Part shown: piece by piece, positions 1-64,000 of the stretch | Layout: every line of letters starts with the position of its first letter | Numbering within the stretch: position 1 is the first letter of the stretch | Assembly (NCBI RefSeq): GCF_003073045.1 | Contig: NC_037599.1 | Span: 23,130,555-23,194,554 of the forward strand | Direction: 5' to 3' | DNA length: 64,000 nucleotides | From: Pomacea canaliculata | Taxonomy: Eukaryota; Mollusca; Gastropoda; Architaenioglossa; Ampullariidae | The notes under the pieces: model-generated | Told to the model about the DNA's origin: nothing | What the model saw: the letters and a program-made list of their open reading frames with translations, nothing else | Databases searched by the model: none | Made by a program: the position numbers and the translations under genes

Positions 1-396
1 GACACTGAGGTCACAACACCTGGGTCCAAACGCTCCACCCGCTCACTAAGAACGAAGGGTACAAATGGCACTTACATTTTCCATGTCCCGTTTGTACACG
101 CTTTTCTGCAACGTTGATGTGGTCTTTCTGCCTTATATTTCTTTGTAAACACAGTGAGAAGTGTGGTTGCTTTGCCTTTTTCTGCATAGATTTTCTAGAC
201 TAATTCTCATACTTCTTTGTTCCATAATTGACCTTGTTATACCTCTAACAGTTATACTATTATGTTGGATGTATCTCTAATAAATCAAAAAGCACTTTAA
301 GTCAGTCTTGATGGCAGGGAAAGGTGCTGTAGAATTAACATTATCATTATTGTGTTTTTCACAACAGTTTCCTTTACCTTTATAATTTCCTTGCAG
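1..396 (+). other. Intron-like sequence before a plus-strand terminal exon
   Basis: No open frame or motif is recognisable here. The stretch ends in a pyrimidine-rich tract and a TTGCAG acceptor immediately before position 397, so it is read as the last intron of a gene that starts to the left of the window. Confidence 0.35.
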
Positions 397-449
397 ATTC
401 CACAGACGTTTCTGGAAGCAAGCGCAAACGAGCAAAAGAACACAGATGA
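397..449 (+). CDS. Possible last coding exon of an upstream gene (partial)
   Basis: A good splice acceptor (pyrimidine tract then TTGCAG) precedes this short segment. In the frame entered one base into a codon it reads a basic C-terminus, STDVSGSKRKRAKEHR, followed by TGA at 447-449. The KRKR cluster would suit a nuclear localisation tail. The other two frames also stop soon, at 457 to 473, so frame choice is a judgement based on composition. No family is recognised. The roughly 3 kb that follow have no coding signal and end near a polyadenylation signal, which fits a terminal exon with a long 3'UTR. Confidence 0.35.
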
Positions 450-904
450 TAACAGCTGCTAACTTCAGGTGAAATATAATTCAGCACCCACTGGGTGAGG
501 AGAGGTGATGCCCTGCAGTCTTTAATGGACAAGCCTGGGCCAGTGCTGTACTCTTTTTGGAGAGTCAGCTTTTGCTGTGGTGCTCGGCATAATCACATCA
601 TATAAACGTCCAGCCATGGGGCAGACTGCACGGCAAGACACAGTCTGTTGTAGACTTTCGTGTACACAATGGCCTGCAGTAGATTAGACATAGATTTTGT
701 TATGCAGGAGATGGCCCTTATCTGGTGTAGGCTAGGAAAGAAAATGTATAAGGAAATCTCTAAAGTAGAGAAATTGCTTCAACCCTGAAAGCTTAAAAAT
801 GTGTTAGAGAGAAGCAGTGGGCCTGCATTTTTATTTATCAGGTTAGTGCATCCACCAGTGGCCACCATAAAACATTTCTCAAGTCTCGCATCTACGACCA
901 TCAC

Positions 905-1018
905 TGCTTAACAATCAGTTTGAGCTTGGTGGCACCTGACAACACAGGCTGGTCATCTGGTTGCTTAACAATCAGTGTGAGCTTGGTGGCACCTGACAAC
1001 ACAGGCTGGTCATCTGGT
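905..1018 (+). repeat. Two-copy 57-bp tandem duplication
   Basis: Two adjacent 57-bp units beginning TGCTTAACAATCAG are nearly identical, with one visible mismatch (TTTGAG versus TGTGAG). The near identity suggests a recent duplication within the probable 3'UTR. Confidence 0.85.
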
Positions 1019-3478
1019 TGCTGCTGTCTGCTGACTTCTCAGGGAATGCAGGTCAAGATGGACAGGCGGCAAGCCAGCCCCTGAACACATGCCTTGCGTT
1101 GGCTGGCTGGTTTGCTGGCAGGCTGGCCCGCTAGCTGTTGGTTGCAGCCAGGGAAGAGCTGCGTGCTTTTGTAGTTGACTTTCTTTCCTAAAACTGGTCC
1201 TAGTAGAAGGAAACAGTGTTAACTACAGCATGATGTATGTTCTTTATTTCTTGTGCTTTGATATCCAGAAGATACTTTAATCACACAAAAAATAATCAGT
1301 TAATATTGTAGACAAGTATGAGAAAAAAAGGCCTGGGCTAACTTCTTTTTTTTTTTTTTGCACTCTTTGTTGGCCTACTATTTTCTAGGCACGTGGTGGG
1401 TGATGAGAGTGGAAGAGAGAGCGTTTGTGTCAGTGTACAAGTGAGTGCATCTACACGTCCACCCATGATGCAAAACAAATGCAGTTGCCTGCACATGTTG
1501 ATTATAGATTTGTTGTAGATATATCATGTCTCACGTTGTGATGGAAACTGACCTGCGCAATGTGATGTGTGTTACCTGGCAAGAGCCTTGTAGCATTGAG
1601 GTGTAGGAGGAGGTAACTAATGCCATGTGATTTGGCTATGGGGATTCCTTCTCCTCCCACCTCCACCCCTTGTGAGATGTGCCCATCTGTGCGTGTACAT
1701 ACCGATTGTAAATATAGGTTGCAGAGTTATTTATGTTCTTGTGGGAACATCCTAGACACAGGAGTGCAGTTTGTTGTCGCGAGGTCTTTTTTTTTTTTAA
1801 ATAAAAGGGAAAGTGTTCACTCTGCTGGCCAAAACCGTTGCTGTCATTTGACAACAGTTTGCTTTTGGCAAGGAGACTGGAATCACCAACCATCACTGTC
1901 AGCTACTGTAGACAACTGAAGGGCAAGTGTTACAAATGCAGGGTTTTCTGGACCATAGCCTATGTGAGGAGAGCAACCAGCTGCAGAAGGGAAATACCCT
2001 GCATCTGTGACAGCACCTGATGCACAATGTGATAGCTTTGCCATTTACTGCCAACGTTTTATGCATAATTATAATTATCACACTTGCTGGAGTAGCCCAG
2101 CCAAGAACCTTTAATAGAGTGGGGCAGGAGCCTTTTTTTTTCTGGGTTAGCAATGAAGGCAAGGGCCAAGCCTTGGATACACAGGCCCCTCCCCTCTCCC
2201 CCCTGTCCTGCAACCCCACTCCTTGCTTTTCTTTTCGTTTCCATACTTGATTCCAGTGTGTGGAGTGATATGTAGAACCAAAAGACTGTAATCGCTATGT
2301 TCTGTTGAATTTGATCGAGTCGTGGCTAGTCCAATGATTATTGATAACTAATGCTGTAAAATATACATTCAATTCTAGGAGGTGTTGTTGAGCTTTTCAT
2401 CTGTGTGTACTTTTCTTGCGTGTAGATGATTTGTGAGAGTTCTGTACAGTCCAGACAAGTTTGCTGTTGGGCAGGTTAGCTTTGCCCGCTGGTCTGCTCA
2501 CTTGTACATAAACCGTTGTCTTTTCCACCATGCTTTTCTTCCCATTGACTTCTCTTTGAGCATCACATCATGGTCATCTGCATGTTGGACACTGTTGGCA
2601 TAATTTGTAGATCCAGCATACATTCTTTTTACTCTGAGTACCGTAGAGAGTACAAGAAAATTTGTATAGCTGCCTTGAGAAGGACGGATGTTAGGAGAGG
2701 GTGTTAGCAATGGGTATATCACCAAATCTTTGCTTGGTGTAGGTAGTGAGTGTCCAAGGATGCGAATGTGCTTTTCAGTCCGTTAATAATCATGGTTAAT
2801 TTGTTTTTCCCATGGACTACGCTTGTGGTAAGAAAAGTATAGGAGAGATTATTAAACAGATCTGGGGGGAAGTGTTTCGGACATTTCTTGACGGAGTGAG
2901 GTATTCAGACAGTAGCTGTTGGGAGGGGTTACACCACAAGAGCTGTGAATTGTTGGTGTTGGCAGAATATAAAAATTGTGGCAGTTTTACTTCTAGTCAG
3001 GGTAACTATAGTTCCTAGGAACAACCATTCATACCGACAGTAGACCATTCCAGTTTCAAGCACAAAGCCAAGGTGCTCTTGCAGGGCTCCGGTAGGTTGG
3101 GAAAAGGTAGTGATGCATGAACTGGCAGGATGACGGCATTGTAGCTACTGTTGAAGTGAAGGTTTAACAGCTTAACTACCAGTAGGTTGGATTAAGGATT
3201 TGCCAGTGTTGGCATTGAGCTCTTAAAAACTTTTTTTTTTTTTTTAAATATCTCGTCACTTACAGGATCTTCCTAGGTGCTCATTTTTGATGGCATGTTG
3301 GAATGCAAGGTAGTGGGAGAGAACTGTTACCTGTGGGTGCACATCATGGGCCTCCACACCCTCGCATCTTTGCAGCTGTAGATAGGCATGGGGTGTGTAG
3401 GTGAGCTCACATCTTTCTTTCTTTCAATAAGCATCTTGATTCACTGTATATTTTTTATTTTTATATACAGTATATGTG

Positions 3479-3484
3479 AATAAA
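3479..3484 (+). terminator. AATAAA polyadenylation signal candidate
   Basis: A canonical AATAAA lies in an AT-rich context and is followed by T-rich sequence, a plausible end for the transcript whose last exon is at 397. The hexamer alone is weak evidence. Confidence 0.4.
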
Positions 3485-3510
3485 GTATAGATCTTATTTC
3501 TTAATTAACC

Positions 3511-5607
3511 ATCCCTGTTTTGTCTTCATTTGTGGCTCATTTTTCTCACCTGAATGTTTTTGCATGTACGCATTTGATCATGTGCACAGCACTACAGGCA
3601 GCACTGTGGAGGATACACTGCACACCCTGTTGTGTGTTTGTTTTTGTGTATTTTGCACCAAACCTATTTTGGAACATCAGGTAGACTTCATACTTCAGCA
3701 GCAGTAGGCTTGCACGCTAAAATGAACTGGGTGTCCTGCTGGTGGACTGGTTGGTCGGGCCATGTCAGATGGTTGAACCAGTCTAACCCACACCATTCTA
3801 AAATTATATGCACTATTATTTCAAGCATTTGTTCACAAATATAAAGAAAGCACTGAAGATACACCTTTGCGTCTCAAGCACAGCTGAAGCATGTAAGAAT
3901 ATTTCCCACATTTATGTAACTGTACATGCAGGCTTGATAATGCAGATACATGAAGTCATTCCTACACCATCAGTCTAGTTTTCACAAAGAACTAGTGGAA
4001 GGGGTGGGAGACACAAGCACAGATTTGTGGCAATTTTTAAATACATTTTTTATTAACTGTAAAAATCTGAAGATGCCTAAAGCCAAACATCACCACAGGT
4101 CAGGGTTAGACAACCTTTGGTGTTAAATCTTTCATTGCTAAGTCACTAGATAAAGAAAAGGCTGTTGTTGTGTTTCAGATATTCTTTTTTAAATATCAAA
4201 GATATAGGCAGAATATTAATCTTAAAGTGAAATACACAAAACTTTCTTTAGCTAAAATTTCTCTATGTTGCAACATGAAACTGTCTCGTGTATTTATGTT
4301 TAAAGCTGTAAGTGGCTGTCACATTTTTGCTATGACATAAAACTAAAAATACCTCAATCAAATACAGGATGTAAAATATGGGAGGGGAGAACTGGCCACA
4401 CAAATATGACATAAAATGGTTACAATGGTATAGCTGCAGAAAGGCTAAAACAAAGTGATGATAAAATGAAGTGGATGTGGAGATAGCAATGTTTTCTGCA
4501 AAGGGTTTGCAGATTGGTGTTTGTATGGCAATCGGATGGAATGGGTTGTGAAGTGAAACAGGATGTATACAGAAACTCTTTGAAAAGTCTGTATTGTAAA
4601 GAAGAAATCTTGTGTTTTGCACTAAATTAGGATTTTTTTTACATTTCATGCTCTGCTGCCTTCTTTGATGGCTTAGAGCAGTATCTCAGTGGCAAGCTAT
4701 TTTTGGCAATGCAGAAAGCAGTGGTACAGCACTGTTGTGCATAGATGATGTAATAATGATCAATAAAGGTCATTAATTATTAAGTGCAAATACCTGATCA
4801 GTCAAGGATTTAATAAAAATGCCCTATGATGGACCTGTTACTGCATACCAACATAGCATTTGGGTACCAATGTGCAAGCCACAAAGTTCAAATCCAAAAA
4901 CAATCACAACATAATCAACCATTATAAAAAGTACTTTCAGAACAGAAACTTCGTGCTAAGGCTAATTACATAACTGAAGTTAGAAATAAACAATGACTCC
5001 CCTGTATGGCTGTTGAACTGCAGTCCCACATTATCATTTTTCAGGTAGTGTGGGAGAGGAATTTGTTGTAAGAAAAAGCACACATTAAATGAATCCCTGC
5101 TATTTAGTTCTCAATCCAACCTCCTAACACCATCTATCCTCAATAGCTAACTGTTTTTATCTCAAGGTTGGCTGGAGACTCCACTGTCTCAGTTGGCAGA
5201 ACTTTTATTAAAGACCAAAATTACAGTTGTATACAGATTGTGCCAAGCACATATGCAACATGCAAACAGATTTTAGGACATTATTCAAGACAAGAATTTT
5301 ATTTTGTACTTTATTATTTGAAATTTTTAAACCTTTGAATTCCTAGCTATAACATGGCTGGAAGCTGACAACTACACCTAACTACAGGAGCAAACACGGC
5401 TAGATGTTGCACAAATCCCAGATTGTGACTTCACTCTCACTGCCTCTTCACCTCCTTTTGGTGTCCCTTTTCTTTAATTGTGCTGGCATAAGAAGCCAAA
5501 TTCTCCAAAATCTACAGAAGAACGCAACCCCCTGCCAAAAAAACAAAGTAAGCTGATTTACTTTGAAGAACTCAAAGCGTTTTGAGTAACAGAAGTCCAT
5601 TCTCCCT
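3511..5607. other. Convergent intergenic / annexin 3'UTR region
   Basis: No coding exon is recognisable. The part next to 5608 is expected to be the annexin 3'UTR; on the minus strand AATAAA hexamers occur, for example at 5298-5303. The open frame at 4263-4649 on the minus strand has no family-like features and is treated as chance. Confidence 0.4.
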
Positions 5608-8600
5608 CTAGTTATGGCTGGGGTCCAGAACAGACAACAGCATTTTCTTGTAATCCCCACTGCACTCGCTTGTAATTGCTTCAGCAAGAGATTTGCCATA
5701 CAGTCTGGCAAACTCCTTCTTGATATCTTCCAAATCAATCTAAAACAGACACAAAATACTATTTCATTCACAGTATGATGTCAGAGCCTTGTATTCTCAA
5801 AATATGGTGCATTTTATACCTTCAAAAATAAAAACTATAATTTATCAAAAAGCCCACTTCAAACAATTTCTAAACAAAAGGCTGTTATTGTATAGTAATA
5901 AGCCTTCATTTATTTTTATTTACACCCAGTGTGAATGTTGCACTGTTGGGGGAAAATATTACAAAACTGTACTACTAAGCATACAACTGACTACATTTCA
6001 GCATTTCATCTACAGAATGGGTGGGAAACATCTGATCCATAGACCATATAAGCCCTGCAAAATCATCTGGTCTGGCTCTGCAAAGGCAACCAAGGGTGGA
6101 ATTTGTTTTCATATCAACATAATTTTTTTTTCCCTTCAGCAGGAAACAGATCACATGAAATCTAATTCTAGAGAAAAGTTTGCTTTTCAATATGGCAGTT
6201 ACTTCCCTTCAAGAAGCTTTACTTGAGTCAATGAAAAAATACCAACATAACAGCTTTTATTACAGGAAAAGCTTTTTAATTTAATTCTGGAAGACTAGCA
6301 GATTGTATGTGTTTTCATGCTGTGGAGGTACTTGCAGAAAGCTACAAATTTTATGCATATCTGTGTGCTTGGTTGTAACCAAAGTTTGCTTTACCTCTGA
6401 GCGTGAGACGATGATGCGAATTAAGTCATTGTCATTTGTTCCAATGCCTGCCATGCTCTCATTCAGGCGGCGTGCAAAGTACCGAGGTTTGCTCTTCACA
6501 CTCTCAACTGAAACAAATGACAAAGTTAATGACTCACTTGTGTGATTTCAAACTTGTAACATGCAAGTAAAGGGTTTCTCCTGCAAAGAGTTTGCACATC
6601 TTCCACAGATTACAAAATATGCAGGTATTTTAAACAGCAACTTTTAAAAGGAGAATTAGATATAGCTTTGCAGACTAACCTATAGCAAGATACCCTTCCT
6701 GTAGACTTCCACTGCACTCAGACTTAATTGACTCTTCAATTGGGTGGCCTGTCAGATGCTCAAATCTCTCAAACATCTTCTTAAGTTGTCCTGGTGAGCG
6801 TAGGCACAGGATAGCATTGAGTTCTGCCTCTTCGGTTCCCCATCTAGCCTCTCCTGCCTGCACATGCAATATGAGATTATAAAACTGTTTGCATCCTGTT
6901 TAAGAAACACTTTTTGGATGTCTAGGCTTTCAGGTTGTACCCCCAGCATCTATCCATCAAAGAAAAAGTACAATACATTATTCTGCCATTTCATTTTTGT
7001 GCATTTCCACGACAAAGGTATGCTTTTAATGATACCAAATAACTGCAGCTGCTGGTATATCGACTCACAAATAGCATTAGTGCACGCACAAAATGCACAG
7101 ATTCATACCTCAAAGAATCTTTTTGCATCCTCTTCAGCTTTATGCTCATCAGCACCCCAGTCATCAGACTGACGTCCGGCCGCGCACAAGGAAACCATCA
7201 GACGGCTGAAATATCCACTGGTATCACTTTGCAGATCATCTTCCAAGTCACATCCAAATTCTTCAATCATATTTAAACACACAAGCATACAAATAATAAT
7301 ATGGCAGATTTAAACTGCATTTCTCTATCTACAGAAGATTAAATGTACTTTATACCAATCACATCTAAACACAATTTTAAAATACCCTTAGCGCACATTC
7401 AAACTTATAAGCAAGCCAAAATGTATCAAGGGACAAAAAAAATGAATCGTATAGACAAGCATACCACAGAAACACTGCATCATAAGGATAAAGTTTTGGC
7501 AGTCAGCATCTTCTACAGATTTTTAGAGTTAATTCGATAAAATTCTGAAAGTTGTCTGCACTTGCCTCATAGCAATTAAAAGGGGGGGGGGGGGGAAATC
7601 TGCAACGACCTAAATTTTGTAAATGTAATTTCCCTCCTAGCAGCCTCCTATATATCAAGTTTAAAATGAAAAGAATGTTTTACTTTGAAATGCAGCCTTT
7701 GTTGTAGCCAACTCATTCTTTCCGTTGTATACCCATACTTGCCTTCTTTGTAACGTTTCTTTATTTCGTTGATCTCTGCATTGGTTCTAGTTGTCAGTAT
7801 CTCCACAAGAGTAGTCTCATCTGTTCCAATTCCCTGCATGAGATGAACATCTTGTTTATTTCCTTCTGCCAATTTGTGTTTGGTCAAGTTAAAAATATTT
7901 CAATCTATTTCTATATCTATAATTAAGCTTCTGAATGTGTACACCTGATGTACATTAGTGGGCAGGCTTGCACAACTAAACAGTAATAAGAACACTTATG
8001 CATCCCTTTATATTGGCTGTAATCCCTTTCCATTTATTTCTCTTCATAAGAGTTCTCACCGAGTTTGGTCACCCTGTGAAATTCACAGAACACGAATATA
8101 AAGAAACATTTTAATGTTAAAATTTTAAAAATATAAAACAATGAACTGTAGTTCCATGCAAGAACTGTTTCGCACCACAAAAACCATCCTGAGTGGTGTG
8201 CCTTGTCAGCTGCTGCATCTAGTCAGGTCTCCATAAAGACCAGCACCAGCTGGCCAACTTCTCTGCTAGTGTCACTCACGGGATGGATGATGATAACTTA
8301 CCTTAATGGCCTTGTTGATTTGACGAGCATCAAATGTCCTTGGGGGTGTCATAAGGGCTATACACACCTCCTCAAGGTCTCCTCCTAGTTCACTCTTCAA
8401 GTCATCGATCAGATCCTGTCACACAGGCATACACATAAGAAACTTTCTCCCTTCTTCACTTTTATCCTTTCCCTCTCTTTGTCAATCAGATAATCACAAA
8501 CACAGACATATATGTTCTCCAGCATAAATGCAATTATACAAAGAAAAAATACCTTGCCATAAGCAGTTTTGAAGGCAAGAGCAATCTGTTGCCTCTGGTC

Positions 8601-9647
8601 ATTACTATGCTTGCTCAGTTCCTTTATAATAATGCTTTCATTTGTGCCTGGACATATATTAAACATGTTTAAATTTACTCAAGAATGTATAATTAATATT
8701 CATTTACAATTTTATACAAATTATATAACTGAAAAAGTATTCAGTATTAAAGATCGATGACTGTGTACATGAATATAATAATAATTTCAAAATTATTTTT
8801 GAATAATAAATTAAAATATAACATTAGTAATGTATATCATAAATAACACTTAAGTAGGTTAGTAAAACATTTTTATTTCATGAAGGCAAATATGTAGTAA
8901 TGCATATTCAATCATCAAATAACTCCTAAGCTTACATATTAAGTCAGTATTACTCAACTTGTTTAATTTTAAGTATAATAAAAACTATATAATTCAATTT
9001 GTAAAATGCATCTACTCTTGTGGAAACAATGAAGTCAATGCTCAAACATTGTAATGCAGTAAAACCTCATTCAGACCTTCAGGGTTTGAGAGTTTGTGAC
9101 CCACTCTCAGACAGGACCCAATTTTTTTTACTGACATAGATCCGTTATCTCTGTTAAGGCTGTACCTCCCTAATGAAACTTTAATTATGACCAACAGTTT
9201 GTGCTCTTTTGTGACACTTTTGAAGAAGTTGTGTAAAGTATCAAGTACATTATGAAATGGACTGCTTCTAGTTGACCATTTGCATATTTCGTTTCAGGCA
9301 CAAAATGTCAAAAATATATGGGACCCCTGGTAAAAGACATGGGACCATATGTTTTTGGTACTCTATATGCTGCTAGAGTTCATTAGAAACAGTTAAGCTT
9401 ACAATGAAGACAGAAATGATAAATTTGGGCAGCAAGTGAATATCCACAGAAAATATATGTGAACTTTGTTACACAGACAGTAAACTTATATCTACCTGGC
9501 TTGCGACTATATTTATCAGCTTTGTTCTGCAAACTACAAGTCCTGTAGAAGAGGAAGATCTATGGTCTTACCAAAGCCTTTCATGGCATTGCGAAGATGT
9601 TCTGCTGCAGCCCCAGGATTGAAGCCTCCTACAGGTTTGACTGTGCC
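5608..9647 (-). CDS. Annexin, four-repeat core (start exon not found)
   Basis: A calcium-dependent phospholipid-binding protein of the cytosolic membrane face. Eight exons join in one frame: 9647-9572, 8647-8553, 8415-8302, 7833-7743, 7260-7109, 6857-6680, 6507-6395 and 5739-5608 (stop TAG). They give 316 residues, the usual size of a full annexin core. All four repeats are visible. The calcium loops are KGFGT (repeat 1, split by an intron), KGIGT (repeat 2), RWGT (repeat 3, the usual variant) and AGIGT (repeat 4), with matching downstream acidic residues in SELGG, SDTSG, SECSG and SECSG. The N-terminal tail begins [12 protein letters not shown], close to the start of the core in other annexins, so only a short start exon is missing. 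It must lie upstream of 9650 and end in phase 0. Orthology to a particular vertebrate annexin cannot be settled by eye. Confidence 0.93.
7261..7742 (-). other. GC-AG intron in the annexin gene
   Basis: Repeat 2 coding sequence ends in KRYKE and is followed by GCAAGT rather than GTAAGT. Using the GC donor after 7743 and the acceptor before 7260 joins GAAG to AATTTGG and gives [12 protein letters not shown], exactly the continuity expected inside an annexin repeat. No nearby GT donor gives a better join. GC-AG introns are a known minor class. Confidence 0.8.
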
Positions 9648-9659
9648 CTAGTAAAGAAT

Positions 9660-12600
9660 AGAAATTCACATGAAATATTACAATTTAAGAAAAACATTGC
9701 AGGAAATATACCTTAATGCAGTACAGCTGAGAACGACATCACTACATAATTATGAAATTCTTTACTTATAGTCTAAACTATTCATATAAATGAAATCCAG
9801 TATTTTCACGGTATTTTGGATAGTGATATATATTCCCATGCTGTCTGTAAGAAGTATAATACTTGTATTAAGTAGTCTCCCTTTCATCTCCAAGCTTCTG
9901 CGCCGTCTATGCTGACATTTCAGGTGCATTAATTTATCATTTTATGCATCATTACTTGTCTAGTTTATTTCATTGAACAAACTCCACGCAGTTCTTGTTG
10001 ACTCATATTTTTCTTAATATGAGGAATTCCTCCCTTACCACCGATAATTGCGCGAGTGTCTCTTTCATAAAATGAAAGAATTTAAGAAGTATAATTATAT
10101 ATAGTTTTTTCTTTTCTTTGATATTCTTCTCTCCCCCTATTCGTAGAGAATGCAAAAAAAATAAAAAATAAATAAAAAAATAAAAATGAAAAGTAAGCTT
10201 TATGACAGCTGTGTTTCCTCGATTTGCAGCAGCAAGTCACACGCACAAGAACAGTCACGTGACACTTGCCGTGGTCGCGCAATTTGGGGAAAGGTTCCGG
10301 GGTCGAGCTTCACTCTCATTTGCAAACCGTCCTTTCCTGTCAAAAGCCAGGCGCGCGGTGTAGTCATTGCTCCAGTTTGTATGTCTCAGCAGTGTATTAC
10401 AAACCAACACCATAAATCACCGGTCACGAGAGAAACTGTGTCATGCGATCACGAGCCGCGCCCATGCGCATGGCAACTGTCACACCCACGTACCAGACAG
10501 CTGCACCAGACCAACGACGATGAAATCATCGTGAAACGAAAACAGTCTATAATATAAAACCTCACATAAAGCCTATTTGTTTTGCATAGGGCGATGTTGA
10601 TAAGGCAATGATCTGTTTCCTACATTTTACACATAGTACAGCAGCTGTCTTGATGCGCGCTAGATGACACCACGTAAATCAATCAGGATCGAATATGTAT
10701 ATAGGGCTGTTAATCGCCAGGTAAGCGAATGAAAAAAAAAAAAAAAAAATTCGACGAAACTCAGTTTAATATCGAATAGCAGTAGATACTGACATACGAG
10801 TCATCGTGTAAGTTAATGGTGTGCACCCATGTGGTAGCTGTTGTCGCAGGGACGCCAGGTCGAGATTTTGCAATAAGACCCGTTAGCTGCATGTGATGGA
10901 TAGGTTATGGTGACACTGCCAAAGCCAAAAATAGAACACCGGGAAGATTAATCCTTTTAATCATCGATCTTTCCTCTTGTTTTATAGCTCAGCAATGGAA
11001 GAGGAAAAGCTGAACGGAAGACACGTCTTGATACGACATCAGCGAACTATATATACATGTACATGGTTTGACCATCGATGGAAGTTACCTACACAATATG
11101 TGACCGGAACAGCCATGCACCTCACAGATATTAATATAATAAATTATATTATTGCATTATTATAAATAATTCAGCCGGGTACGTCTATTCAGATGGTTGC
11201 TCATGATTAAATATAGATTGATATATAATCAACAGTTTTGTCACAGAGCAGTAGCATATATAGAAGGTGTAACGAGAGAAGTATGAACACTCGTCGTGCC
11301 ACTTGAAGGATTGACATGAGCTGCATTTCACAGCATGTAGGCGGCCTTGTAGACCGTACACCTGCACTCGAAACGCACTTCTTCTGGTGTAGCCTCAGTA
11401 AACACGCCAGGGAGAGGGTGGCGGCCATCGATACGCATGGCCTAGTTCAAGCCCGAGAAGCACCGAATGATACACGAAGGATGGGATGCACTGCCATACC
11501 CTGTGGGCGGTGGCAGTTTGCCAGCGCACAGATTCGCATTCGCACTTTACTTTCTCACTAACCACGAGCCCGCACAGTCTGTGAAGTAAAAGATACAAGG
11601 TAAACCACTCGATGTAAAAGGTATTATTCCCACACTGCAGGGGCCTCAGTTATCCGGCGACAGTAAGTCGCTCCTCGGGGCAGAAAGAGAAACTCAAGAA
11701 CAAGAGTCTTTGTTTCTGAAGTTAACGCGGTGTCCAGACCCCGCGGTCACTATTTCATGTTTCTTTACTCTAGCACATCTTTGACACCCCTTTATACCTG
11801 CAGCTCAAGGGGAAAACAACATTTCAGAGTCTTGTCCTTGAGTTTTCCCATGTTGCCCTGGGAAACGACTTAATTCTCGTTCATAACCTCGGGAGCAGTA
11901 ACATCTGTGTTTGTGGCAAGTGTGCGAACATGATGTTAGGAGACTCGATGGAAGGCAAGATGACAGTTTGTATAATATACTATGCAAGAAGGTATGCATG
12001 CATGCAATTGCTATTGACTGTGTGTGTCAGTGACTGACTAGGGTCCGGTCACACGTTCCGAGGACACCACATGCAAACTTCACTTGCAGCAGAAATCAGT
12101 AGAAAACAAGTTTGAGAGGAAATATGTCTGTTTACAATTCGATCAATGTTGGGTAGACCAGCCTTGGGTAGAAATATACGGGCGTGGTTGGTTTATAGAG
12201 CCAGCGTCTGGGACTTACAGGATCACCTGACGAGAGTGAGCAATCCTCTAGAAATGAACGCCCACGATACAAAGTGCTCATAACTTTCACAATGAACAAA
12301 TCCTGCCGGCATTTTGTGTGCAACCACATGAGATCACCCACGCAAAATTACCCCAATAATTACCGTGCAATAAACGGTTAAAGACTGCAAAAACATTAAC
12401 AGCTGGGACGAAAAGAGAAGCAACACAAATTATTTTATCTGGCGAACACTTAAGAAGACGAAGAGCATCACTAGTAAGGTAAGGGACTACACTGGTTGCA
12501 CGAGGACTACGGAATATATTCCTCTGAACACCATAGCTGCAGAATGCGATCGCAAACCTTCGCACGTGTTCTAAGCACGTTTGAAGTGTTAGCTTGTGCC

Positions 12601-14640
12601 CGCTCTCACAGTTTCGCACGTGCCCAGTGCACATTCACGTGTGTGCTCGTCCGTGTGCCTTCCTGCCACGCCCCTTTAGCCAACCATTCACGTAGGCAGA
12701 CCAGTGTCAAGCTACGTCCTCGACCCCAACAACCCCAGGATGGGTGGTGGTGGTGTGTGTAACCACCGACCTCTCCACAAACATCACATGACAAATATTT
12801 AGCGAGGAACATATTCTACAAAGCCCGGCTGGCCTGAAGTTTGTAAGGACTGAAGTTAGAGGGAGAAATGAGTGTGGGGGGGGGGGTGGAGTGTGAGTGG
12901 AGGGATACCAGATAATGCTTCATGGTGGCGCACACCCACACAAATCTGAGATCAGTTTTTGTGTAAAGCTGAAGAGCAAGATCGGAATGGAGAAAGTGGC
13001 TTATGGGTCCTACTGACAGCCACGTTGCATTTAGAGGTTCATGCCCTAGTCTATGGCATTCAGCAGAGGTGTCCCTGTTAAAATGTTAGCAGTGGCATGA
13101 TTGCAGGCGTGGGCTGCTTGGCACAACACTCGTGTGAAGTCATCAGGACGCCACACAACGCAGTTCTGGGCACCACTTGAATCTTCAGTACAAACTTGCA
13201 GGAGTGCATCATACATGTGCAATGTATACTAAACTTGTTAACCTGTCTCATTGAAATATGGACGAGACAAGCGCTGTTGAAACTCGTTTGCACTCTCTGC
13301 ATGTCTAATGTATCAGTGATTGCTGATTTGCCTAGCTAAATGTTTTTTTTTTAAAAATCTGCACTTACTCATCCATTCTCCTGACAGGTACTAATGCAAG
13401 TTGTTTTACCCGGAAGAGTTGTGAAAGCTGCTCCACAATAAATGACAATACGCATATTTTCTAACAAACTGAAATGAATGTGCATACAGGTGAGTGCCAG
13501 CTGTTCATTTCCTACCAAGATTGTGTACAAATGCACCAGTATACATCTTCTCAGGTACCGAGACCTCTTTCTGAAAATCCCCTAAAGCTAATTAATCTGT
13601 CATGCAGTGGGCTGGTTGTCACAAACACACCTCAACACAGTGTGTCACCTGTGATGTGACTCAAACCAAAGCCCTATAGCCTGTGCGATGTTGGTAAAGC
13701 AAATCGTTCAGGTGAGAAAAATGAAGCGCTCATGTCGAGCTCTCGGTCCACATGCCTTGCAATGTTCAGCTACAGCACAGTACAGCAAGTATTTATCGAC
13801 ATGCTTCACTTCTTGCCGACGCTGTGCTTTAAGTATGCAGGAAGGGACTGCCCCTCCCAGTTCATTCCGCTCATCATGTCCGATGCAGAAGAAAGCACCT
13901 TCAGTCGCCATCATGACATCGCTCGTCACGACTAACCCTCGCATCTTCGCCTACAGATGTTCAAAAATGCAAATGGGAAAACATGCAGAAGACTTATCTA
14001 CTTACTGGCATTATTGGTGGTCGTCCAACGGTGTCGATGCTCGCTGCGAAAGTTGTCAGTAGTTCGTAAAAAATGCAACGCGTTGTTCAGGTGTCATGTG
14101 ACCGCGTCTAGACCAATGAGACCGCAGTCATTTACATCGAGGCTCTGACAGGGTTCCGCCAGCCCACGCATGTTTTCCCCAGACCTTTTCAACCAGCTAG
14201 AATAATTCTGTCAGCGACTTCATTCAGTGTAGTCAGCATAAAACAGTCCTTGTCATCCGACTTTCACGCGATCGTTTAAATCGTGTGGCTGAAGAGAGAG
14301 TTTACTGCTCTTTGATAGCAGGAGATAGTTAAAGTGACATTTAAACCATACTGTAGTACCACTTAGACGAGGAGCCCCAGGCCAGAAATAATGTACGTGT
14401 GTGATCCAAAGAGAGTGGGATGTAAAAAAGAGCTAGAAGAAGAAGAAACGGAATTTAGTGTGAAGGATTCTCTATTACCTCTAAGACATATACAAAGTTC
14501 AGACAGAACTACAAATGTGCCTCAATCGTCCGAATGCTAAGATAATAAAGAATGATCGTATAAAGAATTTTGAAAAAAAAGCCGTGATCAGCAGACCATG
14601 CAGCAAAGAGCATATATTAGGAACAACACACTCTACTCAT
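9660..14640. other. No gene recognised; annexin 5' region
   Basis: AT-rich to 10.2 kb, then more GC-rich between about 10.2-12.8 kb and 13.6-14.2 kb. The annexin promoter and first exon should lie here, but I cannot place them. Open frames such as 10186-10557 (+) and 13688-14062 (+) lack splice context or family features. Homopolymer runs occur at 10732-10749 (A) and 12879-12888 (G). Confidence 0.3.
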
Positions 14641-14649
14641 AACTAAGGT

Positions 14650-14815
14650 AGAAATCTCGTCTCAGGACACTCTCTGTGACACCTGTTCGCAGGGATTTCG
14701 TCGATGATTTTCTCCTGGTACTCCAGTTTCCACTCTTGTCCCTCGATCTCCTTTCACAGCGTGAAATCACCTCAAATTAAGGTGGAAGCACGTATTTCTT
14801 AAACATTAAGTATTG
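14650..14815 (+). repeat. Degenerate SINE copy (3' half)
   Basis: The sequence shares, in the same order, blocks with the better preserved copy at 56900-57120: an ATCTCGTCTC-GGGACAC block, CTGTTCGCAGGG, a TTTCTCC-GGTACT-C-GTTTCC block, and a GCG-GAAATC-C tail followed by GGAAGCAC. The tRNA-like head is not clear here. Boundaries are approximate. Confidence 0.6.
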
Positions 14816-15909
14816 CAAAACCCAGTACAGATTTGGTATGTTCATACAAATTTATTGACCAGTAGGGGCAATGACAGGTAATATGTATAGGTGCTCATGC
14901 GCGAGCAACTTATCATAGCTGAGTACAGATATATATATATACATTAAATAAAGTTACGTACATGTATATACATGCGTGCGCACACAGAAACAGAAGGTAG
15001 AGTTGTTACACATCAGACAGACATAACATCATGGCTAGAAGAATTAATCAAGTGTGTGGCATGTGGAATGAACGAGTTGCCGACTGGCCGGAATGATTCG
15101 TCCCGCAGACAGGCATCTTTCCGACACATGATTAGAGTAGGAAGGATTCAGCATGCTTTCCTAAGAATTTGCTAATTACTTTAGATTGCTAAGTCCTTCT
15201 GCTTTGTTCTGGTGATCTTGGAACAGGTATTAACAAGCCTGTTCCTGTTCCCGAGGGACAGGTTGTGTTCCAAAAGCCTCTAAATTCTAAAATATCAAGT
15301 GCTTCAACGAGGAAAGTGAGTCAAAGGGCAGTAATTGTGTACTTCACTATATTTTTTTAATATAAGTTGCTTCCCCTCTTTTCTGGTTGCACACTTGCTG
15401 CTTAGATTTTGCATGCAGAAAGACCACACATTTTAGGCACAATATTTTAAAATACAACCTCAGAAGAGACACGTACTTGGTTTATCAAAGTATTATCAGC
15501 TATATCTGATAAATCTTCTATATGATTATCAGTGTCAGCATCGATGTACTGATGACAGCTGGCTTAGCCAAATTTATCATGAATGACAGCTTTTAAGGCA
15601 CATCTTTGACACTAATGGAATTAGCTGGTCTTGCATGCATGTCAAACATGCTTGACCAAACTATAGCTTTGCAATGATGGCCAACTAGTGTTAGTTAAGA
15701 AGTCCTTAAGATGTGAAGACATTCCATACGGAAAAATCTAGTGCACAAAGAAGCGTTTTTAATAGATTTGGTATCATGAAATCGTATCACTTGTCTCTTT
15801 CTGCAAGCGTCTTTCATTTACAAAATTTTGGACAAAATCCTTTGGTTGAAGGATGACCAGCAGCATGACCTTCAGTTATTGACAGACACCAGGTCTCTAA
15901 ATGACACTG
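14816..15909. other. Noncoding region with dispersed repeat fragments
   Basis: No gene seen. A TA-rich microsatellite lies near 14930-14945. The segment around 15045-15080 resembles 22998-23032 (shared ATCAAGTG, ATGTGGAATGAA and GTTGC blocks), suggesting a dispersed repeat. Confidence 0.3.
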
Positions 15910-18900
15910 CTAGATCAGCGTAAGTTGCAAAACAAGAAGTGCTTGAGTTCTCTGTTCCTGGGGCCTTAAGTCACCGAGCACGTGTTCATTTCTGTAAAAA
16001 GATAAAAATAAGAGGACACTGCAAACAGCTGGATGCAATGAATTTTTCAGTGAAATACAGAGAACAAAGGTGGTGAGATCAAAAGAACATACATACACGA
16101 GCCCTCTACATAATATGCCAATATCACAATATGTTTGAATAATGTGCATTAAACACATGGAAAGGAGTGATGCAATGATTGTTGTGTGAAGGTGTTACAT
16201 TACTATCTCACCTGAGCTCCTTGTCATTGTGACAGACATGGATATTGGCAGCAGCTTTCAGTAACTTGACAGCCACTATGGCTTTGAGAGAAGATACACA
16301 GTCCTCTGATTTGACTTTTAATCTGCATGTATAAAATGTCAGTAGCTAATAATAATTAGTGTCTAGCAGTTTACAACACAGTTAAAACAATTTTTAATTT
16401 AGGATAAATGAGAAATGTGAAACACTGATTTTCACCCTTTTGAATTCATATCAAAACAGCCATGTAATCATGCATTCACATACATGAATATGTCTACACA
16501 TGCATGTACAGCTGTAGAAACTGAGATTTTCATTTGACCTGAAAACTATCTTTTGTACTGGCTCCATGATCTGAGTCAGAATGACATTCTGTATAGTTTA
16601 AAGTATGTAGCTGCTTTTCAGAACTAAATGAAACCAAATGGTATGAAAACTATTTATCAATTTTATCTGAAGTAGATTTATATAAATAAGAAACTTTAAA
16701 TTAAAATTAAAAGAGAGAAATAAACTGACTCACAACCAGTTTCAGTGAAGTTTTCAGTTTCAAACTATAGCTGGATGCACACATTACTGTTATGCCTGAG
16801 CAGTGACTAGACGTCTATTATAGCTTACTAAGCTAAAACCCTCACCTGAATGTAGCAAGTCATTACTAGTTTACTAAGCAGTGATATATCCCAGCAGTAA
16901 TTAGAAATACTATCTTCTAAGTTGCAAAAACATACCTAAGATGTGATATATCTGGAGTGGATTCAATATTTTCCAGCAAGCAAGTCTCCTCGTCATCAGC
17001 ATTGTTATCTTGAACTTCTGAAATGAAGATGGGGTTGGCCAGTTAACAGCTTCGCCAAGGTTTGAGATGTAAAGATATTGTTTGTGCAACGTCTATTTAT
17101 TTCAAAGCCAGGTACAGGCTGGAAACTATGAATCAATAATATGAGAGTTTGGAGATAGAATGATTTTCGAATAAGGCCTATAAATGTAGTTCACTTAAAA
17201 ACAGTTTTTAACTCTCTAGGTTACCTGCTTAAAACTTAGCACAATAAAATGTTCTGAGATTAAGAAAATGTACATACACCGAAGGAAAAAGAGCTTAATA
17301 TTTTAAAAGATGTCCTAGATGACTTGATATTTAATAAAATATATATTGTATAAAATATCTGCATCCTTATATATTCCAAATGATAAGCGTCATACAGATT
17401 TTTGAAAAACTGCATCTGCACACGTATTTTTAGTTAAAAAACTGATTAAAACAAATACTTTCTACTGTTTACTAGCTATATACAGATCAAAACTTGATAC
17501 ACACCCTGACTAACAATCTGTATGTCATAATACAGGTCATTTGTTTGTCGCTTTTTAGGCCATGCAAAATCTGTGCCCTGTTTTTCTGTTAGGGTGGGTT
17601 TGACTCTCACTCCATCTTGGGCATCCCATCCCTGACCATACACATAGTAAAGCTTTTTGCCTTGTGCTCGCAGAGGACCCTTAGTTACGTAGTAAAACTT
17701 GAACGCATCCTCCTGTGACTTGTCCAGACCTGAAAAAAGCAAAATGAAACTGATATACTTGTCACATATATGCCTTGCATGCATGTGTTAGAGATTCACT
17801 GTATACAGTCTATGTCTAATACAATATACAATAATAAGGAGAAAATTAAAGTAACTTTAGGATATCCTAAGGCCAAAATGCAGGTGTAGTTGCTCACCTG
17901 GTCCAAATGATCGAAGGCGAGTGTGGTAAAAGTAGTGATCTTTTTGGTTCAGCTGTGTGCCTTCATAAGGCACCTCAGGATTCTGTGATTCTGTCACTTG
18001 ACTGCTGTGTTGTCTGTAACGTATGGAACCATGCTGAAGGTCTACCAGCACTGGGGCGTCTATCCTTAAATTCTAAAGAGGAAATAAAAGTCAAAAGTCA
18101 ACGTCCGTAGCAACCAAAAAGATGCACAGATGTGGACTTCGATATGCTTTCTCTCTCTCTCTGACAAAATTCAAATTACACTACCCCACTCCAAGAGGGT
18201 TAAAAAACTTACCCCAAACATTTTCAGGTGCAGTGGAAAGTGCATCTAATAAAAAGGAAATTCTGAAGTTTAAAAGCACAATTAAGAGGCCGGAATAGTA
18301 TAAATAAAACTCCCATATTAAAACTTTGTAAAATGCACCAAACTCAGGTCATAACTGAGAGGGATCGATTGTAATAGGAAGATCGACTGATACGACTAGT
18401 CTGCTTTCGTTTTAAGAATAATGACTTCAAGCATCAATAAATTCAAGTTCATTCATTGAAATGTTCAAATGGAACTTTTAAAATCATATAAAATGCTTTT
18501 CTGTGTCCTTTTCACTTTCGCTTGGTCGTTTTTATTGTGCCACTCTTGACTAACAATTTATAGGAGAACTAACTCGATCTTCAGGGACCATCTTTATGAA
18601 GCGAGAGTAAGTCTTTTTCCCAGGGCAGAATGGGTAACTCCAGGAAAAGACTACGTCAAGTCGCCCCTGATGTTGCCATACCGTTCCATGGAAGACTTCA
18701 TATCATTCTACCACTGAATCAACCCAGGCCCAGACTAAATGAATGCCCACACTTTTATTTGAAATGTACTAAAAATTGTAAAATTATTTTTTCCTTAGGT
18801 CTCGGAATTTTCTTTAATATAACCTAAAATATAAAAGTGGGAGGGGCCATAAAGCGTTCCAATAGTGCCCCTCACATTTTAAGTTATATGGCTAAAAGAA

Positions 18901-21900
18901 AATCCAGAGACTTAAAGAAAAAATATTTTACTCTTTAAAGTACATATCAAATAAAAGTTTAGTCTTGTTTTTTGTTTTGTTTCTGCTGTCAGTTTTTATC
19001 ACGGCGTTCTTCAAATCGCAAATGCTTTGCGGCTTTACTTCCTTCTCATTAACTGAATTAGGGGAGATAAACTATAGTTTACTAGAGAAGCAGTTACCTA
19101 TCTCCCCTAATTTGGCTTACACAATTTTAAAAAGTTTGTTAAATTATTTTACTTATTGTGGACTGCTGGAAATGATTTAATATTGCATTGTCACCGAAAA
19201 TGAGTAAGTGGTGAAAATTTCAGACCTATAGGATTATCTGAAGTGGGGGAAAATCAATTACAAAATTCAACCAAGGACTCCTGACAGATGGCTTTAATTC
19301 TGTCTCTGCATCTAAACAATACTTCAAAAATGCTTGGAAATATTGAATCACGAACTTGTATTACTGGACCGATTTTTTTCCAGTTAACTTTTAAAACGAG
19401 GCATGCTTCTACAAAGCTTCCGGTTTAGTCACAGTTTTTTTGTTACGGCTCGCCGAGACTAAACCAGCGGAGAACTTCGCATGGTAAGAGTGGGGAACAT
19501 CCGGCCCAGAGGCCTTTGATCCGGCCCGCCGAGGCAGCTGCAGATTTTTATTATAGCAACATAAATTTATAATAAATGAATCATAATAATAACGTAAATT
19601 TTAAGAGACGTGCAAGGATCCGAAGGTCTATTACAGGATACACATGACCGGAAAGACAGCTTCTCATCGGCAGTCTGCGGCCTGCATATGTGTAACCTTC
19701 ATCCCAAGCCGAGGATAGTTCGCTCCTAGTGTGATATGTTGGCTGTTAATACGAGTAGCATTCTTCGACCATATCGGCTCATACAATAATAATAAAAAAG
19801 ATCTTCCACATTGCTTTGTACCATATATAGTGAACAGTTCGATCAGGTTTACAAATGCCCATCATCCTTGGATATCCGAAGGATGAGCAAATGAAAAGTC
19901 GTTTGGATTTATAAGTTTATTTATGCAAGTATGTCTGTGCGTGTAGCTGTTTGTGTTAACACTTTGTAAATGCCATGAATTCATCCATCAGGTAAAGGTA
20001 CAGTATATGTTATAACTATGAAAATGTCCTTTGGAGGAAAAAAATTAAGGTTCCCCACCCCTGCCTTATACTATGGAGATCATACATTTTTCATTGTCAT
20101 TTCCTTTAACTGCATCGCTATTGTTTCTTAATAAGAATGTGCATGGACTGGAACATGACAGTTAAAGTCAAACTGGATGACAGTTGTGGTGGTGGTGGGG
20201 GGAGGGAAAGAATGAAATGATGAAAAGTAGGTCAAGCTGCAGTTCTCATTAATCTTAACACGCTTATTTATCAAGATGTATTTCAATATCTGATGCTAAA
20301 ATAAAGGTTTTCTGATAAATTTTCATTGTCAAGTTCACATTTCTCCAAAGGGCAAGCCATTTGATATTACTTCCTTGTATTGTGAAATCAGGCATGTATA
20401 GAATTTGCTTGGAACAATGCTCTCAAGATGAAACTGAACGAAATGCTGTTAACTGTGTTAATGACAATTAGGGTTGTCTAGGTGCTGTGAACGTGCTTAT
20501 CAAAATGAAGTAGCCAGATTTATGATTAGGACTAATTCATAATAATCTGCTAGCAATATATACATCACCCACTGACTTTTAATTAACTTGTGATGGCATT
20601 TTATCATTAAAAAAAAAATTCTTTGAGTGTATTCATATGGGAGGTCCCTTTAGCAGTTATAGTTTTGTGCTTTCATATTATTTGGGGAAGCTATTCACTT
20701 TCAAGTGCACTCTTGTGTGATCCATGAGGCCAATAATTTTATGTGTAATGATGTCAAATGAAAGATTAAATTCAGATTACTGATCTACTAGGAGAGCTCT
20801 AAAGTCTTGTATGTAGTTTGGACCAGAAAGTCACATGATTGAGGCTTGGTCAGGACAGTATTTGAATCTCCTCCTTTCTGCCAAGAAATTACTGGTAATA
20901 CTACAAGTAATGATGCATGTTTTCCTTAAGGTGGGGGCTTGTTTCTCCATGTTGATCTACTTTTGATTTTACTGTCCAGTGTTTGGTCTAGACTTTGATC
21001 TAGTTTCCTTGCTTGTGGCTTTTTGTTTCTTATATACAAAGTTTGATTTTCTCGTAGATTGCTGGTCTTTTCTGACCAATGACATAAGCAATAAGTAAGG
21101 GTCATTTCTTAACTGTGAAAAGGGATGCAAACACTGCATCACCACACATCAGACAACACCTGTTCTTTTCCTGCAACTGTTATGCTACAGTTTCTCGTGC
21201 GGTTATGTTATATTTGGATTATTACACAGGGCATGTGCAAAGTCAAAGATTGTAGCTAGTAGTCAGATGTTGTTCTAGTTGTATATCCTGAAATAATGTG
21301 TAAGCCATTGTGTGGTCAGAAGAGATAGAAGACAAATACTATCCTCTCAAACTTTGTCATTTTTCAACAGGTATCTATGGTGTCATCACACATCTATGGA
21401 AGTGTACTGTTTCGTCATAATTCTATAGAAAGTTTTTTTTTTTGATAATTGCATATGTGAAGATAGAGAGGATTTATATCCATACATGTACCAATCAGAA
21501 ACTGTAAGTCTACAAAATAAAACAACAAATATCTCTTCCCCAAACAGTCCCCAAGCCCCCAACAGAATAGTCAGCAAAATCCCCGTCCAAAGACCATAAG
21601 AACCCAATAAATCCCACATGCACATATACCAAAAACGAGTGAAAATAACCAGCAACTTGATTTTTCCAAAAAATACAACCAAAAAAAGCCCCCAGACCGA
21701 AACAAAAACCATACTTTGCAACTGTAAGGGCCACTTATTGTCCAAGAAAGAAATAAAGTAAGAAACAATGCGTCGATGACGTAATAAAAGAAGGAAGGAA
21801 ACAATCGCGGAGAGAAGAACAAATTGAATGACATTAATTAAGACCATGAACGGGGATATAAGTTCGTGTCAAGAAGAAGAGGAACATAATGACAGTTGAT

Positions 21901-22057
21901 CGACGCTGATTCTTTCATTTTTTTTCTTCCTCCTTTAACTTTCGTCTACTATTGAAATAAATACCTTATTTTCCTGCTTGGATAAATGGTCGTAATACGA
22001 AACTCGTGGATTGGCGTCGACACCAATGACAGACGTCTTACCAGCTCCCACTCCCAT
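15910..22057 (-). CDS. Unrecognised 266-residue protein, seven exons, complete
   Basis: Seven exons close in frame from ATG to TAG: 22057-21965, 18245-18213, 18072-17898, 17729-17505, 17017-16936, 16322-16212 and 15991-15910. Total coding length is 801 bases and every junction is GT-AG with matching phase. The protein starts MGVGAGKTSVIGVD; I see no signal peptide or membrane segment. The middle is rich in aromatic residues (DHYFYHTRLRSFGP, KFYYVTKGPL, KKLYYVYGQGWD, QTNDLYYDIQIV). It is followed by an acidic stretch (DNNADDEET) and a helical, alanine-rich C-terminal part (SSLKAIVAVKLLKAAANI). I do not recognise the family. GAGKTS resembles part of a P-loop, but lacks the GxxxxGK spacing and should not be read as one. 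The third and fourth exons look the most constrained. Intron 1 (3.7 kb) holds a hAT-like element. Confidence 0.72.
18820..19484. other. Intronic stretch without recognised content
   Basis: This lies inside the long first intron of the minus-strand gene. It is AT-rich, with a short near-palindromic segment around 19060-19110 (GGGGAGATAAACT against ATCTCCCCTAATT). No coding evidence. Confidence 0.3.
19485..20066. mobile_element. hAT-like nonautonomous element remnant
   Basis: The left end reads AGTGGGGAACATCCGGCCC and the right end, on the opposite strand, CAGGGGTGGGGAACCTTAAT, giving imperfect terminal inverted repeats around GTGGGGAAC. The GATCCGGCCCGCC block next to the left end is typical of hAT-type ends in animal genomes. 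No transposase frame is present between the ends and no clear target duplication was found, so this is an old deletion derivative or solo fragment. Confidence 0.55.
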
Positions 22058-22179
22058 CTTCCGAGTGCTCACACCGGAAACTTGTGAGTCGCAGATGGCG
22101 TCATAATAACCACAACAACCAACATGGCGCCAAAGTCAGCCAATCACAGACTCGGTTACTCTCGCCACACAGCTTCAAC
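22058..22179. promoter_or_regulatory. Compact head-to-head (bidirectional) promoter
   Basis: The minus-strand start codon at 22057 and a plus-strand ATG at 22180 are about 120 bases apart. Between them are AACATGGCGCC at 22121-22131 (YY1/E2F-like), a second GATGGCG at 22094-22100 beside GCGTCAT, and the CCAAT box GCCAATCAC starting at 22139. No TATA box is seen. CCAAT plus ATGGCG motifs in a short gap between opposed starts is the usual form of a housekeeping bidirectional promoter. Transcription start sites are inferred. Confidence 0.55.
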
Positions 22180-22289
22180 ATGTGCGCCAATCTCAGTATG
22201 GAGACGAGCAGGACCCGAAGGAAGCTGGGCATTGATTTTGTAAGGGTTATTCCCGTGTTGGAAAAACCCTCCATGACCAACAAAAAGCT
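22180..22289 (+). CDS. Candidate first exon of a plus-strand gene
   Basis: An ATG opens a frame starting MCANLSMETSRTRRKLGIDF, with a GTAAGT donor after 22289. An earlier GTAAGG donor also lies in the frame after GIDF. No family is recognised and there is no signal peptide. It may be a 5' exon of the cytokine receptor transcript beginning 4.3 kb downstream (then probably untranslated), or the first exon of a separate gene whose other exons I cannot see. Confidence 0.35.
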
Positions 22290-25200
22290 GTAAGTCTTAT
22301 AAACATTCGTTCATATAATGGATGTTATGCACATGCATCGCTTCTGGCAAATCGCCGGTATTGGTAGCACGATATTTGTAATTTACTTCATGAATAATAC
22401 TGAGCGAGATAGTCATACACGACCAAGGTAAAAGACCATAGAATGATAACACAAACAGTGATTGCAAGACAATACCTGCTCGCACGCGCAGGAGCGAGAG
22501 ACCCGATTTTTATGGAGGATGGTCTCGTAAAAAAACAACAACACTTTATTAACAATTTAAATGATGCATACATTAACACATTAAAAGTTGATAATAGCAC
22601 GTACTCTTCGTGTCACTCGATCGATGAGATATTTTTTCAGAGCATTACCAAGTCTTATGAAATAGCGCTTTATCTATCATCATGATCATTGTAAGTGATT
22701 TTGCGATATTTTGGAGGGGAAATGGGGAGAAAACCGGAGTGTCTGGAGAAAACCTTCAACGGTCAGCCATGAGAACAGTCATCACATATAGAGTTTCTGT
22801 GGACCCGCACACGCACTTGAGTACTAGCAATATATATACATGATATAAAAGAGATAATATAGATATGCATGTTGAAATAGTGTCTCTCTCATACATTCTC
22901 TCTCTCCCACATACACACATTCCCAACAACAGCAAATACAGTTGGTGACCCCAGATCACCTCAGGCTAGTAAAAGATCACGGCCAGTAGAGTTTATCAAG
23001 TGAATAGCATATGTGGAATGAATGGGTTGCTGTGATAATTGGTTCTGTGATTCATCCCCCCTCCATTCCATGTCCTGGGTTCAGCTGTCATCTCAGGCAG
23101 TTGTTCTTTCTCTGCAAGTGGCATCTGTTTACAGGGCTGGCTGCCTTGCTATGATAGCTTTCGTTGCTGGCTCAGAGTAAAACACCAGTTATTCCCCCCC
23201 TCCATTCTGCACTGCCTGACCCAAAAACTATTGCTACCTAATGGGCCAGGCGACCCTGTCTGCGATACTGTCTAGGGGAAAGTAGGCCAAGCAGGCAGGA
23301 TGTTCATATAGTTAGCTGAAGCGGGGTGTTGTATAAGGGGTACACATAAATATAATTGTATATATTGTATAAGCTACAGCTAACTGGGATCACTTGACGT
23401 AGATAATACACAAATTTACAGGAATAAAGAAAACAGTGCATAATACAAAATCATAAAATTTTCTCAGTTTTGTACAATTGAATTGTAACATTCATTCATA
23501 TAATGTATAATTGTAACAGTTGAGTTGACTTTTAGATTCAGTTCAGTTATGCCCTTCGCCCCTCCTGGTGCATAGGCCATCGACGACCGCTGACTTTTAG
23601 ATGTCTACCTATTTTTCTTCTTTTTTCTACCTTTTATTCTATCTCTCTGTGCTGTTTTATGCAGGATTTTCTTTGCAAGTTATGATGACCTTGGATTTGT
23701 ACACACCACTCCAGTGCATGCATGTCTATTCATTGTGGACCAGCCCAATTATTTGTCTCTCTTTTGTACCTCCACACGGGTGATGTGAATGATCTTTATA
23801 AGAGATATGAAGGATTTTGCTGCAGCATCTTACACTGGTTTAGTGCCACATTTAAAGACATTGAAAGATTATGTGACAGATAATGAAAGTGATAGAACAG
23901 GAGCTGTGTAACAACAGCTTATGACAGGACATAAACATCGATGAGACTACAGTTGTGTGACATTAATTGAGTGGGTTACTCAGCCAATTTTTAAATAGCA
24001 TATGCTCTTTTAAATGTTTTAGAGATAGATATTCTACACCAGCTGGCTTTCCAGAAGTGGTGGCAAGCTCACCTGAGTATACCAAGAAGAATCCATATTA
24101 ACAAGCAAATATGGCTATTCCAAGGAAAAAGGAGTATTATTATACTGTTATAACTAATGTGTACAAAAGGAAGAAAAGGACTTTGTTTTAGGAAAGCTAT
24201 TTCTCATTGATCAGCACACACATTTTTACATCAAACGTAAACTGAAACTTCTGTTTATAAATATAAAACCAAATTGGAAGAAATTTCATGTACAAGATAA
24301 TTTTAGATTGTTAACTGACTACTTAAAACTGATCGTATCCTAAAATAATCTAGTTACAATCACAGTGGCATAGGAACCAGGTAGGGCAAGGTGGGGGAAG
24401 GGCCCCCTCAAAAAAGATACTAGGCAAGAATGTGAATGCTGTTGACTGTCAGCATGTCCCCCCACCCCCCACTTTTCTCCCCCACAAAGCTGAGCATCTT
24501 CTTATACCACTGAGCTGGATCTTGAAAAGGAGCAGACAGTGTGATTGTATGGCACAGATCACATCAGAGGAACAGTGCATTTTAACAGTTTAGGACACTG
24601 TTTATATATGGGCACTTAAATTTTAATACATTTTCTTTCTTGATATCAATAATTTAGAGAGCAGTGTTTTGCTTACGGATAGTTTTGAGTATAAGAAAAG
24701 ACCAGAAGAGAACCAGATGTATGCTAGATGTAATACAGTCCAAGGTGTTTTTTAAAGTAAGAACATTTCTTTGAAACCTTTGCAACCACAAAGATTTTTT
24801 CGTTTGATAAGGGATAGCAGACAACAAGATAACAAGAGATACAGCCATTAGGAGTCAAGTATTTTCAAAATCAGCTTTACCTGTGATCTAACAGATGGAT
24901 CGAGGTTGTTATCAGTAGACTGCCTGGGAAGTCTGGAGTTTGGTAAGACTTGTACTTATATAAGGTGATGGTAGTCAGAAAAATCATTAAAATCCCCTGC
25001 AGGATGATATTGCGTAGGTCCCTATTTGTTAGTTACACACATCTACAGCAGCTGGTCTTTCATAGTAATCTCATAATTGAAATCATCTAATCATAAAAGT
25101 GGTATGTTTACATATTGTGCTGGGCATTCAAGGAGTAATAAATTGGTGTAGTAATAAGTAATGATAAGACTGGGAAAACAATAATTACTGCTACTGTAAG

Positions 25201-26634
25201 ACCAACCACTTCACCTCAGTACCACCACCATATATCTCTTTCTAGCCTTCTAAGTTCTATTTTTCTTAGACTGACATTTGACTTGCAGCTTTGATTTTAG
25301 TTGTAGTAGCAGCAGTGATAATAATAGTGGTGTGGTAGTGGCAGCAACATCATCTGCAAAATATTAATATCTAAATAAGACTTCCTAGATTGGATGAAGC
25401 AGCAGTTTGTGTGTGTGTGAGGGGGGTGATTGGTAAAAAAAGGAATGCCTTTTTCTGGGAAAATAGACCATTAAGCCTAAGAGATGATTTAAGATGTTAA
25501 AGTGTTTAAAAGTTTCAGCTGAAATTACAGTTGAATTATTGTACACCAAAAAAAAAAAAAAAAAAAATCCATTCTGCTTGTATGATCCACCACATTTTAG
25601 CAGGAATATTTATTTTGATCATGCAGAAATCATTCTATATTTAGTGTCCATTGTTCCTGAGCACACCTATTTGTGATGCTTATTTTATGCCTTCTAAGAT
25701 GTTTCAGTTGGCTTCAGATTAAACAATGTTGTGCAGGGTAAACTGTGGTATACATTTTTTAGGCAGGGAGGAAGAGAGGTGGGAAACAAGAGTCAGTGGC
25801 AACACCACAATTTTCTTTTTAAAAGACGTTCATGTCTAATCTTTATTTTGTTTTTTTTTTGTTGGAGATATCTGTCACTAAAAGATGTTTCATTTTAATG
25901 GTTTTGAACTTGTTTGAAAGAGCCTTTTGTGGAATTGTTAATAACAGAGAATAATTCAACATGGGCTTAATCAAACAGGAAAGGTGGTAGCACTAGATTC
26001 TTGAAAATGGGAGCACCTTTTGAAACTGAATTATACTTTAGAGCCTGCAACTCTGTATCCATTATTTATTCATTATGGGTTGGGAAGAGGAGAAAGGGAG
26101 ATAAATTCAGCTATGCACATCTGTTTACAAATTCTGCTGCCATAGAGACACCATAAACATGTCGGTGTCAAAGAAGCAGGCACTGTGTTTTTGTCCTGGG
26201 CTGCAGGGTGAGCTCTAGTTGTGATGCTGGTGCACACCTGAATGAATTGCAGGTTGTATTGATTCTTTGCAAGCTGTGCAGCATGTGTGGTCAGGGGAAC
26301 CAGCCAGCTGTAGATGTGGTATACACTTCCTCCCTTTATCATAGTTACTGTTTTGCAAAGCTCCACAAATTAGAAATGATATTCTGTGAGGCAACTTTTA
26401 TAGCTTCAGCTCATAGTATTGCTTGTCAACTGCACATGTAAATATAATCACAACTTTCTGTATTTTCAGGTCTCCAACCAACATGATACTTGATACATGA
26501 TAGGTGCTATAAATTGTTCGTGCAGATAGGAGTTTAAGTGATATGAAGAGTCCTATTCAGCACTGTTTACTTTCAATCCCAGCCTGATTATGTTTACAGC
26601 ATTAACCTAACTACCAAGGAAGACTGGACAAAGC
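22290..26634. other. No gene recognised; repeat fragments
   Basis: This is the 4.3 kb between the head-to-head promoter and the receptor signal-peptide exon. At 22715-22750 there is a minus-strand fragment of the SINE core (AAAACCGGAG, TGGAGAAAACC). The rest is AT-rich with T and A runs (for example 25548-25567). Open frames such as 23601-23783 look like chance. Confidence 0.3.
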
Positions 26635-26740
26635 ATGCATTTATACAGCTCTAATGCTAGAGCAGTCTGGAGGAGCAAAGTATCACTGGTCATCTGTACA
26701 TTCTGGTCAGTCTGTGCAGAGGCCTCTGCATCCCTTGGAA
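26635..26740 (+). other. Signal-peptide exon of the cytokine receptor
   Basis: A frame starting with ATG at 26635 reads a basic n-region (ARAVWRSK), a hydrophobic core (VSLVICTFWSV) and a small-residue cleavage zone (CAEASASLG), then GTAAGA. It ends one base into a codon, and the Ig exon at 28455 supplies the other two, making a serine. An alternative is that a TATACAG acceptor at 26643-26648 starts the exon and the ATG lies further upstream. The phase match and signal-peptide form are the evidence. Confidence 0.65.
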
Positions 26741-29700
26741 GTAAGACCATTTATATGTGCTCATGCTTCATCCTAACATTTGTCATCATCTTTGTTAGCA
26801 CCTCACCCTTATTTCCCTTCACTAATTTTAAGCCATTTTGTCCATGTAAACTAAGAAGATACCCAGGGATATTACATGATGGCGGAGAAACTGACAGATA
26901 TATACGTATAAAATTGAGTTGGAAATACAGTAACGCAGCAGTAAGAGGTTAGAACCATAATCACATGTTCAGACTGATTAATTGGTAGCATTGACTTCTT
27001 GCATTTTTTGTCAGCTTTTATGATTTCCAATGATTTCTTTTTGTTTTATGAAAAATCTGTAGACTTCAGAACCAAAGCACACAATGTCTGATATACTAAC
27101 ATTTATTATTATTATGTTGAAGCATTCCTAATTTAATTATTAGTTTGTAATTACTTGTATTAAGAAAGAAATATTTACCTAAAAAGTATTTCCAGTATCC
27201 ATCTGCTTTCCATTTATCCATGCTATTAGCAAATGCTAGCAAGTATGTAGTAAACAATGTAAGAAAGTGCATCTATGAGGCATTTGAAGTGTGAAATTTA
27301 ACTAATAGTTGACTATTCATTGTGCTGTTTTTGTTGCTGATGTATGTGCTGTTGCATTGTTTTATATTGGACTTTGTATTGTTTGGATTCCCCTTGAAAT
27401 GGGCCGAAGATATCTTCAATAAACAAATCAGTATCACACAATCAATCTTTGTGTGTGAGGGATATATATATTTTATGTTTGAAAATGTTGATTATAATGA
27501 GAAACATGCCAGTAAAAGTCAAGGAGTTATTGTGAAAGACTTACGGACACATTGAAATATTTTAATGCATAAAAGAAAGTAGTGTGTTGGGGAGGACAGA
27601 AAATCAGATCCGTTTATTACAGGATGGTTGGCAGTTAACATGAGCAACAACAAAAATTTCATTTTTTATGGTGACATCATTCACAATATTATCTCACCAG
27701 GAAGGAAGGAATTTTTTGAAGCTATGCATCATTTTGTTTTTAAAATCTTTTGGGGGAAGAACTGAACTGAAAAAAAAAATGTAATGTGTACAAACTTTGA
27801 ACAAAAATGAAATTATATGGTAATTTCACACTAGTTCTCGGAAACTGAAGAGAAAAAAAAAAGAGGCTTGCAGGTTTCACCTCAGTCTACTTTTCTCTTT
27901 CACTTTGTCTAAAACATCTTGTTCTACAATGTTCTAGTTGGATTCCTTTAACCCTTAACTGGTGCCAGCTCCATTTGAATCATACTCAGTAAACTCACAA
28001 TCAGAAACCTAGTCATGAGTTAACTTATAATACTATAGGTACTTCAAGTTGGCCGAGGATTACCGTGATTATGACACAGTTTCATGAAAATTCCCTCACA
28101 CTCCAAGACATTGTACCTTTTTGGTATTGTATTTTGAACATCACTACATAAATGAAAAATGATATTTGTTCTTTTTTCTGTTAAGTGGTCAGGTTTATTT
28201 TATGACTGGATGCAAAATAAATAGCAGAAAATGGCTTGGAACTACACTACCCAAACATGTTTCAGCCTGCATCATCAGAAATTGGTCCTGGTTGTAGTCA
28301 GAAGCTACTCCACTTTCAAGTTTAATTTTTCCACATGAGAGTAAAGGATCTAAAACAATCTGCTTGAAGTACCTACTAATGCAGTTTTTTTTTTTCTGTT
28401 ACAAGAGTTGATGCTTTACACTTCACAAAATGATAAAACATTTCTTCACTGCAGGTATCACTACACAAAGTGGAAAAGAAAATGTTTACCTTTACATTGG
28501 GGAGATGCTGGAATTAAACTGCACTTTAAATCCATCTGTCAGGGGGAATGCAAGTGATCTGACATTTGATGTACGAAATAATATTTTGGTAAGTCATAAC
28601 AAATTTATTTTAAATGTTTACATGCACTTTAGGAGAGTGTCAGAGGATGTCGTTACCAACTCCTGCTAAGATGGAATGTATGCACAAGCTAGCATGCTTA
28701 CACATAAAGGCATGAAAAGAAAATACCATTTGTACAAGACCAGTTAATGTTTGAGAATATTGGAATTAAACTTCAAACTGTGTAGAAGTATGTTTTATGC
28801 GTTCATGTATATAGTGTGTGTATCTATGCACATACACACTTGAGAAAGAGAGAGGATGGAGGGAGAACTAGAAAATCGAGAGAACATGTGCAAATGTGAA
28901 TGCACTGTATGCACAGAAATGTCTGCTTATTATTGCGACTTAGCTTAAGGTTAAAAGCAACAGCATTTGTGTGTTGCAGGATGAGTCACAAGAGAGGATT
29001 TCTAAGGAATTTCAGCACGTTGTTGACAATTTTACATTGCAACTCAGGCGTGTAATAGAAAGTGAGCACGATGCAGGAAGCTACAACTGCTGGTTCCTTT
29101 GTGAGACAGATGACAGTCCTTGTGAACTGATTGACTCAGTAGAAGTTGCAGTACAGTGTAGGTTTATACATTCCTATACTACTTATTGCTAACCTCATGA
29201 AAAAGTCTGAATCAGATTATCACCACTTAAGATTTTTTGGTAGCTACATCTAGTAACTGGGACATGCTATCCAAGTAACAAGTGATCAAAAAATATAAAT
29301 ATCAAAAGTATTATTATTTACTTGTTTCAGTTGTACAGTATGCATGTTTGAACATTGAAGTGGTGGCATGCAAGCATTCAATTTAACGTTAAAAACATCT
29401 TTGGTGTGTTACAGGGAGGCCTCAGAAGGTAGAGAATATCACCTGCTTTGTCTATAACTGGGACGAGAGTTTGACTTGTCAATGGAATCTTGGGGTGCAG
29501 TATCTAGACCCTACAAAGTATGAAAATCCAGATGTCATCATCAGTGCCTTCATCATGCCAGTTTCTTACCAGTATGGGTGAGATTTTTGTGGTGCATGTG
29601 CAGCATGCTCTGCTTGCCTTGCACGCTTCATGCATACAGCCTGACCTTGCTGCTGAATGGAACTTATCATGACTGCCTTGGCCAGTACATAGCTATCATT

Positions 29701-32700
29701 AAACCTCTTGTACAACAAAGCAGAAAATCAAGTTTTATAATTTGCATATTAATTGAGTGACTTGTACAAACTGGTGAACTGGCTGAACTTCATCCAGTTC
29801 TTTCCAACAATCTGACCACACAGTTTGATGTGAACACAGAAAATGGGCTTCTTTCAGGAATGTATATTTGTATATAAGTGTATATAAAACAGACTGTCCT
29901 CTCATTCTTTTTGTGGAAGTGCTTGAGAGCATTATGGAATGCAAAAGGAGGAAATAAGGGAGAAAAAGAAAAGAAAAAAGAGAGAGACAATGACAATGAC
30001 AATTCTTTATTAATGGGAGGTAAAATAAGCAAGGAAATGCTTTTTTCCATTTGGCCCTCGCCCTGTACAGCAAAAGAATAAACTAAGTAAATAAAGTAAT
30101 TAAGTACTATGAGAATAATTAGTAGTAAACATAAGGTAAGGAGCATTAAAAAAAGAGTGCATGTGATGTGGAAGTATGTTTCATTTTGCATTATGCAATC
30201 TATTTTGTAAATCCTTATAATTTTTGTTAATGAATGTTTATTGTTAGCATCCTTGTGTTTATGTTACAAGCTTGCATGTAAGAGACTGACAGTGCACATA
30301 TTTATATAATTACCTTTATAAATCAATTTGGTGTAGAAATTTGTGTGTTTAGCAGACGCCGCCGACTGGGGTCTCCAGTTATTTGCCCTTCTCCACTGAA
30401 CATTACCATTGAGTTCTGTGTATGGACTGGAAATATGGGATCCTCAATATACCAACTTGTGATTAATGTGACGAACACGCAACGGCAGGAAAACAGCATC
30501 ACTTCTAAGCGTCTGAAAACTGATGAGATCAGTAAGATGAATATTTCTTCATGGAGAAGTTTTTAGACAAACATAAACTCACACGCACAAGATGATTCAC
30601 ATGTGCATGCATACACACAAACATACACAAGTGCACATGTACGGAGATACATGTATGGACAAATTGAATCGCAGGCACACCCATGTGCATAGATGCACAT
30701 GCACCAATATGCACTCAGTGAGGAAGAAGATGGGGGCACAAGGAGAAGGGATTGTTATCATAGACTACTTGGCCTCTCTATTGGCAGGACCAGCAGCAAG
30801 TAAATATGTCTGAAATATAGATGTGGATAAAACATATTAAAATGTGCAGCCAAAAAAACAGTATTGCAAACACCTTGTAAACGAGATTCTGAAGTAAGAG
30901 GAAGCAATTCATGTAAAAAATTTTGTCCTGTTAGCAAATGAAATAGCATGGAAGTGTTCTGTATTCAGAAACATAGGAGACAACATGTTTTTCCCAGACC
31001 CAGCTATTCTGAAACATTAACAAAGATTTATTATATCGCATTTGGTCAGTGTTTACGTAGCAAGCAAGTACTATTTGAATTAGAATTAGGAAGAGGGAGA
31101 ATTGTGCTAGTCAATGAATAAAACCTGTAGCATTTTTCTAAAATTTTATTATACAAAATAGAACACTATGTCTGCATTGTGAAAGTCCTTGGAAATTTAT
31201 ATTATGTACAAGCCTTTGAAAATGTCAGCACTCAATTATTTTTGTCTTGACCATCCCTTTTGCTTAGACATACATACAAAGTTGATGTATGCCAGGAAAA
31301 ACTCCATTGAGTATCCACAATACTTTAAGGTGTCTTTGGTTTTGTGTGAATAAATAGGTTTACCATGCCTTAACATTCAAAGAAAGAAAATGTAGAAATA
31401 TTCACAGATTCTGAAACTTTTGAATTTATTATTTTGATTTGTCTACCTTTTATTTACAGCTTTGTCTCATTGATCCCTCATTTATTTTAAATATCAAGGT
31501 TGTGTTTAAAATAGGTAAAGAGTCTGATGTTAGAATCCATCTTGTAACAGCTGGTTCCCTACCTGAGTGGTCTGAGTGAATTGTGCAAATATTATTATAC
31601 TGTCAGGTGTGAGTGGTCTGCAGGTTTGTCAGAAATGTCTAGTTCAAAGTTATGACACAGTTTAGTTAAGTTGTTAGAATCCTTTGACTACCTAGTGCTG
31701 TGCAGTGAAGTTTTGTAGGTCTGATTACCATGTTTCAGTTAAACCCTCACCAGTTCAAGACTTATGGCTTACTAACAAGACAAGTTCCTGTATATCAGCT
31801 GCATGGAATCATGCACGCATGTACCGTAAAAAGATATACCATGTACAGGTATTCTCCAGGGACGGGCAGATGCTCCAAGTGAGAATTTCATTGATTGTAG
31901 ATGTACTTAAGCTCGAGAAATTATGAATATGAATATCATGTAGATTTTCAGTTATATTTCATGGCTTTCTCCACACAACATAATCTGTCTCCAACATAAT
32001 GCTCTGTGTCTTGTGGGCAGGGGTAGGAGTGTCCCCAAAAGGACTTAACCCTCACCCAGTCTTTTGATATGTTCAAATTCCGTCTCTTTTCTTTGTGTTT
32101 GTAGAAGTCATGTATTGTCAGGCTGCGTTCCATCTTTTTATCTCTTTATTAAGTTAAAATTTATTAAAATTGTACGGTCGTTTTCTAAGCACTCCCGAAA
32201 ACGGCATTTTATGAGCTTTTCAAGTTTCTTTAGGAGATAGTGGATAACTTCTTGTTGAACCCAAATTTTTCTATGATGTGTGATTTGATTACTGGGATGA
32301 TCTGAAAGAAAATGTATGAAATTTGTTGAATACAGCAAAGCTTCAGTCAGACTATATCATTTAGGTGGAACAGAACATAGTGAAAAGAAGAAGAAGAAGA
32401 AGAAAGGAGACTTATAACGCGCAAAATCCGAATCCTAGGGAAACGCTCAATGCGCCGAAATGATACAGAAAAGTACACCAATAAAACATTAGCAGCTGCA
32501 GAAAACTAAAAGAGAAGTTAGAATCAGACGGCTAAAAAAGGACCACAGTTGTGAGCGAACGATCTGCTGCTGCAAAGCGCATGACCACTACTCACAACAC
32601 AGGTCCACAAATCAGAAAAAGGAAAAAAAAAACAAAAAAAACCAGTGTATAATTATTGTACCTTCATATCCTGACTCACACCCCAGGAGGATATGATATT

Positions 32701-35700
32701 TTAGTACACTTTTTTACTCAAGGTAACTAACAATAAGTTAAAACTGCCGTGGTGAACATTGAACTTGTGTCGTATTCTCCATAGTAGACATCCTGCTGAC
32801 AAGAATCCTTATTCAGGTTAGGAAGTGCATTTACATACGTAATTTTACCGCAGAGAAATTTTCTAATTAACTACTTGAAGTGTTGCATAGGAAATATAGA
32901 TATTTGACTTAGTGTGCAACTTGCCATAGGTTCAGTCGAAGTGCATGTTTTCGCTTAACAAAAGGGCTTTTCCTAGTCTTTTGCTTGATTTTAGTTTGGA
33001 TAATGAAAATAAAATGGGTTACATTCAGAACACCCTGAACTGTTTTCATGGGATCATTGCACTTTATAAGTCTTATAAAATGAACAATAAAAAGTTCTTT
33101 CTTTTTAGCTGACCCAAGTCTTGCAGGAGTTTACACTCACCCTGTTTTCATTCAATTTTATGTCTATTTATTGGAGACCAGTAATGACTCATGAAATAAA
33201 TAGTAAGAGGAAAAACAGTTTGTATATACGTAAATTTTAGAAGAAATGGAGCTTAATATTGTATGTCCTCAAGAGAGATTAAGCATAAGCCAGACTGTAC
33301 AATGGCTGTAATTGTGTAAAGCAAGCAGGGCAGAGTATGGAGAGTTGAGATAAATGGACGAGATAAAGAACAGAAGATTATGGATTCCATTTCATTTTTT
33401 TTGTAATTTTTACAGGATGTAACAGAAATAAGTGATACTTCTCATCAGTTTTGTGGTTTAAATCCGTACACCGCATACCGTGTGTCTGTTACCTGTAAAC
33501 CAAAGGAGGCAGGATTTTGGAGTGAAGGACGCAACATCACTGTAATAACGGAAGAAGCAGGTAGTAGAAAGAACATATTAACAAAAGTAACTGTTAGACT
33601 TTGACACAGATGCTTGGTATTATATAAGTATATATTATTTAGTGAAAAATGTGACAAAAAATGTAATTTATGATTTAATTAATGCGATGATGATGAGCCG
33701 TTCATTTCTCCCTTGAGTGGTACCAGTCATTGTAGGGAGTACATGGATAGATGCAGCAGCTAACAAGGCCTGTCACTCATGACTGTGAGGGCACATAGCG
33801 GAGGAAAGCAGAGTGCCTGGAGGTCAGGCTTGTGATCAAGTATCACATTTAGAGAGATAGGTATAAAAACTAAGATTTCCACGACTCTCAACTCATTGTT
33901 GTAGTGATAGGCACTTAACCACTGAACTTTTATCCTCAGATGGTTGCTTGAATGCAGACACCACTCCATATTGACAGTATATGAAGGACTTTTTAATGCT
34001 TTTTTTTAAAAAAAAAAAAAAGCATTCTCAGAAAGTGGATTAAGGGAAGTAGCTGCAGATTAACCATGTAAAAATGACTGCTGATCTTTTGTGACTGTAT
34101 GTTCCAAATTGTGATGATCTTTTGTGACTGTACCGGCCAGTATGCAAGAGCACATAGTATGATGATGCTTGTTTACATCATTGCTAAATACTAGGTTATC
34201 ATTACTTTTAGATATAATTAACTTGACCATGAGCAAGTTGGACTGAGGGCTGGTTATTCAACACTTGATCATTTGGTTTTATCATATAGTGTAATAAGCG
34301 TTTTCTTAAACAGAAAGAAACATTGTATTTATCGACTATGAAATAATAATAATGATAACAATAACAACAATAAATTCAAAATTTGTAAAGCGCATACTCA
34401 CATTCCTAAGGAGCAAGCTAGCGCTTAAGAGCAAGAACAAAACATGGACAGCATACGAGGGACAGAAAAACAAACAAACAACATATGAACTATAAAAGAA
34501 TAAACAACCGTACTAAATGCAGAATAAAATCAAATACAGAAAACACAAAGAGGAACCAAATAACAAGAACAAGTGCTGAGAGTAACAGGATATTGCAAAA
34601 GGAAGAGTGTGAAAAAGGATTAGCATTTGAAACAGAATTTCATAAAACTAAAAGATATTTCCTTTGGGAAAAATTACTTAAAGTAGATTTTAATGGATAT
34701 TTTTCTTCAAACGGGGAAAAATATATATGTTAAAGCAAAATCTTACATTAGGGTATGCAAATGTCGCTCAGCTTATTTTACAAAATAATGTATGGTATGA
34801 TAAGGGGAAAATCTTCCACCTTTGCTTCTTGCTTTGTTTTTAAATGATTTTAGGTCCTATTTTTTACAGAACATTGATGGTCTGTAACCTTTATTGAGTG
34901 AAACTAATTCTGTCAAAATAACTCATGATGATGCAGAAAGCCTATATCAGATGTTCTTGATTTATTTCATGATAGCTTTCTTTGAAAGTTTGAAAAATGT
35001 TGTCTTAATGTCAATTGTTTTAGTGCCATCCCAAAGTTTTTCCATTCATCCTGGGAGCTATGTTGTGCAAAAGTGCAGCAAAGACAACATTCGCAATGTC
35101 ACGCTGTATTTCATGGTGGGTACTGTGTGTTGTAAAGAGTGAAAGAGATGTAGATGTTGTACATGCAAAACCAGAATGAGCAGTGAATATTTTTTTTTTT
35201 ATATGAACGTTTTGAAGTAATGCAGCCTTTTGTTGAACACACTTTTATTAGACTCTAGGTTGAACCGTTTGTCCGAAACTGACTCCAGTGGGATTTGAGT
35301 CAAGACCTCTAAGATATTAGTGCCAGGCCTGAAGTTGGGAAACTTGCAGATATACATATACAAATACTATTAATAATAATAATAATTAAGTGAATTTCTA
35401 TAGTGCTTTATCACACCATTAAAGGCTAGCTCAAAGCGCTTTACAGAGAAAAAACATAACCACACAGACATAGGAATAATAATACTCTCTAAACAAGGAG
35501 TTCATTATGTTCTCAAGGCGAATGCCATTAGCACAGATGCGGTAACTACAGCTCAGTTAAACTACCAAAATATTATTATTATCATTATTAGAGTGAAAAG
35601 AAGTTTGTCTGTGCAGTCCATTCCTGAAGATCAACGAAATGGGAAGATAATTGGCTATCAACTGCAATACAATGGTAGGACTGTGGATGTGGACAGAGAG

Positions 35701-38700
35701 CCTCAACTGTTGGCCACAGTGGAAAATATTCCTTGTAATCAGGATGTCTTGGTGCACATTTTTGCTCGAAATAAAGCTGGCCTCTCAAACACCAGCTCTG
35801 CCATTTTGATTCATGCAGGTTATTACTTTCTTTTCATATTTAAGAGTTTGTTCTGACAGAATAAATTTGGTGCATTTAATAGATATTTTACAATGTTGTA
35901 GCTGTAATATGAGTGTGTTTATAATAATTGTGTGCCTGCTGCGCCCGTAATGTGTGGATGGTGCATGTATGATGGAATATGTATGTACATGCATATGCAT
36001 GCTTATTTGGGTTATTAGACGAGCTTACTTTGTCAAAAAATAAGGGGGTAAGCTAGTTTCTTTTACAGGTTTCTTTTGCAGTTGAGATGTAGGCTGTGCA
36101 CTTGCCCTCCAGTCTTTCAGCTCTACTCTCTATGTCTTTCTTCCATCATCTTCATGAGCTTCTTTCTCATTTTATACTTATAGTATCATTTGATATTGCA
36201 GGTGCAGATTCTAGTGATGACTTTTCAGTAGAGTTGTCTAAAGATGAGCTGTTTGCTGTATGGGATGGCAAAGTGAGTGCTGTGAGAAATTCTGTGAAAG
36301 TTGAAACAGAGAATGGTGGTCGCCCCTACACCCTACAGAGTCTTGAAGAGATGACAATCTTCTGGTGTGAGGGAGATGCCTTTGGAGATACCAAACAATG
36401 TGAGGTAGACAGACTTATATACGATGTGTGCGTGTAGAATTATAGGATGATCTAAGAGCTAAAAGTGCATTTTCCAATTGCAGCTTAGGCCATTTTCTGG
36501 TGACAAGTCTGATGTGATGGACAAATGAATGAATGAGTGTAGCTGTGACAAATGAAAAAGGCTTCTTTTAAGAAACTTGCATGTCAGATAAAAGACCTGG
36601 TCGAAATTAATGGTAAGTTCTCAAGTTTTGCTGCAAAGGTAGTGAAATGTATTAGTGATTTGCTTTGTTAGCTGTAAAAGCTCTCGCCACTACCATGTTC
36701 ATGTATAAAAGTTATTTTTTTTATTTTCTGCTTCTTTACTTTCATGATAATTCTGCTATATCACTTGAAAGTGTGACATGTTTACCTTTCAGACAGAGAT
36801 TGAGTGGAACACAACATCCTTAAAAGAGGGACGAATGAAGTTACCCATTCGAGAAGAAGATTCAAAGAAATACATCGTTGGCTTCTCGTTTGGAAATAGG
36901 TCCATAATCTGGGCAAGCTGTCTTTACAAAGAAGATGGAGGTATAGGAAGGAAAAAAGTATTTATAGTCACAGGTCTAAGCTTTGTAGCCTCTCTATGGT
37001 TCCCAGTCACTTAATCCCCAGACACTTCATCCCCAACGCTTCATCCTTAAAATGAAATTTTAACTATAAAAATTATGAAGCTGGCGAAAAATTTAACTGA
37101 AATTCAAATAATTATCTTCATATAAACATCACAATAAGTTTTACAATTAAAATAAATATTGAAATACATTAATAATATTCAAATCATGCTATTAACTTCA
37201 ACGTCATTTGAACCTCTACAACATTAGTTAAAGTATTTTAATTGTAAAACTTATTGTGATGTTGGGGATGAAGTGTCTGGGGATTAAGTGTCTGGACACC
37301 CCTCTCTATCATGGGTTGCAGACTGCTTCAACTTGCGTGCTTGATTTTTCTCCACACATACAATAATAATCTAAAATCATGTTGAAAAAAGGATGAGAAA
37401 CGTATCTCCGCGGATAACATGCATATCCAGGAATAGTGGACCAAACACCCATGTGACCTATTATCTTCAGAAACCACGTATGCTGAAGCCAAACCCAGGT
37501 TTTTCCTGGGATGAAAGATAGCTACAATATTATAAAAAGGGATTCTGCTTTAAATCTTGGTATTACTTGGATGACTCCATGACACTGCTAAAGTTTAGAC
37601 TTTAGACTTTTTTATTGTTGTCAGAGTTACAGGATTTGAGAGTGTATGATCACAGAGCAAAAGCTGATAATAGGGGTGGAGGTTGCATGCTCGAGAACTG
37701 GGTGTTATATATGTACCTCTTTGTTTTTGTTCATTTTTATTTATTTTTAATTTTTTTTTTTTTTGCAGTTCCACCAGAAGCACCCAAGGATGTAAGGGTC
37801 GTGAACGGACAGGAAAAATTTGAAGTTCAGTGGCAAAGCAAAGACTGCAGTTACAGCTATCCATATCACATTACAGGGTACACTGTACAAATTTGTGAGA
37901 CAAGCAACTGTGCTGGTAGGTGACTTAACTATTACCACTATTAACGAGACTGGCATTTGAAATATTGTCAGTTTTAGATGGCAATGATGATGATGATGAT
38001 GATAAATGTGCAGTTTATATAGTGCATAATTACACTACTATAGGAGCATGCACAGAGCTTGATATGAGTACTAGTACATGAAAGAATAGAAAGATGGGCA
38101 ATGAAAAAATACAAGCGACAGAGAAGACCGAGTAGTAACAGTAGCAGTGCAAAGTAATCAACAAAGGGATATCAGTAGGATAGACCAATCAAGAGCCTGT
38201 TGTAAAGCTGTGCTGGATTTATAGATTCTGTGGAAGAGTCTGAATAAATCGAAGCTGATTTCCTTATGCAGTTTACTTTGCTTTATCCCTATAATTAATT
38301 TGTTTGTACAATAAATTCTGAGGAATTGGGCCATTAGCTAATTATGACAACCTTTGTTTGGGACAGATTCTTGAGAAAAATAAACCAAAGTAACCATTTT
38401 ATTTTGCGCATATGGCAGTGTACCATACGTATTTGACAGCATCTATTTTTCTTATTTGGCTCAGCTGTATACCTGCATCTTTGGTATGAACATGTTACTT
38501 TCTAATACATTTAAATTATTTAGCGTATGTTTATCACTTTGTCCTCAAATCATGTGTCACGTAGGCACCACTCGCACTGTGCCAGTTGAAGGAGGCAGCA
38601 GCCGCCACACATCCATCTCTGCCATTCCTGGCTTTCAGTACAACTTGTCCTTGCAAGCCGTCACATCCACTGGAGAAGAGGGGCCATGGTCTGAGTCTAC

Positions 38701-41700
38701 ACTTGTGAAGCTTGATGGTGAGGTGCTTGAAGATTGTGGAATGAAGAGGGAAGTTGATAATTGTGTCAGAGATAATAAATGCTACAAGATGTGTCATCAG
38801 GAAATTTCTGCGGTTACAGAAGAGCAAATGCCATCAAGTGGACTCGATGGCTGCTAAAAACAAAGTGTCAAAATGGTGGAGCCTGATATTGCATGATTAA
38901 TTGTACTAATTCACATTATGTATGTACTGGTACATTGTTTTTAAGATTTCCAACTGATGAAGCATTATTATTATTATTGTTTCTAGCTATTTTTAGATAA
39001 AAGTAACACAAGATCATCAGCATCAAAACGCTTAAGGAATTTGCATTTTCACATAATGGGAAAAGATCAAGTGCCAGCTCAGTAGCATAGTGTATGGCTC
39101 ATACAAACGCCAATGTAATGAGTTAAATTGTGTCATGTTTGTAGTTCATGTATTGCAGTCTGCCTCAGAACATATTTGTACAAATTTCTACTAAAAAAGC
39201 ACATGTAATAAATAAAGAGCCATTTCAGTGTAATGCATCAATTATTCATGGAAAATTTCTAGTGTAATGTCACTTGGCAAATAAATTTTTTTCTTCCACA
39301 GAGAACTCCAGCAGTGGCGATGTGGGCCTTTTAGGAATACCTTTTGTAGCAGCAGCAGCAACAGCCCTTGTGGCTTCTATCATTGTGTGCATAGTGATGT
39401 GAGTCTAAGATTTGTTGGTCTCAAATGTATTTGTTAAAATAAGTAACTAAAGAAGAAAACATGCAGGTAAATATACTGTGTGTATATATGTGTGTGTGTG
39501 TGTTGGGTATTGACTGGATGTGTGCATGCGTATGGTGCACATTCTATGTTTACAATTTTTAATTCTGTCGATTCAGTCAATGCTTTACAAGCAGTGGCCG
39601 CATGCATTATACATGAAAATCACACAGGAGTCACTCACCCACAAAATAACAAAGAAGTAACACAAGTGAGAAATGGACTCAGGTAAATGATGATAAGGTT
39701 TCTCAAAAATATATTAAGTTCTTAAGTGTTATCTAAGATATTTCTATAAAAAAAAAACCCGGAAAAACCAGATTAAAAATATGAATTATTCATGATTTCT
39801 ATGTGTGTGTTGTGTGCTGGCGTGTATAGTATGATGTATTGCTTGCTTGTGTGTGCAGTTACTTGCACAAATACTTGTACAGTGTGTCTTTATGAGCAGC
39901 AGGGGCCTAACTTCATGTGTGTATCTGATTGCAGCAAATTCAGACAGTGTATGATTTCTCGGAAGGCCAAATTTCAAGAACCTATGTTTAAAACACATGT
40001 AAGATGCACTTAATATACTTTTTTTAATCTCACACTGTGTGTGAGTGAGTGTGTGTGAGAGAGAGAAAGGTTGTGTGTGCATGCGAACATGCCTGCATAC
40101 ATGCATATCAGTGCCCAGTCTTATAAATGTATGTATGTGCATATGTGTATATCTAAAATAATGTTTATTCCTAAAATATTATTTCACTGGGTTTTCGCTC
40201 GCTACTTGGAAATATGACCGACTAGTAACCAACAGCATTTATGGGACCATAAAAATCAGTTATAAAAATTATTAAAGTTTTAATACACTTATCAGCAGGT
40301 AGCTCAGAAAGAAAGGTGGCTGTTGAGAAACTCTCAATTTGTATTCTTTAACTTTAGTACAGTGCAAATCTTAATCACTAGGAATTCTTCATTGTATGTA
40401 AAGTATTAATAAGGTTTCATTTTTTTCCACCGGTTGATGGAGACACCTTAATTTGTTGTCGAGCATGAACAGTTTCCCCTTTCTCCGTTTGGCAGGAATT
40501 TTTATTTTCCAATCTGAGAGATGTTGATCCCAGATTGTCTGTACCATCACCCAACTCTGGGCAGCTCGACTCTCCGCAGACACCCACAGGGGCGACCGGG
40601 ATGTCATCTGTAAATACAGATACCACTTACCTTCAGCAGCAAACTGTTTTTGAAGAGCCTCCCGTTGCGATGGTGGGTAAACTGAAACCACATTTCGTCA
40701 ATTAATGCAATTTGAGTGATACTCCTAGGTTTGGGAAAACTTGAACATTTTCTTTCTTTTTTGAAAAGTTAAATGGTGACCATTTTGAAAGCACGAAAAT
40801 TGTTTTAAAAAATAATTTGTACATAAGTATTTCTTGGAAAATGTTTTTAGTCTGAGAGGTATTATGTTGTAAAAATTTGACATAACCGAGTTGAAGCCTA
40901 AAACTGAGCCCGTAGATTAGACCCTCGTCAGGAGACAGGTGTACAGAATATCGCTGGGCACAACCTGAATGACTCACATCTTGTACCCTCGGGCTGTTAT
41001 ATTGGTCAACAGGAAGTCACCTACATGCTGCCCAACCCTCAGACTTCAGCAACAGACAACGACAACATTCCCGAGGGGAGGAGCGAGGCATACTGGAGCC
41101 AAAGATCGTCTGACGGAGGTTCGCAGCTGTGTAACGGCTACACGCGCTTGGGCCTCGATAGCCAGGACGACGACGGCGCGCGCGCTGTGCTAGAGGTGGA
41201 CAGGGGCATCAACCCGCAGGTGGAGGTTCTCGTCCTTCCAGTCCAGATGTCCACGTGCGACATCACCCATCGTGAAGGTCTAACGGCGGTCGGTCTCCAT
41301 TCCAGCAAGATTCCTTCCGTCGTAACATCATTTCCCAATCCCAAACATGACACTACAACATCCGGGTACATTGTGGACGTTCAAGCAGCGTCATCGTCTG
41401 TTATTGGCCATTCTGATGCCAGTCCACCGAGTCCAGCGGGTGTCGAAGATAAACCCAGATGCAACTCCCAGCCAGTGGCAGGCCGCAGCTGGACAACAGC
41501 TGCACACAGCTCTTACGTCCCTGTGACGATGGCCTGCACGAGCAACACGTCACACGTCACTGTAACGTCGCCTGGCGGCGAACTTGCAGACAGCGAACAG
41601 CACTCACTCCTGCCGAGCGGAAGTAGTGCGAACCTCAGTGTCGATGACAGTTCCGTTGCTTCGGCCAGCAGTGTTCGTTTGCACGGGGGATACGTTCAGG

Positions 41701-41798
41701 CGCCAGGTCAGGGTCACGTCGACCCTTACGTCATGCAGGCGCCAGTTAATACGTCAGAATCGTCAGACGACACGCGCAGTGACCCGTCAGACCGGTGA
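26635..41798 (+). CDS. Class I cytokine receptor, gp130/Domeless-like
   Basis: Seventeen exons close in one frame over 3237 bases (about 1078 residues): 26635-26740, 28455-28588, 28980-29157, 29415-29577, 30353-30531, 31739-31878, 33416-33560, 35024-35119, 35594-35818, 36202-36404, 36793-36940, 37769-37915, 38565-38717, 39302-39398, 39935-39998, 40496-40676 and 40921-41798. Order: signal peptide (SLVICTFWSV core), Ig-like domain 36-139 (DAGSYNCWF), cytokine-binding module 139-348 with four cysteines (ENITC, LTCQW, VIC, EFC), a half WSxWS motif (GFWSEG, about residue 335), three FN3-like domains to 672 (NGKIIGYQLQY resembles gp130 domain 4), one span near 681-704, and a 370-residue tail. The tail has YLQQ (771), YIGQ (813), YMLP (821) and YVMQ (1056); YxxQ is the STAT3 recruitment motif of gp130. 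VPSP near 742 is a weak box1 candidate, unusually far from the membrane. Many N-glycosylation sites. A JAK/STAT role is inferred from the family. Weakest points: the start exon and the donor at 35119. Confidence 0.88.
29960..30145 (-). repeat. LINE 3'-end fragment (minus orientation)
   Basis: Read on the minus strand this matches 46235-46390 over most of its length: CTTATGTTTACTACTAATTA, a shared ACAGGGCGAG block, AAATGGAAAA, CTTGCTTATTTT, and a terminal ATTGTCATTGTCATTGTC microsatellite. A short microsatellite tail is typical of some non-LTR retrotransposon 3' ends. It sits in an intron of the cytokine receptor gene. Confidence 0.6.
32380..32600 (+). repeat. Dispersed repeat with GAA microsatellite head
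   Basis: A GAA repeat is followed by ACTTATAACGCGCAAAATCC and AAACGCTCAATGCGCCGAAA. The layout (trinucleotide run, then short blocks around GCGC/GCGCTT) recurs at 34345-34430 and 35370-35450. It is a shared type of dispersed repeat in introns of the receptor gene, with no coding capacity. Confidence 0.45.
33690..33965 (-). repeat. Old SINE-like copy in a receptor intron
   Basis: On the minus strand an A-box-like AGTGGTTAAGTGCC segment and GAGTTGAGAGTCGTGG suggest a tRNA-derived head. It is followed by a CAGGCACTCTGCTTTCCTCC block resembling the core of the copy at 56900-57120. The copy is strongly diverged and its ends are approximate. Confidence 0.45.
34345..34440 (+). repeat. Dispersed repeat with AAT microsatellite head
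   Basis: An ATAATAATAATGATAACAAT run is followed by TTTGTAAAGCGCATACTCAC and AAGCTAGCGCTTAAGAGCAA. The same order is seen in the copy at 35370-35570. Confidence 0.5.
35370..35570 (+). repeat. Dispersed repeat with AAT microsatellite head
   Basis: A TAATAATAATAATTAAGTGA run leads into ATTTCTATAGTGCTTTATCA and GCTCAAAGCGCTTTACAGAG. It lies directly upstream of the exon at 35594, so the acceptor of that exon (ATTATTAGAG) sits just after a microsatellite-rich insertion. Confidence 0.5.
36999..37300. mobile_element. Inverted-repeat element with modular ends, copy 1
   Basis: The left end begins GGTTCCCAGTCACTTAATCC and continues with a CACTTCATCCCC module; the right end is its inverted counterpart, ending GGGGATTAAGTGTCTGGACACC. 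The interior shares an AACTATAAAAATTATGAAG block, a GCGAAAAATTTAA block and an AACTTCAACGTCATTTGAAC block with the copy at 47111. CCTCTCTAT flanks both sides, a 9-bp target duplication. It lies in an intron of the cytokine receptor gene and has no coding capacity. Confidence 0.85.
37980..38120 (+). repeat. GAT microsatellite and dispersed repeat
   Basis: A GATGATGATGATGATGAT run is followed by AATGTGCAGTTTATATAGTG and CATGCACAGAGCTTGATATG, the same general layout as the repeats at 34345 and 35370 but more diverged. Intronic. Confidence 0.4.
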
Positions 41799-44700
41799 CC
41801 GGCAACATTTCCCGGAGGCGGGCAGCTGTAGAGAAGAAAACCTACAACTCTCATAGTGTTTACTATTCGCTATCAGTGGATGTGGGGTGGGTTGCACGAA
41901 GTTGCTTATTGAAGTATAAAAGTACTCATTGACCCCCTTGACCCTTTAAAGTTTACAGTCGCTCGCGCCGCTTCTGCAGCTGACCGCTGGTCATGTCTGG
42001 TGTGCAGCAGAAAGGCAGCTGCACATTGAAACTTGTCCATGTTGTGAGTTGTTCAGCAGACTACACGCAGTGCCTATATACAGACAGGACAACCTGTACA
42101 CTTTCTTCTTGGTGACCCCTTCAGAGTTCACGAGGACCTTTGTATGAGGGAAGGAGGTAGGACCGTTTCTGCGTGTGCACATGGCGAGAAACACAGCAGC
42201 GGTACTCGAGTTGTTTAAACAGTCTTTGTGTATAAATCTACTGTGTGCACAGGTTGGGTGGTCCTGGCAGCGACCTTTTGTTTTTTTTGCACTCACTTTT
42301 CATACGCATGCGCGAACAGCCAAATGCAGTTGCCGATCTACACCTTCACCTTTGTGTCTGCTCAGTCTTTCTGTCCAAAATGAAGCCTACACCCGGACCC
42401 TAATCCGTGCTACTTACAGCTCTACAGGAATGTTCGGACAAGATAAAAAAAAACAAACCTACAAAAATCCGAACTTAAGAAATATAACAGAAAAATAATC
42501 AACAAACAAAATAATTTAATACACCTTACAAAAAAACAAAACAAAACAAAAACAACAAAAAACAAACAAACAAAAAACGAAAACAGAAACACATACACAG
42601 CAAGTCCCCTTCTTTTCGCGATAAAAGTCTTTGATTAAAGTTCACTTGGTAACAGATTTTGAATCCGCCGTCAGGTCCGGAGCTCCAGTGTCAGACAAGC
42701 AGCAATATTCACTCTTCCCTTTTCATCTTCAGTCTTCAGCGTTTATACAACTGCAGCCCCTCAGTGAATCCGTTATATCAAAGAAAGAGCGGCCGTCATG
42801 AGACACTCACACCCAAGCAAAACACTCGCCAACCGCCCTCGTTCTCCGTTCTTATTCAAACAACCACAAAAAATAAAATAAACAGCAGGTTCGTGCAATC
42901 ATAAATCTAATCCAAACGTTAAGTATCTGAATCATGAATGTCGAGCTAACCTGTAAACAACACAAAAAAGACCCCCAAAAAAACAAAACCAACCAAGCCT
43001 CAGACACCTCAGATACAGTGTGTGTAACCCTCACGTGCTCACACAGGTGAGGGCCAGTCGCGCAAGAAATAACACCACAGAAAATACATTTTCCAAGTTA
43101 GCCGATGGTTTAAATGCTTCTCTCCAGGGTATAGCAGGACGAATGTAATCCTTGATACTAGAACTTCGTCACATCTCAGTGAAACCACAAACACACTCGG
43201 CGACCATCTGCAATATTCAAACAAAACTCTCAGGAGAAAACGTGCCTAACCCCCAACTCCGACTGCTTACATCTTGTCCCTCATCCAGTCTTCCCGAACA
43301 TTTCAGTTTTCACCCACCCGGTGTCTGTCACCACAGCCCATGGCTATGACCGCCAGGCCAGATTTTGTAACTGTCGTCAACCGGCCGAGCTCCGGAAAGC
43401 CGCAAATCCTGTTTGTCTGGGTGTGTGTGGATGTGGGCGCCCGTGAGTATATATATATACTGTATATACTGTATATGTGTGTCACCCCTTCCCATCTGCC
43501 TGGCCTAGAGAATCCGAGAATAAGGACAGAACACCTATAGGGGGCAGTGGGTCGCGCAGAGGGTGGAAAGTTCAGGGTACACACAAACACAAAGCGATCA
43601 CCGGTACCCTGTGCCTGCCTGACAGTAACAAAAAAAAAAAAAAGTAAAAAATATGATTGCAATAATAATAATAATAATAAAATCCTTGTTAGGGTGATAC
43701 ACGCATAGCAAAGACAAGAAAAAAAGCTCCATCAAAAATAATAATCTGCAACATGGCATTCATTTTACCCACTACTCCTAAAGTGTCACAAAAAGCAGTC
43801 ACCTGTCATTAACTACAGGTAGAAAATGTACTGCAGTGTTATTAGACAACATAAAAGATGAAGACATTGTGCGCATGCGTAGCAGACATTATTACAAACT
43901 GTTCAATATTTCATCATGGATATATCAGGTGGAGTCACTAATATTGAATCTCACTTCCCAACCCCAGTATCCTCAACCCTCGACAAGGAAACAGATTATT
44001 TTTTCAAATACTAAAAGAGCATTCAAAAGGGTGAAACCCACCTTGATAAAGTACTGCGGGTGGATTTCACAAGATAATGGCATGGTCTTGTTTTGCATGG
44101 GTGACACTATGATCCGGATGAAGCCCCCGGTTATTTGGGTGCAATCTGATCACATTGCGCCTGACTTCCACCCGTTTCTGTTGACGATTTTCACTTCTGC
44201 GTGTGCAGACAGAGTGTCTTATTGTGGACTAGTCATTATGAAAACTGAGCCACCCAGACATCCTTCATCCCTGGCTGCTTGCATTTCGTCGTCTTGGTTT
44301 CCACTCTGGCCGTCTTTACCCATCCACCCTTGCGTGCAGCAAGGAACCCACCCGACTTTCCTCTTCGACACACTTGAGTTGCACATGAACACTGTGAATA
44401 CACCCGAGTATTGACTGTTTTATTGTGGCATGTACCCTGATTGCATGGCAGGGTTAGCGAGCTTGTTGTAAGGGAAGTGAGTGAATTGTTTGTTTGCAAT
44501 GTTCATGGCAGCGGTTTATGGCCTTGTCACCCCGGGTACTTAGTGAGGTCTTGCAGCATATGTCAGACCTGTCTACTGCCAGAACTTTTCACCATTAGCA
44601 CTCCTAATTAAAATGATTTTTTTTTGTTTCATTTTGTCTTTCATTTGTAGCAATTCTAGTCATGATATCTTTCTCAGCTACTGTCGTCACGGTCAGTAGT

Positions 44701-45201
44701 TTTCAATATATTGTCAGAAAAAACTGGAATTTGTGGAATATTTTTTTTTTGAAGATTAAATGTATTCAACTCTTTAAACTGCAATAGTCGTTTAATTTAT
44801 TCAACTCTTCAAGGTGCAATAGTCATATTGGCAACTAAGTTTTACTACATTCGTCAATTGACATGACAATTAGTGGAGGGAACCATCATTGTCCTGTGAT
44901 TGTTATCCAAACAAAATAAATTTGATATTAATTACTCCTCTCTCCTTTTGTGATATCCGACAAAAATATTCAGTGACAAAAGTTCATTTATTAATTTATT
45001 TCCTCGTGTTTTGTCATTGAGTCACTAACAATCGTAGTCCATAATCAGTAATTGAGTTTGTAATCAGCTAAATCTGTAATTGCTTTGGAAAGTCCGTAGC
45101 CAGGCAGGTCTGGTGTGTTGAACCTTTGTGGTGTTGATTGACCTGTTGCACCTCCACACTCCTATTATTGTTGTCAGCTCTCGTTTGTTTCGATTATGTG
45201 A
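41799..45201. other. Receptor 3'UTR and noncoding sequence
   Basis: The receptor stop is at 41796-41798. The first part downstream is expected to be its 3'UTR, but I cannot choose a polyadenylation site. An A-rich tract fills 42505-42590, TATATA/CTGTATA repeats lie at 43449-43475 and an AAT microsatellite at 43660-43682. A 192-codon open frame at 43836-44414 shows no family resemblance, domain or splice context and is left uncalled. Confidence 0.35.
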
Positions 45202-45279
45202 ACATCATTATACATAATGAAACATACTATTATAGGTATTACATCATTATACATAATGAAACATACTACTATAGGTACT
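45202..45279 (+). repeat. Two-copy 39-bp tandem duplication
   Basis: ACATCATTATACATAATGAA starts at 45202 and again at 45241, with near identity over the 39-bp unit (ACTATTATAGG versus ACTACTATAGG). Confidence 0.85.
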
Positions 45280-45669
45280 ACAGTAGTACTGTCACTTGCT
45301 TCTTGCTTCATGTTCATTCAGCCTGGCCGGGGACATCCAGTGTGTCCTCGCCATTATCCGCTTATCTTTCTACTGTCAATGGGAAGACGATTGTTTGAGG
45401 TTTCTGTGGTTGTCAACATAGTGTACAGTAAACAGGACACTTCGCTGACATTTTAATAGACATTTTAACACTTCACTGACATTTTAATGGCTGCTCCATG
45501 TTTGTTTTCGGCTTCGTGTACATTCCTACCTGCTGGTCTTTCACGCAGCGCCTACTGCAACCATTTTTATTTATTTGATCATCCCCGAACAGTGGACTTT
45601 GTTGAAGTGTAACCCACCTGGTTATTGTGTTTTTTTTAAATTGTAAAAGGTGATCATCTTGGAGGGGTT

Positions 45670-45800
45670 CAGTGATGAACCCTCACTTGTCTCGTTTTGG
45701 CGAGGGCGCTGTCCATCTCCTCGCTGCCTTACCTTCCTCAAGAGTCAGGTAGTCATTGCAAAGCTGGGTCGACTGACCACAACCTCATTCTCTCGCTTTT
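45670..45800 (+). repeat. Dispersed repeat, related to 53185-53275
   Basis: CCCTCACTTGTCTCGTTTTG, then GAGGGCGCTGTCCATCTCC and CTGCCTTA parallel the blocks CCTCACTTTTCTC, GAGGGCCGTGTCCATCTC and CTGCCTTAAGG at 53188-53250. No function is inferred; the boundaries are not known. Confidence 0.4.
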
Positions 45801-46189
45801 ATTGACTGATATTTTGTCATCTCACCGGCAGCACTCTCATTTCGAGTTGTCTTCTTTGTCTTTCGTCACGTGGTCTGCGCTTGCAGGACTCCAGCTCCAC
45901 CTGTGTCACATTGTTTACACTCTAAATGACTTTATCTGGAGTCTGTATGAGGTGGCCATCGTCCCCTTCATTTATGAGAAAACAAGGTCTTATTTCGTTT
46001 GGATCTCAGTCTCAATCTGTGGTGGTGGTCGGATGATTATGTAGTGTGTGTGTTTGTTTATTTGTGTTTATTTTGAGAATGTTCTCGAAGGACTGTGCCT
46101 CTATCTTTGTTGACTGTAGCTGCAGCGCTTGTTTAGGACAGCGTGTATTGCTGGCAGCGCTTTGTTCTTTGTAAATATTGTTTTTTAAC

Positions 46190-46395
46190 CACTATTTTTG
46201 TACATACCCACCTTTCCCTCTCCTTTGATATCTTACCTTATGTTTACTACTAATTATTCTTGTAGTACTTATTTACTTTAACTTTTTAGTTTATTCTTCC
46301 CCCGTACAGGGCGAGTGCTAAATGGAAAAGAAATTTTCTTGCTTATTTTTCTTGTCGTTGAGAAAAAATTGTCATTGTTATTGTTCCCGTCCACC
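46190..46395 (+). repeat. LINE 3'-end fragment (plus orientation)
   Basis: This is a matching partner of the minus-strand fragment at 29960-30145, with the same block order (CTTATGTTTACTACTAATTA, CAGGGCGAGTGCTAAATGG, TTGCTTATTTTTCTTGTC) and a terminal ATTGTCATTGTTATTGTTC tail. No reverse transcriptase coding remains. Confidence 0.6.
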
Positions 46396-46899
46396 CTGAA
46401 CTCAGCCGTGCGGTCGTGAGTAGCGAAAGTGGAACGGGTAGCATTGCACCCGAGTTTTTTGTTCTGTTTAAAAAGCAAGGGCTGAACGACTCCTAAAAGA
46501 GAACACACCTTTGGTAAAAAGTAGGGTAGGGGTCTCTTGTGGATTTTTATGTCGGCTAAGTGCAGGTGTGCAGCAGATGGAACAAAACACAGTGCGAGGT
46601 GTTATACAAGGTGGCACATTGCAGGAGTGAGAGCGATTCGGTAAGAGCTGGAAGTTTAGCAGAAATTCTCCTGGAGCACTTCCGTCCTCTTTCCTGAACT
46701 ACAAACAGAGACTGTTTGGCGCCAGGACCTTTAGTAACCGCGACTAACTGATGGTCCAACCATGGAACCATGTAACAATAGCAGATGTCTGGTTACACGA
46801 CCCTTGGCTACTGTTGCATGTATGAAATAATGAAATAAAGAAAAACAAAATTCACTTTTTGTGTTTGCTTACCGTGTGGGACAACTGAACGGCTTATCA

Positions 46900-47060
46900 A
46901 CTGTATGTGAACCGAGATGTCTAAGTGGTTAAAGCCTTATTATCAGGTCTGACACACAAGAGAAGACCAGGGAGTTTGTTTGTGTAGAAGTACAAGCAAG
47001 GAAGCAAACCCAAGACGTGGAGTTGCAGGTCATCTCGTGACCTCTCGACCTCCGCTCATG
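46900..47060 (+). repeat. tRNA-like SINE head fragment
   Basis: CCGAGATGTCTAAGTGGTTA followed by AAGCC resembles a tRNA A-box region, and GACCTCTCGACCTCC lies downstream. No clear B box or SINE body follows, so this is a low-confidence fragment beside the inverted-repeat element at 47111. Confidence 0.3.
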
Positions 47061-47110
47061 AGCCATGAGTACCACCGCCTCCTAGTCAAGGACTTTGTCA
47101 TCATAACCAA

Positions 47111-47497
47111 GGTTCCCAGTCACTTAATCCCCAGACACTTCATCCCCGACACTTCATCCCCTAGACTTTTAATCCCCAGACACTTCATCCCCAGACACTT
47201 CATCCCCAGACACTTAATCCCTAAACTAAATCCTTAACTATAAAAATTATGAAGTCAGCGAAAAATTTAATTGAAATTCAAATTCAAATCATGCTTTTAA
47301 CTTCAACGTCATTTGAACATCTACAACATTAGTTAAAGTTCATATAAGCTAGTAAATTTAATGTTCTTCAACAATATGATATGAAAATTGTTCTTGAGTG
47401 TCGGGGATGAAGTGTCGGGGATGAAGTGTCTGGGGATTAAAAGTCTAGGGGACGAAGTGTCGGGGATGAAGTGTCTGGGGATTAAGTGACTGGACAC
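47111..47497. mobile_element. Inverted-repeat element with modular ends, copy 2
   Basis: The element has the same left end (GGTTCCCAGTCACTTAATCC) and right end (GATTAAGTGACTGGACACC) as the copy at 36999. Its arms are longer, built from repeated variants of CACTTCATCCCCAGA and CACTTAATCCCCAGA on the left and their inverses on the right. ATAACCAA flanks both sides as an 8-bp target duplication (9 bp, CATAACCAA, if the boundary moves by one base). The interior matches copy 1 but differs in length. No coding capacity. Confidence 0.88.
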
Positions 47498-48014
47498 CAT
47501 AACCAAAACCTCTATAAATAGTTGTTGTTCGTACCTGTTTATTTATTTTTGTTCAGACTGCTCGTCTCCTTGGAACAGATTATCACCGACACTTTGTGTC
47601 TGAGCCTGAAACTGGATACCTGCAACTGAATGTAGGCAAATACAGAAGCGATTTCATCTGACTATACTTTACAAGTCAGTAAAGTTTATTTTAATGCTAG
47701 ATTGTACATATCAAAACATAAACATGCAACAAACTGCCATACAACTGTTTAATATTGGCTGTGGAAATGTTTCCAAATGACAAAACTTTAAATCTCGGCA
47801 CAGATAAAATGTCAGTGCGATGAAAACAAGAGGGACCGCAGAGGTTGAGTATTGGAACTGGTCCCTCCGCTCTCCTTCCCGAAGAAGTCCTGAATATTTA
47901 TTCATTGAATATCCAGTTGTGTAGTTGTTCTTCTCCAGTCGCCTTTCTGTCCAGAGCACATCATGAGAATCAAGAAGTGTTGGACGGTCGTCACTGGGTG
48001 CTTAACAACCTCTC

Positions 48015-48045
<31 letters not shown>

Positions 48046-49649
48046 GAAAAAGAGTGGTTAGCAAAGGCAAGAACCCAGTCAAAAGCGTTAACACCCTTCT
48101 TGCAACACAAAAGTAAGAAAGACACGAGGGAAATATTACCAGTGAAAAGACTCGACAACATAAAAAAAAAAAAAAAAAAAAAAACAACACCCGAAAGGTT
48201 TGCAGGAGATGAAAGATGCACCGTGGGACATCGTTGTGAGCCAATAAACAGGACAACAAAAACATTCTGTTTACGAAAACCACACCTCATCCCACCCTGA
48301 ATGTTTTATTTTTGTCGTTTCCTCTTCCTTCTAGTAAATATATTTCTTTTCTCTCTCATTCAAACGTCACGATACCTCCATACCCCTCGATCACTTGTCA
48401 TGGAGTATACATGAGTTGTTGTTAGATAATTTGTGGAATACAATAAACAAGGCGTCAAACTGGAAATAACACAAGGAAATACAATGGACAAATAAATATT
48501 TCTGATGGAAATATCAGTCTTCAAGAAGTCTCCGGAATTCTTTTTATGCACAGGTGTCTGACGGGAAGAACAAATGATGGAGATGTAAATATTATAATTG
48601 TAATCATTACAGGGGTTGTAATTATCACCTGAGACTCTATAACGAAAGTGGAGTGAGAGACAACTCCAAGTGGAGTGAGGGACAACTCCACGGAAGCCGA
48701 TTTTCGAGCACGTGACCATCTCCCTCACAGTCCTCTAGTCACTGGGCACGGCAGGACATTCTTGGTGATGGTGAACTGACTGACAAAGTGCTTCGTTCTA
48801 TGACAGGTCCCTCTGTGAATTTGTCTTGCAGGCATGCAAGGGGGCAAAGGTCGTCGTGGTCAGACCGATGGACACCAGGCACATCACTGCAATAAGTCAC
48901 GTGATCATTACTGGACAGAGAGCGATGTAGTAAGCAGGCCTCCTTACACATGATGGAGGTCTGCATCTCATGATCACAGGTAGACAGACTGTCATGTGAT
49001 TTGTGATGAAGAGACACACCTGTCCCCGTCACCTATTGTTGGAGACACCACACTTTAACAGGTGTGTCCCATCTGGAAGAACTGTACTCAGGCGCGAGCT
49101 CTGAAGGAAGCTAGGAGTCTGGCTGTGCGCCTACAACCATAATGAGTAAGTATAAAGACGATGTTTCGTAAATCGTTGAATTTCTTTATTTTTATTATTT
49201 TTATTTATTTACTGTTTTGCATCCCACCCTAACAATGTTCACAGGCCTGGTCACGTGTCAATTCGAGCTCGGCGAACCACGACAACCTGCACCGGGGTGA
49301 ATGGCGCCCCTGTTGTTTCCATAACAACAGTCTCAGGAATGACCCCAAAGTCGTCTACTGAGGATAGTCCGTTTCCACAGCAACGACCCGAAAGTGGACA
49401 ACAAACGATAACCACCGAGCATAGCCTTCATCCTTGGCAACGGCGGAAAGTGTCTATTGAGCTCAACCTGTTTCCATGGCAATTGCTGTCTGGCTGACAC
49501 CTGGCGGCGTCTTAGTGTTTGCAACGGTGTCATCCGTGTGCTGACGTTTGTGTTTGTGTGGTTGACTGTCCGTTCGTGTGTGCAGCGCATTAATATTGCG
49601 TCTACCCGGGGATAATTCGATTTACCAAATTAATAATTATTTGTAACGT
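47498..49649. other. No gene recognised
   Basis: A-rich runs lie at 48016-48050 and 48162-48183, and a 23-bp near-duplication (GGAGTGAG-GACAACTCCA) at 48646-48695. Open frames here read through homopolymers or have no family features. The part next to 49650 would be the 3'UTR of the minus-strand LicD-like gene. Confidence 0.3.
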
Positions 49650-50801
49650 CTACTGAGTGCAACCTGTCTCCAACTCAATACTGTACAGGAGGCTGCCGTT
49701 CACGCGCAACTCCTCCAAGGCAGTTGATGACGTCAGTGGCACGTGACGCGTGACAAAGGGGAAGACGCGCTGCAGTGTGTCACATGGCACTGTCCCCGCC
49801 TCGTGACGTAGAGCTTTCTCCGGATCCTCCAGCATCATGTGACACAGCGATAGGGCATCGTCGTGCAGCACGGCTCCCGGGTCGCAGGGGACGGGTACCT
49901 GCAGGTCCTCGAAGGGTCTCGTCCTGAGGGGAAAGACTCGCTGGCGGGGGGTCACGAAGGTGTGGTGGTCGCCCCAGGTCAGACCCCACAGGTGGGTGAC
50001 GTTCTCGCGGTAGAAGCGTATGTCGATGTAGGTCATGCGCACGAGGTCTGGCGGATCCGGTCGCACGTCCTTCAAGCGGAAGGACCAGCTGTAGGGGTTG
50101 GGCCAGAAGAGGGTCGCGCCCTTCACGCCCTCCAACACCATCAGGGTCAGCTCCTGCTGCTTGAAGGGCATGCCCACCACCACACTGACGTCATGCCAGG
50201 GCACCACGCCGTGGTGACGTAACGAGCCCACCAGCGAGGAGTCCAGCAGGAAGTATGTGAGGTCAGCCAGGCGGCAGGCGGCGCTGAAGAGCTCCAGGGC
50301 GTAACGAAGTCGCGCCCTCTCGCGGGGCGACAACAAAGGTTGGAAGGTGCGCGGCGCGGAGACTTCCGTTGAGGGCTGGAGAGGCAGGGAAGGAGGAGTG
50401 GGCAGGGAGCGAGGGCTAAATCCCAGGGTCAGCTGCACGCGGAGGTACCAGTCCGTCACGTGCCGTTCATGCCAGTACAAACGAGCCGGCGAGGCGATCA
50501 GCTGACTTCCGGCCTGCAAGTCTTCGGATCCGGCAGAGGCCTCTGGCGGCGCCATCATGGCGACGACCTCGTCATCTAGAGGAGGCCTCCAGGATGTGGG
50601 CGCCCTCGCTAGCTGTGCCTGCAGCAGCAGGGCGAACATGAACAGCACCGTCAGCAGCGCCACCAGCAGCCACTTCCGCCAAAACATCTGCTGTCGTTGC
50701 CACCACGACACGGTCAGCAGGAGCTGTGACGTCATCATCCGGGCAGGTGATCTGGACATGGACTTCCGGGAGCTGGGCTTAGGTTTTGTCGTTAGTTCCA
50801 T
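49650..50801 (-). CDS. LicD/fukutin-like family type II membrane protein, degenerate motif
   Basis: A single coding exon gives 383 residues. The start chosen is the ATG at 50801 in a CAAAATGG context, just inside an exon whose acceptor (CTTTTTCCAG) precedes 50823. A short basic N-terminus leads to one membrane span at about residues 45-62 (LLVALLTVLFMFALLLQ), so a Golgi-type type II topology is likely. The luminal part has the family core near residues 184-206: LLDSSLVGSLRHHGVVPWHD corresponds to the G-x-L-L-G-x-R-H-x-G-x-I-P-W-D-D-D-x-D pattern of phosphosugar/phosphocholine transferases. Later blocks YIDIRFY and FEDLQVPVP also fit. The acidic triad is not kept: PWHDVSVVV stands where PWDDDxD is expected, with one aspartate left. 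The protein may therefore be catalytically dead or use other residues. Substrate unknown. Coding sequence is markedly GC-rich against its surroundings. Confidence 0.72.
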   Translation of the reverse strand: MELTTKPKPSSRKSMSRSPARMMTSQLLLTVSWWQRQQMFWRKWLLVALLTVLFMFALLLQAQLARAPTSWRPPLDDEVVAMMAPPEASAGSEDLQAGSQLIASPARLYWHERHVTDWYLRVQLTLGFSPRSLPTPPSLPLQPSTEVSAPRTFQPLLSPRERARLRYALELFSAACRLADLTYFLLDSSLVGSLRHHGVVPWHDVSVVVGMPFKQQELTLMVLEGVKGATLFWPNPYSWSFRLKDVRPDPPDLVRMTYIDIRFYRENVTHLWGLTWGDHHTFVTPRQRVFPLRTRPFEDLQVPVPCDPGAVLHDDALSLCHMMLEDPEKALRHEAGTVPCDTLQRVFPFVTRHVPLTSSTALEELRVNGSLLYSIELETGCTQ

Positions 50802-50820
50802 TTTGGAGGGAGACAAACAT
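50781..50820 (-). promoter_or_regulatory. Overlapping upstream ORF before the LicD-like start
   Basis: Within the exon that begins at 50823 an ATG at 50820 opens a 13-codon frame (starting MFVSLQNG) that is out of phase with, and runs past, the main ATG at 50801. The main start has the better context. Such an overlapping upstream frame would be expected to reduce translation; that effect is inference. Confidence 0.45.
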
Positions 50821-50823
50821 GAT

Positions 50824-51495
50824 CTGGAAAAAGAAAAACAGATAAAAAGCGACCCTCGTTCACCACGTTCCCTTAAACACTTTGTCTATCTGTTTGTCTG
50901 TACAATGCTCGTCCCTATTTTTTTTTTTTTACTTGATTGAGCATCATGAGGTGCCGTTCCCCTTATTTCCCCACAACATTAAAGTTCACTTAACGCCTAT
51001 GCCATAATACTGGATGTGTATCCCCCTGAGCAGCGCAGGACAAAAAGATAATTATCTCGCAAATTAGGGTCGAAACGACCACAACAGTTTTCCCGAGCGA
51101 TTGCACTCCATTGCGCATGCGCTTACGTCCAGACGATCGTTTCCCCACAGCTAACGGGAAAAAAGAATAATTGAATGATTCAGCAACACAAAAGGGGCAT
51201 GAATGCTTGCTTCTTTGAAAGCTACCCGTTTAACCCATGTGCAGGAGCATAGACACACATGCAAACCCATGTACACGCGCACACACACACACATGCACGA
51301 CACCCAGAATAAACTGTCTACGTCAGGTACCAGACAACCCGGGTGGGTTCGCGTCCCAAGCTAATAGTTGGTGGCGGAATTGAAAGGTGTACCCGTGCGA
51401 CAAACAAACTTCATCAGGTGAGGGGTGGCATTATTGGTCATTAACAAGGTTTTGACTTACATGTCTGGACAAAGTTCGTGCGGGTCTTGAACCGC
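50824..51495. other. Noncoding; LicD-like 5' intron side
   Basis: Upstream of the acceptor at 50824 on the minus strand this should be intron. No exon was placed. An AC-rich run lies near 51280-51295. Confidence 0.3.
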
Positions 51496-51652
51496 AACAG
51501 CCACACAGATGTAGACAGCAACAGCCACACAGATGTAGACAGCAACAGCCACACAGATGTATGCAGCAACAGCCACACAGATGTAGACAACAACAGCCAC
51601 ACCGATGTAGACAACAACAGCCACACAGATGTATGCACCAACAGCCACACCC
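51496..51652 (+). repeat. 24-bp minisatellite, about 6.5 copies
   Basis: Six full units of AACAGCCACACAGATGTAGA plus CAGC, and a partial seventh, run head to tail with few substitutions (GTAGACAGC, GTATGCAGC and GTAGACAAC variants). Because the unit is a multiple of three, all frames stay open, which creates spurious repetitive open frames on both strands. Confidence 0.92.
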
Positions 51653-54600
51653 AAGCCCGTCAATACTCTCGAGGCTCATTCGACTTGGGCAGATGACAAA
51701 GAGGAAGACAGTCGCTCACCCACTTACCAGTCGAGCTGCCACTGACGGAGAGAATCTTAAAGATGTCCGTGAAGGAAGATGGCCGACAGACTGTTTCCGT
51801 TTTGCCAAGGGGTCGCGAGGATGAGATGTGAAAACTGAGTCAAGAGTCTTTTGTTTAGTGATGCGGAAAACGGTCTCATCTGAGTGCACTTGCCATACAA
51901 CAGCTATTGTATTGTAATTTCTTAAGTGATTACTACTCACGCTGTGCGAACCTATTTCCCTGTTCCTTCACTCCCTTCATTCTGTCATTCGCGTGCTGCA
52001 GCCGCATTATTTTCTCATTTTTATGTGAAGACTTAATGCAACTATTTTAAAATTAAAATCATATACTAATCTAAATAACTAAATTCCATTCATGAGATAC
52101 AGGACTTTAAACATTCTAGTTTTCACCTGGGTTTGCATGCGGACCACGACTCGGGAGGTAACAAACGAGTGCTTAATGACTGACCCTCGTTAGTTCATTA
52201 TCACAAGTCTCGCGCTGCTTGCGGCCTCCAGATGCCAGAGGTTGGAATCCATGTTAGACTTTCTAACATGAAAAATTCGTGTATTTTTTTTTTAATCAAG
52301 TCAATAACAATACTGTGTTCTATTAAATTTGAACTTTAACTTCATTTTTGACTCTTGTGGGGCTTTAAATGCCTTCTTTGTTCGTTAACCTATTTTCGAG
52401 GAGAAGCATTATCATCATTATTACTGTTATTACTACTGTCAATATGTTTATCTTGTGACAGCAAAGAGCTGTTGCCACAATGTCAAGGACCCTTGACATA
52501 TGATAATTATCCCCCGAATCCTCTATCTCGGCTTTTAAGCCCTCTTTCTTGCACCTTATCCTCTGGGTGTCGGTGGATCGGGTGGTGAGGCTGTTGCTGT
52601 TGTTGTTAGCACTGCGGTGGGGGTTGGGGATGGGGTTGGGAAGTGGAGTCTGTTGTCACTGCCGCCAGGTGATGGGGGCGACAGGGGGTATCATTAGGTG
52701 CTAGGCAACCTGGGATACAGTCATCACTCGAATCTTTCACCCGCTGAAATGTTCATGCGCAGTAAAGGTGAGATGTCATCTACAGACAGCAAACTGAACA
52801 ACGGGTCTGAGCTTTTTACTGGGGTGGAGTATAGGATAATGAGTTGAAGGCCCGTGAATTTCAAGCCCTTGGATCTTCTCACACACACCGGATTTTTTAT
52901 GTGCTCTTGCCTGATGGCCGTGTCCATCGCCGACAGACACAATGATTCAATCGTGTAGAAATAATTCTTAACAAAAAACAACACACATAGCTGTTGTAAA
53001 TATTTTTTTTCTGTAAGGGCATCTTCGTGTTGGATGCCAGACTCTGAATATAAACAGGAGAGGGAGATTGGGGATGGTAATGATATTTGTCAGTCTGTCT
53101 GCCTCTGTGTAGAGTATTTCACTCTTTCCTCAGTAAAAGCTCGTTCCCTAACTGATGAGGTGGTTGAGGAGTGAGGTGTGAGAGACCTCACTTTTCTCAG
53201 AGCCAGCTTTTTGTGAGGGCCGTGTCCATCTCTCCTTCACTGCCTTAAGGTAGTCAGGTACCCATTCCACATCTTGGGAGGGCATCCCGAGTATCATCCG
53301 AGTCTGATGCTTTAATCACTCGACTAGCGCCTTTCCCTTGGTTCGGAAAGTTTTGCTCTCTTTCCTGACCTCACAGTGACCCTATCTTGACCTTTTGTGG
53401 ACCTCTCTAGCAGATTATATTTTCTCGTTTGTGTGTTTGTTTAGTTATTTTTTTTAAAATCTGTTTTAATTATCTGTGTCTCTCTATTGCCAGATCCAAC
53501 TTTCTGCAGGCTGCTCCATGCCATTGGAACTGTAGTCACATCCTAGTCAAGGCACGTGATTGCGTGTTTAGTCCTCCAAACCCTCGGGTAAATAATTAAG
53601 TAGCCCTCGCCTTGTAACACTTAATTAACTACTTATTTATTAACATTTTAAAGTAGTTCAGCAGTTACAGAGGCTAGGACAGATCCGATACTTTCGCGGG
53701 CAAGTGACATTTCCCTGTAACAGTCATCAAAGGATGACATGCACCTCGTTTCACTTCATCGCTGTTCTTGTCATCGAGATGTGACAGTGATGGAACGACC
53801 GATGATGTAGTAGAGATAGGGATGACAGTGTGTGTGGGGGGTCTACTGGCAATACAACCCTGCAGCGCCATCTGTCGACAGTGCCTGAGACTAAACCCTG
53901 GCAGCAGGCGTTTGCATGGGTTGAAGTGAAAACTGTGTCTTACGGCACCGTTACCATGGCAACCAGGCAGAGCATGCGATGCAACCAACATCAGAGGCAA
54001 AGCAATCGATACACCTTAAAGTTTGATCTCAACTTTTTATCTACCACCTTTGTCTGTCTGTCTGCATGCGTGCCTGCATACCTGCTTTCATCGTTCTTCT
54101 CTGCTTCACGAGCGCAGGATCGTGTATGTGGATCACACACACACGAATGCATTCACGCACGGAAAGAGAGAGAAAGAAGGAAAGAATGAAATTAAAACAC
54201 ATCAGTGATCACTACTCACTGTGTATCTAGTCCCGGCAGCTGGAACCCGCGGCGATAGCAGCTGTCGTATTTATTATTTGCAGACGACACTTCTCCAGTT
54301 GCAGCCAACAAATCACCGTGCCCCGATCTGTTTATCAAATGAACAGTTTTGTCGTCAATCGATGAACAACACACATCTGCAGCACATCGTAAATGTCATC
54401 CTGTTGTGTTTGTCCGTTGGAGACAGAAAACACCGACGACGACCAACACCGCGGGTCGACTCGCCCAACATCTGACCGACCACCGAGTGTTGACCACCAC
54501 AGAATTATCGCCGGCTACATCGCACACATCATCGCTGCACTGACATCGTTCAGTCGTTCACAATCCAACAGCTGAGAGAAGCAGACGTGTGTGTCAGTGT

Positions 54601-56899
54601 GTTTTTTTTCTGCCTGCTCTCAAATTTCAGTTTGAATACAGCCGAGTGTTTATCAACCCGAGTCTGGTGTTGCTGGGGATCAGCTGTTGTTTCCGATCGG
54701 CCGCCGAGTGTTTAAAACGCATTTCGATGGCAGAAGGTTGAGGTTGAGTCCCGACACTCACAGCAGACGATTCTCGGTGTGAACATGAACACAGAGCGGG
54801 AGGTTTGGCGTGTGAACGCGCCCCGAACTGTCGACAGCGGCGGCGGTGAGGGTGGTTGGTGGTCGGTGGTGTAGGTGCGAGTCACACCACGTCACAGGCG
54901 TGGAGCACTGATGTGCTGCTGCTGCTGCTGCGTTCAGGCCAAGCCCGCCCACAACCGACGGTTGTAGAGTTAGCACCGAGTCACGGGGTCGGGTCACGAG
55001 GGAGGGACGCGTCATCTGAACGCTCGGTCGTTGCCGCCTGCCGTCGCGCTTGGATCAAACCGAGGCTCGCGACTACAAACAGTTTGACACCTGAACGGTC
55101 ACGGGCGTGGAGCAGATGAAGGCAGCCTCTCTCCATCATCCAACTGTGTGTGTGCCCAGCGAAACGGTCCTACAGGTGGGAAAAAAGATGGATGAATAAT
55201 CTGAAGAAGGTGAAGTAGGATTGAAAGCAGCACAGGTAGGTAGACACTCGGGCGGTCCCCAGGTTTCAGGAAACAAACCTGTTGATGTTGATGGCTTTGT
55301 GAACATGTTCTTTGTGTTGATGGCTTCAGTTGTCAACTCGACAGAGGGGCGGGAGACTCCAACTGAGTTGCAAAGTATACAGACATGTTGATCAGCTTCT
55401 GCCACTACCATGGAACACAAACTGAAGCGAGCATACTGTATCAATCATTCATCTGTCTGTTGTATTAATCCATCATTTTTTTTTTGTCCGTTACACGTGA
55501 CATAAACGATCGAGTGTCTAAAACTTAAAACTAAAGGAATAGAAGCGATTCGCTGAAAATTCACTGACTACTGAGGTAAGACTGAATCCAAAAGAAAGCT
55601 GAAAAAAATAAAAGACGAAGAAAGGTTGACCTGCACAATTATCAGGTCTTCTGTGCAATGCAGCCACACGTAGATGTATTGTAAGTCTCAGGTAGGGTCA
55701 CCAGAATTTTTTGTGCCAATCCAGGGACATGGGGGAAGGGGAAACGGGGACGGATGGTCGCCTTGTCTTGACACACTTAATTCTTACTGGGTGTGAGACA
55801 ATTCTCACTGGGTGTGATACACTTAATTCTCACCGGGTATGACACATTTCACAGAGCTCATCATCGTTATTTTCACTCCCTTTCTCATTTTCTTTTCCTC
55901 GAAACCAAACTGCGGTCACAGGTGAGGTGCAACCACCTTTTTATAAACATTCGACTAAGGGCGCGGCGGGTGGCGTGACGCGCGTCGTGTGATGTTGACA
56001 GCGCGCGCAATGGTCAGGCGGACATGACAAATTTCTCAGGTAAACATGTCGCCACAACACTGTCCACCCCTTCATTCACTACCCCATCCACCCCAGTAGT
56101 CACGACAAACCTTGAATCAGCGACACTGGAGCTGTTGTTGCACTCACTCGTGCAAGGACGACGAACACAGACAATAAATCAACGGATCAAACCTTGGCTC
56201 GAGCTCTGCCAGGTAACACTCAGCTGACAGGACTGGTCCCTGAAGACAACAGTTGTCTGAGCAGGAATTACATTTAGAAATGTAAACAGACAGGTGGTTT
56301 AACTGTTTAATCACAGCACGGCGATCTTCCTGATTTAGATGACTTTTTTTTTCGGGGTAGGCGGGTGTTGCTATGAACACCAGAGTCGTGACTAATACTT
56401 TAATTGTGACATTATGTTAAAAATGTTTTTGCTTTTTGAAACTGGATTGTTACAGTCACAACACACAAACACACTAGCATGCCATGTAAAACAAACACAC
56501 TGGCACGCCATGTAAAACGAACACACTAACAACGACATATAAAGACCTTGTTTACCGGAGAGCTGTGTTGTGTGTTGACAAACAATACACTAAAAGCCTT
56601 GTTATCCCGAGCAGTTATGGCCAATGTCTGACAAACTGTTAAATGATGGCCACACAATAAAATCGGCGAACACAAGGCTTCAGCAGCAGATGGCGGTTGT
56701 AAGAATTCAGTCCCAAGAGACAAGTGTAACTTGCAACATGGAGACGAAGGATGCTGCTCGCACGGTCTCCCACTCGTCTCGGCAACAACAAATATTGAAA
56801 GGTCGGGGGTCACGTGACGGTCGATACTAGAGGCAAGAGAGGAGGATACACTGATACACAGATGATTTCTGATCTTCCCTCCAGGTTGCCTCCATGTTG
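51653..56899. other. No gene recognised; GC-rich islands and repeats
   Basis: GC-rich, CpG-bearing stretches at about 54230-55100 and 55960-56010 could be promoter-like, but no exon can be assigned. Short tandem arrays are GGGTGTGA-type units at 55780-55845 and a 28/29-bp unit (ACACACTAGCATGCCATG) repeated about three times at 56460-56530. A repeat similar to 45670-45800 occurs at 53185-53275. Confidence 0.3.
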
Positions 56900-57125
56900 G
56901 GGCGCCCGGTAGTGCAGTGGTTCAAACTCTCGCTTGTCACCACTGCAGTGAGAGGCTCGGGGTTCAGATCTCGCCTCGGGACACTTTCTGTATGTGACTT
57001 CTGTTCGCAGGGCTAGGGGTCGGGGTTTTTCTCCGGGTACTTCGGTTTCCTCCTCCCCCTCTACCCCGCATAGTGCGAAATCGCCGCATGGGGGAAGCAC
57101 TTTCCTGCTAAATAAACCATTGGTT
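56895..57125 (+). repeat. tRNA-derived SINE with conserved central core
   Basis: The head GGGGCGCCCGGTAGTGCAGT, then GGTTCAAACTC, and later GGGGTTCAGATCTCG look like a tRNA-derived Pol III promoter (A-box and B-box positions). The central TTTTTCTCCGGGTACTTCGG then TTTCCTCC block resembles the conserved core seen in several widespread animal SINE superfamilies. It ends in a GGGGGAAGCACTTTCCTGC tail followed by AAATAAACC. It is the best-preserved member among the related fragments at 14650, 22715 and 33690. Family name not assigned. Confidence 0.7.
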
Positions 57126-58278
57126 GTCCGCCTTGTTACAGTCGATCGTTTCGCGCGGTGGATTACAACAATAAAAGTGAATTGTGACATTAGACAATGG
57201 ATGAAAGCAGCTAGAAGGGACTGGATGGATTGCCGATACCGGACAAGAGAGAAGGTAATGGTAAAGTATGGAAAAACTTCATCACTGCTACACGAACAAC
57301 ACGAACTTAGAAACGAAAATGTTAGTTCCACTCGACAAAAGACAAGAAAAGAGTTCTCAACAAACATTTAAACGAAAAATGTTTATAAATCTCTGCAAAA
57401 AAATTTAAAATCACAGCTGCAGAATGCATAAAAATTATATTTAATATATACAAAATATATTAACTTTCTATTTTCATACAGTTTGCGTATGCTCGTGTCA
57501 AAATAATACATTCAGAGGGTATGTCAGAGTACACATATTTACAAACATCTTTCAGTTTTTTCATGATTCATTGAGAAAGGAAAAAGATGGAGGTAGGAGC
57601 GGTCGTTTCCACTTGCCTTGCCTTAAACACGATGAACCACTCAGTGGCTATGGGACCCGTTACCTTTACAAATCAAAGTTGTCCTTTCAGCAGAAAAGGT
57701 TTTGCACTGACGGGTACCTGGTCAGGTAGTTGCTTGATTGACTGATGTGTCAGTGGGTCGGGTAGATCGATTGTGTACAATGCCACGCTTCACACAGGTG
57801 TACACAGGGCGTCCTACACACCTGAGGAGCTGACTCACAACTCACGAGAGTGTCATTGAGTCACGTGTCCAGGTAAGACACACGTGTGTCTGATGGCCTG
57901 TGTGCGCGTGCCTGTGACGAGAGGAGGATTGGTTTCCTCCCGAAACAGGACTGTTGCGAAAATTGTGGAGCTTGTGCGAGAGCAATAAATCATCCCCCAC
58001 TTATCCCAGTTTAAGTAGGGAGGATGAAAATATAAACAGTCCTGATGAAATCCATATTTGTTGGTGTGGTGACTGACTCATATCCTCCCTTTGGAATATT
58101 TTGCTTGTAAATTGTAACTTCCTTACAAATTTTCGTATGCGGTGTCTGAGCTTATTACAAAGAAACAAAGTCGATTTTTTTCCAAACATCGCTGAAGAGT
58201 TTGTTTTTAAAAATTCCAAATTAAAAAAAAATTCCTCATAGAGCAAATGTCTGTTCCAAGAGGCTTTCACCTTCCTAA
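57126..58278. other. Noncoding; probable 3'UTR side of the minus-strand receptor-like gene
   Basis: No exon recognised. The sequence next to 58279 is expected to be the 3'UTR of the minus-strand gene. An open frame at 58001-58270 on the minus strand lies after that stop codon and has no family features. Confidence 0.3.
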
Positions 58279-61200
58279 TTACGAGAAGGTCCTGTGGACA
58301 CAGACCGGAGAGAGTGCTTCCTCTGCGAATCCTGGCGGTCTGTCCACTTTATGAGCTGTAGTCTGGGTCACGTGACCGTACCGCGTGACTAACAGAGTTG
58401 GCTGATCGTCAGCAATGTCTTCTCTGTTGACAAAACTTCCATCTGAAGAGGAAGAGGTCAGGACGTGGTTGTCCAATGGCCCCGAACATCCCCCCTCGCT
58501 GTTTGAATCACTGGCCGCCATCTTGGTACCGGTCACGTGGTAGCGGAGGTACTGCAGGTCGCCAGAGCTTGTTGACACCGTCTCTTCCTCCCTGTTGTCC
58601 TCGCAATTGTCTCCAACTGAAACTTGAGTGGACGACATCGGTCCCGACCCACTGCCTCTCAGCCTTGTAGGTAAGAGGAGCTCGGTCAAAGGTTGAAGTT
58701 CGCTGGAAGCTGATGGACTGCGACATTTACTATGGTTGCATTTCGAGTTGTCCGAACATCCCACGCTGCTGCATGAGTCGGTGGACTCACTGATGACATC
58801 ACAGGCCCAAGATTTGGTCTCGAGGACGGGGTAGCGAAGGGGTCGAAGGGCCTCGGGGTTTAGTGGGGTCTCCTCGTCCTCGCTACTGTCCAGGGAGTCG
58901 TCTGGAATTGAAACCTGAATGTACGACGGCGGCCGTGACCGTTCTGCTGGTGAGGGGAGCTTGGTCAAAGGTTGAAGTTCACTCGAGACTGATCCATTGC
59001 AGCCTTCCAGAGGGTTATCTGTCGGTCGTAAGCTGTCCTGACTGGTGCCAGACACGTGGGACTGTGGGATTGTTGCTGTCAAAGACAAAATGCGATGCTG
59101 TAGGTGGGAAACAATCGGATATTATGATGAATGAGGCATTGAGAAAATATAGAAATATTGTTCGGCAACTAGGACATTTAAAACATAATCTCTTCTCTTC
59201 TCTGACATAATATTAGTGTCGGTTGATATGTGTGTGTTTGTTTGTGTGTGTGTGTGTGCGCGCGGTGTGGGTGTTTGTGTGTATGGTGAGGTGTGACATG
59301 GGGCTGGGGGAAAGAAGAAAGGTATTTGTCTCCCTGTAGTCACACCCGCCATTTTGAAACAAGCGGGTAGGAGTGACGAAGCAAGGTCCCTTCACTCTCT
59401 TGAAGTAGTTTATAGCTTAATGACAGAATGACAAACGACTCTGCTGACAATTGTCAAGTGCGCATTTCCTGTCACTGGCTTTCTTAAATGAGCTGTACTT
59501 CTGATGTTAGTCTGAATTTCTAGCAGCTGTACTTCTGATGTCAGGTAGCTGGACATGACACTAGGGGGGTATATCTGGGGGTATACCATTACATCATGTC
59601 CGTTGTTTTGAGATGTCACTAAGGACAATGTTTCTAACATTTGTAAACATAACATCAGGCTATCAGGGATTTTCAGACAGCAAACCTGGCGGCCGTCGGA
59701 TGTTGTCTTGGAAACGCATGGCATGGCTGTGATGTGTACCTGAAGCACAAATATTTGATTCGTTAACAGATAATAATGAAGTTCATTTAGCACAGCTTTA
59801 AGATCACGGCTCTTTACTACTGCTGCTGCTATTACTACTGCTACCACTACCACTAAGGAGAACTTGTAGATGCTAATGAAGACGACAAGAAAGAAAAGGG
59901 GATAAAGAGTGGAACTAATACGAAGAATGAGGTCACAAGGTTACCATCCATCAGTCAGTCCAGTCGTCATCAACGAATAAAATCATCTCTACACCCAAAA
60001 AGCCATCCATCTAGCCATCCAGCACACAACGAGGGAAACACGGAGGGTGATAAAACCTGTCAAATGAAGCCGACTTACCTCCGGGGTGACGGGGTGCAAG
60101 ACATGGCTGAAACAGATGTGATTGAACAGTAGTAGAGGGGATGTAACAGAGAGAGAGAGAGAAGTAACTCTCTCTATATATGTAATCACACACACCCCAC
60201 ATACATACACACACAGAGAAGTAATTCTCTCTATAATCACACACACACACACACGTGCACATCTCTACCCACAGTGCACCTGTGTAGTCACCGTTACCAC
60301 AGATGCTCCTAGAAGATTCTCTTCCTACATTTGAAGAATCCCATTGTCGTCAGAATCGTATTTAGCGCATGCGTAGTCGCTAACCGTTGTTACGTGCGAT
60401 ATTAATGTGATCATCAATAACACACCTGATAGAGTGGCTAGACGGGCTTAGCAGCGACTTTTGGTGTTTTAGAGCTTTTCTGAGTCTCAGCTGCTCAACC
60501 GAGACAAACACTTATTCATGTAAAAGCCAAGTGATGTTCGTGGTACTCACTGGGTCAGTGGGTCGACAGAAGCCATGCTGCTGGAACTTTCTCATCCTCT
60601 CTCGGACTGCACGGCAACATAGCAGCCTGGCAGCCGCGAAGTTGAGTACAGGAAAGTCCACACACACACACATACACACACGTGCACACACACAAATACA
60701 CACACACATTGAATTTATGACAAGAGCTGGGCTTAGTCCCGAGACTGTCACTTATCTGTCCGCTAGATACTAAATAAAACACAAAGACGTAGACGTAGAC
60801 GTTTTATTAAATAGCTCCGGCCATTTAAAGCTGAATGAAATCAAGGAATTAGAAAATAAAAGGTGTCGCCCCATAGCAGGGTAGCTGAGAGTAGTTCAGG
60901 GTAGAAGACATGTCGTGTAGAAGGCAATGGCCGACCTGTCCTTTCATCTCCTTCACCTCGACTGGTATATCCAGTATTTACTTTTGATCGACACCTGCTA
61001 GACTGTCAAGGGGAAGCCTGAGAAGGCCTTGACAAGAAAATCCTACTGACTCAATCTGCGGAAGACCGGGGTCAACCATAGGACCTTTAGGAATCGAGTT
61101 TTACACCTCTGGCTCTTGAGTTATTCCAGCACACACGGCAATGGCCTCCATGCTGGTGCAGGCAAAGCACAGCGCCTTAATCTCCTTCTCGACGTCATAG

Positions 61201-63835
61201 CATGTCTTTACTGACGTCAGTGACTAAAGTGTCGTCACTGAGTTGGCTCAAGTTACTGACTAAGCTGTCGTCACTGAGTTGCTTGACGTCACTAAGCTGT
61301 CGTCACTGAGTTGCTTGACGTCACTAAGCTGTCGTCACTGAGTTTCTTGACGTCACTAAGCTGTCGTCACTGAGTTGCTTGACGTCACTAAGCTGTCGTC
61401 ACTGAGTTGCTTGACGTCACTAAGCTGCCGTCACTGAGTTGCTTGACGTCACTAAGCTGTCGTCACTGACTTGCATCATGACTTTCGTTGTTTCCAGATG
61501 TAAGAGTCTAGAGAGTTCCCAGATGTTCTCAGTTCTTGTCCCTTGCTTCCTCTTTGCATTTTCTATATTTGTTTTTTATTCGTCGTCAGTACTGCTGTCC
61601 ATGTCTCATTCTTGTTTGAAGCGCTGAGCATGCTCCTTACGAGCGTGAGTCTGCGCTATACAAATCTTTCGCTTATTATCATTAAAAAGCGTTTTCTCAG
61701 AACACGCGTAGCAACAACAACAATAATAATAAACAAGCTATAAATAAACCCCTTGCTTACGTGAATACTGCAACTACAAAAACGAAGAAAAGCACACTTC
61801 CGGTCACCCAGGTCGTTAGTTGGTCGTCTGCCCCTGGGAATGAGAAGAGAGAGTTTCGTTAATATTAACATGACATCGTCAGAGCTGAGATTATTAATGG
61901 GTTTTATTCCTTCTCCTCACTGACATTTCCTTCTCTTCACTCAGTGTTGTTTACTGTACGTAGCTTGTTTGGTGCTTTGTTTATTTACTTAGTTTTGGTA
62001 GGTTAGTTAGTTGGCTGGCTGGCTTCTGAATTTGCTGTGAGTGCGTGTTTGTATACTTGTTGACTTATTTACTCTGCTGGTTGGTTAATTTGTTGACCAT
62101 CTTTTTTTTTTTCAATGGATAGTTGCCTTATCAATCTGCTTGTTGGTAATCGGCTTCATTTGTTAATTTGTTCATTGGTTGGTTTGTTGATTTGTTTGTT
62201 GTTAGTTTTCAATGTGCATGAAATTTACGATTAAAATGTTCATGCACGTCACAGCAGTCCTGACGTGGTCAAAGTGTTCATGTGCGTTATAGTGTCCCCT
62301 GAGATAATCAAAGTGTTCATGCCCTAAGGTTTCTACAGTGTTCATGCACACTCCAGAGGTCCCTGACATACTGAATCACTGAACAGAGTGCGTTGACACG
62401 TGGACATGTACTTATGTCAGCGTGAGCACGAACTTGTAGTACTGGAGCTTGTGGACAAAAGTCGGTGAATTGCAAAATAAGAGGTACACAAATGACGTCA
62501 CAACACGTATCCCTTACCAGCCGTTGGGTTTCCTTCACAGCTGAACACCCGGGTCACGCGCCCATCTGAACACATCATGAATATGATCAAGTGTTACTAC
62601 GATATTGCACAGTTAGACATCTTTGTATCAACAAATAGTTTGTCGAGTGTTTAATGACTGAAGTTATATATATATAATTTTAATTTACATCCTTGGTGTT
62701 TATTTAAAATTAAGACTTCGTTATTATCGTCTATTCCACTTTGTCCTGCAGGTCACTAAGCTTGTCTCAAACATATATCTAGTCTTGTAACTGATGTCCA
62801 AGCGTCAGCCAGAGCTCACTGATTGAGTTTCAGTTGCCTACCCCTGTCTCTCTCCTGCACGCAGGTCCTCCACCGGAAGCCGGACACAACAGTAACGTGA
62901 TCACGTGACTTCTGGCTGGCCACACCGTACATCAGGTGACCAACACTGTGCCTACTCATGGGGCCGATGACGAACTGTGAACGACTAGACTCCACCTTTC
63001 GCCACCAGACTTCCTCCTGTTGTGAACAAATAAACCTGGAACAGTTAAAGTCGTATTCATGTTGAAGTAAACAAGAGAGTGAGTTGTCCAGTGCGTCCTC
63101 CACTCGGGGTAGCAATGTAGGTGACGAACATCTGCAGTAACGTTTGCTTTCAAATAATCAAGTTATTCATTATTGACTGTTGTTGTCCCGGCAGTTAATT
63201 GTCGTTAGTGCCAATGGTATGCAAGTGCCAGGTACACTGCTGCATGCCAGTTCTCTTAAATGGGATTGTTATGTAAAATTATATTTCTAACCAACACCTG
63301 ACTCAGGTCACGTGACCCAGCTAGTCCTTGCACCATGTCCATGAAGCTTTCTGTGGCTGGTCTAGCCAACGTTGATCGACCTTTTGCTATAAATACACAC
63401 TTTTCCATTAATTTACATTTTTAAAGATATTTCTATCAACTAACATTGATTACAGCCGCGTGGAGTGCAATGACAGGCACCTGGACATCGGAGTTTGAAG
63501 TTCAACGAACATTTGTTTTCGATAAGAACTTGTTTGTCTATAGTTTCTTGTACAAACATTTTCCCTGCGAGTTTCTGTTTAAAACAGTGAGCATTTATCT
63601 TCAAAATGTGATGAACATTGGGCAGACTGGATATAACTTGTGCAATACCAATATGGAGGTACCTTGGATCACACCAAGTGCTTAGTCTACTTTGTCTACT
63701 GAGGACTTTCCAACAGGACGGAGGGGTGGGTTCGTAAACCAGCTCTTCCTCCAGCCACCTCAGCGTGTACCACCCTCCCAAGTACCTCGACAGTATGTCG
63801 TGCCGGGTCACAGGTCAAACCAGACCACAGCTTGA
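58279..63835 (-). CDS. Type I membrane receptor-like protein, C-terminal part (partial)
   Basis: Six exons join with matching phase: 63131-62842, 62565-62518, 61827-61761, 60626-60551, 60106-60079 and 59075-58279 (stop). A further upstream exon, 63835-63700, also fits in phase but is less sure. The ectodomain part is cysteine- and tryptophan-bearing (FNCSRFICSQQEEVWWRKVE) and could be an FN3-like fold. One exon encodes a clear membrane span (TGSVLFFVFVVAVFTLLCC) followed by basic residues (RAVRERMRK), giving type I topology. The last exon is a Ser/Pro/acidic tail of about 265 residues with an internal duplication: two blocks both begin SSELQPLT and both hold an acidic run (SSEDEET, DNREEET) and a tyrosine-bearing LRY. 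Tyrosine motifs include YIQV and YPVL. No kinase, death, TIR or SEFIR domain is present. I do not recognise the family; a cytokine-receptor-like identity is only a possibility. Confidence 0.6.
60130..60260 (+). repeat. GA/CA microsatellite cluster
   Basis: Short (GA)n and (CA)n runs alternate with a duplicated GAAGTAA-TCTCTCTATA-ATCACACACAC unit. A similar (AC)n cluster lies at 60658-60712. Both are intronic in the minus-strand receptor-like gene. Confidence 0.7.
61235..61475 (+). repeat. 32-bp minisatellite with a CRE palindrome in each unit
   Basis: About six to seven head-to-tail units of TTGACGTCACTAAGCTGTCG plus TCACTGAGTTGC cover most of this stretch. The left edge is degenerate. Every well-preserved unit contains the perfect 8-base TGACGTCA palindrome, the consensus CREB/ATF site. 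It lies in the intron between the membrane-span exon (61761) and the juxtamembrane exon (60626) of the minus-strand receptor-like gene. Confidence 0.9.
62225..62365 (+). repeat. Degenerate short tandem array
   Basis: GTTCATGCACGTC, GTTCATGTGCGTT, GTTCATGCCC and GTTCATGCACACTCC recur at intervals of roughly 35-50 bases, with CCTGAC/CCTGAGATA between, giving three to four degraded units. Intronic in the minus-strand receptor-like gene. Confidence 0.45.
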
Positions 63836-63839
63836 CTGT

Positions 63840-64000
63840 AGATAGCTATCTACCCAGAACACCCGGGTTTAATTGTTAGTTTCCGGAGACTAGGTCTTGA
63901 GACACCGCCTCTGTTGTTGCAAATTCTGCTATCTGTTGATACATAAGTAATGTAGTGGAGTACATGTACTACAATGTGCTGTACACATCACAACGGCTAC
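63840..64000. other. Window edge, no feature recognised
   Basis: Nothing identifiable; presumably an intron of the minus-strand receptor-like gene, whose N-terminal exons lie beyond the window. Confidence 0.3.

Follow-up and report, generated by a model that had tools for sequence, protein, structure and literature searches.

A probable gp130-type class I cytokine receptor of the gastropod Pomacea canaliculata and its cluster of related neighbouring genes

A stretch of 64,000 nucleotides from Pomacea canaliculata (contig NC_037599.1, positions 23,130,555 to 23,194,554 of assembly GCF_003073045.1; referred to as the window) contains what a preliminary description took to be a complete receptor gene. 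This raises the question which class of receptor the gene encodes, how it might signal and whether it stands alone. We consider it probable that this gene, R1, encodes a single-pass gp130-type class I cytokine receptor, that it is one of four (R1 to R4) in a local cluster and that it signals by the mechanism proposed below. A census of the window yielded 53 stop-to-stop frames of at least 100 aa, of which 10 frames of at least 130 aa were taken into the Pfam scan.

R1 is located on the plus strand at 26635–41798. As the preliminary description had claimed, its 17 GT/AG exons join in phase into a single open frame (3207 nt, 1068 aa). Exon 1 (26635–26740) carries the start codon at 26635 and a signal peptide, judged by eye, and ends in phase 1. 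Exons 2 (28455–28588) and 3 (28980–29157) encode the two parts of an Ig-like domain; the Pfam ig match at residues 45–117 lies below the cut-off (E 0.013). Domain 1 of the cytokine-binding module is divided between exon 4 (29415–29577), which contains the C-x10-C-x-W half and the match to IL-31RA, and exon 5 (30356–30531), domain 2 between exons 6 (31739–31878) and 7 (33416–33560). The intron preceding exon 5 is in phase 2, likewise in R2 and R3. Module intron phases are probably identical in vertebrate receptors. Each of the three FN3-type domains again occupies two exons: D4 exons 8 (35024–35115) and 9 (35617–35818), D5 exons 10 (36202–36404) and 11 (36793–36940), and D6 exons 12 (37769–37915) and 13 (38565–38717). 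The transmembrane span is encoded by exon 14 (39302–39398; hydropathy 2.8), which ends in phase 2 as do its counterparts in R2, R3 and R4, and is followed by the juxtamembrane segment on exon 15 (39935–39998). The tail comprises exon 16 (40496–40672), with a box1-like motif and YLQQ, and exon 17 (40932–41798), with YIGQ, YWSQ, YVMQ and the stop codon at 41796–41798.

Of the 32 splice sites chosen, 23 had the highest score in their own open frame on a generic splice matrix and 9 did not; the acceptors of exons 13 and 17 score weakly. For exon 9 the acceptor at 35592 scores higher than the one at 35617, yet it runs into stops, and the exon must therefore start at 35617. Exon 16 may also end at 40676 and exon 17 start at 40921 (splice scores 0.1 and -2.8). 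The junction 40672 to 40932 (3.3 and 1.1), which gives 5 residues fewer, looks more likely.

In gp130 an Ig domain and a cytokine-binding module precede three FN3-type domains, a single span and a tail bearing YxxQ motifs. The translated R1 resembles this layout. Its signal peptide and Ig-like domain are followed by a cytokine-binding module of the four-cysteine C-x-W kind, by three domains assigned as FN3-type, by a single span near residues 677–695 by hydropathy and by roughly 370 residues of tail. Ig, module, one span and long tail follow each other in gp130-type order, the Ig match being below the Pfam cut-off. The preliminary description had given the ectodomain as Ig, module and three FN3 domains. 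The module stands, as do span, tail and, by Pfam, D6, whereas D4 and D5 are assigned as FN3-type from position, exon pairs, phases and alignment with R2 and R3, D5 lying within the R3 alignment. The Pfam search that had been proposed as a check gave fn3 with an E-value of 5.1e-16 in two stretches, the best at residues 567–657 (D6); no cytokine-receptor model matched R1 at E≤1.

The class I motif has been published as CX(9-10)CXWX(26-32)CX(10-15)C (PMC1963337). From residue 150 R1 reads C-x10-C-x-W-x40-C-x10-C, so that its W-to-C spacing of 40 exceeds the published 26–32. The R3 spacings, counted by eye in the translation, are x9, W, x26 and x7, and R2 is devoid of the W. A strict WSxWS is absent from module domain 2, where R1 has WSEGR, R2 WSETS and R3 QSDWQ. 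Because this motif is reported to be replaced in gnathostome GHR too (PMC6997183), we did not treat its absence as excluding class I; together with the longer W-to-C loop of R1 it is a difference from gp130. The module spans four exons with the WS-position motif in the fourth (exons 4–7 in R1, 3–6 in R2, also in R3), the arrangement described for vertebrate GHR/PRLR (PMC6997183), whereas the cytokine module of fly dome is reported as a single exon (PMC1963337).

Comparison with the PDB points to the same class. The top three matches of the R1 binding module, out of 25 at E≤10, were to IL-31RA (IL-31 receptor alpha; 1e-5) and CRLF1 (0.0029). Thirteen of the 25 were class I receptors, and the matches are collinear in both module halves. 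The membrane-near domains D4–D6 of R1 were used as control, and none of their 12 matches was a cytokine receptor. The R3 module matched gp130 over its whole length (residues 2–196, 2.5e-14). A joint profile of R1, R3 and R2 was led by gp130 (3.3e-16) and IL-31RA (4.6e-13), and it also matches non-cytokine FN3 proteins, e.g. the angiopoietin-1 receptor (1.5e-8). For the R1 module, the R3 module and the joint profiles alike the leading matches were IL-31RA and gp130 (IL6ST), with LIFR, the leptin receptor (LEPR), CRLF1 and G-CSFR lower. R1 and R3 can be aligned from the binding module through D6 with 25% over 564 positions (1e-34). By homology, i.e. PDB matches, joint profile and D4–D6 control, R1 and R3 have the two-FN3 cytokine-binding module, and the gp130/LIFR-like class I receptor that had been suspected in a mollusc is borne out at the level of sequence.

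The preliminary description had missed the related neighbours of R1, of which one reaches into the window. This second receptor, R2, lies on the minus strand, convergent with R1, and extends from 58279 to beyond the window end. Within the window we located the second half of its D5 (62842–63016; further-upstream exons are beyond the window end), the transmembrane exon (61761–61833), a juxtamembrane exon with a weak acceptor (60551–60596; score -8.3, boundary unsure), a small proline-rich exon (60079–60106) and the cytoplasmic tail with the stop (58279–59075). All 13 intron phases of R2 fit those of R1 in order. Compared by domain, the two were most alike in D3 (z 8.3) and D4 (z 7.9; exon 8 in R1), with lower z-scores in Ig (3.3), D5 (2.2) and D2 (0.3). 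The first 316 residues of R2 matched no cytokine receptor in the PDB (the one match was an antibody chain, 0.3), the best Pfam match of R2 was Lep_receptor_Ig at 0.023, below the cut-off, and a sixth domain was not found in R2.

Two further receptor genes, R3 and R4, were found downstream, as well as one broken partial copy. R3 and R4 lie in a 120 kb stretch that overlaps the last 20 kb of the ~35 kb past the R2 start. In these ~35 kb and in 10 kb before the window no other receptor was detected (best other match 0.6, R1 and R2 aside). Altogether four related receptor genes are located within 167 kb in mixed orientation. In phase-blind splice scoring the R3 and R4 introns had the phases of R1 at 36 of 44 top sites. 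The genes beside R1 have layout and intron phases in common with it, an exon code readable in the genomic sequence, and this takes the gene model of R1 beyond chance. In R4 neither end of exons D1b, D2b and D4b fits the phases of R1, and R4 may therefore be partly decayed, misassembled or misread.

The arrangement resembles that in Drosophila, which is described as having a single gp130-like receptor that signals and a single antagonist: dome and latran are adjacent and in the same orientation, and Latran antagonises Domeless (PMC2914635). By analogy R2 could be a regulatory chain or co-receptor for R1, which we regard as possible but doubtful. R2 is a neighbouring paralogue with no sixth domain found and a tail without YxxQ. 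However, its tail is retained, is 289 residues long and contains five tyrosines, whereas Latran is described as having no signalling part, and R2 is convergent with R1 while the fly genes share their orientation (PMC2914635). The snail cluster furthermore differs from the fly pair in its four genes of mixed orientation.

The tail of R1 contains four YxxQ motifs among nine tyrosines, a number reached in only 0.145% of shuffles. The R3 tail frame has one YxxQ, R2 and the three R4 tail frames none. The box1-like motif LSVPSPNSG at residue 730 is ~35 residues away from the span; its pattern was chosen post hoc and occurs in 7% of shuffled tails. For R1 we infer that a ligand binds, that chains pair, that a JAK docks and that STAT is recruited, as follows. 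Most likely, a secreted helical cytokine would bind the cytokine-binding module together with the Ig domain and would join two chains, either R1 with R1 or R1 with one of R2, R3 and R4. At the membrane, the spacing would be set by the three FN3-type domains. A JAK docked on the proline motif close to the membrane would then phosphorylate the tail, and the YxxQ tyrosines would recruit STAT.

R1 had been proposed as the upstream receptor of a JAK/STAT pathway. A STAT locus is present in the genome, with two adjoining exon matches (1e-8 and 0.0022). JAK was not confirmed with three Pfam models, but no control genome matched either, so that absence of JAK is not implied; the coupling of R1 to JAK/STAT is one that we infer. 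Two JAK candidates were rejected, the PF17887 match because it falls on low-complexity, lysine-rich sequence that contains a stop and the PF18379 match for its four stops, and PF18377 gave nothing in the genome. The IL-6 family model PF00489 found no match in the snail genome, a further difference from the gp130 system, and here too no control genome matched and absence is not implied.

R1 could also be a class I receptor by descent that acts mainly in adhesion or as a decoy, or that signals without JAK/STAT. The unconfirmed JAK (three models), the weak box1-like motif far from the membrane and the lack of a ligand in the IL6 model search, made without a matching control, would fit this reading. 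We nevertheless think it unlikely, as the long tail is enriched in YxxQ, STAT is present and a single JAK has been reported in the gastropod Aplysia (PMC9334734). It is very improbable that R1 belongs among the ordinary Ig/FN3 proteins, of the adhesion or phosphatase type, and resembles a cytokine module by chance. Its whole ectodomain also matches PTPRF (0.0015), 12 of the 25 module matches are not cytokine receptors and fn3 alone is above the Pfam cut-off, but this reading is already contradicted by the R3–gp130 match and the R1–R3 alignment, and the collinear module matches, the D4–D6 control and the intron phases common to R1 and R3/R4 likewise speak against it.

R1 as a probable gp130-type receptor had been expected to help date the JAK/STAT pathway. 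This expectation is not supported. Domeless of insects and a gp130-like receptor of a sea squirt had already placed the architecture before the protostome/deuterostome split (PMC1963337), and gp130/IL6R-like receptors have been reported from Mollusca on (PMC8226699, 2021; PMC13203501, 2026). These molluscan IL6R/IL6Rb-like proteins are of the same kind as R1. The main text of PMC13203501 mentions neither Pomacea nor gastropod, exon or tandem, and no description of gene structure or neighbouring genes was found in it. R1 alone adds little to them; its kind is already known in molluscs, and the cluster is the new and interesting point.

Vertebrates have many gp130-like receptors, which pair in combinations. 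Four neighbouring receptors in a mollusc provide a handle on whether this or the fly-like pattern is ancestral. One member of the cluster is recognisable as gp130-like from its single sequence, and the cluster also offers a handle for seeking molluscan ligands. Tentatively, and with the odds rather against it, this gastropod may have a local, lineage-specific gp130-type family pairing in combinations, with heteromeric cytokine signalling independent or ancestral in Lophotrochozoa. If true, heteromeric signalling thought to be typical of vertebrates would also be present in Lophotrochozoa. Such a family would comprise one chain rich in STAT sites and others nearly without.

We rebuilt the receptor gene R1 from a reading of window positions 26000-42700; the window itself occupies C10:23130555-23194554 of the genome. 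The predicted gene is a single open frame across seventeen exons, from 26635 to 41798 on the forward strand, and would encode 1068 residues beginning with a putative signal peptide called by eye. The start of exon 9 was set at 35617 because the alternative acceptor runs into stops. The junction between exons 16 and 17 is uncertain: the model joins 40676 to 40921, the pair 40672/40932 scores higher and makes the product five residues shorter, and judged by phase the frame is kept with either. A third pair, 40672/41013, also leaves an open frame (1036 residues, lacking the tail motif YIGQ). Scored by a generic splice matrix, the 1068-residue model uses the top site of the respective open frame for 10 of its 16 acceptors and 13 of its 16 donors; exons 13 and 17 have weak acceptors.

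Pfam models matched R1 as fn3 (5.1e-16, two stretches) and, below threshold, as Ig (0.013), while none of the cytokine-receptor models matched at E<=1. When the ectodomain was compared to PDB sequences (19 matches at E<=1), IL-31 receptor alpha took the first two places (2.3e-4 and 5.2e-4), with PTPRF next (0.0015). The cytokine-binding module by itself (D2-D3, following the Ig domain) matched IL-31RA at 1e-5, with both halves collinear, and CRLF1 at 0.0029. Class I cytokine receptors accounted for 13 of its 25 matches at E<=10; the remaining 12 were designed FN3, Tie2 and receptor phosphatases. As a control, the three FN3-type domains before the membrane (D4-D6) gave 12 matches without any cytokine receptor (best 0.024), namely fibronectin, tenascin, designed FN3, ROS kinase and one unrelated toxin chain. 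R1 has the four-cysteine motif, one spacing being 40 compared to the 26-32 stated in the accessible part of PMC1963337, and WSEGR in place of WSxWS.

The preliminary description was right that this is a real receptor gene and in assigning it to the gp130/Domeless-type class. Its headline claim of such a receptor in a mollusc is not new, since molluscan gp130/IL6R-type receptors are in print according to the accessible parts of two papers: PMC8226699 (2021) places the first appearance of IL6Rb (gp130) in mollusks, and PMC13203501 (2026) has IL6R, JAK and STAT co-occurring in Mollusca, with IL6 confined to vertebrates. The available excerpt of PMC12162339 (2025) dates the IL-12 receptor origin before the mollusk era, and that of PMC1963337 has a dome/gp130-like ancestor predating the protostome/deuterostome split. 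The same excerpt describes a sea squirt gp130-like gene with a splice structure resembling GP130, and a fly dome module encoded by one exon, in contrast to four in R1. From these four exons we infer a chordate-like gene structure, in which case the one-exon module of the fly looks derived. No account of a molluscan receptor cluster was found in the open-licence literature, searched without the cluster as a named target; what is added here are the neighboring receptor genes and their common exon code.

Convergent with R1 lies R2, a second gp130-type receptor gene on the reverse strand (window 58279-64000 plus 4777 bases past the window end). Its transmembrane exon and tail are located at 61833-58279 (-) and the remaining exons past the window end; the preliminary description, which had found R1, missed this gene. 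The predicted R2 model has 14 exons and 843 residues comprising Ig, binding module, two more domains, span and tail. Neither a sixth domain nor an intron in the Ig domain was found in R2. Compared as a single pair, R1 and R2 match at 7e-8, and the R2 ectodomain scores 25.7 bits against R1 (best of 500 shuffles 2.9). This likeness is carried by D3 (z 8.3) and D4 (z 7.9), not by D2 (z 0.3). All 13 intron phases of R2 fit those of R1 in order, with some R2 sites picked with R1 in mind and R1's final phase changing if the 40672/40932 junction is correct; one R2 acceptor is very weak (splice score -8.3). R2 alone retrieved no cytokine receptor from PDB; the joint R1 and R2 profile retrieved IL-31RA (2.2e-7) and gp130 (1.8e-4). 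Within an R2 intron, a run of near-identical units of ~32 bases was seen by eye (window 61230-61450, -).

Two further receptor genes, R3 and R4, were found on the forward strand in the 120 kb downstream (C10:23265282-23324040). The exon models of both genes cover the binding module through to the span. R1's phase was present at 36 of the 44 phase-blind top-scoring acceptors and donors of the 22 exons (R3 20/22, R4 16/22), giving a binomial tail of 5e-11 at one third and 1.3e-5 at one half, for exons marked by core peptides that were selected by likeness to R1. In the R4 exons D1b, D2b and D4b neither end fits R1's phase. The R3 binding module matched gp130 over its full length (2.5e-14). A profile of R1, R3 and R2 found gp130 first (3.3e-16), with IL-31RA and LIFR also leading among the best 60 of 151 matches at E<=0.1, which include non-cytokine FN3 proteins as well, e.g. 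the angiopoietin-1 receptor (1.5e-8). R1 and R3, aligned across the binding module and D4-D6, share 25% over 564 positions (1e-34); the closest pair is R3/R4 with 35%, R4 being taken as strung exon peptides, and R2 is the most distant of the four.

The genome (440,159,624 bases, 24 contigs) was searched with these receptors. R1 gave 11 matches, ten to itself and one at C10:23266864 (0.037); R2 gave ten within R2 and one on contig C1 (0.21). Of the 22 matches of R3, ten fell within the gene itself, five in a partial copy (R5) and four in R4; R1 accounted for one (0.055), and the last two lay at other places (0.04 and 0.24). R5, near 23293 kb on the reverse strand (C10:23293523-23292224), is 40-76% identical to parts of R3; its frame is broken in D4b, and it is probably a decayed duplicate. 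From the start of R1 to the end of the R4 tail frame the cluster extends over 166,851 bases, and further members may exist beyond the 120 kb examined downstream.

YxxQ is a STAT3-type site. Four of the nine tyrosines in the R1 tail lie in such a motif (YLQQ, YIGQ, YWSQ, YVMQ), a number matched by 0.145% of shuffled tails, the motif having been sought after the tail had been seen; the shortest alternative tail has three (0.7% of shuffles). The R2 tail and three R4 tail frames contain none, the long R3 tail frame one. A box1-like LSVPSPNSG, ~35 residues from the R1 span, has a pattern common enough to occur in 7% of shuffled tails. A genome search located a STAT locus at C2:7660047 (1e-8), with an adjacent match (0.0022). 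JAK was not confirmed in the genome: of three models, two gave weak matches that were rejected and the third gave none, the controls giving no match either. For the gastropod Aplysia, the accessible part of PMC9334734 reports one JAK and one STAT, along with five SOCS. Most likely, a ligand would drive pairing of receptor chains, JAK activation would come after pairing, and R1 would recruit STAT.

Strong FN3 exons also occur in long runs at C1:14451103-14497839 (-) and C10:14410315-14446826 (+), perhaps parts of large FN3 proteins that are not related to these receptors. An uninterrupted stop-to-stop frame of 1344 codons is located shortly before the window, at C10:23124805-23128836 (+). Between R1 and R2 lies an open frame of 411 residues (window 49653-50885, -) that has a match to the LicD family (Pfam PF04991, 6.7e-6) above the model's cut-off, with a best stretch of 29 residues.
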